64,000 nt of DNA from Pseudomonadota bacterium (GTDB taxonomy: Bacteria; Desulfobacterota; Binatia; Binatales; Binataceae): the NCBI GenBank assembly GCA_021324755.1, contig JAJPIL010000021.1:1-64000 (forward strand), given 5' to 3'. The notes beneath the pieces are model-generated. The model worked only from the letters and a program-made list of their open reading frames with translations, was not told where the DNA came from and did no database searches. Positions 1 through 64,000 of the stretch are shown in pieces (the stretch's first letter is position 1; each line of letters starts with the position of its first letter). The position numbers were made by a program, and so were the translations under genes.

Positions 1-273
1 GTCAGCATGCCCAGCCTCGAGCTGTTCGCCGCCCAAAGCCACGACTACCAGGAAAGCGTGCTGCCCCGCGCCATCACCGCCCGCGTCGCGATCGAAGCCG
101 GCTCCCCTCAGTGCTGGTACCGCCTGGTGGGAAGCTTCGGCGACGTCATCGGCATCTCCCGCTTCGGCGCCTCCGCCCCAGCCCAAGACCTAATACGCTA
201 CTTCAACTTCACCCCGGAACACGTCGCCCAGCGCGCCCTCAACCTCCTCGCCACCCAACCCCAAAGCGCATAA
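1..273 (+). CDS. tkt: Transketolase, C-terminal end (cut by window edge)
   Basis: This is the last ~90 codons of a transketolase, the thiamine diphosphate enzyme that moves two-carbon ketol units in the pentose phosphate pathway. The reading frame is open from base 1, so the start lies outside the window. The visible part matches the family's C-terminal domain: a 'MPSLELFAAQ' stretch, then 'YQESVLP', a 'ARVAIEAGS' segment, 'VIGISRFGASAPA' and a closing 'FNFTPEHV' block. The GISRFGASAP segment is characteristic of this domain. The stop is followed by 53 bases before the next gene on the same strand. Those bases contain a perfect 14-base palindrome (311-324) but no obvious terminator. The family call is secure; nothing can be said about the N-terminal catalytic domains. 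Confidence 0.93.
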   Translation, partial: VSMPSLELFAAQSHDYQESVLPRAITARVAIEAGSPQCWYRLVGSFGDVIGISRFGASAPAQDLIRYFNFTPEHVAQRALNLLATQPQSA

Positions 274-310
274 GTCGCTCATCTTTTTGGTACCTGGCGT
301 GGTACAAGTA

Positions 311-324
311 AAAGGCCGGCCTTT
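311..324. repeat. Perfect 14-bp palindrome before the AsmA-like gene
   Basis: AAAGGCCGGCCTTT is self-complementary and ends two bases before the GTG start at 327. It could be an operator or a small hairpin affecting translation initiation. Its function is unknown. Confidence 0.45.
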
Positions 325-326
325 GC

Positions 327-3300
327 GTGAAAAGCAGTCATAACTCGGACAAAGCCGTGACCCGAAAAATCCTCCTCCGTTTAGGAATCGCGCTGCTCCT
401 AACCACAACCATCGTAGGATTGACTTTAATTGCCGCCTCGCGCTATTTCGCGCCTTATTTTGCCTCTCTTGCCACAGCTTTGATTCGCTCAGCCACAGGA
501 CTTGATGTCTCCTTCCGCAAGATCACCCTGAGGCTCGGCATTCATCCCGCTTTCATTATCGGCGACGGCGAGCTTTTGAACCAAGGTCAAAAAGTTCTAC
601 GCTTCCGTCAACTTACGGTCCTCTATTCATATTCGGCGGTTCTATCGGGCAAGGGTCTACCACTGGAGGCTGTGATCGTCGATCAACCGCGGCTAAGCGT
701 CGACATCGGTGCAACGACGCCCTCATCGAACGAACTTTTATCGACCAACCCCTTCGGCCCTGGTCTAGCCGAGATTCAAAGGCGTCTTGCCGCCCAAGGC
801 AGGAAAGTTTTCGCTTTACTCGGGAAGTTTGCCAATGAAGCGAGTATACAGGACGGGATAATAGTTGCGCCGTCCGGACAACCGCTAGTAACGAATCTCT
901 CGCTTTCGCTCGACCACAGCCGTCGCAGCGATGCCGTCTGGGTGACGCGTTTCGCAATGGCGTTGGCAGCTCAACCGGTCGAAGGTTTGCGGCTGGTCGG
1001 CGATGGAATGCTGGACTTCACAGAGAATGCTCGCGGCTCGTGGGCTCAGCTGCAGCTTAATTTTTGGCGCGGGTCGTCTCGCTTTTCGTTGAAAGACCTG
1101 ACGCTTATTAGCGAACTTCGTGGGAGTGTAAAGCTTGTCTTGAGCGAATCTGGTGACTCCCAGTGCGACTCGACGCTGAAACTTGTGCGCGCTTCTATCG
1201 CTGCGCCGCTCTTGAACGGACCCACTCAGAGCGCAAACTACGTGCTCACGTTCTCGTCGAAGATAAACGAGGATAGCGCCAGGCTCAACCAACTTTTGCT
1301 CAGTTACAACGGCGAGGAGCTTCTTCAGGGCGCGATTGAGGTCACCAACCTAAGGACAAAGACGCCGCGCGTAACTGCTCGTCTTAGGGGCCCGACAATC
1401 GATCTGTCGCAAGTCAAGGACTGGCTATCGCGCCTAAAGCGACATCTCACACCTGTCGATGCGCTTGTAAAGTCGCTTCAGTCCGCGTCGCTCAGCATCG
1501 ATCAGCTAGATTTCAAAGCAGACCTTACGCCAAACGAAAAATTCGCCGACCTCCTCCGCAAAGGGCTAAGGGTCGTGGCTACCGTTCAAAAGGTCAGCTT
1601 TACCCTGCCCCCAGAGTACCGTTTGCCCGACGTCGTCGGGCTGCGCGGCCAGATCCTTTTTGAGCAGGGCAAACTTATTGCGAGAGATGTGGAAGCGCAC
1701 TTCGGACGTTCCACGTTAGACGATGGACTGATAGAAGCGGACTTGGCTTTTGGCGCGAAATGGATACCGTTCATCGTTCGCGCCCGTGCCTTGGTGGACT
1801 TGGAGGAAGCAACCAGCCTGGCACCTGCGCTCGTCCGTAAACGAAGCGAATTGTTTAATCAGTACATGCAAAAAGTCAGCGGCACCGCATTGGCAAAAGC
1901 TCAGCTTAAAGGGCTGCTTAAAAACGGGCGCCAGCTTACGGCAGAAAACTACGTAGTTGAACTCTATCCCAGAAAGGTCGAACTCGACTTGCTTCGCCCA
2001 AAGAGACACCTCCAACTTGTGGAAGGCACGCTTTCGCTGGTTCCTGGACTTTTGACGCTTAAGCGGCTTAAGGTGGCAGATGGCGATGGTTACATCGTGC
2101 TCAACGCAAGCGCCGACCTGGCTGGTCAGAGCCCCGACCTTCGGCGGATCGACGCGCACGCACGCCATTTTCGCGCCGACGACTGGCTCGGATTGTTCGT
2201 CAAGCCAGAAAACGCGGAAGTCAAAGGATTTCTGACCGGGCGAGTCAGCATCGTCGGCTCTCCTGGTCTAGGCAAAAACTATTCAGCCTATGGTTCAATT
2301 ACTTTGAGTCCTTGCCACGTAAAGCTTAAGATCCTTCGCTCGCCCGTCGAAAGCGAGTCTGCGACGCTCAATTTGTACGGAAGTAGCGGGCAGGCTCTGT
2401 TCGAGCGCGTGGAGTACGAGGGCAATCCAGCTGGTCTTAAAATAAGCCTTCCAGATATTACCAAGCCGTTGGTAAACCTCGACATCTTCGTTAGCCGTCT
2501 TGACCTGCGGTCGTTGAAATTCATCCGCTTTCCCGGGCAACCCAAACCACCACCGCCCCATTTTTCGCCCGATACGCTAATCTCGGGCCACGCGGTTATC
2601 GATGTCTTGGCGTTCGATCAATTCACATTCGACAACGTCGAGCTCGACTTCGAACGGCACGGACAGAAATGGAAGGTTTATAACCTCAAAGGTCTCGCCT
2701 ACGGCGGAAACTTCCAACTGGAAGTGAGAGGTCGTTCCGAAGACGACATCCTGAACATAATTCTGCGGCTGAGCCGGATCGATGTTGCCTGGTTGCTGGC
2801 ATCCTTGGGCGAGGGGAGCAAGCCAGTGCTTTCGGGCAGCCTTGACGCAAGCGCCGAATTGGTTGGGGACACCAACGACAATTTTCGAGAGACTGTAAGT
2901 GGCAAAGCGTCGTTCTATGACCGAAACGGCACGGTCTACCGCCTCGTTCTGCTGTCAAGGCTGTTAAGTACGATGAGCGTCAGCGGAGTTTTACGTGGCA
3001 GATTGCCCGACCCATTCGTCGAGGGAATTCCATTCAGGGTGCTCAAAGGTAGCTTTACTATCAAGGACGGTACGATGCACACCGAAAATGTGGTTCTTGA
3101 CGGTCCGGTGATGCGGATGTCGGCGTTCGGAAACGTTTACCTCCCAAGCAACACGCTCGACCTGACCGTCGGTGTTATGCCGTTCAACATGCTCGATAAA
3201 CTTCTTAACATGATCCCGGTGCTGGGGACTGGCGTCGCAAAGCACGACAGTTTATTAGCGTTTTACTTCAACGTCCGGGGACGCGCCGCTGACCCGTCAG

Positions 3301-3410
3301 TGGCACCGGCGCCACTTACTTCCGTAACAAACGTGCTCAAGAAAATTTTAACCTTGCCGGTGAATATTATTAACTCCGAGTTACAACATTCACCACGTGA
3401 CCAAAATTGA
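327..3410 (+). CDS. AsmA-like / YhdP-type envelope protein
   Basis: A 1027-residue protein of the AsmA-like superfamily. These are inner-membrane-anchored, periplasmic beta-rich proteins linked in other bacteria to outer-membrane lipid homeostasis or bulk phospholipid transfer. One N-terminal membrane segment (about residues 15-42) follows a basic stretch. A long repetitive beta-strand region comes next, with many 'G..V..' and 'L..v.a..' strands. The C-terminal block (about residues 860-1005), with 'RLVLLSRLLSTM', 'FTIKDGTMHTENVVLDGP' and 'STGNVYLPS'-like text, is the AsmA_2-type C-terminal domain. The start is a GTG with little Shine-Dalgarno support. The gene overlaps the next one by 14 bases, suggesting co-transcription. 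The superfamily is clear; the exact subfamily is inferred. Confidence 0.82.
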   Translation: MKSSHNSDKAVTRKILLRLGIALLLTTTIVGLTLIAASRYFAPYFASLATALIRSATGLDVSFRKITLRLGIHPAFIIGDGELLNQGQKVLRFRQLTVLYSYSAVLSGKGLPLEAVIVDQPRLSVDIGATTPSSNELLSTNPFGPGLAEIQRRLAAQGRKVFALLGKFANEASIQDGIIVAPSGQPLVTNLSLSLDHSRRSDAVWVTRFAMALAAQPVEGLRLVGDGMLDFTENARGSWAQLQLNFWRGSSRFSLKDLTLISELRGSVKLVLSESGDSQCDSTLKLVRASIAAPLLNGPTQSANYVLTFSSKINEDSARLNQLLLSYNGEELLQGAIEVTNLRTKTPRVTARLRGPTIDLSQVKDWLSRLKRHLTPVDALVKSLQSASLSIDQLDFKADLTPNEKFADLLRKGLRVVATVQKVSFTLPPEYRLPDVVGLRGQILFEQGKLIARDVEAHFGRSTLDDGLIEADLAFGAKWIPFIVRARALVDLEEATSLAPALVRKRSELFNQYMQKVSGTALAKAQLKGLLKNGRQLTAENYVVELYPRKVELDLLRPKRHLQLVEGTLSLVPGLLTLKRLKVADGDGYIVLNASADLAGQSPDLRRIDAHARHFRADDWLGLFVKPENAEVKGFLTGRVSIVGSPGLGKNYSAYGSITLSPCHVKLKILRSPVESESATLNLYGSSGQALFERVEYEGNPAGLKISLPDITKPLVNLDIFVSRLDLRSLKFIRFPGQPKPPPPHFSPDTLISGHAVIDVLAFDQFTFDNVELDFERHGQKWKVYNLKGLAYGGNFQLEVRGRSEDDILNIILRLSRIDVAWLLASLGEGSKPVLSGSLDASAELVGDTNDNFRETVSGKASFYDRNGTVYRLVLLSRLLSTMSVSGVLRGRLPDPFVEGIPFRVLKGSFTIKDGTMHTENVVLDGPVMRMSAFGNVYLPSNTLDLTVGVMPFNMLDKLLNMIPVLGTGVAKHDSLLAFYFNVRGRAADPSVAPAPLTSVTNVLKKILTLPVNIINSELQHSPRDQN

Positions 3411-4194
3411 ACAGGCAAGAAATCCGACTTTTGCGCGCAACTGTATGGCAGCGCTTAGGGCTTCAGAAACTGGAGCCGGCAGACTGACGATAATAATTTT
3501 CGCCCGCGCTCCAGTGCCAGGGAAAGTCAAAACCAGGCTCATTCCAGCGGTTGGCGCGAAGATGGCCTCTGCGCTAGCTCACGCGTTCAATCTAGACGCC
3601 CTAAGAAAGGTGAGCGCGCTGCGCCAGCGATTAGTTGTATGTGGGCTTGGGCGGAAAAGCTACTTTGAAAGGCTGGCTTCCCCTTATGAAGCTTTGATTG
3701 TAGGACAGGCGAGTGGAGATTTGGGTCGGCGAATGGCGAAAGCTTTGGAGCCGTGGTGTCGCGAGGGAGCGATATTGCTCGGTACGGACACGCCTTCCCT
3801 CCCTCCCGACCACCTCAAACGGGCGATCGAGCTCCTTTCGATTGCGCCGGTAGTAATAGGCCCGAGTTTCGACGGCGGCTACTACCTTATCGGAGTTCGG
3901 GGACCGTTACCGGACATTTTCGAAAAGATGGAATGGGGCACTGAGACCGTGCTCGAGAACACGCTTTCGCGTCTTAGGAGCCGGTCCGTTCCTTTCGAGC
4001 TCGCGCCACCCTGGTACGACATAGATACCAAAGATGACCTAGAACGACTTGTGGCAGACCTGCGTCGGCTGGCAAGTTATTCGATTAAATCCGGGGAGAT
4101 ATTATCACTTAACCAAAGTGCGGAAATTTCTGCTTTTTCTCCTAACCCTTGTCCTGCAACCACGGCTGTTTTGCAACGAATGGGGCTTCTTTAG
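3397..4194 (+). CDS. DUF2064 / TIGR04282-type nucleotidyl- or glycosyltransferase-like protein
   Basis: A 265-residue member of the DUF2064 family, which has a GT-A-like fold and is named in TIGRFAMs as 'rSAM/selenodomain-associated transferase 1'. Landmarks are 'FARAPVPGKVKTRL' near residue 31, 'LLGTDTPSLPPDHL' near residue 128 with the Asp typical of the metal/nucleotide site, and 'GPSFDGGYYLIGV' near residue 155. The GTG start at 3397 overlaps the previous gene; an in-frame ATG at 3445 is an alternative and loses only unconserved residues. The C-terminal ~40 residues go beyond the usual family core. The biochemical role is not established. The link with selenium genes elsewhere in this window is suggestive only. 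Confidence 0.85.
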   Translation: MTKIEQARNPTFARNCMAALRASETGAGRLTIIIFARAPVPGKVKTRLIPAVGAKMASALAHAFNLDALRKVSALRQRLVVCGLGRKSYFERLASPYEALIVGQASGDLGRRMAKALEPWCREGAILLGTDTPSLPPDHLKRAIELLSIAPVVIGPSFDGGYYLIGVRGPLPDIFEKMEWGTETVLENTLSRLRSRSVPFELAPPWYDIDTKDDLERLVADLRRLASYSIKSGEILSLNQSAEISAFSPNPCPATTAVLQRMGLL

Positions 4195-4292
4195 CTGGAG
4201 AGTTAGCACAAGGTTTTCGTCCTGCATTGGCCGACAAAACAGGTCTAGCGCATAGCGTTTTCTGTGAGATTCAATTTTGGAGACTGTGTACG

Positions 4293-4685
4293 ATGCCAAC
4301 AAATAAAAGCCAGGCTGTACTTGTACTATCCACCGCTAGCGGCGCGCCCGCTGCAAAGCGGATCGCCCAAACCTTGGTCGAGACAAATCTTGCCGCCTGC
4401 GTTAACGTGATTGGTCCCATTCATTCGATTTATCGCTGGCAAGGCTCTGTCACCACCGACTCCGAGCACTTGCTGTTGATTAAAACGCGAGCTTCTCTAT
4501 ACCCGCTCCTTGAACGCAAACTCAAGGAAATCCATCACTACGAAGTCCCAGAAATAGTTGCAATCAAGTTTTTCGAGGGTTCGCAGGATTATATCCGGTG
4601 GTTGCTGGAAGCAACGTCGTTGCCGAACAAGCCTCTAAGGAAAACCAAACAAGCGGATAAAGCCAAGGCTCGCCGGCAGCCTTGA
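4293..4685 (+). CDS. cutA: CutA family divalent-cation tolerance protein
   Basis: A 130-residue CutA-like protein, normally a very stable cytoplasmic homotrimer with a ferredoxin-like fold, historically tied to copper tolerance. Family hallmarks are 'VLSTASGAPAAKRIAQTLVE' at the N-terminus, 'LAACVNVIGPIHSIYRWQG', 'LLLIKTRASLYPLLERKLKE' and 'HHYEVPEIVAIKFFEGSQDY'. The frame is open upstream to 4149, but the conserved domain begins at the ATG at 4293. That ATG has a GGAG Shine-Dalgarno about ten bases upstream, so the shorter start is used. A basic ~20-residue tail (KTKQADKAKARRQ) follows the domain and is not typical. Confidence 0.92.
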   Translation: MPTNKSQAVLVLSTASGAPAAKRIAQTLVETNLAACVNVIGPIHSIYRWQGSVTTDSEHLLLIKTRASLYPLLERKLKEIHHYEVPEIVAIKFFEGSQDYIRWLLEATSLPNKPLRKTKQADKAKARRQP

Positions 4686-4898
4686 ATCGCGGTCAACAAC
4701 AGGCAGAATTTACATGGACGAAAAGCCGAAAGCCCATATCTCAAAGGTGGTCGGTTGTAAAAAGCTAAGGTCGAGGGCCAAAGGCGTTCGATTCACTCGC
4801 GAATAGCCGAGCGAACAGTCGAAGTAATCGAACACGACTGGTATACTGCGTGACAAAATTTTCAAAAGAGTCGAAGCAAATATCAATTCGCGTTGTCC

Positions 4899-6056
4899 AT
4901 GCAGTCGAAGCTTCAATTTGGCAGTGAGTCTCCAGACGACTCTTGCAAGCTCGAGCCGACCGCTGCGAGGCGGTCGATTTTCCGCCCCGCAATCGAGCAC
5001 TTAAGCCCGTACCTTCCTGGGGAGCAGCCGCGTCAACCAGCCTCGGTAGTAAAGCTCAACACAAACGAAAACCCTTATCCACCCTCGCCACTGGTGCGGC
5101 GCCGGATAGCCGAAGCAATAAAAGGAGGGCAGTTACGTCTATATCCGCCGCCCGGGGCCGACGAATTCGTCGAATGCGCCGCAAAAGTTTACGGTGTGGC
5201 ACGAAAGTCCATTTTGGCCGGAAACGGTTGCGACGAACTCTTATCAATAATTTTCCGGGCAGTATTGGGGCGGGGCGACAGGTTAGCCTACCTAGCGCCG
5301 AGTTATACGCTTTACGACACGCTTGCGGCTATTCAGGAGGCGCAGGTTATTCGAGTTCCCTACGACGCGGATCCAGAGCAAGCGCTTCGTAGACTAGCCG
5401 AGATCCAGGCCGAGCTTACGATAGTATGTAATCCCAACTCACCTACGGGAGCGTTCGTCTCAGTCGATAAGCTTGGCGAGTTGGCTCACCGCCTCGAACC
5501 GAGACTGCTCGTAATCGACGAGGCGTACGTGGATTTTGCGGACGACAACGCTATGCGCCTCCTAGGCCGGTTGGACAATGTTATAGTTTTGCGATCGCTG
5601 TCAAAGTCGTTCTCACTTGCTGGCATGCGCCTTGGATTGGCATTTTCGGCAGCGCCCGTCATCGAAACGTTGTACAAGGTCAAGGATTCCTACAATCTGA
5701 GTCGGGTTGCGATTATGGCAGGAGCTGCGGCTCTGGAAGACATCGACTGGATGAAGCGCAATGTGGAGCGCGTGTGCGCAGAACGGGCTCGCACCGAGAA
5801 TAAACTGAGGCAACTCGGCTTCGAGGTCGCCCCTTCGAAGGCGAACTTCGTTTTCGCACGAATTCCGGGGCACGATCTTAGCTGGCTTGCTCAGGGGCTT
5901 CGTGAAAAAGGCATCTTGGTTCGCCATTTTCCGTCACCCGATTTACGCGACGGGCTTCGTATCTCGATCGGCAGGCCATCGGAGATGACACGGCTGTTTC
6001 GCGCGCTCAAAGAATTGCTTCAACTGCACCACCAGCGAGTGGACGAGCGCGAATGA
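4899..6056 (+). CDS. hisC: Histidinol-phosphate aminotransferase
   Basis: A 385-residue PLP-dependent class I/II aminotransferase converting imidazole acetol-phosphate to histidinol phosphate in histidine synthesis. The N-terminal 'KLNTNENPYPPSP', the 'GNGCDELLSIIFRA' loop, 'VCNPNSPTGAF', 'LLVIDEAYVDF' and the PLP-lysine segment 'LRSLSKSFSLAGMRLG' are all present in order. The C-terminal 'GLRISIGRP' carries the substrate-carboxylate Arg. Two starts are possible, TTG at 4893 and ATG at 4899; the ATG is preferred. It stands alone here, without other his genes. The Phe aminotransferase side-branch of this family cannot be fully excluded. Confidence 0.93.
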   Translation: MQSKLQFGSESPDDSCKLEPTAARRSIFRPAIEHLSPYLPGEQPRQPASVVKLNTNENPYPPSPLVRRRIAEAIKGGQLRLYPPPGADEFVECAAKVYGVARKSILAGNGCDELLSIIFRAVLGRGDRLAYLAPSYTLYDTLAAIQEAQVIRVPYDADPEQALRRLAEIQAELTIVCNPNSPTGAFVSVDKLGELAHRLEPRLLVIDEAYVDFADDNAMRLLGRLDNVIVLRSLSKSFSLAGMRLGLAFSAAPVIETLYKVKDSYNLSRVAIMAGAAALEDIDWMKRNVERVCAERARTENKLRQLGFEVAPSKANFVFARIPGHDLSWLAQGLREKGILVRHFPSPDLRDGLRISIGRPSEMTRLFRALKELLQLHHQRVDERE

Positions 6057-6408
6057 TGATTTTTGTCTAGCCGCCAATCTCTGTACGACATGATAAGCTA
6101 ACTAGACTTTGGTCTTGAATCGAAAGTAAAGGTCTTTGCTAGAGCTTGCCGCGATTTGGGTGCGCAGCAGCAATCTCAAACCCACTGGGAAACGTCAGTG
6201 CGCAGTGGCGAATTAGCCAGGCCTTGCGCGCAACTGAAGGTACGTCAAACTCGCTGGGTTTTCGCACGACTTAGACAACAGTCGCGTGCGCAACCGAAAC
6301 TGTGGCGCAACGGGCGCGACTGAATTTTTTCGTACATTTGGGTCGGGCGGTAAGTTTAAACCAACAAGCGCAATATGATATCTGCGCCTGCGTGTCGAAG
6401 ACATTGCA
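6057..6408. other. Intergenic region hisC-pth
   Basis: These 352 bases hold no convincing gene or RNA. TATGAT at 6374-6379 is a possible -10 element for pth, about 30 bases before its start, but no good -35 pairs with it. Several loose GCGCAAC-type motifs recur between 6225 and 6320 without a regular period. Confidence 0.4.
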
Positions 6409-7065
6409 ATGGGTAAGCTTCATAGACTTTTCTCAAGCTTTCGACCATCGGCTGCTACCGGTTTAAACGATGCTGAGTCGAGCGAGACGACAGAGCTGTG
6501 GCTCGTAGTCGGCTTGGGTAACCCAGGCGAGAGCTTTACGTCGACGCGACATAACCTTGGTTTCATGGTGATTGACCATATGGCGTCGGTGCGCGGTATC
6601 GAGCTTTCGGTTCGCAAGTTAGAAGCGCTTTTAGCGGAAACTAGGTTCGACGCGAGCCATCGAGCTCTTCTCGTCAAGCCGCAGACGTTTTACAACGAGA
6701 CCGGACGAAGCGTCGGAACCTTGATGCGATACTTCAAGGTGCCTTTGGAGCGGATCATCGTCGTTCACGATGACTTGGATCTCGAAGCTGGCCGTTTGCA
6801 GGTTAGACGGGGAGGACATCACGCGGGCAACAGGGGTGTACGCTCATTGATCGAAACCCTTGGAAGCGACGAATTCGTGCGCATCCGCATCGGAATAGGC
6901 CGTCCCGCGCAGGGCCAAGACCCTGTAGACTACGTGTTGGAGCGCATGTCAGAGACGGAGCTTAGCCAGTGGCGCGCCGTAATCGAACGAGCCGGAGCAG
7001 CGGTCGAAAGCGTCATTTTAGAGGGCTTGCAGCAGGCGATGAATCAGTTCAACAGGCGCGACTAA
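6409..7065 (+). CDS. pth: Peptidyl-tRNA hydrolase
   Basis: A 218-residue Pth, which releases tRNA from prematurely dropped peptidyl-tRNAs in the cytoplasm. After a ~27-residue Ser-rich N-terminal extension not typical of the family, the core starts at 'LWLVVGLGNPGESF'. Conserved parts include the catalytic-His segment 'TRHNLGFMVID', the 'KPQTFYNETGRSVG' loop, 'VVHDDLDLEAGRLQVRRGG' and 'HHAGNRGVRSLIETLGSDEF'. The residue normally Met in 'TFMN' is Tyr here, while the neighbouring Asn is kept. Gene placement before tyrS on the same strand suggests a translation-related cluster. The family call is secure. Confidence 0.95.
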   Translation: MGKLHRLFSSFRPSAATGLNDAESSETTELWLVVGLGNPGESFTSTRHNLGFMVIDHMASVRGIELSVRKLEALLAETRFDASHRALLVKPQTFYNETGRSVGTLMRYFKVPLERIIVVHDDLDLEAGRLQVRRGGHHAGNRGVRSLIETLGSDEFVRIRIGIGRPAQGQDPVDYVLERMSETELSQWRAVIERAGAAVESVILEGLQQAMNQFNRRD

Positions 7066-7174
7066 GTTTTCTTAAAGTTTTTATCGGAGGCCGCGAAGCC
7101 CGCTTCGGTAAAATGGCTTCGAAGCGCAGGCTGGGCGAGCGATCGATGCCAAGTTACACTTGGATAGGCTTGCG

Positions 7175-8350
7175 ATGGACATAAATCAACAGGCGAAAGA
7201 GCTTTGCCGCAACGCGGTTGAAGTGATCTCCGAGGCCGAGCTTCTAAAAAAGCTGGCAGCCAACCGACCCTTGCGCGTCAAGCTCGGTATGGACCCCACT
7301 GCGCCAGACTTGCATCTCGGCCACACGATTACACTTAAAAAACTACGCGACTTTCAGCGTCTGGGACACAAAGTAATCTTTTTGGTGGGCGATTTTACCG
7401 CGATGATCGGAGATCCCACGGGACGCTCCGAAACTCGTCCTCCACTTTCGCGGGAACAGATACTGCGGAACGCAGAAACTTACCAGCGACAGGTTTCCAA
7501 AATTCTCGATCCCCAGCACACGGAAATCAGGTTCAATAGCGAATGGCTCTCGAAGCTGGGGATTGGAGATCTGATAAAAATAGCGGCCCGGCTGAGCGTG
7601 GCACGCTTGCTCGAGCGAGATGACTTCGAAAAGCGTCTGGCCGAGCAGAAGCCCCTATTTTTACACGAGCTCCTGTATCCCCTTATCCAGGGCTACGATT
7701 CGGTCGCGCTTCAAGCCGACGTCGAGCTTGGGGGCACCGACCAAAAGTTCAACATGCTTGTGGGGCGCGAGCTTCAGCGCGCGTTCGGCCAGGAGCCCCA
7801 GGTCGTGATCACGATGCCGATACTCGAAGGTCTCGACGGCGTGCGCAAAATGTCGAAGTCGTTCGGCAATTACGTGGGGCTGGTCGAGCCGCCAGAAGAG
7901 ATGTTCGGCAAACTGATGTCGATAAGCGACGCGCTGATGATCCGTTACTACGAATTGCTGACCGATATCAGCGCCGAGGAACTTCAAGCTATTCGCTCCG
8001 GCACGATCCATCCAATGGAGGCCAAAAAAAGATTGGCCGAGATGATAGTTGCGCAGTATCACGGTGCGGAAGCGGCTCAGCGCGCCAAGAAGCACTTCGA
8101 GACAAGGTTCCAACAACGTCGGGTGCCCGATAATGTGCCAGTTTACCGGCTGGATGAACCGTTGTGGATTTGCGAGTTGATCAAACAGCTTGGCTTCACT
8201 CCATCCACAAGCGAAGCTCGCCGCTTAATAGTCCAAAGAGCCGTGAAGGTTGACGGTGAGGTGGTAACCGATGTCAACTATCGATTTGTTCCTGGAAAGC
8301 ATTCGCTCCTCGAGGTAGGCAAACGTAGAATCGCGAAGATCCAAAAATGA
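7175..8350 (+). CDS. tyrS: Tyrosyl-tRNA synthetase
   Basis: A 391-residue class I aminoacyl-tRNA synthetase charging tRNA-Tyr. The HIGH-type motif is 'HLGH' in '[11 protein letters not shown]' (about residue 45), and the KMSKS loop is complete ('[13 protein letters not shown]', about residue 226). '[21 protein letters not shown]' is the tyrosine/tRNA-binding segment. An S4 RNA-binding domain closes the protein ('[19 protein letters not shown]'). The length and motif spacing fit the TyrRZ-like short bacterial form. ATG at 7175 is preferred over the TTG at 7160 because GGATAGG lies just upstream of it. Confidence 0.95.
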
Positions 8351-8571
8351 CGCTCGTTGAGCCCCTATCAGATTAGCCGCGATTAGTAGCCTAATTAAAC
8401 GGAGTCTGGCGGTCTTCCTAGGGAACTGTGCGCTCAGAAAGTAGACTGAGAGCCTGCTTTGGGATGAGCAACACTGTACAGGTGACTTTGCGCTGGCCGC
8501 GCACGATTCACCTGGTCGTGCTCAAGACCGGGCAAATATCGATCAATCTAAAGCGGTGCAGGAAGGGATCT

Positions 8572-8841
8572 TCAGGATTTCTCTTTCTTCCCAGCTTCTT
8601 CAGCCGCGCGACGTAGCTTTTCTATTGCTCTGTTCAAAGTCTTTACGTAGCGCTGCTTAGTCCATTCTTGCTTGGTGCGCATTCGCAGCCAACCCAACTT
8701 GACCGCATCCGGCTTATTGCCGAGCTCGCCGGTAGAAGTTTCGACCACCGCCCGTTCGTCAGGGTCCAGCACCGAGAGTATCTCTTTTTTCAGGCTTTGT
8801 AAAAAACCACCCTTCAAATCCACCTCGATTTTCATCGCCAC
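8572..8841 (-). CDS. Small charged protein of unknown function
   Basis: An 89-residue (GTG start) or 87-residue (ATG at 8837-8835) protein. I do not recognise it. It begins with a beta-like 'MKIEVDL' stretch and 'LKKEILSVLDPDERAVVETS'. A long Lys/Arg/Glu-rich helix ('RYVKTLNRAIEKLRRAAEEA') and a basic tail follow, consistent with a coiled coil or nucleic-acid contact. A GAGACGAGAG stretch lies just before the start. Twelve bases upstream on the same strand ends another open frame (8854-8983) without a normal start codon. Coding status is likely from composition, not from homology. Confidence 0.5.
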   Translation of the reverse strand: MAMKIEVDLKGGFLQSLKKEILSVLDPDERAVVETSTGELGNKPDAVKLGWLRMRTKQEWTKQRYVKTLNRAIEKLRRAAEEAGKKEKS

Positions 8842-8853
8842 TCTCGTCTCGCG

Positions 8854-8983
8854 TCACTTCGAAAGGTCAGCGTTTTTGGACTGCGCGAGCTTCCGTTCGG
8901 AGAGCTCGCGTACGCTCTTTCTCAGCCGCAAATGCGCCCTTGTTCGGGCCTCGGTCTTCTCGTCGAGTAACTGGCCGATACTT
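8854..8983 (-). pseudogene. Open minus-strand frame without a start, possible gene remnant
   Basis: Reading minus, 42 sense codons run from just after a TAA (8984-8986) to a TGA at 8854-8856. The composition looks protein-like: 'GQLLDEKTEARTRAHLRLRK' then 'SVRELSERKLAQSKNADLSK'. No ATG or GTG is available and the only TTG lies 18 codons in. It ends 12 bases before the start of the small gene at 8841, as coupled genes do. It may be the tail of a frameshifted gene or use a rare start (ATC at its second codon); a chance open frame is possible. Confidence 0.25.
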
Positions 8984-9502
8984 TAGCTGACGGAGTTACT
9001 GGATGAAACATTCGGAAAATTACCTACCCATCCGGTGGCAGCCAAGAGGGATCGGGAAAATCGACATACCACCTACCGCTGGTCCGTCGGAACCCTTGCA
9101 GACCGCTTCCCAGCCAACTCGCCCTTATCAAATTATACGCGGATAAGGTCTCTGGGAAAACTACCCACCTTGGTGCCGCTGAAGCAAAAATTCTCGTTCA
9201 GCGACCGGCGGCAGCGCGCTTCGCACTCAACTCGACGCCCTCGGGGTCAGGCTATAGCGGCAGCCTCCCATATTCGATTCCGTACCCAGAGCGCGAGTTC
9301 AATGGCAAAACCCAACTTTTCCACCGGCGCCGCTTAACTTTGCGTCTCCAAGCCGCACTCGGCTAACCTCCAACAACCACGTGGCGGGCCTAACCCTCAC
9401 TTGTGCCTAGCTACTCGCGTCAGCTTTTTTACTGCGCTTCCCTTTTTAGTTTAAAAATCGTTTCGCGAAAACTAACAGACAACTGGCACCCAGATGCGCC
9501 AT
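8857..9502. other. Long poorly coding stretch between the small gene and bioD
   Basis: No recognisable gene. Apart from the remnant at 8854-8983 there is one candidate on the plus strand, 9003-9146: ATG preceded by ACGGAG, 47 Pro-rich residues. Its composition is weak. A perfect 10-base palindrome TTTCGCGAAA lies at 9461-9470 just beyond the bioD stop. No tRNA or known ncRNA motif was seen. Confidence 0.3.
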
Positions 9503-10189
9503 TTATCTGAGCCCAAGCACGGACAACATTTTGTCGACGCTTTCTTGCGAAAGCGTTCCCTGGTAAGAGACGCGGCCAAGGCATCGCTCAGAGACAAGGC
9601 GACTGAGCGAAGCGGCGTTGCTGAGGCTCGCCGGCGTGGGCTGCGCTTCAATATCGTTCAAAACATAGCCGAGAATCGGTACACCTTTATTTTTGGCATA
9701 GGATAGGGACAAAACTGCACTGTTGAGACATCCTAAACGATTTCCGACGACTAAAATCAACTGCGACCCAAGCCTTGCGGCAAGGTCGGCATAGTCCTTT
9801 CCCCAGGCGATCGGCACCGCAATCCCGCCAGCGCCTTCCACCAAAACAATATCGTGGAAAGCTTTAAGCGATTGAAAACACTCCTCGATTACGTCGAAGC
9901 TCGGCTCTGCTCTGCCCTCCATCTGCGCGGCCACGGCCGGAGCCACTGGCGTGCTGTAACGGAAGGGGCAAATGGTGTCCAAGTTAGCTCGACACTCGCT
10001 TGCTTGGCGCAGCGCGAGCGCATCGGCCGGCTCGAGCTCATCGCCTCGGACAACGCATCCCGTCTCCGCAGGCTTCATAACGGCAACTCGCAAGCCTTGC
10101 CCGCTCAACAACCGCGCCAACTCGCAACCGATCTTGGTTTTGCCCACGCCGGTGTCGGTTCCGGATATCAAAACCGCCGCTTTACCCAT
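9503..10189 (-). CDS. bioD: Dethiobiotin synthetase
   Basis: A 228-residue ATP-dependent enzyme closing the ureido ring of biotin: DAPA plus CO2 to dethiobiotin. The P-loop 'ISGTDTGVGKTKIGCELARL' starts at residue 8; 'VAVMKPAETGC' and 'DIVLVEGAGGIAVPIAWG' are the other nucleotide/substrate segments. Length is normal. It is the last gene of a minus-strand bioF-bioA-bioD set, 172 bases after bioA. No BioB or BioC gene occurs in the window. Confidence 0.95.
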   Translation of the reverse strand: MGKAAVLISGTDTGVGKTKIGCELARLLSGQGLRVAVMKPAETGCVVRGDELEPADALALRQASECRANLDTICPFRYSTPVAPAVAAQMEGRAEPSFDVIEECFQSLKAFHDIVLVEGAGGIAVPIAWGKDYADLAARLGSQLILVVGNRLGCLNSAVLSLSYAKNKGVPILGYVLNDIEAQPTPASLSNAASLSRLVSERCLGRVSYQGTLSQESVDKMLSVLGLR

Positions 10190-10361
10190 CGATCTCAGCT
10201 CCCTACAAACCCAGGACCAGGCACGCTTAAGCTCCGGTCTCTTTGGTGTTTAAGACTCCCCTTGCGGTAAAATTAAAACTCCGCTTCAGTCATCACGGCT
10301 CTATGCGCTCTGACATACTGGAATTTTCAGCCGCCCGCACGGTTTTGTGCGACTTCGTCTT

Positions 10362-11729
10362 TTAGGAACTTTGCGTCACCTCTTTGACTCCGTCTGCGAC
10401 CGCGCGAACGAGCTGCTCGAGTTCGTCCTCGGTTATGGACAGAGGCGGCATCAGTACGACGACGTTCCCCAAAGGCCGAATTATCACGCCTCCTTTACGC
10501 GCGGCGCGAGCGACACGCGCGCCCACTTGTTCACGCGGCGGGTAGGAAATTTTGCGCTCCACATCTTGCATCAGTTCTATGCCAACCATCAGACCGCACT
10601 GCCTAATATCTGCAACATGCTCAAGCCCGCCAAATTCTTCCTGCAAAAGACGGCCGAGAAGCTCGATACGTGGCGCGAGTCTTTCCAGTATCGCCTCTTT
10701 GCGGAAAAGCCGCAAATTGGCGATCGCCACTGCTGCTGCCAAGGGGTTACCCGTATAGGTATGTCCGTAATAGAAAGCGCGAAAATCCTCGACTTCTCCC
10801 AAGAAAGCCGCGAAAACGTTTTCCGTGGTAACGGTTGCAGCAAGCGGAAGGTAGCCACCCGTGATTCCCTTACCTAGGCAAATAAAGTCCGGGGTAACGC
10901 CGGCGTGCTCGCAGGCAAACATCCTGCCAGTACGACCAAAGCCCGTCGCCACCTCGTCAAAAATCACTAGCGCCCCTGCCTCCCGCGCCATCGCGGCCAT
11001 CTGGCGCAAGTATTCGGCGGGATGGGTCCACATGCCAGCGGCTCCCTGAACCATCGGCTCGATCACAAGCGCCGCTATCCGTTCACGATTGTCTTCGATT
11101 ACTTTTTTTGCGGCGGCCAACGAAGCCTGCAGCGCCTGTTCGTGGGAAAGCCCGCGATACAACCGGAAAATCAGAGGAGGGTCGACCTTGAGCACCGGGA
11201 ACAGTAGCGGCCGCACGAAACGATGGAATCCTTCGCTGTAACCTAGGCTGACGGAGCCTATGGTGTCGCCGTGGTAGGACTCAGTCAAAGTCAAAAATAG
11301 CGTGCGCTGCGGAGCGCCGGAAAGCTGCCAGTACTGAATCGCCATTCGCAGAGCTACTTCGACCGCCTCCGCGCCAGAATCCGAGTAAAAGACGCGCTTG
11401 AGCCCCTTAGGCACGACGGCGACAAGTTCCTCAGCGAGCTCGATTGCGGGTACGTTGGACAAGCCGAGCATCGTAGAATGGGCGATTCGATCAAGCTGTT
11501 CGCGTATTGCCGCATCGAGTTCAGGCTTGCGATGTCCGTGGACATTGCACCAAAGCGATGAAACTCCATCCAAAAAGCGTCGCCCCAGGACGTCAATAAG
11601 GAAGTTGCCTTCGCCCTGCGCAATGATGATCGGATCGTCCTGCAACCACGCCTTCATCTGGGTGAAGGGATGCCATAGAAACGCGTGATCGAGCTCTTTA
11701 AGCCTCAAGTATCGTTCACTTTCCGTCAT
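10362..11729 (-). CDS. bioA: Adenosylmethionine-8-amino-7-oxononanoate aminotransferase
   Basis: A 455-residue PLP aminotransferase that makes DAPA from KAPA using SAM as amino donor. Diagnostic segments are '[15 protein letters not shown]' at the N-terminus, '[19 protein letters not shown]', '[17 protein letters not shown]', '[13 protein letters not shown]', '[15 protein letters not shown]' and the PLP-lysine '[18 protein letters not shown]'. The frame is open for 30 more codons to a TTG at 11819, which would overlap bioF. The family alignment starts at the ATG at 11729, so the short form is preferred. Middle gene of the bioF-A-D set. Confidence 0.94.
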
Positions 11730-11808
11730 AAACGTTCTCGACAATGGTCTCGACTGATGCCAAAGATACGATTTCGCCGCAGTGTAGGACTGAATTGCGA
11801 CATTGTCC

Positions 11809-12993
11809 TTATCCGTCAATAAGCCTCAGTTCTCGTCCGGCCTCGACAAAGGCACTCAAAGCGCGCTCAAGTTGGGCGCGGGTGTGACCCGCGGTGGGCG
11901 TTACGCGAAGCCGCGCCGTACCCCAAGGGACCGTGGGCGGACGAATGGCGCTGACGAAGACGCCTCGCTCATAAAGCTTCTGCCCAAGCGCGAAAGCCAC
12001 GTCCGACTCGCCAACAATCACGGGAAGAATGGGCGATGAACTGTGCCCTAAATTGAAGCCCGCCTTGAGCAGTCCCGCGCGCAAGTGAGAAGCGTTTTGC
12101 CAAAGCTGTTTTATTCGCTGTGGCTCGTCAGCCATAACTTTAAGCGCGGCATTAGCCGCTGCAGCCATCAGTGGTGAGATCCCCGTCGTATAGATAAAGC
12201 TTCTGGCACGATTAATCAGAAAATCTATTAGCGCGCGCGACCCTACGACATAAGCTCCATACGAGCCCAGGGCCTTGCTAAGCGTTCCCATCCGAATCTC
12301 GATTTCGCTCTCCAGGCCGAGCGCGCTCGCAAGTCCCGCTCCACCCGGTCCGAATACCCCTACCGCATGAGCCTCGTCGATCATTACGGACGCGCCATAT
12401 CGCTTAGCCAAGACGACGATTTCCCGCAAGGGAGCAACGTCGCCGTCCATGCTAAAGACCGAGTCGGTAACGATAAGTTTGCGGCGCGCGTCGCCTGACT
12501 CCTTGAGCAAAGCTTCAAGATGGTCAGGGTCGCAATGCCGGTAGATACGTACCGTAGCTCGACTCAGCCGACAGCCGTCAATCAGGCTTGCATGGTTGAG
12601 TTCGTCACTAAAGATCACGTCGCCTCGGCCCACAAGCGCGGTTATAACGCCGAGGTTGGCAAGGTAACCCGATCCGAACACTAAAGCAGCTTCCGCCTTT
12701 TTAAAGCGGCATAAACTTTGCTCAAGCTCATGCACTGGCTCGAGGCTTCCCGCCACCAGCCTTGAGGCGCCCGCCCCCACGCCATAACGCTCCACGGCCT
12801 CGATCGCCGCACGCTTGAGTGCCGGATGGTCTGCGAGATCGAGATAGTTATTTGAGCAGAGCAAAATCACTTCTCTGCCGTTTACTTTCGTCTGTGGGGC
12901 GGAAGGTCCTTCCAGCACCCTCAGGTAGCGACGTAGAGATTGTTGCTCCAGCGCGTCCAGTGACTGTCTTAACTCGTCGTCAAGCCTGTACAT
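11809..12993 (-). CDS. bioF: 8-amino-7-oxononanoate synthase
   Basis: A 394-residue alpha-oxoamine synthase condensing pimeloyl thioester with alanine to KAPA in biotin synthesis. Visible family features: 'LLCSNNYLDLADHPALK', 'GVGAGASRLVAGSLEPVHELE', 'VFSMDGDVAPLREIV', 'ASVMIDEAHAVGVFGPGG' and the PLP-lysine region 'RMGTLSKALGSYGAYVVGS'. It is the first gene of the minus-strand biotin set. A GGAAG lies about ten bases upstream of the ATG. I saw no clear BirA operator palindrome in the ~250 bases upstream. Glycine C-acetyltransferase is the main alternative, but bioA and bioD next door decide for bioF. Confidence 0.94.
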   Translation of the reverse strand: MYRLDDELRQSLDALEQQSLRRYLRVLEGPSAPQTKVNGREVILLCSNNYLDLADHPALKRAAIEAVERYGVGAGASRLVAGSLEPVHELEQSLCRFKKAEAALVFGSGYLANLGVITALVGRGDVIFSDELNHASLIDGCRLSRATVRIYRHCDPDHLEALLKESGDARRKLIVTDSVFSMDGDVAPLREIVVLAKRYGASVMIDEAHAVGVFGPGGAGLASALGLESEIEIRMGTLSKALGSYGAYVVGSRALIDFLINRARSFIYTTGISPLMAAAANAALKVMADEPQRIKQLWQNASHLRAGLLKAGFNLGHSSSPILPVIVGESDVAFALGQKLYERGVFVSAIRPPTVPWGTARLRVTPTAGHTRAQLERALSAFVEAGRELRLIDG

Positions 12994-13243
12994 TCCTTAT
13001 CTTCCAACCGTTGAACGCTCCTTTACAGATGCGCCACACTGCAACTCCCCGCCTGGCATCACCGAGCCGCAACCTAAGTCGAGCGAAGAGACCTTCCCAT
13101 GAGGTCAATATCCAAAAAAGGTACGACTCGGCCGTTGGCTAAGGCGGCAAAATGCACGAAAAGCCTCTTGCAAAACCAAGCTCCAGTAAGGCAGCACGCC
13201 ACTGTTTCAGAAGTATGCCGTCAGCGGGCGATATGGAGCCCCC

Positions 13244-14404
13244 CTAAGGTGAAGGCCTCAAGTCAGGTCCAACGCCGGACCGGGAATCACCACCACTCTG
13301 GCCGCCGACGACCGTATTCGGCGCTCCTTGGCATGAGGCGGTCGTGCCTCGCGACGTATCAGAGCTTGCGGTGAACGGATGCGATAAGCTGTAGAACGCC
13401 CGCATGAAGGACAAACCCCATCCGCCTCCACTGAAAACGGAGTCAAGCCGGTCGTACAGCGTGGGGTCGTTAATCATTTTGCCCAACGTTCCTTGACCGG
13501 AATCAATCTTGTAAAGCACTCGTTTGAGCTCCTGTGAGATCTGCTCAAGGTCGCCGATGATTCGGTCGGCAAGCACGGGGTCTTCGGCGAGACGCGGAAT
13601 TAGACCGCGAGCGCGCTCCATGCGTGCCGTCAGATTATCCAGCCGGTCGGCCGTAACTCGCAAAGAAGCAATCGAGGCGGCCAGATCGGACATGATTTTA
13701 GGCCCGTTGCTCTGATTGCTGAAAGCGGCACTGGCAAGACTACGACCGTGCATCAGTTGGCTGAGAAGCTTGTCGAGGCTTTGCGTCGTATGGTCTATGT
13801 GGTCGAGAGTGTGCTTCAGGTCGGCTAGCGACATGCCTGCGCCACTTTCGTCGCCACGTATCAGCTCGCTCAAAAGCCCGTGGCCGCTCTGGAGCTCGGC
13901 TAGGATCGCCCGCATCGAGCCGGCGATAAAATAGAGATTGGCCAGAAAGTCACGGGTGTCTTGTCGGCCAACCAGAGCTTCGTAGTCTAACGGGTCGCGG
14001 GCCTCGAGCACTGCTCCCGGCGGGGCCAACGGCGCCTGCGGACTTCCGGGCGTCAGTTCGACAAACTTGTCGCCTAGAAGTCCGAGAGTTTCGATCTGAG
14101 CGTGCGAGTCTGCTCGAACGCGCTGTGCGGCGGCTTTGTCGACCCACATTTTGACGATAATGTAATCCGCACGAGGGTCACTGGGAAAAGCGATCGAGTC
14201 GACCGCGCCTATGGTTACTCCGGAAAGCGCGACTGGAGCGCCGGCTTGCAAACCGTTGACGCGATGGAAGTGGGCTTGGAAGGTCACCGTGGAGGTAAAC
14301 ACGCGTGTTTTGCGGCCGGCCAGAACGACAACGGTCATGAGCACCGCGATGCCGGCAAGCATCACTGCGCCCACCCTAAACGTTGTACTTCGCGTGGAGA
14401 CCAT
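13244..14404 (-). CDS. mlaD: MlaD-like MCE-domain phospholipid transport protein
   Basis: A 386-residue MCE (MlaD) family protein, the periplasmic lipid-binding part of an Mla-type ABC system that moves phospholipids between the two membranes. There is one N-terminal membrane segment (about residues 10-30), then the MCE domain with 'ALSGVTIGAVDSIAF' and 'IETLGLLGDKFVELTPGS'. A long helical region follows, rich in 'LKHTLDHIDHTTQSLDKLL'-type heptads, and then a disordered Ser/Gly-rich tail. It is the last gene of mlaE-mlaF-mlaD, 24 bases after mlaF. No mlaB or mlaC follows. Confidence 0.93.
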   Translation of the reverse strand: MVSTRSTTFRVGAVMLAGIAVLMTVVVLAGRKTRVFTSTVTFQAHFHRVNGLQAGAPVALSGVTIGAVDSIAFPSDPRADYIIVKMWVDKAAAQRVRADSHAQIETLGLLGDKFVELTPGSPQAPLAPPGAVLEARDPLDYEALVGRQDTRDFLANLYFIAGSMRAILAELQSGHGLLSELIRGDESGAGMSLADLKHTLDHIDHTTQSLDKLLSQLMHGRSLASAAFSNQSNGPKIMSDLAASIASLRVTADRLDNLTARMERARGLIPRLAEDPVLADRIIGDLEQISQELKRVLYKIDSGQGTLGKMINDPTLYDRLDSVFSGGGWGLSFMRAFYSLSHPFTASSDTSRGTTASCQGAPNTVVGGQSGGDSRSGVGPDLRPSP

Positions 14405-14428
14405 CGGGAGTCCCAGGAGCGAGGTTCA

Positions 14429-15181
14429 CTAAAGGGCTGTTCTGACGAACTCTCTCACAAGTTCGTCATCCGAGCGGCGCACTTCCTCTTCGGTGCCTAC
14501 AAATCGAACTTTTCCCTGGTCGAGCAAAGCGAACCGGTCGCCCACCACAAAGGCGCTCTTGAGATCGTGCGTCACAACCACAGAGGTGAAGCCTAGCCGT
14601 TTTTGCAGCCCGCGTATCAGTAAATTTATCTTGTGCGTAACGAGCGGATCCAGCCCCGTTGTTGGCTCGTCGTACAGCACGGCTTGAGGCTCAAGAGCTA
14701 AAGCCCGAGCCAGAGCCACCCGCTTACGCATCCCACCGGAAAGCTCAGCCGGAAGCAATCGCTCGGCACCTTCCAGCTCAACCATCGCGAGCAACTCTTT
14801 CACCCGGGCCGCGATCCGCGACTCCTGCATTGTTGTGTGTTCGCGCAGCGGGTAGGCGACATTTTCAAAAACAGTCAGCGAGTCGAAAAGCCCTCCCATT
14901 TGGAAAACTATCCCGATACGCTTGCGGACTGGAGCCATCTCGTCCTCGCTCAGCCCGCTCAGCGGGATGCCTTGAACGAAGACTTCGCCCGCATCCGGGC
15001 GAAGCAAACCATTCAAATGACGCAAAAGCACCGTCTTGCCGGCCCCGCTTGCGCCCAAGACTACCACTGTCTCGCCTTCCAGCACGTCGAGGTCGATGCC
15101 GGCTAGCACTACTTTGCCATTGAAGGATTTTCTAAGCTCGCGAATCGAAAAAAACGGTCGTCTAGTGCCTCCTTGAGTCAT
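14429..15181 (-). CDS. mlaF: Mla-type ABC transporter ATP-binding protein
   Basis: A 250-residue ABC ATPase of the MlaF class. Walker A 'VLGASGAGKTVLLRHLNGL' is at about residue 36. The Q-loop region is 'IGIVFQMGGLFDSLTVFENV', the signature 'LSGGMRKRVALARALALEP' and Walker B 'AVLYDEPTTGLDP'. The 'QMGGLFDSLTVFENVAYPLRE' stretch is typical of MlaF/MkL-type ATPases rather than general importers. Its ATG overlaps the stop of mlaE (ATGA), showing tight coupling. It would power the MlaE permease and MlaD assembly. Confidence 0.95.
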   Translation of the reverse strand: MTQGGTRRPFFSIRELRKSFNGKVVLAGIDLDVLEGETVVVLGASGAGKTVLLRHLNGLLRPDAGEVFVQGIPLSGLSEDEMAPVRKRIGIVFQMGGLFDSLTVFENVAYPLREHTTMQESRIAARVKELLAMVELEGAERLLPAELSGGMRKRVALARALALEPQAVLYDEPTTGLDPLVTHKINLLIRGLQKRLGFTSVVVTHDLKSAFVVGDRFALLDQGKVRFVGTEEEVRRSDDELVREFVRTAL

Positions 15182-15945
15182 AAAGAGAAAGAAAGAAGAA
15201 GTTTGGTAAGGAAAAAGTCGGAAACCAGGATGCTTACCGAGGCTGCTACCACCGTGGCTGTCGTCGCCCGGCCGACGCCGTCAGCGCCTCCGGTCACGTT
15301 AAGGCCCTTTTCGCAGGCGATAATCGCGATCAGATAGCCGAAGACAACCGCCTTGAACAGCCCGCCGAAAACGTCGCGAAGCTGCGTCATCTGCATCAAC
15401 GAGCTAAAAAAGTAGGTAGCACTCAGGCCAAGCTCCGTCACCCCTATAAGCATTCCACCAATAATCCCGAACGCGTCGGCGATAAGCGTGAGAACAGGCA
15501 ACATCACCATCGTGGCCAACACTCTGGGGACTACCAGCTTCTTGACCGGGTTGACTGCAAGGGCGCGCAATGCGTCGATCTGTTCGGTCACCTTCATCGA
15601 GCCCAGCTCTGCCGTAATCCCTGCACCTACTCGTCCACCGATCATCAAAGCCGTAAGCACAGGCCCCATCTCGCGAAACAGTGTCAACCCCATAAGGCGG
15701 CTCACGTAAATTTTGGCGCCGAACTTGGCAAGCAATGTGCCGGTTTGAAGCGCCAAGACCATGCCGCTGAAAATCGCGGTGAGATTGACGATACTGAGCG
15801 ACCTCACGCCTATATTGTCTAATTGCTCCACCACCAAGCGGCTCCCCAATGGGCGGCGAAATAGCTGGCGGACGAAACTGAGCGTTAGCAAGCCCACCTC
15901 GCCAACTTCGATTACAAATCTCGCCATAGCTTCGGTCATACCCAT
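15178..15945 (-). CDS. mlaE: Mla-type ABC transporter permease
   Basis: A 255-residue inner-membrane permease of the MlaE family with about five membrane segments. Conserved stretches include 'FSGMVLALQTG', 'LFREMGPVLTALMIGGRVGA', 'AELGSMKVTEQIDALRALAV' and 'VPRVLATMVMLPVLTLIAD'; the EQIDAL motif is the ATPase-coupling element of the family. It is the first gene of the minus-strand mlaEFD operon. Its start is 76 bases from the divergently transcribed GGCT-like gene, so the promoters must share this short gap. Confidence 0.95.
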   Translation of the reverse strand: MGMTEAMARFVIEVGEVGLLTLSFVRQLFRRPLGSRLVVEQLDNIGVRSLSIVNLTAIFSGMVLALQTGTLLAKFGAKIYVSRLMGLTLFREMGPVLTALMIGGRVGAGITAELGSMKVTEQIDALRALAVNPVKKLVVPRVLATMVMLPVLTLIADAFGIIGGMLIGVTELGLSATYFFSSLMQMTQLRDVFGGLFKAVVFGYLIAIIACEKGLNVTGGADGVGRATTATVVAASVSILVSDFFLTKLLLSFSL

Positions 15946-16021
15946 TGGTAGAAAATCTTCGCTATTTGGTTATCATGTCGTTCTAGGTGGCTCGCGCTTG
16001 GATGGCGCATGCGCAGGGTAT

Positions 16022-16375
16022 ATGGCACACGAGGTAAGCGGCAACGACCAAATTCTGTTCGTTTATGGAACTTTGATGGATCCGACGTTACGTCGCCGCT
16101 TACTCGGCCGCGACGTCCGGGTTGAAAGAGGAATCTTAACGGGCTTCAGGCGCCGCAAAAATCGCCATTTCTATATTACACGAGAAGCGCGGGCTTTTGT
16201 GGAGGGTTTGCTTCTTTTCGAACTGAGCAACCAGGACTTAATCCGCCTCGACCAGTACGAAGAGGTACCCCATCTCTACACCCGGGAAAAGCTGACAGTT
16301 AGTAGCTCGTCGAATCATCGATACCTTGCGTGGGTGTACCTGCCAACCCAGCGCCTGTTGAGCTTTTCAGCCTGA
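16022..16375 (+). CDS. Gamma-glutamylcyclotransferase-like (AIG2/GGCT) protein
   Basis: A 117-residue GGCT-like protein. The N-terminal 'ILFVYGTLMDPTLRRRLLGR' is the signature loop of the fold. 'LLLFELSNQDLIRLDQYEE' contains the Asp-x-x-Glu segment that holds the usual catalytic acid, followed by 'LYTREKLTV' and 'YLAWVYLP'. Members act on gamma-glutamyl amines or dipeptides, but the substrate here cannot be read from sequence. The ATG at 16022 has AGGG six bases upstream; longer frames upstream run through the mlaE start region and are rejected. Confidence 0.82.
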   Translation: MAHEVSGNDQILFVYGTLMDPTLRRRLLGRDVRVERGILTGFRRRKNRHFYITREARAFVEGLLLFELSNQDLIRLDQYEEVPHLYTREKLTVSSSSNHRYLAWVYLPTQRLLSFSA

Positions 16376-16524
16376 AGCAGCGAACCCCGCCAGGCAAGGC
16401 GATTGACCTCGTCAACTTTTGTTCGAATCGCTCGCGCGGGCACCTCTACTGCTCGGGTGCCCGCGCAAATTTTACCGCGAAGTCTTGTTCGAGCGCCTCG
16501 CAGCAACCGCCCTGTCAGGACTTG

Positions 16525-17430
16525 CTAAGCTTTCAGGAGATGCTCAACGAACCAGTCACGAGCGGCACCTGCCGCTTGCTCGAAGTCCTTTACGTAGGCG
16601 TCGAAATGGCCGCCTTTGAGGAGCACCAACTTCTTGGGTTCAAGAGCTCGCTCATAGGCCCTTAACGCCTCGTCCGCGACGGTCAAATGGTCCCCAGCTG
16701 CCACGACCATCAATAGCGGCGTTGGGCTGATGTATTCGATATAGGCACCCGGCTCGTACTCCATGAACATCTCGACCGAGCGCAGAGTCACTTCGTTGCG
16801 CCAGGCTGGTGCCCGGGTTCGGGCGGTTTCAGTGAACCACTCATAAGAGTCTCGGGTCGGCAGCGCGCACGGCGTCGTGGTCGGATCTTCGGCTACCACT
16901 GCGATCATCGCGGGCGGCTTGCCTGCGTAACGGGCTTTGCGGTCGTCTTCGAACATTTTTTGTACGGTTGCTATCATATCGGCGCGGATAAGGCGGCGCG
17001 CATTGCGATGCCCGCTAATCAGTGGCACCTGCGAAACCACGCATTTGATACGTCTATCGATCGCTCCGAGAACCAGCACATGGGCACCGCTATAACTTGA
17101 GCCCCAAACACCGATTCGAGCTTCGTCAACTTCGCGAAGCGTAGTGGCAAAGGTAATCGCGTCCCGATAGTCACGGACCTGTCGCCAAGGGTCGATTTCA
17201 TAGCGTGGCGTGCCGTCGCTGGCGCCGAAATTGCGGTTATCGAAAACGATTACCCCAAGACCCGCGGCGGAAAAAACTTCTGCGTACCTATCGAGGTAAT
17301 TTTCCTTCAAGGCGGAAAACCCATGTGCCATAACAATCGTCGGCACTGGTCCCGCCTTCCCGTCAGGCAAGTAATGCCATCCACGAAGCGTTACCCCATC
17401 TTCGGTCTTAAATTCGATATCTCTGCGCAT
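16525..17430 (-). CDS. Alpha/beta hydrolase, S15/FrsA-like
   Basis: A 301-residue serine hydrolase. 'TIVMAHGFSALKENYLD' forms the oxyanion-hole region, 'GVWGSSYSGAHVLVLGAI' carries the nucleophile Ser (GxSxxG), 'LLMVVAAGDHLT' the acid Asp and 'LLKGGHFDAYVKDF' the catalytic His. There is no signal peptide, so it should be cytoplasmic. A lid-like insertion spans about residues 140-215. The substrate is unknown; it is close to the dienelactone hydrolase/X-Pro dipeptidyl-peptidase-like group. It stands alone between the GGCT-like gene and the E1 pair. Confidence 0.85.
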   Translation of the reverse strand: MRRDIEFKTEDGVTLRGWHYLPDGKAGPVPTIVMAHGFSALKENYLDRYAEVFSAAGLGVIVFDNRNFGASDGTPRYEIDPWRQVRDYRDAITFATTLREVDEARIGVWGSSYSGAHVLVLGAIDRRIKCVVSQVPLISGHRNARRLIRADMIATVQKMFEDDRKARYAGKPPAMIAVVAEDPTTTPCALPTRDSYEWFTETARTRAPAWRNEVTLRSVEMFMEYEPGAYIEYISPTPLLMVVAAGDHLTVADEALRAYERALEPKKLVLLKGGHFDAYVKDFEQAAGAARDWFVEHLLKA

Positions 17431-17778
17431 CTAAGAATCGCTCCTTTTGCTGAAAAATGCCAAAACCTAGCCCACGGCAATCGTGGCTAACCATACGGGT
17501 GTAGCGCACCAACCCTATGATCGCCAAGCTTTTTGCGCTTGGCATTCCACAAAAATTTACCCTATTACCTCAGGCTCATCGCTTACGCTTTGGTAAACCT
17601 TTTCACCCCTGGCTGAACGCAAAATCCGAACGTAGGTCGCCTGTACTCGATTCGCCCCGTGGTTCGCGCCGCTGAGCGAGCGAATTAAGCGAATCAGCTA
17701 GAGAGCAGAACATAGCCGTGACATACTCGGGCCTTCGTGCTTTGCATGCGCTCGAATTCCCGATGCGCAGGTGTGAAG
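17431..17778. other. Intergenic region downstream of the E1 genes
   Basis: No gene seen. A hairpin with a perfect 7-bp stem (GCCAAGC / GCTTGGC, 17523-17543) and a T-rich loop could terminate the E1 transcript. A shorter imperfect hairpin lies near 17465-17495. Confidence 0.4.
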
Positions 17779-18807
17779 TTAAGCCGACCGGGCGACCTTG
17801 TTCTCTTTGCCGACTGAAGCCTTGGCTTCCTGGTAAATACGCTCGACACTGGGGATGACGGCATTTTCAAGCGGCTCAGAGAAGGGAATCGGTACGTCGG
17901 GCACCGCAACACGCCGGATAGGCTCCTTGAGCGCGGCAAAGGCTTCGGCCTGAATACGAAAGGCAAGTTCGCCAGTCATGCCAAAGCTTTGGTAATCCTC
18001 GTCCACTATCAGCACTCGTCCAGTTTTACGAGCAGACTCCACCAAAGTCTGCGAGTCGAGAGGCACAAGCGTGCGCACGTCGATGACCTCGACCGAAATA
18101 CCGTCGTGCTCGAGCCGCTCGGCAGCCTTTAGGCTTCGATGTACCATCAAGCCGGCCGATATGATGGTAAGGTCCGAGCCTTCGCGGCGCACGGCAGCTT
18201 TGCCGAATTCGAGCGCGTACGGCTCCTCCGGCACCTCTTCTTCATCGCCTTCGAAGGGCAGAAATGGGAGTCCGGTCAGCAGTTTGTGCCCGAAAATTAT
18301 CACCGGATTTGGATCGCGCAGCGCGGCGACCGTAAATCCCTTCGCGTCGAAGGCGGTGGATGGAATCACGATTTTGAAGCCTGGCGTATGGGAGAAAAGC
18401 CCGTAGAGCACTTGCGAATGCTGCCCGGCGTCGCCGTAACCGCCGCCGATCGCGGTCAGGACCGTCACCGGCATGGCGAACTGTCCGCCCGACATGTAGT
18501 GGTTTTTGGCCATGTGGTTGTACATCTGGTCGAAGCCAGCTCCGAGAAAGTCGACGAACATCAGCGAGACCACCGGATGAAGACCTGCGGCAGCCGCGCC
18601 GACCGCCATCCCCATGAAGGTCTGCTCGGTTATGGGAGTATCGATTACTCGGTCGCGCCCGTATTTCTTATGCAGCCCCATGGTGAAGCCAAACACGGCA
18701 CCCCAGTAGGTGACGTCCTCGCCGAGCACGACGATATCACGGTTTTTTCCCATCTCCTGGTCGATGGCTTCAGCTATTCCAAAAGCGATGCCACGTAACT
18801 TTCTCAT
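17779..18807 (-). CDS. 2-oxoacid/acetoin dehydrogenase E1 component, beta subunit
   Basis: A 342-residue E1 beta subunit of the pyruvate/acetoin/branched-chain dehydrogenase family, forming the thiamine diphosphate site with E1 alpha. Features: 'DIVVLGEDVTYWGAVFGFT', 'DTPITEQTFMGMAVGAAAAG', 'QMYNHMAKNHYMSGGQFAMP', 'LYGLFSHTPGFKIVIPSTA' and the C-terminal transketolase-C domain 'RVLIVDEDYQSFGMTGELAF'. It overlaps E1 alpha by four bases (ATGA). No E2 or E3 gene adjoins, so the substrate and complex partners are not shown. Acetoin- or pyruvate-type function is most likely. Confidence 0.9.
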   Translation of the reverse strand: MRKLRGIAFGIAEAIDQEMGKNRDIVVLGEDVTYWGAVFGFTMGLHKKYGRDRVIDTPITEQTFMGMAVGAAAAGLHPVVSLMFVDFLGAGFDQMYNHMAKNHYMSGGQFAMPVTVLTAIGGGYGDAGQHSQVLYGLFSHTPGFKIVIPSTAFDAKGFTVAALRDPNPVIIFGHKLLTGLPFLPFEGDEEEVPEEPYALEFGKAAVRREGSDLTIISAGLMVHRSLKAAERLEHDGISVEVIDVRTLVPLDSQTLVESARKTGRVLIVDEDYQSFGMTGELAFRIQAEAFAALKEPIRRVAVPDVPIPFSEPLENAVIPSVERIYQEAKASVGKENKVARSA

Positions 18808-19841
18808 CGAAATACTCCAGCAAAAGCTTCGTTCGGGTCGGGCAGCGAACTGCTTTCCGCAAATGCAATAGCCTGCTCGACCTCGGCTTTGGCCTCGTTA
18901 CGCGCACGCTCGAGCGCGGCCTCATCTGCCCAACCAAGTTTTTTGAGCCGCTCACCGAGCAAGGTGATAGGGTCGCGGCGGCGCCACAGTTCGAGCTCTT
19001 CCTGGGTGCGATACTCTCCAAGGTCGCCTTCGAAATGGCCTCGATAGCGGTAGCACACAGCCTCAATCAGCGAAGGGCCGTAGCCATGACGGGCGCGGTC
19101 AACAGCAGCCTTTGCCGCGCGGTAAACGTCGATAAAATCCATGCCGTCGACAAGTAAAGCATTGACGGCGTAACTGAGCGCTCGTTGGTATTGCTGCGAG
19201 GTCCCAACCGCAGCCCATTTTGGGGTCGAATCCGCATACAAATTGTCTTCGACAACGATTATGAGCGGAAGCTGCCACAACGCCGCCGCGTTAAGCGTTT
19301 CCCCAAAGGTGCCATGATTAGCCGCACCTTCGCCCGAAAAAGCAACCGCAACGAGCTGTTTGCTACTAACTTTAAAGGCTAGAGCCGCTCCAGCCGCCTG
19401 GGGATACGAAGCGCCCACTATGCCGCTGCAAGAAAAGTTATTCGCCTTGTCAAACAGATGCATATGGCCGCCTTTGCCGCGACAGAGCCCATCGACCTTG
19501 CCGAAAATTTCCGCCGCAAGCTGATTCAAATCGACGCCCTTGGCGATCGCGTGATGGTGCGGTCGATGCGTGCTAACGACCACGTCTTCATCGCTCAGCA
19601 AAAGGCAAACACCAACCGCCGTTGCCTCCTGACCCACAGCAAGATGCATCTCGCCCCGAATCGGTCCTGCGGCCAAATTGAAGTCCGGCTGCTTACCAAC
19701 GTAGTACTTCTCGGCTATAGCTTCCTCGAAAAACCGAATCAGTGACATCTGGCGATACGCCGTCAAGCAAAGGTCCGCAGTCAGACCCGCCTTGGTCGCA
19801 AGATACCTCAGGTCTTCTACGTTCGGCTCTGCTCTCCACAT
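18804..19841 (-). CDS. 2-oxoacid/acetoin dehydrogenase E1 component, alpha subunit
   Basis: A 345-residue thiamine diphosphate-binding E1 alpha subunit. 'GPIRGEMHLAVGQEATAVG', 'STHRPHHHAIAKGVD', 'GLCRGKGGHMHLFD' and the ThDP/Mg motif 'AFSGEGAANHGTFGETLNAA' with downstream 'IIVVEDNLYA' are clear. The usual GDG of the motif reads GEG, a conservative change. The frame is open to 19961, but the ATG at 19841 is directly preceded by an ideal AGGAGGT Shine-Dalgarno, so this start is used. The 'GGHMHLFD' text is typical of acetoin/pyruvate-type E1 alpha. It pairs with the overlapping E1 beta gene. Confidence 0.91.
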   Translation of the reverse strand: MWRAEPNVEDLRYLATKAGLTADLCLTAYRQMSLIRFFEEAIAEKYYVGKQPDFNLAAGPIRGEMHLAVGQEATAVGVCLLLSDEDVVVSTHRPHHHAIAKGVDLNQLAAEIFGKVDGLCRGKGGHMHLFDKANNFSCSGIVGASYPQAAGAALAFKVSSKQLVAVAFSGEGAANHGTFGETLNAAALWQLPLIIVVEDNLYADSTPKWAAVGTSQQYQRALSYAVNALLVDGMDFIDVYRAAKAAVDRARHGYGPSLIEAVCYRYRGHFEGDLGEYRTQEELELWRRRDPITLLGERLKKLGWADEAALERARNEAKAEVEQAIAFAESSSLPDPNEAFAGVFR

Positions 19842-20146
19842 CGCGACCTCCTTCGCTCGCGAGAACCCAAACCCAGTAGCCTCGAAGCAAGGAAAGGATA
19901 GTTCGTTTCCCAAAAAGCAAATTTTCGGGGGAGAAAAAGGCAACGCGCCGGTAAGAGGCACTCTACAAGACGGGGTTAAAAAGGCGAGGTCTTTAGGACT
20001 TGGGTTTTTGAATTGCCCTCCCGATATGCCCCCTCACGCTAAAACTAGGACCCAAGCGAGCTTTGAGTCAAGGTCAGTGTCGCCCCCGAGCTTCGACTGC
20101 CTTTTAGGCGTCAATCGAAAGTCTATAGCCATGCCGCAGCTCTAAT

Positions 20147-20311
20147 TTGCAAAAGAAGGTAGAACGGTGGACACCGCAAGAGGTCAGAGTCGTTTATCGA
20201 CGCATCGCCAAGCAATCGATGTTTAAGACCGACAAAGACGTCAAGCTGGCAAAAGCGCAAGAAAAAGGGCAAGAAAAAACGGGTGTTGAAAAAAACAAAA
20301 CAACAATCTAG
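20147..20311 (+). CDS. Possible small basic protein in the fdn leader
   Basis: A 54-codon frame from a TTG (20147) to a TAG. It is Lys/Glu-rich, with an N-terminal part reading 'RWTPQEVRVVYRRIAKQSMF', and many of its codons have G or C in third position, like true genes nearby. No Shine-Dalgarno precedes the TTG, and the upstream stop (20127-20129) leaves no better start. I do not recognise it. The A-rich end includes 'A AAA AAC', a classic -1 slippery heptamer in the right phase, but the shifted frame does not look protein-like. Confidence 0.28.
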   Translation: MQKKVERWTPQEVRVVYRRIAKQSMFKTDKDVKLAKAQEKGQEKTGVEKNKTTI

Positions 20312-20417
20312 GATTAGTTTCATTGAGACGCTGGATAAGCGTCCGCTTGGGGCCATCTATCCAGGTAAAGCTCGTCGCTGTAGTCTGTGGACTGACGAAA
20401 CTCTTGGCGTGGGGTGA
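20283..20417 (+). CDS. Possible 44-residue leader ORF just before fdnG
   Basis: A frame from GTG (20283) to TGA (20415-20417), ending six bases before the fdnG ATG and overlapping its Shine-Dalgarno region. The product is basic at the N-terminus ('MLKKTKQQSRISFIETLDKR'), followed by 'PLGAIYPGKARRCSLWTDET'. It lacks a twin-arginine signal, unlike the short FdhX-type peptides sometimes found before formate dehydrogenases. It might be a coupled leader peptide or chance. Confidence 0.25.
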   Translation: MLKKTKQQSRISFIETLDKRPLGAIYPGKARRCSLWTDETLGVG

Positions 20418-20423
20418 GTCACA

Positions 20424-23400
20424 ATGGAAGTCAGTAGGCGCCAGTTTTTCAAGCTAAGCGGAGCTGCTTTGGCCAGTTCCAGTTTGACCGCCTTAGGCTT
20501 TTCTGCCACCGAAGCGAAGGCTGAGGTACGAGAGTTCAAGCTTGCCCGAACCACGGAAGTAAGGAATACGTGCCCGTACTGCGCCGTGGGTTGCGGAATA
20601 CTAATGTATAGTCTGGGGGACAAGGCCAAAAACGCTCGCGCTTCGATCGTCCACATCGAAGGTGACCCGGACCATCCGGTCAGCCGAGGAAGCCTTTGCC
20701 CGAAGGGCGCTGCGTTGTTGGATTTCGTCCACAGTCCAAGCCGCGTGCTTTATCCCGAATATCGCGCGCCGGGCGAGAGCGAATTCAAGCGCGTATCGTG
20801 GGATTGGGCGATCGAGCGAATCGCCCGTTTGATGAAAGAAGACCGCGACAAGAACTTCGTCACCCACAACGAGCACGGACAAGAGGTCAACCGCTGGGTA
20901 ACTATTGGGTTCCTCGCCGCCTCTGCTTCCACCAACGAGGCCGGCTTTTTGACCTGGAAGGTGATGCGAAGTCTCGGGATTGTGGGGTTCGACAACCAGG
21001 CGCGCGTCTGACACAGCCCGACGGTGGCCAGTTTGGCCCCATCGTTCGGTCGTGGCGCGATGACCAACAACTGGATCGACATCAAGAACGCCGACGTGAT
21101 CTTGGTGATGGGGGGCAACTCGGCGGAAGCCCATCCCGTCGGCTTCAAATGGGTCATCGAAGCCAAAGCACGCAACAAGGCAAAGCTTATCGTCGTCGAT
21201 CCGCGCTTCAACCGCACTGCTGCGGTAGCTGATCTTTACGTGCCGTTGCGATCGGGAACTGATATCGCCTTTTTAGGAGGCGTTATCAATTACCTACTGA
21301 CCCACGACGCCATCCATCACGAGTACGTCAAGGCGTACACCAACGCCTCCTTCATCGTAAAAGAGGGCTTCAGCTTCTCCGAAGGGCTTTTTAGCGGCTA
21401 CGACTCGGACAAACGCGAGTACGACCGTAGCACGTGGGAGTACGAGCTCGGACCCGACGGCTACGTTCTCACAGACGAAACGCTGCAACATCCGCGTTGC
21501 GTCTTCCAGCTGCTGAAGAAGCACTTCTCGCGTTACACGCCGGACGTCGTCTGTAACATCACCGGCACACCTAAAGAGAAATTCCTCAAAGCGTGCGAGA
21601 TAATCGCCTCCACAGCGCCGCCCAATCGAGCCATGACCAGCATGTATGCCCTTGGCTGGACCAACCATAGCGTCGGAACTCAAAACATCCGATGCATGGC
21701 GATCATCCAGCTCTTGCTGGGCAATATTGGAGTTTCTGGCGGAGGCCTCAACGCGCTTCGTGGACACTCCAACATTCAGGGTCTTACCGACTTAGGGCTA
21801 CTGAGCAACGGGATGCCGGGCTATCTTACGCTGCCCGCGGCCGACGAGCAGACGCTCGACCAATATCTGGCCAAGCGCACACTTAAACCGCTAAGACCCA
21901 ACCAGCTTAGCTACTGGTCCAACTATCCTAAGTTTTTCGTAAGCTTGATGAAGGCCGTCTACGGACCTGCCGCCACTAAAGAGAACGACTGGTGCTACCG
22001 ATGGTTGCCGAAGCTCGACCGGGTCGACCATGAATACGACATACTGCGGGTACAGGACTTGATGGCGCAGGGCAAGATGAACGGCTACATTTGCCAGGGC
22101 TTCAATCCGCTCCAAGCTTCGCCCAACAAGGCCAAAACGTTAGCCGGCTTGAGCAAGCTTAAGTACCTGGTCGTAATCGACCCGCTCGCAACCGAGACCT
22201 CGGCGTTTTTCGAGAATCATGGCGAATACAACCCGGTCAACCCGGCGGAAATACAGACCGAGGTGTTCCGGCTTCCGAGCATCTGCTTTGCCGAGGACGA
22301 AGGATCGCTGGTAAACAGTTCCCGCTGGCTCCAATGGCATTACAGGGGTCAGGACCCGCCAGGCGAGGCTCGGACGGATATTCAGATAATTGCGGCTTTG
22401 TTCTTGAAGATCCGCGAACTGTACCAGAAAGAAGGAGGCACATTCCCGGATCCCATCCTGAACCTCCATTGGCCGTACCTTGTACCGAGCGAACCGACAC
22501 CGGCTGAAATCGCGCGCGAACTTAACGGTTATGCGCTAGCTGATATCAAAGATCCGCAGGACCCGAACAAAATACTGGTCAAGGCAGGTAAACAGCTGGA
22601 CGGTTTTGCTCAACTTCGGGATGACGGGACCACGGCCTGCGGCTGTTGGATCTACTGCGGATGCTGGACCGAGAAGGGCAACCAGATGGCGCGGCGCGAC
22701 ACCTATGATCCAGCAAACCGTGGTCTGGTGCCCGGATGGGCTTGGTCTTGGCCTGCCAATCGGCGCATACAGTACAATCGCGCTTCATGCGACCCGGAAG
22801 GCAAGCCGTGGGACCCCAAGCGCAAAGTGATCTGGTGGGACGAAAAGAAAGGGATGTGGACTGGCATCGACGTCCCCGATTACGTCCCCACCATGCCGCC
22901 TAGCAAAGGAATGGGGCCATTTATCATGCTGCCGGAAGGGGTAGGGCGCCTGTTCTCGCGCGGGTACGTCAAGGACGGGCCTTTCCCTGAACATTACGAA
23001 CCCTTTGAGAGCCCGATCGGCACCAATCCGCTCCACCCGAAGGTGGTGACGAATCCAGTCGCCCGCCTCTTCAGCGAAGACCATAAAGAACTCGGCGACA
23101 GCTCCAAGTTTCCATATGTCGGCACGACTTACCGACTGACCGAGCTCTTCCATTACTGGAGCAAGCATTGCTTGATCAACGCTACTTTGCAGCCACAGCA
23201 GTTTGTCGAAATTTCCGAACGCCTGGCTAAAGAGAAAGGCATCTCCAACGGCGATGAGGTGATCGTAACCAGCGCTCGGGGGCGTATCCGAGCCGTCGCC
23301 GTGGTGACGAAGCGACTTAAGCCTCTTGTGGTCAACGGTAAGGTGATCGAGCACGTCGGAATCCCCATTCACTGGGGATTCAAGGGGCTGACGCACAAAG

Positions 23401-23495
23401 GATTCCCAGCAAACGTGCTTACACCCTGCGTCGGCGATGCCGTGACTCAGACGCCTGAAACCAAGGCGTTTCTGGTGAATATCGAACGAGCTTAG
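20424..23495 (+). CDS. fdnG: Formate dehydrogenase-N/O-type catalytic alpha subunit, selenoprotein (UGA = Sec196)
   Basis: The molybdopterin/selenocysteine catalytic subunit oxidising formate to CO2 in the periplasm. It starts with a Tat signal ('[20 protein letters not shown]'), then the [4Fe-4S] motif '[11 protein letters not shown]' and '[12 protein letters not shown]'. At 21009-21011 an in-frame TGA is codon 196, read as selenocysteine. The text before it is 'VGFDNQARV' and after it '[20 protein letters not shown]', exactly the FdnG active-site context. The same frame then runs to 23495, giving about 1023 residues against about 1015 in E. coli FdnG. A SECIS-like hairpin follows the UGA. 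Standard gene calling would split this into two false genes (20424-21011 and 21024-23495). GGGGTGAG supports the start. First gene of fdnGHI. Confidence 0.96.
21009..21011 (+). other. Selenocysteine codon (UGA) in fdnG
   Basis: An in-frame TGA, codon 196 of fdnG, at the position of the catalytic Sec of FDH-N/O. Homology continues uninterrupted on both sides in one frame, so this is recoding and not a nonsense mutation. Confidence 0.95.
21019..21044 (+). promoter_or_regulatory. Bacterial SECIS-like hairpin in fdnG mRNA
   Basis: Starting seven bases after the UGA: CGA/UCG base stem (C-A mismatch), GG/CC pair, a bulged U at 21025, a GGCC/GGCC upper stem and the loop AGUUU (21030-21034) that contains the G-U pair SelB recognises. 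The bulged U below a short stem with GU in the loop is the defining architecture of bacterial SECIS elements and closely resembles the E. coli fdnG element. Confidence 0.85.
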
Positions 23496-23509
23496 GGAGG
23501 GGGCTAGCT

Positions 23510-24391
23510 ATGGCACTGCAATCGCTCGACATTGTGGCGCGCTCGGCGACGACTCTGCCCCCGCCCCAGATACGTCATACCGAAGAGGTCGCCAAGCTCA
23601 TCGATATCTCAAAGTGCATCGGATGCAAGGCTTGCCAGGCGGCCTGCATGGAGTGGAACGACCTGCGCGACGAGGTCGGAATCAATTTCGGCTCGTATCA
23701 GAATCCAGCCGATCTGACACCCGCGTCGTGGACCTTGATGCGCTTCTACGAGGTCGAGCCCGACGGCGAGCTCGAGTGGCTGATTCGCAAGGACGGATGC
23801 ATGCACTGCGCTGAGCCGGGATGCCTCGAGGCATGCCCGTCGCCGGGCGCCATTATCAAATACTCCAACGGAATCGTAGACTTCGTCGAAGAGAATTGCA
23901 TCGGATGCGGCTACTGCGTAACTGGATGCCCGTTCAATATTCCGCGCATCTCGAAAAAGGACAACAAGGCCTACAAGTGCACTTTGTGCTCCGATCGCGT
24001 AGCCGTAGGACTTGAACCCGCGTGCGTCAAAGCCTGTCCGACGCAGGCCCTGGTGTTCGGCACCAAGCAAGCGATGCTCGAGCATGCGGCAGAGCGCGTG
24101 GCTGAGCTGAAAGAAAGGGGTTTCAAAAACGCGGGGGTTTACGACCCTCCAGGCGTGGGCGGCACCCACGTCATCTACGTACTTCAGCACGCCGACAAAC
24201 CGGAACTCTACGAGTTGCCCAAGGATCCGAAAATCAGCCCCTTGGTCCGCCTGTGGAAGGGGATCACAAAGCCGTTAGCGCTGGCAGCTTTCGGTCTGTC
24301 GATAGTGATAGGATTTTTGCATTACGTGTCCGTCGGCCCCAACGAGGTAAAAGAAGAGAAGAAAGACACAGATTCAAATCCGCCGGCGTGA
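23510..24391 (+). CDS. fdnH: Formate dehydrogenase iron-sulfur beta subunit
   Basis: A 293-residue electron-transfer subunit with four [4Fe-4S] clusters. Cys motifs in order: '[14 protein letters not shown]' (about residue 37), '[19 protein letters not shown]', '[18 protein letters not shown]' and 'CTLCSDR...[11 protein letters not shown]'. One C-terminal membrane helix ('[20 protein letters not shown]') anchors it and places its final clusters next to the heme subunit. It begins 14 bases after fdnG with a GGGAGGGGG Shine-Dalgarno. Electrons flow from the FdnG active site through this chain to FdnI. Length and topology match E. coli FdnH/FdoH. Confidence 0.95.
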
Positions 24392-24498
24392 TCGAGGTTT
24401 TTCGGGCTCATCCGGTTTGTTGAAATAACGATTCGGGGCTGTGACGCGCTCGAAGAGCCGCGGGAGTTCAAGCCCGGTTAACAAGCGAGGGTTTCTTT

Positions 24499-25131
24499 AT
24501 GAGCCGAGAAGAAGACACGATTGTTCGGTACACCGCGTCCGAACGGATTAATCATTGGATCGTGGCGATCGCGTTTTTTGCGGCGGGCTTGAGCGGTCTT
24601 GCTTTGTTCCACCCGAGCCTTTTCTTCCTCGCCAATCTTTTTGGCGGCGGACCGTGGACTAGGATCATTCATCCTTGGGCCGGTGTGGTGATGGTGATCG
24701 CGTTTTTCCTGATGGCCCGATGGATGTGGGCCGACAACTACCTTACAGCCGAGGATTGGCAGTGGCTCAAGCAGATCTGGGACGTCGTTGGCAATAAAGA
24801 GGAACGGCTTCCGCCCGCCGGCCGGTACAATGCCGGGCAAAAAATGTTGTTCTGGACGCTGGTCGCAAGCCTGGTGCTTTTGTTGGTAAGCGGCGCAATG
24901 ATCTGGTACGGATACTTCGCGCTGTATTTCCCGCTCTGGGCACGTCAGCTGGCTGCCGCGGTCCATGCTTTCGCTGCTTTCGTCCTTGTCTTGGCTATAA
25001 TCGTTCATATTTACGCCAGCATATGGGTGAAAGGCTCGATCCGGGCGATGGTTCGAGGGAAGGTGACACCGGCCTGGGCGCGACAACACCATCCCGAGTG
25101 GTATCGTGAGATAATGGAGGGCAAGGCGTAA
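24499..25131 (+). CDS. fdnI: Formate dehydrogenase cytochrome b gamma subunit
   Basis: A 210-residue four-helix membrane cytochrome b that passes electrons from formate to quinone. It starts 'VRYTASERINHWIVAIAFFA' as in FdnI/FdoI. Candidate heme-b ligands are His19, His58, His156 and His170, all in predicted helices. The 107-base gap after fdnH contains no terminator. A CGAGGG lies upstream of the ATG. The gamma subunit completes the FDH-N/O set, so the enzyme should be periplasm-facing and quinone-reducing. Confidence 0.94.
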   Translation: MSREEDTIVRYTASERINHWIVAIAFFAAGLSGLALFHPSLFFLANLFGGGPWTRIIHPWAGVVMVIAFFLMARWMWADNYLTAEDWQWLKQIWDVVGNKEERLPPAGRYNAGQKMLFWTLVASLVLLLVSGAMIWYGYFALYFPLWARQLAAAVHAFAAFVLVLAIIVHIYASIWVKGSIRAMVRGKVTPAWARQHHPEWYREIMEGKA

Positions 25132-25136
25132 GGCGC

Positions 25137-26060
25137 GTGAGCGGTAATTCTTACCCTTTGGAGCCGCAAGCGGTTGAGTTTGGAGCTCCACCTCCGTTCG
25201 TAAGGCTGCCCGACGTCTCAAACCTGTTCGCCAAGCGTAGCGAACGATTCGTCCAACTAGCGAGCACGCGCCAACCAGCAGGTTTTTTCCTTTTGCTTTC
25301 ACATCTCGCCAAGGCGCAGCATCGTGCGCTCGAGGAGCTAACGAGCTTGCCGATGCCGACAGCGTCGTATCTCGAGTATTGCCGCGAAAATCGACTTGCG
25401 CCTTTTGCCCCGGACATGTTCAAACCTGATACGGCTTGGCTCAGCGTGCTAAGCCGCGTCCTTGATGAGCTTTCTCGCCAGGATCTCACCGCGGATGCAA
25501 GCTCGGCCGTACGACGCGCACGCCAATTAGATCGCGCCGTGTTGCAGGCGTGGGGCAGTGCCATCGTACGTGGCATATACGAGCCAGTAGACCGCCAGGT
25601 AGCGCCTTTCATTTTCGGCGCGCTCCAGGTTTACTGGGCAAAATTGGCTTCACAGTTGGAAGCTGAGAAGATTTCTCGGCTCAATGCTCCGGGCGACTGC
25701 CCCGTGTGCGGCTGCCCGCCGGTGGCCGGCCGCATCCTAGCTGAAGGACAGTTTCGGGGTAATCGGTACCTGTGGTGCAACCTGTGCGCCACTCAATGGC
25801 ATTTGGTACGCATCAAGTGCAGCAACTGCGAATCGACCGAAGGCATCGCATACTACAGCATCGAGGGGCAAAACCAAGCGATTAAGGCCGAGACCTGCGA
25901 AAAGTGCAAGACGTACCTCAAATTAATGTACTTGGAGCAAGACGTAAATTTGGACCCAGTGGCAGACGACACTGGGAGCTATGCATTGGACCTGATGCTA
26001 TCCGAGCAAGGCTATCACCGGCGCACGCCGGTTTCCTTCCTATTTGCAGCACCCGAATAG
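25137..26060 (+). CDS. fdhE: Formate dehydrogenase accessory protein FdhE
   Basis: A 307-residue cytoplasmic rubredoxin-like maturation factor for Tat-exported respiratory formate dehydrogenases. The N-terminal half is helical. The C-terminal half has four Cys pairs binding iron: 'CPVCGCPPVAGRI', 'WCNLCATQWHLVRIKCSNCE' and 'AETCEKCKTYLKLMYLEQD', with the usual 'DLMLSEQGYHR' end. It starts at a GTG five bases after the fdnI stop, so it is in the fdn operon. Its role is to act on FdnG before export. Confidence 0.95.
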   Translation: MSGNSYPLEPQAVEFGAPPPFVRLPDVSNLFAKRSERFVQLASTRQPAGFFLLLSHLAKAQHRALEELTSLPMPTASYLEYCRENRLAPFAPDMFKPDTAWLSVLSRVLDELSRQDLTADASSAVRRARQLDRAVLQAWGSAIVRGIYEPVDRQVAPFIFGALQVYWAKLASQLEAEKISRLNAPGDCPVCGCPPVAGRILAEGQFRGNRYLWCNLCATQWHLVRIKCSNCESTEGIAYYSIEGQNQAIKAETCEKCKTYLKLMYLEQDVNLDPVADDTGSYALDLMLSEQGYHRRTPVSFLFAAPE

Positions 26061-26196
26061 GGCGGTCACACCTGGCAACGCTTTGTACTGGGATAAGCAT
26101 CGAGTCCGGTGCCACATCACAGCAGGTATCTTAATTGGCGGCAAGTGGCTGTCGCCATTTACCAGCGTGATACTTTTTTGTGGCGCACGATCGTTT

Positions 26197-27429
26197 CTAC
26201 AGTTCAGTCTTTACGTTGTCGTCGAGCAGATCGCGCAAAGTGACCGAGCTCAGCATCGATTGTTGAGCACAAGCCACTGCGCGAAGAACACTGTTTATCC
26301 TGCGATCCACGCATCCAGGCGCATCGCTTTCTTCGCCGCTAAGCTTTGCAATTTCCGCCAGTGTTATAGTGTTGGGATCGCACCTCAGGAAAAGCTCTCT
26401 GTCGAACCTGTCGGGCAGATTGCTTCCAGACTCGACCAGCAAATTGGCGCTTTTAAGTCGCGCGACGATGGGTTCCAGCTCATCTGGTGTCACGCCGAGC
26501 TCCCTTGCAGCGCTTCGAAGGGTAAAACTTCCGTCACGTACCCTCATCCGCTCGGCCGCTCGCACCATTACTAACAGCGCTGCTTCAAGGCCGAAGCATG
26601 TTCCTTTGGAACGGCGAGTGCGCAATCGTTCCAGACCGTCTGCGGTTTGCAGGGCGACCGTCAGCTCGCCGCCGTACAAAAGTATCAGCCAATTCATGTA
26701 TATCCATGTCATGAAGGTCGGTATAGCCGCTAGCGCACCATAGATCGCTCTATAGGTGCTGACTCCGTACTGGAGGTATATGAAGCCGCTTTGGGCGATT
26801 GCCAATATCAGCGTCGTGATGAGCGAACCGATTGCAGCGCCTTTCAGGTCAACCTTGGCATTTGGAAGAAAAGCGTAAAGAGAACCGATTGCGAACCATC
26901 CTATTACCCCAACCAAAACAGTTTCCAAAATCTGCCAATGGGGGACGAAGCGAAAAACTCGGTGGCTTAACGCGACTACCGTAGTTGCAACCAGTGGCAC
27001 GGCAAAAATGATACTGAGGTAGTCGAAAAATTTTCTATGGATACTTCGCTCTGAAGATGCCCCAAAAATGCAGTTGAAGGCCCGCTCAATCGTTCCCAGG
27101 GTAAGGATTGCGGTAATGATCAAGCCAACCCCGCCAACGGTGCCGAGCGTCCTTTTGTCGATATTACTGACGAAGCTTAAGATTCTGTCGGTGACCTCAG
27201 GTGAACCGGCTGCGATATAGCGCTCAATCAGCGGCCGCAGCGTCGTTATGCCGCCGAAACCCACTACCGCAGATAGAGCGAGCGACATAATGGGGACTAT
27301 CGAAAGAAACGTGGTGTAGGTCAGCGCCGAGGCCCACAGAAAACCGTTGTGCGCGTTGAAGGCTTCAGCCGCAAGATAAAAGACACGCAACAACCGAAAG
27401 GTTCGAATTTTGGCCAAGAGCTCGTTCAT
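26197..27429 (-). CDS. YihY/BrkB-family membrane protein
   Basis: A 410-residue integral membrane protein of the YihY (once misnamed RNase BN) family with about six helices. The signature 'LWASALTYTTFLSIVPIMSL' lies near residue 32, followed by 'ALAAIPTFMTWIYMNWLILL' and 'LYGGELTVAL'. After about residue 285 comes a cytoplasmic winged-helix-like domain ('FTLRSAARELGVTPDELEPI'), seen in some longer family members. The function is not established. It lies on the opposite strand between fdhE and fdhD, breaking an otherwise same-strand formate dehydrogenase set. Confidence 0.9.
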   Translation of the reverse strand: MNELLAKIRTFRLLRVFYLAAEAFNAHNGFLWASALTYTTFLSIVPIMSLALSAVVGFGGITTLRPLIERYIAAGSPEVTDRILSFVSNIDKRTLGTVGGVGLIITAILTLGTIERAFNCIFGASSERSIHRKFFDYLSIIFAVPLVATTVVALSHRVFRFVPHWQILETVLVGVIGWFAIGSLYAFLPNAKVDLKGAAIGSLITTLILAIAQSGFIYLQYGVSTYRAIYGALAAIPTFMTWIYMNWLILLYGGELTVALQTADGLERLRTRRSKGTCFGLEAALLVMVRAAERMRVRDGSFTLRSAARELGVTPDELEPIVARLKSANLLVESGSNLPDRFDRELFLRCDPNTITLAEIAKLSGEESDAPGCVDRRINSVLRAVACAQQSMLSSVTLRDLLDDNVKTEL

Positions 27430-27922
27430 ACGCCTAAAAATGCTTTTGCGAGGCCGTGAGCAAGCATCCGCCCATCTAACTGCGGTGCGAGCCTTCTTTT
27501 TATCCAGGGCGCGACGTTACAGAAGACGCGAGGCTAAAGACGTTACAGAAGACGCGAGGCTAAAAAGGATGCAAGCCTCGAGATGTACTCGTCTTGCCGT
27601 TCTCAGTTCGCTACCTTCTCTACCTTTTGCACGATTGAAAAGGTTTCTTTTCGCCGTGTCGTCGGTTGCACCACCACTTCCGTTGGTGCAGTCCTTACCG
27701 CGTGGTGGCACGCTCTCAAAATTAGGCAAGCCGCGATACAGCGTGTCAACGGTAAATGCGCAAAGCCTGGGCACCAAATTCTTGTTGCGACACGCCCCAA
27801 AGCGGGTAGCAGCCGAAGCTGTCGAACCTAGCGAAAAAGTCTTAATTTTTAAATTCGACTTTGCACCAGTCTGGTTTTGGCATGACCGTTTGCCTACGAT
27901 TACTTCAAGGATAGACACGCCA
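27430..27922. other. Divergent intergenic region yihY-fdhD
   Basis: The frame of fdhD is open upstream through most of this stretch, but the translation has no resemblance to FdhD and lacks a convincing start. A 26-base perfect tandem duplication lies at 27513-27564. The region probably carries promoters for both flanking genes; no certain elements were identified. Confidence 0.4.
27513..27564. repeat. 26-bp perfect tandem duplication
   Basis: Two adjacent identical 26-base copies (27513-27538 and 27539-27564), each beginning GACGTTACAGAAG and ending GCGAGGCTAAA. They lie between divergent promoters. Confidence 0.9.
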
Positions 27923-28861
27923 ATGGCAGAGGTTGGAGTAAAGAGTTGCGAGGCGCTTAAGCTTCGCGTAAGTCGGCTTCAAGACTCAGGCCCCGGCGAG
28001 GCGCTAAAACGCTCGGAAGCGGTCGCGAAATCCTTCGACGGATTAGCAATTGAACCGGTAGCGGAGCGCGTCGCGGTAGAGGAGCCATTGGAAATCAGGC
28101 TTGGCGGCCGACACTTCACGCTTACGATGCGCACGCCGGGCCACGACGAAGAACTTGCGGCCGGTTTTCTTCTAACCGAAGGTTTTATCAGCTCGGTTGA
28201 CGAGCTCGGCGAGATCAGAAGGGTTAGAAACAAGAGCGGTCAACCCGAGCCGAACGCGATCGATGTGGTATTGAGCGTCCGAGCCGACGATCTTCGCGAG
28301 CGCCTGAGGCGCAACTTCGTTATCTCGTCGAGCTGCGGTTTGTGCGGCAAAACCAGTATCGAATCGGTACGAACGAGAGTGACGCCTATCACGAGCACCT
28401 TCAAGCTGAACCCTGTGATCCTTGCCGAAATGCCGGTGCTGATGCGCGCAGGGCAACAGGTTTTTTCGGCAACCGGTGGACTTCACGCCGCCGCGCTATT
28501 TCAGCTTTCCGCAAGCGCAGCCGCGCAGGCGACCGACCAAGTCGTCCCAGTGATGGACCAAGCTAAACTTGAAGTTCTGCGTGAAGATATCGGGCGCCAC
28601 AACGCTGTGGACAAAGTTCTAGGGTACGCTTTAATGAGACGCCTGTTACCGCTTAAACAGGCAGCGCTTATGGTGAGCGGTCGACTGAGCTTTGAAATCG
28701 TACAGAAGGCGGCTACGGCGGGGATACCGATAGTTGCTGCTGTCTCCGCACCGTCCTCCCTGGCGGTCGAACTTGCTTTCGAAGTGGGGATGACCTTGAT
28801 CGGGTTTGTGCGCGAGAAAAGTTTCAACATTTATACCCACGCCGATCGAATCGCGATGTAA
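27923..28861 (+). CDS. fdhD: Formate dehydrogenase sulfurtransferase FdhD
   Basis: A 312-residue protein that transfers sulfur from a cysteine desulfurase to the molybdenum cofactor of formate dehydrogenases, essential for their activity. The catalytic Cys pair is Cys138/Cys141 in 'ISSSCGLCGKTS'. Other family blocks are 'EEPLEIRLGG', 'RTPGHDEELAAGFLLTEGFI', 'TGGLHAAALF', 'EDIGRHNAVDKVLG' and 'VSGRLSFEIVQKA'. The start ATG at 27923 has AAGGA upstream and leaves about 45 non-conserved residues before the domain. It probably serves both formate dehydrogenases of this window. Confidence 0.94.
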   Translation: MAEVGVKSCEALKLRVSRLQDSGPGEALKRSEAVAKSFDGLAIEPVAERVAVEEPLEIRLGGRHFTLTMRTPGHDEELAAGFLLTEGFISSVDELGEIRRVRNKSGQPEPNAIDVVLSVRADDLRERLRRNFVISSSCGLCGKTSIESVRTRVTPITSTFKLNPVILAEMPVLMRAGQQVFSATGGLHAAALFQLSASAAAQATDQVVPVMDQAKLEVLREDIGRHNAVDKVLGYALMRRLLPLKQAALMVSGRLSFEIVQKAATAGIPIVAAVSAPSSLAVELAFEVGMTLIGFVREKSFNIYTHADRIAM

Positions 28862-29300
28862 ACGGCTTTTCCACTTCGTCCGGCACCCCCCCACTTCCTA
28901 TCAGAAATTAGCCGATGCCATCCCACAGGGCCTTGCATTGGCCGAGCCCGGTTAGCGCCTGGACTGGTGAACATCACCGTTACATGGCCCTGGGTCGGGT
29001 AGCGCTTGCTCGGCACTCTCTGGAACCTTTTCTGCCTTTCTGCACGCGGCTTATGAAACGCTTTCACGAGCGTTACGCCTGTCGCCCGGTCTTGGAAGAT
29101 GTTATTATTTTGTAAGTCGTCCGGGCCCGGTCATGCATCGAGGAGCGAACCAAGTCGTGCGCACTGGTGCGGACTGTCTTCCGGTTCGCGATTTTTCCAA
29201 ACGGCGATGGAGATTCGGCTGCTGCTCCTTTGCCCCAGAAGCTTATTCCATCAGGCAACCCTTTTCGGAAGCCCGGGCGATTAAATGCGTGTCTCGAGAG
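28862..29300. other. Intergenic region fdhD-recC
   Basis: No gene or RNA recognised. The recC frame is open upstream to 29133, but the text there is not RecC-like. A C-rich run occurs at about 28885-28892. Confidence 0.35.
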
Positions 29301-32300
29301 ATGGTCGTCAAGCTCCATTATTCTCAAACGCTCGACGGTTTAATCGAACCCCTGGCAGCCAACCTACGCGAGCAACAAGAAAAAGATCCGTTCACCCCGA
29401 TTTATCTAATCCTGCCTGACACGGCGTTGCCGGGAAAATTTGGCGACCCTACATTTGCTTACCTGGCAACTCGACGCTTCGTCGAACTTCGCCTGGCCGA
29501 CCGTTTGGGGATCGCTGCTAACCTTCGATTCTCGAGACTGTCTGAATTTTTCACTGATGCTTTGGAACGAAGTAACCCGACCGTCCATATCTTGCGACAA
29601 CATGAGCTTACAGCTTTGGTGTTCGAATGTTTGCGCTGCCCAGACGCTCTCGACAGTCCAGAAATTTGCGCCTGGCGTGACGAGATAAGCGCTGGCGTCT
29701 TTGACGAGAGCGAACTCGAGGGACGAATATTCGAAGTATCGGCCAAGATAGCCAGGCTCTTTAACTCTTACGCCGCAAGCCGTCGCGCGATGGTGCAGGA
29801 GTGGTCCCGTCGCACTAATTCGGCCGATGGAGCCTCTGGCGAGATCAGAAAGCGCAGGCAGCGGGCGTTGTGGACAGCTCTTTTTGATGCCGACGGCAGC
29901 TTAAAAGCACGGTTTACAGCCGATAGAAATACTCGATTCCTTCTTCTAGGTGAGGCACTGCACCAAGTGGTGCAAAGGAGCATAGAACTTGACCTCCCAT
30001 CTGTGCTCCATCTTTTTTGTTTTTGCGATTTTGAACCCCTTCTGAGAGAGGCGCTTTGGATCCTCGAAAACTGCGAAAATCTTCAAATCTACGCGCTGAA
30101 CCCATGCCAAGAGTTCTGGGAGGATATTTTCAGCTTCGACGCCCCGGGAGCACATGACCGAGAAAGCTTGGAGCGCGCGGCTTTGCCGTTACGATACTGG
30201 GCGAGAAGCTCACATGATCTCGTGTGCGCAATCAACCAGTTCACCGAGTACCATTTTGACTGGCACACCTGCGAGGTTCAAAAGAATTGGCCGCCCACCC
30301 TCCTGGAGCGCCTCAAAGCGGACGTTCTTTCGAGATCTTACTCGGTTGACGTTAAAGATGACGTTTTGCATTCGTCGGATGAAAGCATACGGTTTTTTGC
30401 CTGCCCGTCTGTCGCTTGCGAAGTTCAGGCCGTCGCCGACGCGATCTGGTCGCTTTTATGCAAAAACGAATTCCGAACCGAAAGCGAGCGAACCGGCGAG
30501 GCCGTTCGGCCACACGAAATAGCGGTAATTTTTCCTGACACTCAACGCGACCTTTACGTGCCCCATATCGAAGGCGCTCTGAGCGAACGTTATCAAATAC
30601 CGGTCAACGTGGTTAATCCACCTCTCGGCGCGCAAAGCAGGCTCGTCGACGCGATTGAGCGCTTGCTTGAGTTGCCGACGGGCAGGTTTACATGCAACGA
30701 AGTGCTCTCCCTTCTGACTCATCCCGCGATTATTGGCCCGGAGACGAGCGCAGATGCCGAGGAGTGGCGCGAATGGTGCAGAGAGCTGGGCATCGTGTTC
30801 GGCGCTGACATGCGCGATTTCGCAGACTCGTACTTGCCTGGCGACGTTCTGCACTGGGATCAGGGACTTCGTCGCCTTGCGCTAGGCGCGTTTATGGAAG
30901 GCGAGCGTTCTGGCGAGGCAAGATTTTTTCTCGCTGATGATGGTTCAGATTATCTGCCGCTTCAGTTGTACGAGAACGAAGTCGACAGCGCCGCCACGCT
31001 TATCCGACTTGCGCGAACGCTTATCGGATCGGCTACCCGTTTGCGAGAGGCGCACCTTACGCTGGCGGAGTGGGCGCAAATTATCGGTCGCTTCGTCAAA
31101 ACCTTCGTCGCCCCAAAGCTAGCGCAGGACGAAAGAGCTTTCGAATGCTACCTAGAGGCGATCGACTCGATCGGGTGCGGAGCGCTCAACGTCAAGCCAG
31201 TTTCCTACGATATTGCGCGCCGATTGATCCGTCGAAGGATCGCGGAACTGGAGCCCGACGCTGGCCATCTCTCGTTTACCGGTGTCGTGGTGGGCTCGCT
31301 TGCCACGCTGTTCTCAGTCCCGTTCAAAGTCGTCTTTCTTTTGGGATTGAACCGGGACACTTTTCCAACCCGCGAACGATTCGATCCGGACGACTTGACT
31401 TACGAAGACCGGCTTGCCGTAAACAGGTCTTTGGCCGAACGCGAGCGGTCCTGGTTTTTGCAGACACTTCTCAACACGCGTGAAAGAGTAATTTTCTCTT
31501 ACGTATGTCCTCCAGAGACCAAGGATTCGCCCCCAGCGTCGTCCGTGCTCACGGAGCTCGCGACGATTCTGACCGGATACGTAGGCGAGGCCGGAGTAAG
31601 CGCCATGACCGTTTACTATCCAGAGCGACCCTACGACCCGGACTTTTACTTTCCCCATCTTCGCGCAAACACGCCAGAAGGTCCGAGCTCTGCGGTGTTA
31701 ACCGACCCCGGGCGAGCGGTAGCCGCGCAAATCGTCATTCTGCGCGAGTCGGTCGAGCAGGCCTGCGGAGCAAATCGCGCACCCGTGGGCCCTCTCGCGC
31801 TTAGCCTGCTGCCGCCACATAGACGTTCCGAGATCGCCGCACTTCTTCGCTTGCCGCTGACCGTCAACAAAACGCCGCCTTCTACGGCCGACATCGCGAA
31901 CGCTCTACCCGTGCGCGCGCTGGTGGAGTTTCTAAAGTGCCCCATTCAGGGACGCGCCAAATACGTGCTCGGTATTGAGGACGAACCAGTTGAAACGCCC
32001 GAAGAAGACGAACCCGTAGAGCTCTCTGCAATTTTGCGGGCCATAATCGCGCGGGATGCTTTTTGGCAGGGGAAAGGTTCGCTACCGCAGGCGAAAAGGG
32101 CGTACGATAAACTGTTGCGAATAGCACAGGCCAAAGGAGAAGCCCCATTTGGACTTTTAGCCGAAGCGCAACGCAAAGCGGATCTCCAAATATTGAAAGG
32201 CTGGCATGAGGCGGTCAAAAAACTGGAACTGGAGAATCTGAGCGAATGGATGGATATTCGCTTGGGGCGCGCCGACGAATACGCCAGGATCGATCAGATT

Positions 32301-32927
32301 TTGCCTGAACTGGATTTAGACCTCTCTCAGCTCATTCGTAGACCCGCATCCGACGACAGCCTCGCGCGCAGCAATGATGGCTGCGTGGTAAAGATCTACG
32401 GTCGTCTGGCACGACTGTCGCCTGGCTTCGATAAATCCCTAAACCTCGTTCTGCGCGACCGGATCGAGCCAACGGATTTTTTAGAGCAACTCATAACTGC
32501 GCTTATCTTGCGAGCTGCCGGAAGACTTGAAAGCGAAACTTTTAAGGCAATCGTTATCGGGGCGAACGAACAGGGTAGAGCAAGCCACAAGGTGGTCGAC
32601 TTTAAATGTCCGGCGCCAGAGCAAGCCTTGGGATACCTTGCAAACCTTGTTTACGACCTTATTTACAGCGCTGATTTTCATTTTCTCCCGATCGAGGCCG
32701 CGCTCAGGATCGAAAGAGAAAGAAGGCGCAATTCTGCTGAATGTGATGGCCATTGGCACATGCTCGTGGAAGAGTTGCGCCAAAACCAAAACGCACTATG
32801 CAGCTCGGATTATGGACCACTACCCAAGGTGCGCAAAAGGTTCGCACCACCGCCCGAGCATCAGCTTTTGGACCTCGTCGAACGCCGCTTCAGTCTGCTC
32901 ATGGATGCGTTACTTGAACGTAAATGA
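29301..32927 (+). CDS. recC: Exodeoxyribonuclease V gamma chain (RecC)
   Basis: A 1208-residue RecC, the Chi-recognising and strand-splitting subunit of RecBCD (E. coli about 1122). It begins 'VVKLHYSQTLDGLIEPLAAN'. The inactive-helicase segments include 'HEIAVIFPDTQRDLYVPHIE', 'RYQIPVNVVNPPLGAQSRLV', 'CNEVLSLLTHPAI' and the conserved 'LFSVPFKVVFLLGLNRDTFP'. The C-terminal third is the nuclease-like domain that lost catalysis in this family. It is followed after 20 bases by recB and then recD, which makes the assignment firm. The longer frame from 29133 is not supported by homology. Confidence 0.92.
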   Translation: MVVKLHYSQTLDGLIEPLAANLREQQEKDPFTPIYLILPDTALPGKFGDPTFAYLATRRFVELRLADRLGIAANLRFSRLSEFFTDALERSNPTVHILRQHELTALVFECLRCPDALDSPEICAWRDEISAGVFDESELEGRIFEVSAKIARLFNSYAASRRAMVQEWSRRTNSADGASGEIRKRRQRALWTALFDADGSLKARFTADRNTRFLLLGEALHQVVQRSIELDLPSVLHLFCFCDFEPLLREALWILENCENLQIYALNPCQEFWEDIFSFDAPGAHDRESLERAALPLRYWARSSHDLVCAINQFTEYHFDWHTCEVQKNWPPTLLERLKADVLSRSYSVDVKDDVLHSSDESIRFFACPSVACEVQAVADAIWSLLCKNEFRTESERTGEAVRPHEIAVIFPDTQRDLYVPHIEGALSERYQIPVNVVNPPLGAQSRLVDAIERLLELPTGRFTCNEVLSLLTHPAIIGPETSADAEEWREWCRELGIVFGADMRDFADSYLPGDVLHWDQGLRRLALGAFMEGERSGEARFFLADDGSDYLPLQLYENEVDSAATLIRLARTLIGSATRLREAHLTLAEWAQIIGRFVKTFVAPKLAQDERAFECYLEAIDSIGCGALNVKPVSYDIARRLIRRRIAELEPDAGHLSFTGVVVGSLATLFSVPFKVVFLLGLNRDTFPTRERFDPDDLTYEDRLAVNRSLAERERSWFLQTLLNTRERVIFSYVCPPETKDSPPASSVLTELATILTGYVGEAGVSAMTVYYPERPYDPDFYFPHLRANTPEGPSSAVLTDPGRAVAAQIVILRESVEQACGANRAPVGPLALSLLPPHRRSEIAALLRLPLTVNKTPPSTADIANALPVRALVEFLKCPIQGRAKYVLGIEDEPVETPEEDEPVELSAILRAIIARDAFWQGKGSLPQAKRAYDKLLRIAQAKGEAPFGLLAEAQRKADLQILKGWHEAVKKLELENLSEWMDIRLGRADEYARIDQILPELDLDLSQLIRRPASDDSLARSNDGCVVKIYGRLARLSPGFDKSLNLVLRDRIEPTDFLEQLITALILRAAGRLESETFKAIVIGANEQGRASHKVVDFKCPAPEQALGYLANLVYDLIYSADFHFLPIEAALRIERERRRNSAECDGHWHMLVEELRQNQNALCSSDYGPLPKVRKRFAPPPEHQLLDLVERRFSLLMDALLERK

Positions 32928-32947
32928 AGGGGGCGCCGATCGGTTAA

Positions 32948-35900
32948 ATGGCTAAACCGCTGGTTTTAACCCGAATACCGCGCGGCAGCCATGCCGTAAT
33001 CGAGGCCAACGCCGGAACCGGCAAAACGAACGCGATCGCGCATCTGTTCGTCGAGTTGCTGCTTTCCACTGAGATCAGGTTCGACCAAATATTGGTGGTG
33101 ACCTTCACAGATAAAGCTACCCTTGAGCTGCGGACGCGTATCCAAGAGGTCATCACTGAGGCCAAAAAAAATACCGCGATCCTACCGCAGCAAGCAGCCA
33201 AACTGGACGAAGCGCTGCACCGGATCAATTTTTCGTCGATCTGCACGATCCACTCGTTTTGTGAGCGTCTGGTCGACGAGTTCATGGTGAAAAGCGCTCC
33301 AGGCGCAAACCTGGAGGTCGTGGACGGGGCCCGCGCCTTCCACGCCGCTTTCCGAGCAGTCTTGCGTGAACAATTGGCAAGCGGGAGCGAACTTCGACCG
33401 CTTGCCGAGGAATGGTTCGCGAGCAGGTCAGTGGCCGAGCTGGAAAAGCTGCTCTATTCTGCCCACTGTCACCGCTACCTCGACGTTCACACCAGCAGCG
33501 AACACACCCACGCCCTGTGTGAGCTGGCTCGGCTAACCGAGTTTAGCGAGATCCTGCGGGACTATGCGAGCGCCCAGTTAGAGTCAGAGGCCAAAGCGAG
33601 AGCTCTCAAAGCGATACAAGAGCTTTGCGAGATCGTAACGAGAAGCAACGGTTCACCGACGGAGCTTGTTTCACTACTGGCGGGTTTCGACTTCGACGCT
33701 GTACTACGACCGAGGACCCGCAACTTAGGGAAAAGCCGCTTTTCAGCCTATTTTTCAGAGCCTACGCAAAACTTCCTCCATCTCTTAGCGAAAGCAGAGG
33801 TTGCTCTTCAAATCGAAGTGCGAGCGATCGACGCCTTTTTGCCGCTCATTGCCAAGCGGTTGGAAACGATTAAACGTCGGCAGGGTCTACTAGACTACGA
33901 CGACATGCTGCGCTGGGCGTGGCAGCTGCTAGACGGCCCGCGCCGCGATGAAGTGCTTGCAAGTCTGCGAGCGCGCTTCGTTTACGCGCTGGTGGACGAA
34001 TTTCAGGATACCGACGAGCTTCAATGGTGCATCCTGCGCCGTATTTTCGTGGAGAACACAGAAAAGAACTTCATCTACGTCATCGGCGACCCCAAGCAGG
34101 CGATATACGGATTTCGCCACGCAGATGTTTTCACCTACCTTGCGGCGCGGCGAGAACTCCAACGTATGGGAGCACCTATCGTGCCGCTTGACCAAAACTT
34201 TCGTTCAAGCGCTGCGATGGTGGACGCCATCAACATAATCCTGAAGCAAGACACGCCCGCCGCTATCTTCCAGGGCGAAATTCGCTACGATCATCCCTCC
34301 GTACCGACCCGGGAAGGACCAATTGCCGCGCGACTTACCGGAGAGCCGATGCCTCCGGTAACTATAATGCGCTGTACGAACGCGCGCCCCACAGGACTCA
34401 AGGCGGACCAAGCTCGCCGGGCGCTCGCCGCTCATATAGCCAAGACTCTTGGCAAACTTCTTTTCGAGCCGCAACACGCACTGGCTACTAAAGACTCAGC
34501 CAACGGAGAGCCTATCCGAGTCGAGCCCCAAGACGTACTCGTTCTCAGCCGGACGAACAGCGAAATCGACAGCCTTGTTCCCTATCTCCGCAAGGCTGGA
34601 ATACCCTTTGTGGTTCACCGAGAGGACTCGGCGCTGCAAAGCCAAGAAGCCGAGGACGTGCTCGCGGTGCTCCGAGCTATCGACCAACCTCGAGACCGCT
34701 CGCGCAGGTTCAAGGCCTACCTGACACCGTTCTTCGAAGTACAGTTCAGCTCCCTCATCTGCGAAGAGGATTACGAACTTAAAACTTTTTTCGAGCAGCT
34801 GCTCCAATGGAGGGCGCTGGCCGAACGGCGACGCTTCGCCGAGCTATTTCATCGGCTGCTTTACGACACAGGTCTGGTCAACCGAGAGCTTTTTTTCTAC
34901 GGTAAAAGCAACCATTTGGCGGTCTACGAAAAAATTTTCAGTTTCCTACTCGAAGAGGCATATTCCAAGCGCCTCAATCTAAGGGAGCTCGTACAACGGC
35001 TCGAATTCTACATGTCAGAAAACCCATATCTGCCCCCGCGCCAGCTAAACCACCCATCCATCTCTTCATCCGATAATGGGGTGCAAGTCATGACTGTGCA
35101 CAAAAGCAAGGGTCTACAGGCCAAAGTGGTGATACTTTTCGGAGGGCTCTACCGGAATCCTCAGCGGAACCCTATCGTCCGCTACCACGTGGAGGGAAAA
35201 GCGCGTCTTGCCGTAGGCGCCAAGGCTCAGGAACTAGCCAAGGATTACATCTCGCAAGAGGATGCGGAAGAAGACGCACGCCTAATTTACGTTGCGATCA
35301 CCAGGGCCCGAGCAAAACTTTACCTACCGTTCTTTCCCCTAAACAGCTTGCTAAAGAAACCGAACGGCTTTTACGCGAGACTAAACGCGCGCCTTGTTGA
35401 ACTGATCGAAAAAAACGAGGCGTCGCCCGATCTTTTCGAGATCGAAAACTTCGAAGTCGAAGACGCGATTGCCAACGTCGACGCGATTGGTGGGCTGGAT
35501 TATGCTTTGGCCTTTGAATCTTTGCCTACGAGCCATAGCCAGGACGAGACGGCGACTTCTGTTGAGCCGCGTGTAGTCCGAGCCACGGCCTTGGAAACGC
35601 GTTCCTACAGTTCGATGGCGCAGAAGGCAGCACCACAGCGAGCGCTCGAAAGCCTGCTGGCCAGCCGACCAGAGCAAGTCCGTCCCCGTGACGCGGTGTT
35701 GGAGCTAACTAGCGGCCCAGAGATGGGAACTCTGATTCATCGAGTGCTGGAAAAACTTGACTGGAGCACTGTGCGCAACACACCCGATTTTGACGAATGG
35801 AAAGGGCTGCCACATGTGCGAGAGATTTTTCGAAGAGCGCTCGCTCTGTCACACGGTTTGGAGGAAGAAGCTCTCGAAACGGCCATGCGGGTGGTACATA

Positions 35901-36376
35901 CGGCATTGCGCGCGCCTATAGCGCTGGGCGACAAAACTATTGCCGACGGGCTTTGCGCATTACCTTGCCTGCGCGAATGCGCGTTTTTGTTCCCTTACCA
36001 CTTAGGTGCGAATGACGGAACTTCGGCGGGTACAAGCGGATACTTCACCGGTTCGATAGATCTCGTGTTCCAGTACGGCGGGCTTACGTATTTCGCTGAC
36101 TGGAAAACCGACGTTCTCGCTTCTTACGACCAAGCGAGCTTAGCTGAACACGTGGAACGTAATTACCAGCTGCAGTTTATGGTTTACTTGGTAGCTCTGC
36201 TCAAGCTTTTGCGCATCGAGAGCCCAGGCCAATATGATGCCCGCTTCGGCGGCTTTTTATATCTTTTTGTTCGCGGCCTTTGCGAACCCGGGCAATCCGG
36301 GCAGGGCGTTTATTTTTATCGGCCACGTTGGCACGAGGTGCAAGAATACACCTCCAAACTAATCAGCTCGCTATGA
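32948..36376 (+). CDS. recB: Exodeoxyribonuclease V beta chain (RecB)
   Basis: A 1142-residue RecB, the 3'-5' SF1 helicase and nuclease of RecBCD. Helicase motifs run in order: Walker A 'EANAGTGKTNAIAHL' (residues 19-33), 'LVVTFTDKATLELRTRI', 'TIHSFCERLVDEF', 'LVDEFQDTDELQW', 'VIGDPKQAIYGFRHADVFTY', 'LDQNFRSSAAMVDAINI', 'VMTVHKSKGLQAKVVILFGG' and 'IYVAITRARAKLYL'. The C-terminal nuclease has 'GSIDLVFQYGGLTYFADWKT' with the Asp and Lys of the active site. Its last base overlaps the recD start (ATGA), so all three subunits are made together. Confidence 0.96.
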   Translation: MAKPLVLTRIPRGSHAVIEANAGTGKTNAIAHLFVELLLSTEIRFDQILVVTFTDKATLELRTRIQEVITEAKKNTAILPQQAAKLDEALHRINFSSICTIHSFCERLVDEFMVKSAPGANLEVVDGARAFHAAFRAVLREQLASGSELRPLAEEWFASRSVAELEKLLYSAHCHRYLDVHTSSEHTHALCELARLTEFSEILRDYASAQLESEAKARALKAIQELCEIVTRSNGSPTELVSLLAGFDFDAVLRPRTRNLGKSRFSAYFSEPTQNFLHLLAKAEVALQIEVRAIDAFLPLIAKRLETIKRRQGLLDYDDMLRWAWQLLDGPRRDEVLASLRARFVYALVDEFQDTDELQWCILRRIFVENTEKNFIYVIGDPKQAIYGFRHADVFTYLAARRELQRMGAPIVPLDQNFRSSAAMVDAINIILKQDTPAAIFQGEIRYDHPSVPTREGPIAARLTGEPMPPVTIMRCTNARPTGLKADQARRALAAHIAKTLGKLLFEPQHALATKDSANGEPIRVEPQDVLVLSRTNSEIDSLVPYLRKAGIPFVVHREDSALQSQEAEDVLAVLRAIDQPRDRSRRFKAYLTPFFEVQFSSLICEEDYELKTFFEQLLQWRALAERRRFAELFHRLLYDTGLVNRELFFYGKSNHLAVYEKIFSFLLEEAYSKRLNLRELVQRLEFYMSENPYLPPRQLNHPSISSSDNGVQVMTVHKSKGLQAKVVILFGGLYRNPQRNPIVRYHVEGKARLAVGAKAQELAKDYISQEDAEEDARLIYVAITRARAKLYLPFFPLNSLLKKPNGFYARLNARLVELIEKNEASPDLFEIENFEVEDAIANVDAIGGLDYALAFESLPTSHSQDETATSVEPRVVRATALETRSYSSMAQKAAPQRALESLLASRPEQVRPRDAVLELTSGPEMGTLIHRVLEKLDWSTVRNTPDFDEWKGLPHVREIFRRALALSHGLEEEALETAMRVVHTALRAPIALGDKTIADGLCALPCLRECAFLFPYHLGANDGTSAGTSGYFTGSIDLVFQYGGLTYFADWKTDVLASYDQASLAEHVERNYQLQFMVYLVALLKLLRIESPGQYDARFGGFLYLFVRGLCEPGQSGQGVYFYRPRWHEVQEYTSKLISSL

Positions 36377-38475
36377 AGTCAAGAGTTCGTCGGGGCAAAG
36401 CGCGCGATAGCCTTTCTTTTGGCTTATCAGCGGGTCTGCATGAGCCTACGCGGCGCGACATAGGTCCTCAGCTGCCTTTTGACTTTTCCCGATGCCTCGA
36501 GGAACTGGAGCAAAGGGTTGAAGCCCAGAATTTGTCTGCGGACCTGGTTTATTTAGCCTCAGAGATAGCGGCTTTGGAGCCGCGGCTCGACCCAAAAGAT
36601 CGGCTTGCCTTGCTAGTCCTCGTTTTGGTCACGATCATCTCCGTGCGCCGAGGAAGCACACGGTTTATGGTCGACTGCGAAAGCTCTCTTACGCAAGCTG
36701 TCAGCGAGCTATGCGGACCAGCTTTCGAGGAGGCCGGACTTAAAGACCTCCCAAAAAAGATTAAAAGACTGCTTCACGATGGAGGAAAACTTAAAGTTGT
36801 CGGTCTCGACCAGGACGACTATAAACCGCTTCTGTATTTTCCACCCCACATCTATCATCAGCGCATATACCGGACCGAATGCGCGCTTGCAGGAGATGTT
36901 GCAAAGCTGCTCAAAAACGAGCCGCTTGAAATCGATGAAACAGCTCTCCAAGTGGCGCTCGAGGATCTGGGGAATCTTCCCCTCAAAGTCGAGGGAAAAA
37001 CGGTCGCACTGTCTGACGAACAGATGGCTGCCGTGACGGCAGCGGCTCGCTCGCGACTTACTATCGTGTCTGGCGGACCCGGCACCGGAAAAACCTTTAT
37101 TGTTGCAAGCCTTATCCGGCTCCTGGTAAGGCTGGGCGTTAAATGCGAAGAGATTGCGCTCGCAGCACCGACAGGTAAAGCCGCAAATCGCATGGAAGAG
37201 TCCTTGAGACGCGCGCTCCAAGCGATTGAGTCTCTTAGCCCGACCGATTCACTCATGTTAAAGCGCTTGCCCCAACCCCAGACGCTTCATCGGCTGCTCG
37301 GATACTCGTCGAGCCGACGTCGATTTAACCATCATCGGAACAACCGACTCGGGTTCTCGGTAGTGATCGTCGATGAGGTATCGATGGTGGACTTGACGCT
37401 TATGGAACGGCTGGTAGGAGCGCTTGGTCCGAACTGCCGATTGATTCTTCTGGGCGATACCGATCAGCTTCCTTCGGTGAGCGCCGGTGCAGTCTTGCGC
37501 GATCTTCTGTCAGTAGTCGAGAGCATCGCTCAGGCCAATCCCGGAGCGTCGACAGCCGGTGCTATAAGGCTCAGCAAAAGCTTTCGGCACCATGCAGATG
37601 ACACGAGCACGCGCGCCATATCGATATTTGCCGAAGCAATAAAGCGGGGCGACACGGAGGTCCTGGAGAACAAAGCCGATACGAGCGGGTTAGCCGTCCT
37701 ACGACGCAGCTCGCCCGAGGAACTTAGCTACAGTGGGGTGGAGCTGCTCGAAAACACGCCCCAGAATATTCAACAGTTCGTCGATCGCTGGTTTCGTGAG
37801 CGAATCCAAGGATCGAACGAGCTCCAACGTTTAAAAGCGAAAGTTTTTCGCCAAACCGACGACGGAACTATCGCCCCTGAAGATCAAAGCGAAATGAAGG
37901 AATTGTTCGATCACGTAAGCCGCGCGTTAATTGTCTGCGTGACGCGGGTTTTCGCGACCGGAAGCGAAGCTCTTAACGAGGTCTTCCACGAGCGCGTAGC
38001 TCGAACCAAACTTACCGCTCCATCTCTTGGTCGCTTTGAACCTGGCGAGCCGATTATCGTCACTCGCAACGACTACGACCGCGAGTTGTTCAATGGTGAC
38101 CAAGGTGTGGTGATCCGCGCCCGACACCAAGCTGGCGCAAAACCTTTTCTGGCCGCTGCTTTTCCGTTCGGCAGTAGCTTCCGAGCGTTCCCATTGAACA
38201 CTATCGAGGACTCGATCGAGCTCAGCTACGCTATTACGGCTCACAAGGCGCAAGGCTCCGAGTACGAAATGGTCGCGCTGCTTCTGCCGATGAACGATAT
38301 GCCTTTACTTACGCGAGAATTGATCTACACCGCGGTCACGCGCGCCAGACGTGCAATTGTGATTGTCGGCGATCTGCTTCTACTGCGTACCGCGATCGCT
38401 CGCAAGATCGAGCGTTCTTCCGGCCTCGGCGAACGCGTACTCCTCGAGTTGAACAATCAAAGCGCCCAACACTAG
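36373..38475 (+). CDS. recD: Exodeoxyribonuclease V alpha chain (RecD)
   Basis: A 700-residue RecD, the fast 5'-3' SF1B helicase of RecBCD (E. coli about 608). Walker A 'IVSGGPGTGKTFIVASL' is at about residue 235, followed by 'ALAAPTGKAANRMEESLRRA', 'TLHRLLGYS', Walker B 'VVIVDEVSMVDLTLMERL', 'LLGDTDQLPSVSAGAVLRDL', 'LSKSFRHH' and the terminal 'SYAITAHKAQGSEYEMVALL' and 'LIYTAVTRARRAIVIVG'. The ATG at 36373 overlaps the recB stop. Insertions relative to E. coli RecD occur around the middle. Confidence 0.95.
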   Translation: MKSRVRRGKARDSLSFGLSAGLHEPTRRDIGPQLPFDFSRCLEELEQRVEAQNLSADLVYLASEIAALEPRLDPKDRLALLVLVLVTIISVRRGSTRFMVDCESSLTQAVSELCGPAFEEAGLKDLPKKIKRLLHDGGKLKVVGLDQDDYKPLLYFPPHIYHQRIYRTECALAGDVAKLLKNEPLEIDETALQVALEDLGNLPLKVEGKTVALSDEQMAAVTAAARSRLTIVSGGPGTGKTFIVASLIRLLVRLGVKCEEIALAAPTGKAANRMEESLRRALQAIESLSPTDSLMLKRLPQPQTLHRLLGYSSSRRRFNHHRNNRLGFSVVIVDEVSMVDLTLMERLVGALGPNCRLILLGDTDQLPSVSAGAVLRDLLSVVESIAQANPGASTAGAIRLSKSFRHHADDTSTRAISIFAEAIKRGDTEVLENKADTSGLAVLRRSSPEELSYSGVELLENTPQNIQQFVDRWFRERIQGSNELQRLKAKVFRQTDDGTIAPEDQSEMKELFDHVSRALIVCVTRVFATGSEALNEVFHERVARTKLTAPSLGRFEPGEPIIVTRNDYDRELFNGDQGVVIRARHQAGAKPFLAAAFPFGSSFRAFPLNTIEDSIELSYAITAHKAQGSEYEMVALLLPMNDMPLLTRELIYTAVTRARRAIVIVGDLLLLRTAIARKIERSSGLGERVLLELNNQSAQH

Positions 38476-38524
38476 CCGACCCAACCAGCTCAAGGAGGGT
38501 GGGGCAACAACACGCCACCGCCAA

Positions 38525-38571
38525 AAAGAGGTCGCTCATGCCATTGGGAGGGGGCGGTGCCTCTTTGTTTT
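38525..38571 (+). terminator. Possible terminator after recCBD
   Basis: AAAGAGG (38525-38531) pairs with CCTCTTT (38560-38566), followed by GTTTTC. The loop is long (28 bases) and GC-rich with some inner pairing, so this is only a candidate. Confidence 0.4.
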
Positions 38572-38690
38572 CAAAGCTATCTTATCCGGGCTTTGGCAGG
38601 GGAGACGGCGTAATCGGTCAACCTTTACCCCGACATTGGCGGCTCAAATTAAGGCATCCGCCTTTGGTCGGCCAATTTTGAATGTAAAGA

Positions 38691-39299
38691 CTAATGCTCG
38701 TTGGGTTCATCAGGTTTGGTCCCCGGACGGCTACTTTCGATGCTCTCCGGACCAGCAATTAAGCCCGCACTGGGCCATGAGGGAGAGCTCGACGAGTTAT
38801 TCAACTGCTCTGTTCTTGGGGAACGCCCACCCAGCAGGCCACCTCTAGCTGTAGTCTCTTCGCTTTGCCCACTTACAGCTTGACCGCTTTCTTCGCTCCC
38901 ACTGGCGGTGCTAGCGCTTGGAGCCAGAAAGCCCATGTTTGGCGACTTGCGGCCGCCTGTTGTGGATGGCGCCTCGGAGGATTCCATGGGACGCGACGAT
39001 AGAAGCCCGCCCTCGCTCGCCTGGGCAAGCAGTTTTAGCTTTCTGGGACTTTTCGTGATGGGTAAGCCTTGTGTCATGACAGAGTTGGCAAAGATTGCCC
39101 TGCAAAGCCACTGCGCATCCGTTGAGACCGGCATCGCGTGTCGATGAGGTGCCAGTACGGTGGTGTCTGTGCCTGCACGGACGTTATTGCTGCAACTTCC
39201 GCTGGCCGATACGCCAAGTACCACTGAACTGATTACGCCGGCAACCAACGGACCCAAGCTCTTGCGGTTAGACCGATTACAACTTGGCTTTAACTTCAT
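38691..39299 (-). CDS. Secreted Ser-rich protein of unknown function
   Basis: A 202-residue protein I do not recognise. A clear Shine-Dalgarno (GGGAGGAAC, nine bases before the ATG) supports it. The N-terminus is a signal peptide: basic 'MKLKPSCNRSNRK', a hydrophobic core 'LGPLVAGVISSVVLGVSASG', then Cys. The Cys context is not a good lipobox, so ordinary export is more likely than lipidation. From about residue 85 the chain is low-complexity and rich in Ser, Pro, Gly and Glu, and looks disordered and repetitive. It converges with recD and lies just downstream of the tRNA-Arg gene on the same strand. Confidence 0.6.
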   Translation of the reverse strand: MKLKPSCNRSNRKSLGPLVAGVISSVVLGVSASGSCSNNVRAGTDTTVLAPHRHAMPVSTDAQWLCRAIFANSVMTQGLPITKSPRKLKLLAQASEGGLLSSRPMESSEAPSTTGGRKSPNMGFLAPSASTASGSEESGQAVSGQSEETTARGGLLGGRSPRTEQLNNSSSSPSWPSAGLIAGPESIESSRPGTKPDEPNEH

Positions 39300-39721
39300 C
39301 GGAATTTGTTCCTCCCTTGGGATGCCAAAGCGTCCGAAACTTTAAAATGTCCTAGACGCTTTCGCAACCGAACTCCGCAACTCTATCACTAAGCCCTCTT
39401 CCGAGCTAGGCTGCGAAATTCCACTGGTGCCACCGTCGGGCGAGGTTGGCGAACGCCTCCTGAGTTGGATGTCGATAGAGTCGCCTGACGGGAGCGGTCA
39501 GCGCGCGATCGCTTAAAAGCCTAGCCGACTCCGGCCATATTGGTAGTAATTACGCGACAAACGGCGAACGCCAAAAATCTCACAAATCGCTGTTGTTGCC
39601 GCAGTTGATTGGCTGGCAGACAAGCGGCGAGGTGCCCAAAAGTCCCAAAATTGGAGCTTTCGGCAGCGTAGGGTCTCGGCGGGCACCCCAACCCCCTCGA
39701 ATTCTCTAAAGATTTTTTAAG
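39300..39721. other. Intergenic region between tRNA-Arg and the secreted protein
   Basis: No gene seen. The tRNA-Arg gene reads into this region. A short A/T run (39712-39719) just past the tRNA 3' end on the minus strand reads as A's, not a U-tract, so it is not a normal terminator. Confidence 0.3.
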
Positions 39722-39795
39722 CGCCCCGTGCGCGATTCGAACGCGCGACCCCAGGATTAGGAATCCTGTGCTCTATCCTGCTGAGCTAACGGGGC
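39722..39795 (-). tRNA. tRNA-Arg (anticodon CCT)
   Basis: On the minus strand a 74-base cloverleaf: acceptor GCCCCGT/ACGGGGC, D-arm GCTC...GAGC, anticodon stem CAGGA/TCCTG around the loop TTCCTAA (anticodon CCT, reading AGG), and T-arm GCGCG-TTCGAAT-CGCGC. The discriminator is G and CCA is not encoded. Confidence 0.96.
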
Positions 39796-39820
39796 TCAAA
39801 ATCAAGAGTTTGCTCTAAGC

Positions 39821-40237
39821 TTACGCCAGAAAGCCGCTAAAAAACAGAGCGCCTAAGCCGCAGCAAGCCTTCGACTGGTTGTCGATAGCTAGCCTATTGC
39901 CCAGGTCCGAGCTTTTTCGGGTTCGTCCAGTCGGAAAAAATTTAAGCATTAACTTTGCAAAAGGCGAACTGGCTCTCTTCGCCCCGAGGCTCGACTTGTC
40001 GCTCGGGCTTTCACAATGGAGTCCGATTTGCGCAGCCGACGCAACGAATTCGCGATAGGCGAGCAAAAAGCTGGACGTCAAGTTGGCTTGATAAAAGGTG
40101 GCAACCATCGCCGCCGTCAGTCTCGAGAAGTACCTAAGGAAGCGGAAATGTAATGCGTAGAGACGGCCTAAGGTGTCGAATTTGAACATCGCGGTGCGCG
40201 TTTTCGAAGAGATTGAAACGACGTTGCACGTACTCAC
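39821..40237 (-). CDS. Uncertain hypothetical protein
   Basis: A minus-strand frame of 138 codons (GTG start) or 122 (ATG at 40187). I do not recognise the product and no Shine-Dalgarno precedes either start. In its favour, the third codon positions are clearly G/C-rich as in true genes of the window, and it fills a 570-base gap. 'LYALHFRFLRYFSRLTAAMV' is an aromatic and basic amphipathic segment; the C-terminus ends 'CCGLGALFFSGFLA'. It may be chance. Confidence 0.3.
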   Translation of the reverse strand: MSTCNVVSISSKTRTAMFKFDTLGRLYALHFRFLRYFSRLTAAMVATFYQANLTSSFLLAYREFVASAAQIGLHCESPSDKSSLGAKRASSPFAKLMLKFFPTGRTRKSSDLGNRLAIDNQSKACCGLGALFFSGFLA

Positions 40238-40364
40238 ACGTAGCGGTACACTAGGGCACCTGGGGCCGGGTCATAGCGTAAGAACTTTCGCCTTTGCTAC
40301 TTTGTAGCGAAATTACGGACTAAACGCGTGACACTCTGGGGGACGAAAGCGAAAAGCTAACGCA

Positions 40365-40874
40365 ATGTTCTGCCTCGCGGGATTTTTACGCCGCTATGTC
40401 GTAAGCGTAGTCGCAATTGGCTGCCTACCTTTGGTTGTCTTGGTTCTCTCCTCTGCGTTACACGCAGACATGCCAGGGCGCAACGCAACCACGAGCTCAA
40501 AAGCGGCACCATCCGTGGGATATTACACATTGGAGCAGGCACGGCACGGAGAGCAGCTTTATACTCAGTATTGCGCAAGTTGTCACGGCGCGAACCTTGA
40601 AGGACTATCAGGGCCGCCATTGGCGGGAGAAACCTTTAGACGTGATGTGGAGTTCAACAAGATTACTGCAGCACAGCTCTTTGGGTTTATCTCGACCCAG
40701 ATGCCGTATGATCGACCCGGTCGGCTAACGAAGCAGGAATACGAGCTAATTTTCAGCTACTTACTGTATCGGAACAATTTTCCTGCGGGCAACGTGCCGC
40801 TTTCGGCGGCCACAATCGACCGAGTAAATCTACTTCCTTTCCCGAACGATAGCGTCTCGCGGCCGGAGAAATAG
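40365..40874 (+). CDS. Periplasmic c-type cytochrome, partner of the PQQ dehydrogenase
   Basis: A 169-residue class I cytochrome c. After a basic start, the hydrophobic segment at residues 11-33 ending 'SSALHA' is a signal peptide or anchor. The heme site is C70-A-S-C73-H74, and Met113 in 'STQMPYDRPG' is the likely second axial ligand. 'SGPPLAGETF' and 'LTKQEYELIFSYLLYRNNFP' are common in cytochromes that pair with quinoprotein dehydrogenases. It lies 74 bases before the PQQ enzyme gene and probably takes its electrons, the role XoxG-type cytochromes play for XoxF. The partnership is inferred from position. Confidence 0.9.
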   Translation: MFCLAGFLRRYVVSVVAIGCLPLVVLVLSSALHADMPGRNATTSSKAAPSVGYYTLEQARHGEQLYTQYCASCHGANLEGLSGPPLAGETFRRDVEFNKITAAQLFGFISTQMPYDRPGRLTKQEYELIFSYLLYRNNFPAGNVPLSAATIDRVNLLPFPNDSVSRPEK

Positions 40875-40948
40875 AGTATAGATGGGCAAAGCTCAATCCG
40901 GCTTCAGCATCAAAAAGCGCTGAACCGGCATGAAAGGGGGATCGCAGA

Positions 40949-42628
40949 ATGAAACAGGTGAGAGGAAGGCTTTTAGGTTTGGTTTGCGGTGTGCTTGGGG
41001 GACTTGTCGTAACTTCGAGCCCGCCTCCGGTCTTAGCGCAGGGCGCGCAAGGCGGCGAACATTCAGTGGTCGTCAGTGGTCCTTTGCCCAACCCAGAACA
41101 AGTTCGCTTAACCGATCAGGCGCTCCTTGGAACGACAAACGCCGACGCCAACTGGGCGATTCACGGGGCAAACTACTCGAACCAGCGGTTTTCTTCGCTG
41201 CGCCAGATAAATGACTCGAACGTAGCCTCGCTTGTGCCTGTCGCAATCGTTCAGACTGGGATGACTGCAAGCTTCGAAACGACGCCACTGGTGATCAATG
41301 GCGTGATGTACCTGACGACGCCGATGGTGAACGGTCACATGAAGATAATGGCATTGAACGCGGCTACCGGCCAGCCTCTGTGGACCCACGACCATCGCAT
41401 CGGACCGGCAAAGTTTTGCTGCGGGCCGGTCAACCGAGGTGTAGCGGCTGCTTACGGCAAACTTTACTTCGGTACGCTTGACGCCAAGCTCGTCGCGATC
41501 GACGCCGCCGACGGGCACCTAGTATGGGAACAAACCGTCGCGGACCCGTCCGTTGGATATTCCGAAACGATGACACCGCAGGTTTACAAGGGAATGGTGA
41601 TCGTCGGAAGCTCGGGTGGTGAATGGCCGATCAGAGGCTTCGTTGCTGCGTACGACGCCGCCACAGGTCGCCAACTTTGGCGCTGGTATTCGACGAACCC
41701 TTCGTCATGGGCCGGCGAGTCATGGAAGTATGGCGGCGGCATGGTTTGGACCACTCCAGCTGTTGACCCTGAACAAGACCTGATCATATTTGCGGTGGGC
41801 AACCCGAACCCCGACATGGACGGCTCGCAACGCGAGGGCGACAATCTCTACACTGACTCGATCGTGGCTTTGCATGCCAAAACCGGCGATCTCGCGTGGT
41901 ACTACCAAGAAGTCCCGCACGACGTTTGGGACTATGACGCAACGAGCAATGTCGTGTTGTTCGACGTGAACAGAGATGGCACGAAAGTGCCAGCCGCAGG
42001 ACAAGCGGGGAAGACGGGCTTCTTCTATATCGTCGACCGGCGCAACGGGCAGTTAATCAGGAAGTCGCAGCCCTTTGTCATCCAAAACAAGAACATGTTT
42101 GCGCCACCTACCAAAACGGGAGTGAACATCCTTCCAGGTGCCAACGGTGGCAGCGAATGGTCGCCACCGGCCTATTCGCCGATCACCCGGATGGTCTATG
42201 TCCTGGGGATGGACCAACTCATGACTTTTACCACCCAGACCTCGCCCTACGTTCCAGGACACATGAAGCTAGGTAGCGCATTTTTTAACGTTCCTGGAGC
42301 AGGCAGCATCCAGGACGGCACTTTTACCGCGATCAATGTCGACGACGGTCGTATCGCCTGGCAGTATCATGCACCGCAACCGATGATAGGTGGAGCGCTC
42401 GCGACCGCCGGAAATCTGGTTTTTACAGGCGAAGGCAACGGCAGTTTCGATGCGTTCAACGCGCGAACCGGAAACCTCCTTTGGCGCTTTAATCTCGGCG
42501 CTGGAGTTAACGCTCCCCCGATAACCTACGCAGTCAACGGCAAGCAGTACGTGGCCGTCGCTGCCGGCGGGAGCTTCCAGCTAAGTTACCCCTACGGCGA
42601 CGTGGTTGCGATCTTCTCGCTTCGCTAG
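40949..42628 (+). CDS. PQQ-dependent alcohol dehydrogenase with lanthanide-type Asp
   Basis: A 559-residue eight-bladed propeller quinoprotein with a signal peptide (about residues 1-30, ending 'VLAQG'). The vicinal disulfide is Cys157-Cys158 ('FCCGPVNRG'). Metal/PQQ ligands appear as Glu225 ('GGEWPIRG') and Asn285 ('VGNPNPDMDG'). The catalytic base is Asp328 in 'VPHDVWDYDATSNVVLF', and Asp330 two residues on is the extra acidic residue typical of lanthanide-dependent (XoxF/ExaF/PedH) enzymes; calcium-type MxaF has Ala there. The neighbourhood points to methanol as substrate, but ethanol-type activity is possible. A big hairpin follows the stop. It should act in the periplasm and hand electrons to the cytochrome c upstream. 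Confidence 0.92.
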   Translation: MKQVRGRLLGLVCGVLGGLVVTSSPPPVLAQGAQGGEHSVVVSGPLPNPEQVRLTDQALLGTTNADANWAIHGANYSNQRFSSLRQINDSNVASLVPVAIVQTGMTASFETTPLVINGVMYLTTPMVNGHMKIMALNAATGQPLWTHDHRIGPAKFCCGPVNRGVAAAYGKLYFGTLDAKLVAIDAADGHLVWEQTVADPSVGYSETMTPQVYKGMVIVGSSGGEWPIRGFVAAYDAATGRQLWRWYSTNPSSWAGESWKYGGGMVWTTPAVDPEQDLIIFAVGNPNPDMDGSQREGDNLYTDSIVALHAKTGDLAWYYQEVPHDVWDYDATSNVVLFDVNRDGTKVPAAGQAGKTGFFYIVDRRNGQLIRKSQPFVIQNKNMFAPPTKTGVNILPGANGGSEWSPPAYSPITRMVYVLGMDQLMTFTTQTSPYVPGHMKLGSAFFNVPGAGSIQDGTFTAINVDDGRIAWQYHAPQPMIGGALATAGNLVFTGEGNGSFDAFNARTGNLLWRFNLGAGVNAPPITYAVNGKQYVAVAAGGSFQLSYPYGDVVAIFSLR

Positions 42629-42664
42629 GGCCTACTTAATCAACTCTGCGCCACTGGCAATTTG

Positions 42665-42717
42665 TCGCTGGCCTGGGCAACGATGCTCGACGCATTTAAC
42701 GTTGCTCAGGCCAGCGA
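42665..42717 (+). terminator. Long hairpin after the PQQ dehydrogenase gene
   Basis: TCGCTGGCCTGGGCAACG (42665-42682) pairs with CGTTGCTCAGGCCAGCGA (42700-42717): 18 pairs with one G-U wobble and a 17-base loop. A second arm, CCTACT (42631-42636) with AGTAGG (42721-42726), could enclose it. No U-tract follows, so it may act in 3'-end stability or Rho-dependent ending rather than intrinsic termination. Confidence 0.65.
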
Positions 42718-42758
42718 GGCAGTAGGTTCGCGTTTGCAATCAGCGAACCGCCGGCTAC

Positions 42759-42779
42759 GTTGTAAACCCTCGTTACAAC
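42759..42779 (+). repeat. Small hairpin upstream of fghA
   Basis: GTTGTAA (42759-42765) pairs with TTACAAC (42773-42779) across a 7-base loop, about 130 bases before the fghA start. It is a possible operator or RNA hairpin. Confidence 0.4.
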
Positions 42780-42907
42780 GGAGGCTTACAGAGCTACCGG
42801 ATGCTCATTTCACAATCGGCGCTTCGACCTGATATGGAGAGGTCGCTTTAGGTTTGTTAAAAAGTTCTAACAACGACTACCTCTACGGGAGTTGGTCTAG
42901 CTAGCTT

Positions 42908-43756
42908 ATGAGCCTTAAGGTCATCAGTGAGCATGCATGCTTTGACGGTGTTCAGGGCTTCTACGAGCACTTAAGTGAAAGCACGGGAACAACGATGCGT
43001 TTTGGGGTTTATCGACCACCCCAAGCCAAAGGAGGGGCGAAGCTTCCGCTCTTGACCTATCTAGCTGGGCTTACGTGCACGGAAGAGACATTCTTTATCA
43101 AGGGCGGAGCGCAACGCTTGGCAGCTGAGTACGGCTTGATCCTCGTTTCGCCCGACACAAGCCCAAGAGGAGCGGGAATCGCGGGAGAAGACGACGATTG
43201 GGATTTCGGCACCGGGGCCGGTTTTTACCTCGACGCCACGGCGACACCTTGGTCGAAAAACTACCGGATGTATAGCTACGTCACAGAAGAGCTGCCGAAA
43301 ATTATTGCGGATAACTTCAATGCTGACCTAAGTCGCCAAGGTATTTTCGGACACTCTATGGGCGGCCACGGAGCACTCACTATCGCACTAAAAAATCCCT
43401 CACGTTACCGCTCCGTTTCGGCATTTGCTCCCATCGCCGCGCCGATTCAATCACCGTGGGGTCAGAAAGCTTTCGCCGGATACCTCGGTGGAGACCTAAA
43501 ACAAGCACGACTTTACGACGCTACGGCTTTGCTGGAAGACGGCGCGCGATTCCCGGGAACTATATTGGTCGACCAGGGCGAGGCTGACCAATTCTTAAAG
43601 CAACAGTTGAAGCCTGAGCTGTTGGAAGCAGCATGCAAGAAGGCCGGTCAACCCCTTAATCTTCGGCGCCATCCAGGTTATGACCATAGCTACTATTTCG
43701 TGTCGACCTTCATGGCAGACCACGTAAAGCATCATGCCGAAGCCCTATGCAAATAG
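42908..43756 (+). CDS. fghA: S-formylglutathione hydrolase
   Basis: A 282-residue serine esterase of the esterase D family that hydrolyses S-formylglutathione to formate and glutathione. 'KLPLLTYLAGLTCTEETFFI' and 'LVSPDTSPRGAGIAGEDDDW' are diagnostic. The nucleophile is in 'GIFGHSMGGHGALTIAL', the Asp in 'VDQGEADQFL' and the His in 'RRHPGYDHSYYFVSTFMADH'. The length is normal. It lies between the PQQ alcohol dehydrogenase and the NAD formate dehydrogenase operon, with frmA 6 kb downstream on the same strand, completing the glutathione-linked formaldehyde route. Confidence 0.95.
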   Translation: MSLKVISEHACFDGVQGFYEHLSESTGTTMRFGVYRPPQAKGGAKLPLLTYLAGLTCTEETFFIKGGAQRLAAEYGLILVSPDTSPRGAGIAGEDDDWDFGTGAGFYLDATATPWSKNYRMYSYVTEELPKIIADNFNADLSRQGIFGHSMGGHGALTIALKNPSRYRSVSAFAPIAAPIQSPWGQKAFAGYLGGDLKQARLYDATALLEDGARFPGTILVDQGEADQFLKQQLKPELLEAACKKAGQPLNLRRHPGYDHSYYFVSTFMADHVKHHAEALCK

Positions 43757-43899
43757 CGCTACGAACTGTACAATGAAATCGCGTACTCGTGCTGCCTAGT
43801 GGTGCGCCACAAGGCGTAAAGAAGGCTCGAGCTTATGCTGTTGCTTCCGGTGCCTACTTAAGCCGTATTGACCGCCTGAAACTTTAGCTGAAGGTTCCG

Positions 43900-44076
43900 T
43901 TGAAAAAGAACTTCCGGTGCCGGGCCATCAAACCCTGGCTGCGGGACCACGGTCCAACATTCGTTGCCCTTATTACCGATGAGGTTGAAAAAGGGGGGCG
44001 GCAGAATCGACGAGGTAGGCTAGCTCAAGTGATGCGGACTCCTTTCGAACTAGCTCGAAAGGACTCAATCGAGTAA
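43900..44076 (+). CDS. Possible small protein before the NAD formate dehydrogenase operon
   Basis: A 58-codon frame from TTG (43900) with GAAGG six bases upstream. The translation starts 'MKKNFRCRAIKPWLRDHGPT' and has a plausible mixed composition ('FVALITDEVEKGG', 'MRTPFELARKDSIE'). I do not recognise it. The 24-base inverted repeat at 44040-44063 lies inside its 3' end. It stops 76 bases before fdsG. Confidence 0.3.
   Translation: MKKNFRCRAIKPWLRDHGPTFVALITDEVEKGGRQNRRGRLAQVMRTPFELARKDSIE
44040..44063. repeat. Inverted repeat upstream of the fds operon
   Basis: TCCTTTCGA (44040-44048) and TCGAAAGGA (44055-44063) are perfect 9-base arms around ACTAGC. The symmetry suits a dimeric regulator or a hairpin. 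It is about 90 bases before the GTG of fdsG. Confidence 0.55.
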
Positions 44077-44152
44077 GAATGGTTTTAGCCGCCAGTGCGT
44101 GGCCATAATGTCGCGTCCATGGCCGATTCCGGGGATATAGAGGTCTTAATCG

Positions 44153-44626
44153 GTGAGCTCAGGCTTGTGGGACAAAACAGCGGTGGCCGAGATTGTCGCC
44201 GAGCTTAAGGACAGGGAGGGCGCTCTGCTACCGATTCTGCATCGAATTCAAGATCGGTTCGGCTACATCCCGCCTGACAGTATTCCGATCATAGCGTCTG
44301 GACTAAACCTATCGCGCGCCGAAGTTCACGGCGTGGTGAGCTTTTACCGCGACTTTCGCAGCGAGCCCCCAGGCGTTCACGTAATTCGGATTTGTCGCGC
44401 TGAGTCTTGCCAGGCGATGGGAGCGGCAAGTTTAATCGACTACGTCAAACAAGAACTTAAGCTTGAATTCGGTGGGACCGATCGGGAAGGGTTTTTTACC
44501 TTGGAGCCGGTTTATTGCTTCGGCAATTGCGCGTGCTCGCCTGCGGTCATGGTAGACGAGCAAATTTACGGCCGGATGACTCCTGAACGGCTCGAAAGCC
44601 TTCTAAGAAAGCTGAGGAGCGCTTGA
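44153..44626 (+). CDS. fdsG: NAD-dependent formate dehydrogenase gamma subunit (NuoE-like)
   Basis: A 157-residue thioredoxin-like [2Fe-2S] protein related to NuoE and HoxE. The cluster Cys are 81, 86, 122 and 126 ('ICRAESCQAMG', 'YCFGNCACSP'). 'LLPILHRIQDRFGYIPPDSI' and 'VHGVVSFYRDFR' are typical. The start is GTG with GAGGT upstream. It overlaps fdsB by four bases, forming the diaphorase half with it. It carries electrons between the formate site in FdsA and the flavin in FdsB. Confidence 0.93.
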   Translation: MSSGLWDKTAVAEIVAELKDREGALLPILHRIQDRFGYIPPDSIPIIASGLNLSRAEVHGVVSFYRDFRSEPPGVHVIRICRAESCQAMGAASLIDYVKQELKLEFGGTDREGFFTLEPVYCFGNCACSPAVMVDEQIYGRMTPERLESLLRKLRSA

Positions 44627-46185
44627 CAGTGAGCCGCAAAATTTACGTCCCCGCCGATTCGAGCGCTGTCTCAGTGGGTGCCGACGCCGTAGCGCAAGCG
44701 ATTGAGCGGGCCTTAAAGCAAAGAGCGATTTCGGCGCAACTTGTTCGCAATGGATCGCGGGGGCTCTACTGGTTGGAACCAATGGTAGAGGTGGAAACGC
44801 CGCGCGGTCGGATCGCGTACGGGCCGGTAAGTCCAGAAAACGTCGAAGAACTTTTAGACGCTGGCATGCTCGAAGGCGCAGCACATCGCCTTTGCCTGGG
44901 GCCAGCCGAGGATATTCCTTACCTGCGAAACCAGGAGCGCCTGACCTTTTCCAGGGTGGGGCTGGTCGATCCGCTATCCTTGGAGGACTACGTCTCGCAT
45001 GGCGGCTACCGCGGGCTTCGGCGCGCGCTCGAAATGAGCGGCGCTGAGATAGTTGAGGAGGTCGTTGCTTCGGGCCTTAGAGGGCGCGGCGGCGCGGCTT
45101 TTCCGACAGGGATAAAGTGGAAGACAGCGCTCGAGACTCCAGCGGACCAAAAGTACGTCGTATGCAATGCCGATGAAGGTGACTCAGGAACGTTCGCCGA
45201 TCGGATGCTGATGGAGGGCGATCCGTTCGTTGTAATCGAAGGGATGACGATTGCGGCGGTTTGCGTTGGCGCAACTCGGGGCTACATCTACATCCGCTCC
45301 GAATACCCCCATTCCTATCGCACGATGGTGAAGGCGATCGCCTCCGCCTACCGCAACGGCTATCTCGGCGAAGACATCCTAGGCAGCGGCAAAACGTTCC
45401 ATCTGGAAGCGCGCCTTGGAGCGGGCGCATACATATGTGGGGAAGAGACGGCGTTACTCGAAAGCTTGGAAGGTAAGCGAGGGATGGTGCGGTTTAGGCC
45501 GCCCGTTCCCGCGGTCAAAGGCCTTTTTGGCAAGCCTACGGTCTTGAACAACGTGGTAACGCTGGCCTCAGTACCGATAATCCTTGAAAAAGGTGGCAAG
45601 TTCTATCACGCTTACGGCACCGGGCGGTCGCGGGGAACTCTTACGATCCAGCTTGCGGGTAACGTCAAGCGCCCTGGGCTTATCGAAAAAGCGTTTGGAG
45701 TTACGCTCAGGGAGATTATCTACGAGTACGGCGGAGGAACAGCCAGTGGGCGGCCTGTGCGAGCGGTCCAACTCGGCGGCCCGCTGGGTGCCTACTTGCC
45801 CGAATCGATGCTCGACGTTCCGCTCGATTACGAGGCGGTCGCTTCGGTCGGAGGAATGATTGGCCATGGCGGTATCGTGGTGTTCGATGATACCGTCGAT
45901 ATGGCGCAAATGGCGCGCTATGCGATGGAGTTCTGCGCGGCAGAGTCATGCGGCAAATGTACGCCCTGCCGAATAGGCTCAACTCGCGGAGTGGAAGTGA
46001 TCGACCGAATAATAGCCGGCATCGAGCGTGAAGCAAACGTCGAGTTGCTCAGGGACCTGTGCGAAACATTAAAATATGGCTCGCTTTGTGCCCTTGGGGG
46101 GCTTACGCCGATGCCCGTGTTGAGCGCCCTGAAACACTTTCCGCAAGATTTTGGGCTTTTGCCGCAGGAGGCGGAATTGAGGTAG
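44623..46185 (+). CDS. fdsB: NAD-dependent formate dehydrogenase beta subunit (NuoF-like diaphorase)
   Basis: A 520-residue FMN/NAD-binding subunit. An N-terminal thioredoxin-like region precedes the NuoF core, with 'SGLRGRGGAAFPTGIKW', the FMN site 'YVVCNADEGDSGTFADRMLM', 'GAGAYICGEETALLESLEGK' for NADH binding and the [4Fe-4S] motif 'ESCGKCTPCRIGSTRG' near residue 445. The start is either a TTG overlapping the fdsG stop or GTG at 44629. It reduces NAD with electrons from formate. The 114 bases after it contain a tandem 19-base repeat. Confidence 0.95.
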   Translation: MTVSRKIYVPADSSAVSVGADAVAQAIERALKQRAISAQLVRNGSRGLYWLEPMVEVETPRGRIAYGPVSPENVEELLDAGMLEGAAHRLCLGPAEDIPYLRNQERLTFSRVGLVDPLSLEDYVSHGGYRGLRRALEMSGAEIVEEVVASGLRGRGGAAFPTGIKWKTALETPADQKYVVCNADEGDSGTFADRMLMEGDPFVVIEGMTIAAVCVGATRGYIYIRSEYPHSYRTMVKAIASAYRNGYLGEDILGSGKTFHLEARLGAGAYICGEETALLESLEGKRGMVRFRPPVPAVKGLFGKPTVLNNVVTLASVPIILEKGGKFYHAYGTGRSRGTLTIQLAGNVKRPGLIEKAFGVTLREIIYEYGGGTASGRPVRAVQLGGPLGAYLPESMLDVPLDYEAVASVGGMIGHGGIVVFDDTVDMAQMARYAMEFCAAESCGKCTPCRIGSTRGVEVIDRIIAGIEREANVELLRDLCETLKYGSLCALGGLTPMPVLSALKHFPQDFGLLPQEAELR

Positions 46186-46203
46186 TGCCACAGGGTGCGA
46201 GTT

Positions 46204-46241
46204 CGCGCAAAAGCTTGTTGAACGCGCAAAAGCTTGTTGAA
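46204..46241. repeat. 19-bp perfect tandem repeat between fdsB and fdsA
   Basis: Two adjacent copies of CGCGCAAAAGCTTGTTGAA (46204-46222, 46223-46241), each containing the palindrome AAGCTT. They sit in the only sizeable gap within the fds operon. Confidence 0.92.
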
Positions 46242-46299
46242 ACGGATAGAAGTGACGCCAAAATTCCTTGCTCAGAGACGATAAAGTGGGGGTTTCGCG

Positions 46300-49122
46300 A
46301 TGCTCTCGATAACAGATACAGACTACGGTACGCCAGCCCGGCGATCGGAAAAACTGGTTTCCTTGGAGATTGACGGAAGGGCGGTGACTGTACCGGCCGG
46401 GACCTCCGTGCTGAGGGCCGCGGCACTTGTGGGGATCAAAATTCCCAAGCTGTGCGCTACCGACTCGCTCGAGCCGTTTGGCTCCTGCCGTTTGTGCCTG
46501 GTGGAAATCAAGGGCAGAGCTGGATATCCGGCTTCGTGTACTACGCCGGTGGAGGATGGGATGCAGGTGCGCACGCAGAGCGACAAGCTTCAGATGCTGC
46601 GGCGCAACGTGATGGAGCTTTACATATCGGACCATCCGCTCGATTGCTTGACCTGTCCCGCCAACGGGAACTGCGAACTTCAGGAGATGGCCGGCGTCGT
46701 CGGACTGCGCCACGTTCGCTATGGCTACGATGGCAAGAACCATCTTTCCGCACCTAAGGACGAATCGAATCCCTACTTTGTGTTCGACCCATCCAAATGT
46801 ATCGTTTGCTCGCGGTGCGTTCGAGCATGCGAGGAGATTCAAGGCACCTTCGCGTTGACTATCCACGGGCGCGGGTTTGATTCGGTGATCTCGCCGGGCC
46901 AGCGTGAAGCCTTCATCGATTCCGAGTGTGTCTCGTGCGGAGCATGCGTGCAGGCCTGTCCCACGGCAACCTTGATCGAGAAGTCGGTGATCGAAAAAGG
47001 CCAAGCTGAACACACCGTTGTCACAACTTGCGGCTACTGCGGTGTGGGGTGTTCTTTCAAGGCCGAGATGAAAGGCAACGAGGTCGTGCGGATGGTGCCC
47101 AATAAGGACGGTTATCCCAATCTGGGCCATTCGTGCGTAAAGGGGCGATTTGCCTGGGGCTATGCGACCCATCCGGACCGGGTTACCAAGCCGCTGATTC
47201 GCGAGCGCATCACCGATCCCTGGCGTGAAGTTTCGTGGGACGAAGCGATACAGTACGCGGCCACGGGTTTGAAGCGCGTCCAGCAGAAATACGGCAGGTA
47301 TTCGATTGGGGCGATCGCTTCTTCGCGCTGCACCAACGAAGAAGCCTATCTCGTGCAAAAGCTCGTACGGGCTGTCTTCGGCAATAACAACGTCGATACG
47401 TGCGCTCGAGTCTGCCATTCGCCGACAGGATACGGTCTTAAAACCGCCTTTGGAACGTCTGCCGGAACGCAGGACTTCGCGTCGGTCCTTAAGGCCGACG
47501 TCATCATGGTAATAGGCTGCAACCCAACCGACGGCCATCCAGTCTTCGCCTCGATGCTCAAGCGGCGCGTCAGAGAGGGTGCAAAGCTGATCGTGGTAGA
47601 CCCTCGTAAGATCGATCTAGTCAAAACGCCCCACGTTGAGGCGACCTACCATCTTCAGCTCCGTCCGGGGACCAACGTAGCGCTGATCAACGCGATGGCT
47701 CATGTGGTCGTAACCGAGGGGTTGACCAACGACGCCTTTATAGCCGAACGCTGCGATCTACGCGATTACCAACTATGGAAGGAATTTATTTCCCGTCCCT
47801 ACAATTCGCCTGAAGCGGTCGAGCCAATTACCGGCGTACCTGCTCATCTGATTCGAAGCGCAGCCCGTCTTTACGCATGCGGCGGAAACGCGACTATTTA
47901 TTATGGGCTAGGCGTCACCGAGCATAGTCAGGGAAGCACCATGGTGCTGGGGATGGCAAACCTGGCAATGGCCACTGGCAACATCGGACGCGAAGGAGTA
48001 GGAGTGAACCCGCTCCGCGGCCAGAACAATGTTCAAGGCTCATGTGACGTCGGCTCGTTCCCGCACGAACTTACCGGCTATCGCCACATATCGGACCCTC
48101 AAGTAAGAGCGGCTTTCGAACGGGAATGGGGCGTGAAGCTGGACCCCGAACCCGGGCTTAGGATTCCGAATATGTTCGATGCCGCGCTCGACGGAAGTTT
48201 CAAAGGCTTGTACGTTCAGGGCGAAGATATTGCTCAGTCCGATCCCAACACCCAGCATGTCACGGCGGCCCTGCGCGCGATGGAGTTCGTGATCGTGCAG
48301 GATCTGTTTTTGAACGAAACCGCAAAATACGCGCACGTGTTCTTGCCCGGTTCGTCGTTCTTGGAAAAGGACGGAACATTCACTAACTCCGAGCGCCGTA
48401 TCTCGAGGGTGCGCAAGGTGATGCCGCCGCTGGCCGGAAAACAGGATTGGGAGATCACGGTCGCGCTGGCGAATGCGCTCGATTTTCCGATGAAGTACTC
48501 TCACCCCTCTGAGATAATGGACGAAATTGCGCGTCTAACGCCGACTTTCGCTGGGGTGAGCTACGAAAAGCTCGATCGGTTGGGCAGTATCCAGTGGCCG
48601 TGCAATGACAAGGCTCCCGAGGGCACTCCCGTGATGCATGTCGGCCAGTTCGTCCGCGGCAAGGGCAAATTCACTATCACCGAATACGTGCCCACAAGCG
48701 AAAGGACCTCGCCTCGCTACCCGCTTATCCTGACCACAGGTCGAATCCTAACGCAGTACAACGTGGGGACTCAAACGCGAAGAACACCGAACGTTATTTG
48801 GCACGCAGAGGATCTCCTGGAGATTCATCCTCACGACGCCGAGCAGCGCGGAATCAGGGACGGCGACTGGGTGGAAGTTGTTAGCCGAGCCGGTAGTACG
48901 ACGCTAAGAGCCAAGATTACCGAACGGGTGCAACCAGGTGTAGTGTACACGACATTCCATCACCCAGAGTCGCGCGCCAACGTCGTGACTACCGAAAATT
49001 CCGACTGGGCGACGAATTGTCCGGAGTACAAGGTCACGGCAGTACAGGTTAGACTGCTTAAACCACTTGCCGAGCACCGCGAAGTCGGCCAGCCTTCGCT
49101 CGAATTGACAGCCGCCAAGTAG
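46300..49122 (+). CDS. fdsA: NAD-dependent formate dehydrogenase alpha subunit, Cys form
   Basis: A 940-residue molybdopterin catalytic subunit. The N-terminal [2Fe-2S] domain ('KLCATDSLEPFGSCRLCLVE') is followed by a His-Cys-type NuoG cluster region ('HPLDCLTCPANGNCELQ'), two ferredoxin clusters ('CIVCSRCVRACEE', 'CVSCGACVQACPT') and the FDH cluster 'TTCGYCGVGCSFKAE'. The active-site residue is Cys372 in 'TCARVCHSPTGYGLK', where FdnG has selenocysteine. The C-terminal domain shows 'PLILTTGRILTQYNVGTQTR'. It begins 114 bases after fdsB with a GGGGG Shine-Dalgarno. The soluble complex oxidises formate to CO2 with NAD. Confidence 0.95.
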   Translation: MLSITDTDYGTPARRSEKLVSLEIDGRAVTVPAGTSVLRAAALVGIKIPKLCATDSLEPFGSCRLCLVEIKGRAGYPASCTTPVEDGMQVRTQSDKLQMLRRNVMELYISDHPLDCLTCPANGNCELQEMAGVVGLRHVRYGYDGKNHLSAPKDESNPYFVFDPSKCIVCSRCVRACEEIQGTFALTIHGRGFDSVISPGQREAFIDSECVSCGACVQACPTATLIEKSVIEKGQAEHTVVTTCGYCGVGCSFKAEMKGNEVVRMVPNKDGYPNLGHSCVKGRFAWGYATHPDRVTKPLIRERITDPWREVSWDEAIQYAATGLKRVQQKYGRYSIGAIASSRCTNEEAYLVQKLVRAVFGNNNVDTCARVCHSPTGYGLKTAFGTSAGTQDFASVLKADVIMVIGCNPTDGHPVFASMLKRRVREGAKLIVVDPRKIDLVKTPHVEATYHLQLRPGTNVALINAMAHVVVTEGLTNDAFIAERCDLRDYQLWKEFISRPYNSPEAVEPITGVPAHLIRSAARLYACGGNATIYYGLGVTEHSQGSTMVLGMANLAMATGNIGREGVGVNPLRGQNNVQGSCDVGSFPHELTGYRHISDPQVRAAFEREWGVKLDPEPGLRIPNMFDAALDGSFKGLYVQGEDIAQSDPNTQHVTAALRAMEFVIVQDLFLNETAKYAHVFLPGSSFLEKDGTFTNSERRISRVRKVMPPLAGKQDWEITVALANALDFPMKYSHPSEIMDEIARLTPTFAGVSYEKLDRLGSIQWPCNDKAPEGTPVMHVGQFVRGKGKFTITEYVPTSERTSPRYPLILTTGRILTQYNVGTQTRRTPNVIWHAEDLLEIHPHDAEQRGIRDGDWVEVVSRAGSTTLRAKITERVQPGVVYTTFHHPESRANVVTTENSDWATNCPEYKVTAVQVRLLKPLAEHREVGQPSLELTAAK

Positions 49123-49153
49123 TCTAGGAACGGGAGCTGCGCATTGACGATTT

Positions 49154-49396
49154 ATGGACATCAGCCGTCTGGTGAGTATGGCCAACCAAATCGCCGCCTT
49201 TTTCGAAGCGTGGCCCGATAAGGACGAAGCGCGCAAAAACGTCGCGCAACATTTGCGTAACTTTTGGGAGCCACGCATGCGCAAGGAGATTATCGATTTC
49301 GTAAGGAACGGTGGCGACGGGGGGCTTAAGTCACTTGCCCGCGAAGCAGTCTTGCTTTTAGCAGCCGAAACCCAAAGCGCGAACAACGCAACCTAA
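49154..49396 (+). CDS. fdsD: NAD-dependent formate dehydrogenase delta subunit
   Basis: An 80-residue FdsD protein, needed for assembly or stability of the molybdenum NAD-linked formate dehydrogenase. The family pattern 'LVSMANQIAAFFEAWPDKDE' then 'VAQHLRNFWEPRMRKEIIDF' is complete. It follows fdsA by 31 bases and ends the operon. An 8-bp inverted repeat (CGATACCC at 49500-49507, GGGTATCG at 49528-49535) downstream may help end the transcript. Confidence 0.93.
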   Translation: MDISRLVSMANQIAAFFEAWPDKDEARKNVAQHLRNFWEPRMRKEIIDFVRNGGDGGLKSLAREAVLLLAAETQSANNAT

Positions 49397-49613
49397 TGGC
49401 TCACTAGACGGTCGTACCGTAACCGGTAGGCATCGCGACAATACAAGAAGGCACAAGATTGCTCTGGTAATGATATCCGAAGCGATGCCAAGGCCGAGGC
49501 GATACCCTTGTCGAATCTTTGCCACACGGGTATCGTTACTGTAGTTTGCAAGCTTGATCTTCGATGCTGCAGCTTGAGCACGGTCGTTCCAGCCGGGGGG
49601 AAGTGCGACTTAA

Positions 49614-50753
<1,140 letters not shown>

Positions 50754-50882
50754 CCTGTGCGCTTGTTTTGGGGAGGAGACCAGACGTTCCATGTGCAGCC
50801 CCACGGTTAGGACGCTTTAAGGCAGGCGAGGGCGGGAATCGCCCCTAAAGAGCCTAAACTTAAAGAATGGAGGGAGCATGCT

Positions 50883-51302
50883 ATGTCGGAGTTCAAACTA
50901 ACGGGCGGATGCCTTTGCGGGAACGTCCGCTACACCATAACTAAACCGGCCATCGACACCCATCATTGCCACTGCTCGATTTGCCGTAGAATTACCGGGG
51001 CGCTCTTCCTTACCCTTTCGATCTTCCCACGCGACGCTTTCACTTACGAGAAGGGCAAGACGCCACTGTCGACGTATAGCTCGTCGGCCAAGCTACATCG
51101 TAACTTCTGCAAGAACTGCGGCGCCCACGTCACTCTCGACCTCGACGCTTACCCCGACCAGATCTGGGTAACGACCGGAACCATCGACAACGGGGCGCAC
51201 CCGGGGCATCCGAAAGAGGTCTACCGTCACGCTTTCTTCACGTCCAAAGTGCCTTGGCTCGAAATCAAGGACGACCTGCCCAAAGTCGAAGGCTTTAAGT
51301 AA
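50883..51302 (+). CDS. GFA/CENP-V family zinc protein
   Basis: A 139-residue glutathione-dependent formaldehyde-activating (Gfa) family protein. Zinc Cys motifs: 'GGCLCGNVRYT', 'THHCHCSICRRITGALF' and 'NFCKNCGAHVTL'. Paracoccus Gfa speeds adduct formation between formaldehyde and glutathione, but most family members are uncharacterised. Here the position straight after frmA, before a strong terminator, favours a formaldehyde role. An 'AATGGAGGGAG' sequence gives a good Shine-Dalgarno. Confidence 0.88.
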   Translation: MSEFKLTGGCLCGNVRYTITKPAIDTHHCHCSICRRITGALFLTLSIFPRDAFTYEKGKTPLSTYSSSAKLHRNFCKNCGAHVTLDLDAYPDQIWVTTGTIDNGAHPGHPKEVYRHAFFTSKVPWLEIKDDLPKVEGFK

Positions 51303-51308
51303 CAGTCG

Positions 51309-51352
51309 CGGCCGTGACCTCATCGAGGGGTCACGGCCGAACCTTTTTTTCT
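51309..51352 (+). terminator. Rho-independent terminator after the C1 cluster
   Basis: CGGCCGTGACC (51309-51319) pairs perfectly with GGTCACGGCCG (51329-51339), loop nine bases, followed by AACC and seven T's. It lies just past the GFA stop and is the strongest intrinsic terminator seen in the window. Confidence 0.93.
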
Positions 51353-51822
51353 TTCTTGCCTGCGCTGCACTTACGAAAGGCAGAACCTCGTTCCTTGTTC
51401 TGCACGTTAAGGTGCTAGTTTGCGTGCCTCAGGAGAGCCTTAAGCGCCCGAGATCGTACGCTTCCTCGAAATCCCAAGGAGACTTTAACAAAAAGCACAA
51501 GTGCAGCTACGGACGCGCACATCCGAGTAAGCAAGCGGTGAGAAGATTTTTTCCTGGCACACAGGTGAGCAACTTGCGGGGCGCAAACAAGGCTTTCGCG
51601 CAAGACTGCTGTCTTCGAGCTAGAAAGTGGTAACTGACTTAAGTGCCCGCTCACGACCCGCCATTTTTGACTTTGCTCGAAATCGTTCAAGGGCTAAAAA
51701 GTTTCTAGTGGGCCGCCACAAAAGTTGGCGATCCCAGAATCGAAAGCCTGCCGCCGATGGTGCTAAAATCTACGGCGCCGCACGGCAACACGGGCAGGAC
51801 GCCTTAAGCGATGGGGAGTGCG
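51353..51822. other. Intergenic region before the Fe-S oxidoreductase
   Basis: No gene or RNA recognised in about 470 bases; short open frames on both strands have poor composition. It presumably holds the promoter for the gene at 51823. Confidence 0.35.
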
Positions 51823-53907
51823 ATGAGCCAGCAAGTAACCAGACCGATTCTTTGGAACGTTCCCGTAAGTTTTCAAGTATTACTTTATGTTTTGCTTCTG
51901 GCGCTGGCCGCCTTTTATTTTTACGTCGCTCTGCGCTGGTACAAATTGATATCTCGTGGCGCCCCAGAGGACCGATTCGACCGTCCGCTGCGACGGCTGT
52001 CCTTGATGCTGCGCGACGCAATAGGGCAGGGCAACGTGGTGCGCGAAGAATGGGGCTGGATGCACTATGCGATGTACGTGGGATTCATCGGGCTTTTTAT
52101 CGGCACGACGATAGTTTTTATAAACAGCGACCTGCGCGCGCTGCTAGCCCTTTTGGGAATAAACCTCTACTTCTACTTCGGAACCTTCTACCTTGTGTTC
52201 AAGGCCGCGATGGACACTTTCTTCCTGCTATTGATCGTCGGCACATTGGCCGGCGCGGCAAGGCGTCTGTTCGTTCGTCCGAGCGTTTTGTCGCAGCCTC
52301 CGCGGGAAAAAGTAAACAATAACTTAGAAAATTTCCTGGGCTACTGGTTTGCCGCTCTGATGCTCGCACTGGTTGCCTTGACCGGCTTGATGCTCGAAGG
52401 TGCCCGGATCAACGCGAACCCGCCACCGTTCACCGAATGGGCTTATATCGGCAGGCAACTTGCGCGCGCTGAAGCTGCCTTCGGAGCTGGTCCAAGGTTC
52501 CATCGCATGCTCTGGCTGGTCCACATGCTTTTAGTATACGTTCTTCTGTTCTCATTCGGTTTCTCGAAGCTTCGTCATATCTTTTTTGCTCCCATCAACC
52601 TTTACTTTAGAAATCTAAAACCGCGTGGTCGCCTTGCGCCGATCAAGGATTTCGAAAACGCCGAAACTTTTGGGGTTTCGCGAATCGAGCAATACACGTG
52701 GAAACAGCTTTTGGACATGGCCTCGTGCTTGGAATGCGGACGGTGTACCATCAACTGTCCCACTGTAGCCACCGGCAAAGCGCTCAACCCCAAACACCTC
52801 GTGATCGTCCAACGCGAGCATCTTTTGCGACAGGCGCCCAGACTTTTGGCCTCGCAACCTCAAGATGGAGCGGCTGAGCCGGAGGATATGATCACGCAGG
52901 TCGTAACCGAACCGGTGATTTGGGGATGCACGACCTGCGGATGGTGTGAAGAGGGATGCCCGGTAGGGATCGAGCACATTCAACGTATCGTTGACATGCG
53001 CCGGTATTTGGTGCTGATGGAAAGCAAGTTTCCCCCGGAGGCGACTGCTACGTTTCGGGGGATCGAAGTTCAAGGCAACCCGTGGGGACTCGACCAGAAT
53101 AAACGTGCCGATTGGGCCAAGGATCTGGATATCCCTCTGATGGCTGAACTCGACAACCCGCAAGATGTCGACGTATTGTACTGGGTGGGATGCGCCGGAT
53201 CGTACGACGAACGCAATCAAAAAGTTTCCCGAGCGTTCGCGGCGCTGCTAAAGCAGGCGGGACTGCGTTTCGCAATTCTGGGTCCGGAAGAGATGTGCAC
53301 CGGCGACCCAGCGCGCCGACTCGGAAACGAGTACCTTTACGCGACCGTGGCCGCCCAGAATATCGAAACGCTCAACCGCTACAAGCCGCGTCGCATCGTA
53401 ACGCAGTGCCCCCATTGCTTTCACAACTTGAAGAACGAATACCCCGACTTTGGCGGGAATTTTGAAGTTCTACATGAAGGCGAGCTCATTGACGAACTGA
53501 TCGCCGCCGGCCGTCTGCAGCCGACTCAAAAAATGCCAGTCCGTGTCACCTATCACGACCCGTGCTACATGGCGCGTCACAACGGCAAATGGGAGGGTGC
53601 GCGGCGCGCGCTCAAAGCGGTGCCAGGTGTTACCCTTGCCGAAATCGAACAGTGTAAACATCGCACGTTTTGCTGCGGTGCCGGAGGCGGCGGCTTTTGG
53701 AAAGAAGAGCGAGAGGGGACAAGAATAAATCATAAGCGATTCGAACAGATAAGCCAGGCTCGCCCTGAAACGATCGCCGTCGGATGTCCGTTCTGTTTAA
53801 CGATGATGGAAGACGCTGTGAAATCGCGTTCCCTCGAAGACCAATTGCCTGTACGCGACCTGGCAGAGTTAATCGCGCAATCGTGCGGTGTTCTACCAAC
53901 AAAATAG
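51823..53907 (+). CDS. Membrane heme b/Fe-S oxidoreductase, ETF:quinone (EMO/HdrD-like) type
   Basis: A 694-residue fusion protein. The first ~270 residues hold about five membrane helices of the NarI cytochrome b type. Two [4Fe-4S] motifs follow: 'CLECGRCTINCPTVATGKAL' and 'CTTCGWCEEGCPVGIEHI'. Two CCG domains come last ('YWVGCAGSYDERNQK', 'TQCPHCFHNLKNEYPD', then 'HDPCYMARHNG', 'TFCCGAGGGGFW', 'VGCPFCLTMMEDAVKS'). This is the layout of ETF:(mena)quinone oxidoreductases that send electrons from acyl-CoA dehydrogenases to the quinone pool. An acyl-CoA dehydrogenase lies 2 kb away, but no etfAB is visible. GGGGAG supports the ATG at 51823 over that at 51811. Confidence 0.88.
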   Translation: MSQQVTRPILWNVPVSFQVLLYVLLLALAAFYFYVALRWYKLISRGAPEDRFDRPLRRLSLMLRDAIGQGNVVREEWGWMHYAMYVGFIGLFIGTTIVFINSDLRALLALLGINLYFYFGTFYLVFKAAMDTFFLLLIVGTLAGAARRLFVRPSVLSQPPREKVNNNLENFLGYWFAALMLALVALTGLMLEGARINANPPPFTEWAYIGRQLARAEAAFGAGPRFHRMLWLVHMLLVYVLLFSFGFSKLRHIFFAPINLYFRNLKPRGRLAPIKDFENAETFGVSRIEQYTWKQLLDMASCLECGRCTINCPTVATGKALNPKHLVIVQREHLLRQAPRLLASQPQDGAAEPEDMITQVVTEPVIWGCTTCGWCEEGCPVGIEHIQRIVDMRRYLVLMESKFPPEATATFRGIEVQGNPWGLDQNKRADWAKDLDIPLMAELDNPQDVDVLYWVGCAGSYDERNQKVSRAFAALLKQAGLRFAILGPEEMCTGDPARRLGNEYLYATVAAQNIETLNRYKPRRIVTQCPHCFHNLKNEYPDFGGNFEVLHEGELIDELIAAGRLQPTQKMPVRVTYHDPCYMARHNGKWEGARRALKAVPGVTLAEIEQCKHRTFCCGAGGGGFWKEEREGTRINHKRFEQISQARPETIAVGCPFCLTMMEDAVKSRSLEDQLPVRDLAELIAQSCGVLPTK

Positions 53908-54300
53908 CATGCTCTGATAAGTCCGACCGCGACGGCTAAAAAGGCGACTACGCGCATAAGGCCGCCCCAACCGCATGCTTAAAATTTTCTCAGCCGGTCC
54001 GTGAGCGATCACGATACGAAATAAGCAGCTAGCGATGAAGCGTAGAGCCGCACAAAGCGATGAGCTCGGTCATCTGTTTAAGAAGGTTCGCAAACCCATG
54101 GCACCGCCGAGGCGAACGCAGGCAAACCGTAAAAGGTACGACCGAGCGCGCAAAAAAGCCGACTGCGGCGCGAAAATCTAGTCGACTGATTTCACGATCG
54201 GCAATGTCGTGAACCGAGCAAGATCGTTCGCAAGCCACGGGCTGATAGGCAAACGGGTGCCCGTTAGTTGACATTTGCCGCTGCGTTCGCCTTTGAGGTA
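53908..54300. other. Intergenic region
   Basis: No gene or structured element recognised between the Fe-S oxidoreductase and the PEBP-VOC gene. Confidence 0.3.
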
Positions 54301-55530
54301 ATGCTTATCGTGTCGGAGCGGATAGTGCCTAACCTGGACTTGCTCAAAATGCCTACGACGACCGGACGTTTAATGGCCATAAGAAACGGTTTGCTTAAGC
54401 TTAATTTTCTTCGCCCGTGGCCGTCAGGTCTTGTAGCCTTTCGGCTTATTGCGCCGCTTGCTCTGTTCGGCAGCCTGCTTTTTGGTGGAACAATCGGCCA
54501 GCAAGGCCAGGCTCGAGCCGCTGCGTTCGAGGTGAGCTCGCCGTCTTTCACCGACGGGACCATGCTGACAACTGCCAACGCAGCAAACGAAAATGGCTGT
54601 GGGGGGCAAAACGTATCTCCAGGGCTGGAATGGTCCGAAGCTCCCGAAGGGACCAAGAGTTTTGCCGTCACGATGGTGGACGTAGACGGTGCCAAAGGTT
54701 TGGGCGTAGTCCATTGGGTAGCTTACGACATCCCATCATCCCGCTCATCGTTGTCGGAAGGGGAGGGGAGTTCGCCCAGTAGCCGGTTCACTAGCGGCAA
54801 GAACAGCGCCGGCACAATCGGATACCGCGGCCCTTGTCCACCTCTGGGCGACAGGCCACATCACTACATAATTAGCGTCTATGCTTTGGATTTGCCGCCT
54901 GGAACACTTGCGCCCGGACTTTCACGCGACGAACTGCTCAACGCCATACGCAAACACATTCTTGCCGAAGCGAGCATCGTCGGCCGCTACAGCAGAAATC
55001 CGATGGCAGGCGGACACCCGTTCATTCCCGGTTTGCGCAACGTAGACCATTTCGGTGTAACCGTGCCCGACTTGGACCAGGCGGTGAGCTTTTTCGTCGA
55101 CGTAATCGGCGGAGACCTACTGTGGAAAGTCGGCCCGCTCAAAGAGGATACCCAACACTCGCCTTTGGGTCAGCCCGTGACGGTCCGTTTGGCGATGCTT
55201 CGGATGGGGCCCAATGTGAATCTCGAATTGCTGCAGTACGACGAGCCGGGTCAAAACCAACGCCAGCCTAAGCCTACCGACGTAGGCGCCTCACATATCG
55301 CCTTCTACGTCGACAATATCGACGAAGCATCGGCTTACCTGCAAAACAAGGGGGTACGTCTGCTGCCAGGGCCGGTCAGTGCTATCGCCGAACCAAAACG
55401 AGGCGAGAAGATCCGGTACTTTCTTACGCCCTGGGGCATGTACCTCGAGCTCGTCTGGCGCCCCGAACACCTGCCGTACGAAAAAACCTCTGGTGCGCGC
55501 CTTTACGGACCCGCGCCGAGCTGGCGCTAA
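54301..55530 (+). CDS. Exported PEBP-VOC two-domain fusion protein
   Basis: A ~409-residue protein joining two unrelated folds. After an export signal or anchor ('RLIAPLALFGSLLFGG', then 'ARAAAF'), the first domain is PEBP (YbhB/Raf-kinase-inhibitor-like): 'VSPGLEWSEAPEGTKSFAVT', 'VVHWVAYDIP', 'YRGPCPPLGDRPHHYIISVY'. After a short linker, 'NVDHFGVTVPDLDQAVSFFV' opens a VOC/glyoxalase domain with 'GASHIAFYVDNIDEASAYLQ' and 'FLTPWGMYLELVWRPE'. The His at the start and the Glu near the end are the typical VOC metal ligands. The start is uncertain (TTG 54268; ATG 54301, 54349 or 54373). The function is unknown; the fusion suggests a small-molecule-binding or metal enzyme in the periplasm. Confidence 0.85.
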   Translation: MLIVSERIVPNLDLLKMPTTTGRLMAIRNGLLKLNFLRPWPSGLVAFRLIAPLALFGSLLFGGTIGQQGQARAAAFEVSSPSFTDGTMLTTANAANENGCGGQNVSPGLEWSEAPEGTKSFAVTMVDVDGAKGLGVVHWVAYDIPSSRSSLSEGEGSSPSSRFTSGKNSAGTIGYRGPCPPLGDRPHHYIISVYALDLPPGTLAPGLSRDELLNAIRKHILAEASIVGRYSRNPMAGGHPFIPGLRNVDHFGVTVPDLDQAVSFFVDVIGGDLLWKVGPLKEDTQHSPLGQPVTVRLAMLRMGPNVNLELLQYDEPGQNQRQPKPTDVGASHIAFYVDNIDEASAYLQNKGVRLLPGPVSAIAEPKRGEKIRYFLTPWGMYLELVWRPEHLPYEKTSGARLYGPAPSWR

Positions 55531-55656
55531 GGCCTGAAAACGAACCGTCAACGAGCGAATTCACGCCTAAAAGACAGAAACCGGGGCACGCACCACGCGT
55601 TGTTGAGAAGTTTTAGACCGGCTGGCTCAGCAGCTTGACCTTTCAAGCTTACACGG

Positions 55657-55749
55657 CGGAGGGGGGAAGGAGTCGAACCTTCCAGCGAACGTCAAGTCCG
55701 CCAAGCCGATTTTGAGGACCGGTGGGGCCACCGGGCCCCTTCCCCCTCC
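55657..55749 (-). tRNA. selC: tRNA-Sec (anticodon TCA)
   Basis: On the minus strand a 93-base tRNA: 8-bp acceptor stem GGAGGGGG/CCCCCTCC, a 6-bp D-stem GGGGCC/GGCCCC with a 4-base loop, anticodon stem CCGGT/ATCGG around loop CCTCAAA (anticodon TCA, reading UGA), a long variable arm (GGCGGA/TTCGCT) and T-arm GAAGG-TTCGACT-CCTTC. The 8+5 acceptor/T helix, long D-stem and big variable arm are unique to bacterial tRNA-Sec. The discriminator is G; CCA is not encoded (CCG follows). It serves the UGA in fdnG 34 kb away. No selA or selB adjoins. Confidence 0.95.
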
Positions 55750-55861
55750 GGCTTACTGATACTCATCGTGTGTACAGATCCATAAAAGCGCCGACCAGCG
55801 CACGCTCACGGCGACAAAGTTAAGCGAAACTCGTCCGGCACAGTATCGGCAAGCAAAACTT

Positions 55862-57019
55862 CTAGCGATAGATTAAGAATTCTCGTCCGAAAGTTTCCCT
55901 CGCGATTATGCCTTTCATAATTTCTGGAGTACCATCACCAATCTCGAGACCAATAACGTCGCGCAGACGCTGCACGTAAGGCATCTCGTCGCTGTAGCCA
56001 AGCCAGCCGTGCAGGATGATGCAAGCGTGAATAGCTTCGACGGCGACCTTTGGGCCCAGCCATTTGGCCATCGCGCCCTCCTTGCTGTGACGCTGACCAC
56101 GGTCGCAAAGCGCAAGACACAGATAGGCGAGTAGCCGGGCCGCCGACACCAAGGTCAGATGTTCGGCGATCTGGAAAGAGACGGCTTCGCGTTCCGCTAG
56201 TGGCTTGCCGAAAGTCTGTCTATGTTTGACGTACTCCACGGTTTCCTCTAGCGATTCGGCTGCCGCCCCCAAACATGCCAGAGCTATGACCGCACGGTTA
56301 TAGTCAAAGCCCGACAATGCCTGCGCGAAACCAGTCCCCTCAGGTCCGAGACGATAGTCTACGGGTATTCTCACATCGTCGAAAACGAGCGAGCCACGTT
56401 GGGTAAGCTTCTCGCCTGCACTGCGGTAAACCGACCGCGACACGCCGGGCAAGTCGAGCGGCACCAAAAAGGCGCTTATTCCGCGCGCACCGTGTTCGAT
56501 CGGGCCAGTGCGCGCAAAAACGACGCACGCGTCAGCCGAACCAGCAAAGGTAATCGAGGCTTTTTCGCCCCGAAGTACATAGTGATCCCCGTCGCGCTGG
56601 GCACGCGTCGTGATCGAGGCAGCATCCGAGCCCGCTCCAGGCTCGGTCAAAGCCAAGGCGAACAGCGCTTCGCCGCTAGCCACTTTCGGAAGCCAGTACC
56701 GACGCAAACTTTCGTTCCCATGCCTGACGATTATGTCTGCGCACATGGCGCTCAACTGAAGAAACAAGGTGACGTTGTAGTCGCCGCGCGCCAGCTCTTC
56801 GGCCGCGATCCCGGTCATCACATAGGAAGCTCCGACACCTCCGTAAGCTTCGGGCACGCGTAGGCCGGTGACTCCAAGGCTTGCGAGTTCGCGTAGTTTT
56901 TCGCGAGGGTAGGGCGTACCCGAATCCCATTTCTGATACTCGGGCTTAAGTTTATTGCGAGCGTAGTCCCGCAAAGTCTGCGCAAAAAGCCGTTCTTCGT
57001 CGCTGAATGAGAAGTCCAC
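55862..57019 (-). CDS. Acyl-CoA dehydrogenase
   Basis: A 385-residue FAD acyl-CoA dehydrogenase. N-terminal 'FSFSDEERLFAQTLRDYARN', then 'GLRVPEAYGGVGASYVMTGI', the FAD segment 'FALALTEPGAGSDAASITT', 'FDYNRAVIALACLGAAAESL', 'YVKHRQTFGKPLAEREAVSF' and 'HGWLGYSDEMPYVQRLRDVI'. At the place of the usual catalytic Glu ('YEGT') it has 'GDGTPEI', so the base is Asp or lies elsewhere, and the substrate class is uncertain. The frame extends to 57196, but the domain begins at GTG 57019. It probably feeds electrons by ETF to the membrane oxidoreductase at 51823. Confidence 0.9.
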   Translation of the reverse strand: MDFSFSDEERLFAQTLRDYARNKLKPEYQKWDSGTPYPREKLRELASLGVTGLRVPEAYGGVGASYVMTGIAAEELARGDYNVTLFLQLSAMCADIIVRHGNESLRRYWLPKVASGEALFALALTEPGAGSDAASITTRAQRDGDHYVLRGEKASITFAGSADACVVFARTGPIEHGARGISAFLVPLDLPGVSRSVYRSAGEKLTQRGSLVFDDVRIPVDYRLGPEGTGFAQALSGFDYNRAVIALACLGAAAESLEETVEYVKHRQTFGKPLAEREAVSFQIAEHLTLVSAARLLAYLCLALCDRGQRHSKEGAMAKWLGPKVAVEAIHACIILHGWLGYSDEMPYVQRLRDVIGLEIGDGTPEIMKGIIARETFGREFLIYR

Positions 57020-57851
57020 CAATACGTACCCCCGAAACTGATTCGTCGAACACCGAACACCATAGTACCATTTGCATCGCGAAATCCCAGGCTTGGCATA
57101 GGCCTTACAGTTTAGGGCCCTAAGCGAATCTTCGTGCAGCTTCAAAGAACTGCGTTGCCTTAGGCTCTTGCCGCCAAAAGCCGGGACGAGCGACAACGCT
57201 AGGACCTCTTAGCTCAAAGCAGCGCCTTCACGGACTTTTGGGTTTTAGTTTACATAATATTTCTTATACGACATAATGACCACGTTCGCGGCTAACTAAA
57301 AAGCTTCTTTCAAGCCTTTAACGGGCTCCACCCTGGGTTCTTACGCCAAACGGCAGTAAAGGCATCCCGTTTTAGCTTTGGACTAAGGCGCGCAAATGCG
57401 CTGCTGGTCCCCGTCACGCTGCTACTGAGTTTCAAAGGCATTGGGGACTATCGCCGAGTTTTTGAAAAGTCTTTAGTTAGCCAGAAAGTACTTAAATTCG
57501 AAAACGACGATTTGTCCGCCTTTTGACGCTTTCGGCCTGAGAACTGCAAGCAAAATGTCGCCCCTTGTTCCTACTCACTCGGGAATCGAAAGATAAGAAT
57601 CCCAGTTTTTCGTTGATTCGGGTGGAAGGCATGTAGCCACTTTTCTAACGGCGCTAACTAGAGAAAAAGGATTACGAAACCAGGTGTATACTGTGATGCC
57701 CAATTTGCGGCACACGTCAGTTCGGCTGGTCTCAATAGCTAATCCGGGCCAAGGCTAGCGCCCATTTAGCACAAAGCAGAAGCTTAAACAAAAACCTCGC
57801 GATAAAGGCTCGAGCTGCCGCGATTAAACCTGGGCAGGACAGCGCCCTTCT
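57020..57851. other. 830-base region with no clear gene
   Basis: A relatively A/T-rich stretch. One plus-strand frame (57296-57526, 76 sense codons) has fairly protein-like text near its end ('GIGDYRRVFEKSLVSQKVLK') but no ATG or GTG and only a late TTG, so it may be a decayed gene or chance. TATACT at 57689-57694 is a possible -10 element with nothing clear downstream. No RNA recognised. Confidence 0.35.
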
Positions 57852-58169
57852 CTATTTGCCCAAGGTTTCAGGGCCCCTTACGCTGTCGAGGTAGAGGTCT
57901 TCGTCCTGTTTACCACCAAACTCCTCGACCCTAACTCCGCTGGCGCGCGCAAGCCTGAGCGCGGGTTTTAATAAGCGGATCTCGCCCTTGCGAATCCACT
58001 CGTAGGTAGTGCGTAGCGACACGCCCATAATTACGGCCGCTCGCAAGGGTCCACCGATCGCCTCCACGGCCCACTTTACTGGATTACCGCCGTAGCGTCT
58101 TGCGCGCGTCTGTGTGGGGTTGGATTTGCTGCTACGATGCTTGAACGTACTTTTTGTTCGTTTTGCCAT
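57852..58169 (-). CDS. Small HTH DNA-binding protein (YdaS/Cro-like)
   Basis: A 105-residue regulator. A basic disordered N-terminus (about residues 1-28) is followed by 'VKWAVEAIGGPLRAAVIMGV', then 'SLRTTYEWIRKGEIRLLKPA' and 'LRLARASGV'. This is a helix-turn-helix of the type in which the second helix reads the 'ms..tvyeWi' pattern (YdaS/Cro-like). ATG at 58169 is preferred; the frame extends to 58208. Two tandem 10-base repeats lie just upstream at 58212-58231, consistent with autoregulation. No toxin partner is obvious. Its target genes are unknown. Confidence 0.75.
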   Translation of the reverse strand: MAKRTKSTFKHRSSKSNPTQTRARRYGGNPVKWAVEAIGGPLRAAVIMGVSLRTTYEWIRKGEIRLLKPALRLARASGVRVEEFGGKQDEDLYLDSVRGPETLGK

Positions 58170-58211
58170 CCGACAACGAATCTCGCACGCCGGTCTGGTG
58201 CTCGTCAACTG

Positions 58212-58231
58212 TTTACACTACTTTATACTAC
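58212..58231 (-). promoter_or_regulatory. Tandem 10-bp repeats, candidate operator of the HTH gene
   Basis: TTTACACTAC (58212-58221) and TTTATACTAC (58222-58231) are adjacent copies differing at one base, 43 bases upstream of the HTH ATG. On the coding strand they read GTAGTATAAA GTAGTGTAAA, the first holding a TATAAA-like -10. A TTGACT lies 14 bases before that -10. A repressor bound here would block its own promoter. Confidence 0.55.
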
Positions 58232-58329
58232 ATCGTACCACAGTCAATCGCTAATTCACTCAAAATGCAGAGCGATCCTATCGTAGTTCTATCCAGCAAT
58301 TTTCCAGTGGTTTTTGTGCTCGCTAAAGC

Positions 58330-58560
58330 TTAAAGGAGAGCGCAACGCTTTGTCGACGAGGTGAGAACTCCAGTCGCTGGTCTGCTGAGTATGGCTCTCC
58401 ACAACCACATTTCGAATAGTTCGGACAGCTGCAAGCCAAGCTCGCCGATTTTTGGCAAAAAGACGCGGTCGCTTAGACGAGCAGCAAGCCGAATTTGTTC
58501 GGCCAACGTTTTTGAGCCGTGACTGGCTCTTGGATTTACAAGATACGGCGAAAACTGCAT
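58330..58560 (-). CDS. Uncertain small hypothetical protein
   Basis: A 76-codon ATG frame. I do not recognise it and see no Shine-Dalgarno. 'LPKIGELGLQLSELFEMWLW' looks like an amphipathic helix. It lies in the otherwise empty 540 bases between the HTH gene and the glycosyltransferase and may be chance. Confidence 0.25.
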   Translation of the reverse strand: MQFSPYLVNPRASHGSKTLAEQIRLAARLSDRVFLPKIGELGLQLSELFEMWLWRAILSRPATGVLTSSTKRCALL

Positions 58561-58706
58561 TGTGACTAACTAATAGAAGTTGAGTCCGATGTTCGAGAAA
58601 GCACTATCGAAACCGCCGGTTAAGATGAGCCGGTGTTCCGAAAAGTTGTACTTGCGCCGCCAACGGCGGGTCCCAGGGGAGACTGCGAACTTCGCAATTC
58701 ACTACG

Positions 58707-60602
58707 ATGATCGATTCTAGGTACAAGTCTCTTGACATCGCTAAGTTGTGCTTACACTCTCTAGCGATCTTCGTGGCGTCGCTGGCTTTTTTGAGCCTTC
58801 TGGGTGTGACTGCTCCGTTCAGCAAGGAACTGGGTGTATGCGAAGCTGGGGCGGTCAAGGACGTTTTACATGGGCAAATACTTCTGCCCCACTATCACGA
58901 CCAAGTGATAGTTCAGGCACCTCCGCTTTACTGGTGGCTTGCTGCGGTCAGCGTTCGTTTAATAGGGTTTAACGAACTTGCCCTACGTTTGCCCTCGTTA
59001 TTGGCCGCTGCGGCAACGTGTGAAGCCCTTTACGTTTGGGGTTACACCACCTTGGGATCGAGATTCGGCCTAACGATTGTCGCCTTGATGTTGACGTGCC
59101 ACATTTTCCTTGACGCAGCGCGCCAGCCTCGTATGGACGCGCTACTGACGTTCTTCGTAACTGCAAGTACGCTTGGGCTTGAAACGACGGCGCGCTCCGT
59201 TCGCCCTGGTCCCATCTTAACGACTGCCACCGGCTTAGCGCTCGGGATGGGAGTTTTAGCAAAGGGACCGCCTGGGATTATTTTGCCTTTACTGGCCATT
59301 GTTGGCGCCCTAGGCTGGGACAACGAGCTACGAAAGCTATTCAAAACGGCGCCACTTGCGGAAATAGGGACGGGTTTGACAATTGGGGTCGCCTGGTATG
59401 TCGCGGCGAGCCTTCACGGCGGATCGGCCTTCTACCAATGGCAAATAGTTGACGGCCTAATCAAGCGCTTCTTCGGTGGCGCCTCGGGCGCGCCGCCCCC
59501 ACCCTGCCCGAATCCACCTTGGTACTATCTCCTAGTCACAGCGAAAGGTTTTTTCCCTTGGACGCTTTTTCTTCCTTCCGTCGCCCTAATAATGCTTGGG
59601 GAAAAACATATTAAAACGCCCAAACCGACCACGCTAGCAGCGAGCTGGTTCCTAACCACAGTTGGCTTTTTCTCGCTTTCCAAAGGAAAATGTTTCGTCT
59701 ATATACTCCCTGCCTTTCCCGCACTGGCAATTCTGCTGGCTTATGCGATATTCGTCCTCACTGACCATTCTTCAACCTTCGCTAGAGCCCCGCTCGCCTG
59801 CTTTAACGCAGCCGCTTTGCTTATAAGCGTCGGGACTCTAGCTCTGCTTTCGACGGTTTTGCTCGCACACAGAATGGGATTGAACAAGCTGCTCTCGTTC
59901 GTGACCCTGCATCTGCGTCTTAGACTGAGCCCCTCCGATCAACATTACCTCGAACTCTTCGATACAGAGCTTTGTCGTCCGCACCCCATTTCACTGCTTT
60001 TGGCTACGTTGTCCCTTTGTGGAGCGTCGACCGCTTTAGTCGGCACCCTGACGTCCCGCAGGGCGATTGCTAGCCTAGGCGTCATCGCCATCTGTCTTTC
60101 TGGAAGCGTCTTCTGGTTTAATCGGTTAGCCCCTTCTTTGGCCGAGAAAGAAAGTTTAAAGGTCTTCGCGCATAAGGTGGACGCAATCGTGCCGACGCAG
60201 GAAGCAATATACTATTTGGGAATGCCCGATTGTGACCTGTTATTTTATTCTCAGCGTACTTACCGCCCCTTGCAAAAGCTCTGCGACGTTAGGGACAAAC
60301 CCTCAGCCTTTGTCGTCCTGCGTGCCAGCGACCTCACAAGACTGCCTACCATCCAGCCAGGGGCGGTCCAAATTCTAACCAGTTCCGAGGCAGTCGACAG
60401 CCACGGCGCAAGAATCTTAATTTCGGAAACTCCAGCTTGCGCGAACAAGCCGACCGACGATCAGCCGCGGCGGCCCGGTTATCACCAGGCTACCACCTCA
60501 TCTTGGCGGACCAACTCGGTCCCGCAGCCGTCGGGAGACACTGCGCTTTCCGTGGTCGAAAATCGCTTGAGAACTTTAATGGAGGGTGATGTAGCTAACT
60601 GA
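58707..60602 (+). CDS. GT39/ArnT-like membrane glycosyltransferase
   Basis: A 631-residue polytopic protein of the PMT/ArnT family, which uses polyprenyl-phosphate sugars to modify lipid A or proteins on the periplasmic side. About 10-12 membrane helices are visible. The first periplasmic loop has 'SKELGVCEAGAVKDVLHGQI' with the acidic residue typical of the catalytic region, followed by 'HYHDQVIVQAPPLYWWLAAV' and 'NELALRLPSLLAAAATC'. 'GLALGMGVLAKGPPGIILPL' and 'FLTTVGFFSLSKGKCFVYIL' are further family features. The C-terminal soluble part is divergent and Pro-rich at the end. Substrate unknown. A strong hairpin follows. Confidence 0.87.
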   Translation: MIDSRYKSLDIAKLCLHSLAIFVASLAFLSLLGVTAPFSKELGVCEAGAVKDVLHGQILLPHYHDQVIVQAPPLYWWLAAVSVRLIGFNELALRLPSLLAAAATCEALYVWGYTTLGSRFGLTIVALMLTCHIFLDAARQPRMDALLTFFVTASTLGLETTARSVRPGPILTTATGLALGMGVLAKGPPGIILPLLAIVGALGWDNELRKLFKTAPLAEIGTGLTIGVAWYVAASLHGGSAFYQWQIVDGLIKRFFGGASGAPPPPCPNPPWYYLLVTAKGFFPWTLFLPSVALIMLGEKHIKTPKPTTLAASWFLTTVGFFSLSKGKCFVYILPAFPALAILLAYAIFVLTDHSSTFARAPLACFNAAALLISVGTLALLSTVLLAHRMGLNKLLSFVTLHLRLRLSPSDQHYLELFDTELCRPHPISLLLATLSLCGASTALVGTLTSRRAIASLGVIAICLSGSVFWFNRLAPSLAEKESLKVFAHKVDAIVPTQEAIYYLGMPDCDLLFYSQRTYRPLQKLCDVRDKPSAFVVLRASDLTRLPTIQPGAVQILTSSEAVDSHGARILISETPACANKPTDDQPRRPGYHQATTSSWRTNSVPQPSGDTALSVVENRLRTLMEGDVAN

Positions 60603-60642
60603 ACCTAACGGTCGAGCTGGCTTGACACCACAACATGTGTCA

Positions 60643-60683
60643 ATGGAAGCCCTAAAACCCAATTCGCGCTTTAGGGCTTCCAT
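60643..60683. terminator. Bidirectional hairpin between convergent genes
   Basis: ATGGAAGCCCTAAA (60643-60656) and TTTAGGGCTTCCAT (60670-60683) are perfect 14-base arms around a 13-base loop. It sits between the stops of the glycosyltransferase (+) and cupredoxin (-) genes, so it can end both transcripts, although no clear U-tract is present. Confidence 0.7.
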
Positions 60684-60726
60684 TCGCAAATTACTTCTCG
60701 TTTAGAGAACACATTGCGAGCCGCAA

Positions 60727-61170
60727 TCACTTCGTGACGTCTATCTCGCCGGCCATCCCGTCTGCCGAATGCGGGATGCAGATATAGCGATAGGTCCCGG
60801 GTACGGTGAAGGTGTAACTAAAGGATTTACCCGGAGCAAGGAAGCCCGAGTCGAAAGGCTGTGCCCCAGGGGGCGAAGAGACCTGATCCGGTTTGACAAG
60901 GGGCCCAGGCTTATTTGTCGCATCGTGAATCGTGTGCCCGGTGTTGCGCCATTCGACGGTCTGCCCCACTTTTATCTGCACCTTATCGGGGACGAACTTC
61001 GGCGGTGCATCGCTCATAGTGATCACCACCGCCGGTTCCGCGAACACCGAAGAGGCCATCAACATCCCCACGGCTATCGCAAACGAAAAGATACCGCTGC
61101 GACCCAAAAACTTATGCTTCCGTCGCACCTGTTCATACCCTGACGATTTTTTACGAGAAACATACGCCAT
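60727..61170 (-). CDS. Periplasmic blue copper protein (plastocyanin-like cupredoxin)
   Basis: A 147-residue small type 1 copper protein. The signal peptide spans residues 1-44 (basic, then 'IFSFAIAVGMLMASSVFA'). The copper ligands are His79 or His82 in 'EWRNTGHTIHD', Cys131 and His134 in 'YRYICIPHSADGM', and Met139. 'PDKVQIKVGQTVEWRN' and 'VPGTYRYICIPH' are typical plastocyanin/pseudoazurin text. It likely carries electrons in the periplasm; no partner is adjacent. Start at ATG 61170; a GTG at 61191 is possible. Confidence 0.92.
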   Translation of the reverse strand: MAYVSRKKSSGYEQVRRKHKFLGRSGIFSFAIAVGMLMASSVFAEPAVVITMSDAPPKFVPDKVQIKVGQTVEWRNTGHTIHDATNKPGPLVKPDQVSSPPGAQPFDSGFLAPGKSFSYTFTVPGTYRYICIPHSADGMAGEIDVTK

Positions 61171-61602
61171 CGTTTGACCTGTCGCCTCCACAGATAGAGT
61201 TAATCCGACCCTGCAAACAGCAAACGCTTGCGCGATTACCGTGCGAAAAGAGCTTTAAGCAGAGTTCGTACACATAGACTCGCTTTTCCCAAGGCACTTT
61301 GCAAGACTTTTTGACGTGCCAAGTCGAACAAGCCGTACACCTCATCGCCAAGCTTTTGGCCACTTGTTAGCCTCGTCCAGCAACACTGCATCTCAGTTGA
61401 ACATCGTCCATAATGCTGCGCCTTGCAGCCGTAAATCTGCGTGCAGCGGAACCGGACCGCGGCTACGAGGCCAAAACGGCCATATGAGAACAGTCGCTAT
61501 TCGCCGCACCTCTGTTCGTCAAGACGGATCATCCGCGCCCTCTTTCGTGCCAGTAAAATCCACGCGGTACAAAACTATTCAATATCGAAGAACAACATCG
61601 TC
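61171..61602. other. Divergent intergenic region cupredoxin-MFS
   Basis: No gene seen. The MFS frame is open upstream to 61441, but the text there is not transporter-like. It presumably holds promoters for both flanking genes. Confidence 0.3.
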
Positions 61603-63021
61603 ATGAGAAGAGGGTCCACGAGTTTTGAAGAGCCGAGCCTCACAACCAGTGCAGCGAAGCGTACTTTACTCAATCGAGCTTCCAGCGATTACAGCGCCCA
61701 ACAGCCAGGGCGATTGCTTGCTCTTCCTACTAGAATTCACACATCGCTCTGGCGCGAGAGCTACTTTCCGGCGTACGGCGTGTTAGGCGTACTGACCTCT
61801 ATATCCGCCCTTGCCATTCCAGTCGCGATGGCGCACAGGGGAGCTTCTGCCTCTCACATTGGCTTTGTCATGTCGAGCCTGAACGCAGGGGCCTTGACCG
61901 CTCCCCTCTGGGGACGTCTAGCCGACAACACGCGCGCCTACCGCGCAATCTTTTCGTTGGGATTCATTCTTATCGGACTTAGTTTCGTCGGTCTATACTT
62001 AGCAAGCCATCTTTGGGCATTGATACTAGTGGCGCTAATTCAAGGAGCCGGAGTATCGGCCGCCGGCACGTTGGCTAGCCTCTTGGTCGTCGTCGGGCAC
62101 GCGCCGGCTAAATGGGACGCTAACATCGGCTGGTTGCAAACTTACAATACCGGGGGGCAGATCATTGGCCTTACGGTCTGCGGATGGCTTCCTATTTGGA
62201 GGGCCTTCCAACTGGCGCTCTTGCTTTCTGCGGTGGCGACGATACTCGCAGTCAACGTGTCACAAGCTGGACCGGTCTCCTCGATCGCGCGTCAAACCTC
62301 CGCATTCGCCACACCAACGCGTCTTGCCCGGCGCACCGAACTGTTTGCCACCCCACCCCCTCACCACTTAGACGTTTCGCTGATGCTGGGTGAACTGCGC
62401 GGTCTTCTTGTCAGCCGGCTAGCCATTTTTCTTGCGGGATGGTTCGTACTTACGGCGACAACCTCAGCGTTTTTTGCGCTTTACCCAGTGCTGATGCCGC
62501 GAGTGTATGGCACGTCCGCAGCGTTGATAGCGAACGTTTATGCCCTCGCGGTGTTGGCGACATTGCCTCTATATTCGACCGTGGGTCGGTTGGCCGAAAG
62601 ATTCGGACCCGTTCTGACGTTACGCATCGGAGCGTTTGCCCGCATGTCGGCTTTTTTGGCTTTGGGCTTTCTCGCCTTCGCGTCTTTTTCATTAGCTCCA
62701 TACTTGGTACTAACGGTTTTCGCTGCCCTCCAGATACTCTGGCCTTTTCTCGGAGTGAGCGCCACCGACCTGGCAGCTAGGCTTTCAACAACAGGGCGAG
62801 GCGCCGCAATAGGCATCTTTAACGGCGTTGGCGCCGTCGCTGGCGCGGTCGGGGCGTTACTCGGCGGCTTTTGTGCAACCAGTTTGGGTTACTGGAGTAT
62901 TCCGTTCTTTTCAGCAGTCGGCGCGGGTGTATGCTGGACACTGAGTAGCCGTCTGCTTCTGCGCGTCGACTCCGCAAAAGCCCGGCAGCCCCACGAGGCT
63001 TGTCTCGACTCTCAGACTTAA
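61603..63021 (+). CDS. MFS transporter
   Basis: A 472-residue major facilitator with about 12 membrane segments. A ~50-residue cytoplasmic N-terminus is followed by 'YFPAYGVLGVLTSISALAIP'. The loop between helices 2 and 3 is 'NAGALTAPLWGRLADNTRAY', the classic G-x-L-A-D motif. A second-half counterpart is 'LATLPLYSTVGRLAERFGPV'. A gap in hydrophobicity near residues 215-260 is the central loop. Substrate unknown; the drug:H+ or sugar exporter classes are most similar in layout. Start at ATG 61603, with only weak Shine-Dalgarno support. Confidence 0.85.
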   Translation: MRRGSTSFEEPSLTTSAAKRTLLNRASSDYSAQQPGRLLALPTRIHTSLWRESYFPAYGVLGVLTSISALAIPVAMAHRGASASHIGFVMSSLNAGALTAPLWGRLADNTRAYRAIFSLGFILIGLSFVGLYLASHLWALILVALIQGAGVSAAGTLASLLVVVGHAPAKWDANIGWLQTYNTGGQIIGLTVCGWLPIWRAFQLALLLSAVATILAVNVSQAGPVSSIARQTSAFATPTRLARRTELFATPPPHHLDVSLMLGELRGLLVSRLAIFLAGWFVLTATTSAFFALYPVLMPRVYGTSAALIANVYALAVLATLPLYSTVGRLAERFGPVLTLRIGAFARMSAFLALGFLAFASFSLAPYLVLTVFAALQILWPFLGVSATDLAARLSTTGRGAAIGIFNGVGAVAGAVGALLGGFCATSLGYWSIPFFSAVGAGVCWTLSSRLLLRVDSAKARQPHEACLDSQT

Positions 63022-63107
63022 GCGTGCTTTGATAACAGAGTGAATATAGCGCCCGTACCTCAGCCTCGTTTGCGGCGCCGCGACATTGAGTCTAGGGGTT
63101 ACAAGCT

Positions 63108-63776
63108 ATGCAAATAACTACCCTTAATACGGATTTGAGCAAACGTGTCGTTATCAACAGTGAGCAATTGCCCTGGGTAAAAAGCCCAAGCCCCGGCGTG
63201 CTGCGACGTCCCTTGGAGCGTTTTGGTGCTGAGTCAGGACGAGCCACCTCGATTGTCAAGTATGAGCCCAACTCCACCTTCCCCTCCCACACCCACCCCG
63301 AAGGAGAAGAAATTCTCGTTTTGGAAGGCACCTTCAGCGACGAACATGGAGACTATCCCAACGGCACCTACATACTTAATCCCCAGGGATTCGAACACGC
63401 CCCGAGAACGCGTGAAGGGTGCCTAATATTCGTAAAGCTCTGCCAGTACCGAGGAAAGGACAGGCCGCGTATTGTAGTTGACACCGGCGCTTTGGAATGG
63501 CAGCCTGGCCCAGCTCCCGGAATCCGAATCAAGCACCTCTATTCGCAAACTGGATATCCGGAAACGGTGGTATTGATGAAGCTTGACGCAGGTGCGACAT
63601 TTGGTCCTGAACGTTATTCGCGGGGCGCAGAGGCGCTGATTCTTGATGGTTCAGCACTCGACGGTCAAAACCACTGTCCCAAAGGCACGTGGATAAGAAT
63701 TCCTCCGGGCGACGTCTTCGCTCTGTCGTCTCCCGAAGGATGCACGGTTTACTTGAAGACCAACGGTCTTTTTTAG
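63108..63776 (+). CDS. ChrR-like double-cupin protein
   Basis: A 222-residue protein with two tandem cupin barrels. The first has the metal pattern 'SHTHPEGEEILVLEGTFSDE' (two His and Glu) with 'NGTYILNPQGFEHAPRTREG', typical of ChrR-like anti-sigma/cupin proteins. The second half has 'GATFGPERYSRGAEALILDG' and 'KGTWIRIPPGDVFALSSPEG', but its His ligands are lost, so it is probably a degenerate copy. No ECF sigma gene adjoins in the window, so a sensor role is unproven; a dioxygenase-like role is the alternative. Confidence 0.87.
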   Translation: MQITTLNTDLSKRVVINSEQLPWVKSPSPGVLRRPLERFGAESGRATSIVKYEPNSTFPSHTHPEGEEILVLEGTFSDEHGDYPNGTYILNPQGFEHAPRTREGCLIFVKLCQYRGKDRPRIVVDTGALEWQPGPAPGIRIKHLYSQTGYPETVVLMKLDAGATFGPERYSRGAEALILDGSALDGQNHCPKGTWIRIPPGDVFALSSPEGCTVYLKTNGLF

Positions 63777-63811
63777 ATTTAGAGGGCTATCTGCAAGCCT
63801 AGCGGTATTTC

Positions 63812-63828
63812 TTAAAGTTGAACTTTAA
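63812..63828. repeat. Perfect 17-bp inverted repeat, operator-like
   Basis: TTAAAGTT and AACTTTAA flank a central G (63812-63828), 36 bases after the cupin stop. The A/T-rich dyad resembles a transcription-factor site for a gene beyond the window. Confidence 0.45.
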
Positions 63829-63899
63829 TATTTTGCGAACCGGACGACCTTCCGATTTGCCACAGGTTCGGTTTCTCAGGTATAGGGCCGCGACCAGCC

Positions 63900-63958
63900 A
63901 GAAGCATCCAAAGGTCAACCGAACTTGCTTTTCAGCTGACCTTTATTGTGATGCTTCT
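63900..63958. repeat. Long imperfect hairpin
   Basis: AGAAGCATC (63900-63908) with GATGCTTCT (63950-63958), and inside it AAAGGTCA (63910-63917) with TGACCTTT (63937-63944). That is two perfect helices of 9 and 8 bp separated by an asymmetric internal loop, with a 19-base apical loop. It could terminate the cupin transcript or be a structured RNA. Confidence 0.6.
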
Positions 63959-64000
63959 TGTAGCGAGAAAATCCGCAAGGCACCGCGTTAACACCGCTTA

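Follow-up and report, generated by a model that had tools for sequence, protein, structure and literature searches.

A TGA codon within the fdnG reading frame

Does the TGA codon at positions 21009–21011 end a gene, or is it translated as selenocysteine (Sec)? In the window, i.e. the whole stretch of 64,000 nucleotides analysed here, the standard code splits the fdnG frame into two open reading frames (ORFs) in the same phase, 20424–21011 (195 aa) and 21024–23495 (823 aa). When TGA is read as Sec, the frame gives a single product of 1023 residues in which only codon 196 is recoded (U196), and it holds no further stop or frameshift. The features concerned are the following:

20424–23495, plus strand: fdnG, formate dehydrogenase-N alpha subunit
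21009–21011, plus strand: in-frame TGA, predicted Sec codon 196 of fdnG
21006–21064, plus strand: SECIS element, Rfam RF01989 (SECIS_3), with an apical stem-loop at about 21026–21038

Using phmmer, residues 1–1023 of the read-through translation were aligned with residues 1–1015 of E. coli FdnG (1KQF_A) at 1530.7 bits, and the alignment is ungapped up to residue 196. The residue of the solved chain that faces the TGA codon is X, i.e. Sec. The initial annotation had proposed that this TGA interrupts one continuous FdnG homologue and that Sec occupies the same codon, 196, as in E. coli FdnG; the read-through translation and its end-to-end alignment with 1KQF_A bear out both points, the former to the base. 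The translation also matches the NCBIfam model for formate dehydrogenase-N subunit alpha (TIGR01553) with 1560.9 bits versus a cut-off of 814.2, over model positions 2–1009 of 1009. Two motifs can be read from it: a twin-arginine export motif, formed by a 10-letter stretch at the N-terminus, and the 4Fe-4S motif CPYCAVGC...CPKG. This homology, together with the SECIS element, the tRNA-Sec, the presence of selA, selB and selD in the genome and the conservation of the TGA, all described below, supports the prediction that the gene at 20424–23495 encodes a selenocysteine formate dehydrogenase-N alpha subunit.

A SECIS element directly after the UGA codon

The SECIS_3 covariance model matches the region around the UGA with 77.3 bits (gathering score 63, E=1.7e-16), placing a SECIS hairpin directly after this codon. 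The same model also matches the loci of close relatives (L021/L098, L022/L035, L023 and L036). Changes in paired positions point the same way: the five pairs of the apical stem are kept in 40/40 distinct homologous contexts, and three of them have changed on both sides (G-C/A-T, G-C/C-G and C-G/A-T). Some pairs of the lower stem are poorly kept across the family in these 40 contexts. Taken by itself, the folding energy of the SECIS does not stand out (z −0.6 to −2.0), and a synonymous-constraint scan gave no clear excess for the SECIS codons (0.47 versus 0.45 for the gene). What is decisive for the SECIS is the covariance model together with the covariation, and not thermodynamic folding.

Selenocysteine machinery of the genome

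The initial annotation had made the Sec reading depend on the presence of selA, selB and selD. Family searches of the same genome found all three products above the family cut-offs: contig C19 encodes SelA (601.5 bits), and contig C13 encodes SelB (400.4 bits) with SelD adjoining it (381.1 bits). The Sec reading thus stands. The remaining gene, which completes the set selA, selB, selC and selD, is located inside the window:

55658–55749, minus strand: selC, tRNA-Sec with anticodon TCA

A second match to RF01852 in the genome, on contig C15, was rejected as a tRNA-Sec, being a tRNA-Ser. Adjoining the tRNA-Sec gene, an ORF at 54268–55530 of the window joins YbhB/YbcL Raf-kinase-inhibitor-like and glyoxalase/VOC-like domains. 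The selD gene (L017, C13:62117–63043), with selB directly upstream, has itself one in-frame TGA, in the context RCKAAGUAGKL. Because of this codon, SelD is probably a second selenoprotein of the same genome. That this lineage makes selenoproteins is indicated by the Sec-containing FdnG.

Conservation of the TGA codon and selection on both sides

Of 88 homologous sequences, 87 have TGA at the Sec codon; the window itself is counted in this set, and a few genomes were fetched twice. The sole exception is TGC in a Methylobacillus metagenome-assembled genome (MAG; L037). Together with the SECIS_3 match, this conservation excludes chance as the source of the TGA. A sequencing or assembly error would mean that codon 196 is truly TGC or TGT and that the enzyme is a Cys formate dehydrogenase, as the TGC in L037 and the draft state of the assembly behind the window (29 contigs) might suggest. 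However, independent assemblies of relatives with 84–85% identity (L035 and L098) have TGA in the same place, the SECIS is intact and the Sec machinery is present, which makes such an error extremely improbable.

Compared with L098 (85% identical), the differences at the three codon positions are 25/12/107 before the TGA and 99/64/402 after it. Purifying selection therefore acts on both sides of the TGA. This hardly leaves room for a pseudogene, or for translation of the two ORFs as separate polypeptides, even though TGA is a true stop in the standard code and a GTG occurs in the downstream ORF 12 bases past the end of the TGA; moreover, the frame holds no other stop or frameshift, and a split would cut the protein at its active site. 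Since the TGA is kept so widely and purifying selection continues past it, both an error and a pseudogene are very unlikely, and we retain the Sec-containing FdnG.

Fifty-seven genomes were searched, comprising the genome itself and relatives. Eight of them match over the TIGR01553 cut-off, all in the same family and all with TGA, and these eight show two grades of similarity. In four family members (G009, G019, G023 and G029; loci L024–L027), an FdnG-like formate dehydrogenase is present that is more divergent (about 41–42% identical) and likewise has TGA at the Sec site. The Rfam SECIS_3 model gave no match at L024 and L026, the two of these divergent loci that were tested.

Operon and predicted function

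Downstream of fdnG, the following genes were identified:

23510–24391, plus strand: fdnH, iron-sulfur beta subunit, 293 aa (TIGR01582, 458.8 bits, cut-off 334.7)
24499–25131, plus strand: fdnI, cytochrome b gamma subunit, 210 aa (TIGR01583, 192.5 bits, cut-off 115.85)
25137–26060, plus strand: fdhE, formate dehydrogenase accessory protein (TIGR01562, 242.9 bits, cut-off 187.65)
within the ORF 27410–28861, plus strand: fdhD, accessory sulfurtransferase

The genes for the beta and gamma subunits thus adjoin fdnG, as expected for a formate dehydrogenase-N. Because the FdhD part covers only residues ~204–482 of its ORF, the true start of fdhD probably lies further downstream than the mechanical TTG at 27410.

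These genes are predicted, with near certainty, to encode a periplasmic, membrane-bound, quinone-reducing formate dehydrogenase of the FdnGHI/FdoGHI type, the catalytic subunit of which would contain Sec196 inserted under the direction of SelB and the SECIS. Nothing in the sequence was found to contradict this prediction. To the reading frame, homology, SECIS, selA/B/C/D genes and operon observed here, the known family adds the likely recoding event, metal, localisation and electron route. SelB with Sec-tRNA(Sec) would bind the SECIS hairpin just 3' of UGA codon 196, resulting in the insertion of selenocysteine. By analogy with the family, FdhD and FdhE would mature FdnG, which would be exported by Tat together with FdnH, and FdnI would be the membrane anchor. 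Sec196 is expected to be a metal ligand at the Mo/W-bis-MGD centre, with formate being oxidised in the periplasm. From formate, the electrons would then reach the quinone pool by way of Fe-S clusters and haem b.

At 44153–49122, the window also contains a cluster for a second formate dehydrogenase, of the NAD type (FdsG/FdsB/FdsA-like), the alpha subunit of which has a Cys in its active-site motif, ARVCHSPT. The organism therefore carries both Sec and Cys kinds of formate dehydrogenase. Genes for C1 oxidation are found at 40365–50753 of the window, encoding a cytochrome c, a PQQ-dependent alcohol dehydrogenase, an S-formylglutathione hydrolase and a class III alcohol dehydrogenase (glutathione-dependent formaldehyde dehydrogenase). 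From this gene content, a C1-oxidising lifestyle may reasonably be inferred. As the C1-oxidation genes, the Sec-FdnG operon and the NAD-type cluster included, are close together in the window, this uncultured lineage could couple methanol/formaldehyde oxidation to a respiratory formate dehydrogenase with Sec, an enzyme of patchy occurrence within its family; we consider this coupling possible rather than probable.

Annotation of a well-known selenoprotein

According to the initial annotation, standard tools would report two unrelated partial genes here and hide a selenoprotein. Plain ORF callers do split the gene as described above, but in RefSeq the E. coli homologue is annotated as one CDS across the TGA, which by its coordinates is at codon 196. 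In the gene tables of PLSDB, no feature is given under several homologues of the Sec formate dehydrogenase; as these tables are incomplete (a record of 1.3 Mb has 2 features), this gap was not counted as a sign of misannotation. Selenoprotein annotation has a known weakness: in one test set, it was correct for 195 of 298 selenoprotein genes (PMC12013277). Few bacterial selenoproteins are as widespread as Sec-containing FdhA (PMC1794560), and Rfam includes a model, RF01989, for the SECIS of the Sec formate dehydrogenase. To call the selenoprotein hidden is thus an overstatement, as the family is a widespread textbook case and Sec-aware annotation recovers the gene. The Sec-containing FdnG is real and complete, but ordinary, as no kind of bacterial selenoprotein is commoner or better known. 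It leaves views of selenocysteine biology and of formate dehydrogenases unchanged; rather, it shows once more why ORFs split by TGA in draft genomes need to be annotated with Sec in mind.

Comparison with known formate dehydrogenases

The alpha subunits of the Sec formate dehydrogenases 6SDR, 8CM4 and 8BQG, which we take to be Desulfovibrio FdhA, are homologous to FdnG of the window and align over the full length, but are more distant (~934–939 bits versus 1531 for E. coli FdnG). With E. coli FdnG/FdoG (PDB 1KQF), the protein shares ~63% identity, the full length, Sec at residue 196 and the SECIS sequence, and the subunit order G-H-I followed by fdhE is also the same. In contrast, fdhD is upstream and divergent of fdoGHI-fdhE in E. 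coli, whereas in the window it is downstream and on the same strand. A closer likeness is with the Sec-containing FdnG of two 'Deltaproteobacteria' MAGs, FK3.bin127 and FK3.bin99, which are 84–85% identical and have kept both the TGA and SECIS_3. Their difference from FdnG of the window corresponds to ordinary divergence between orthologs.
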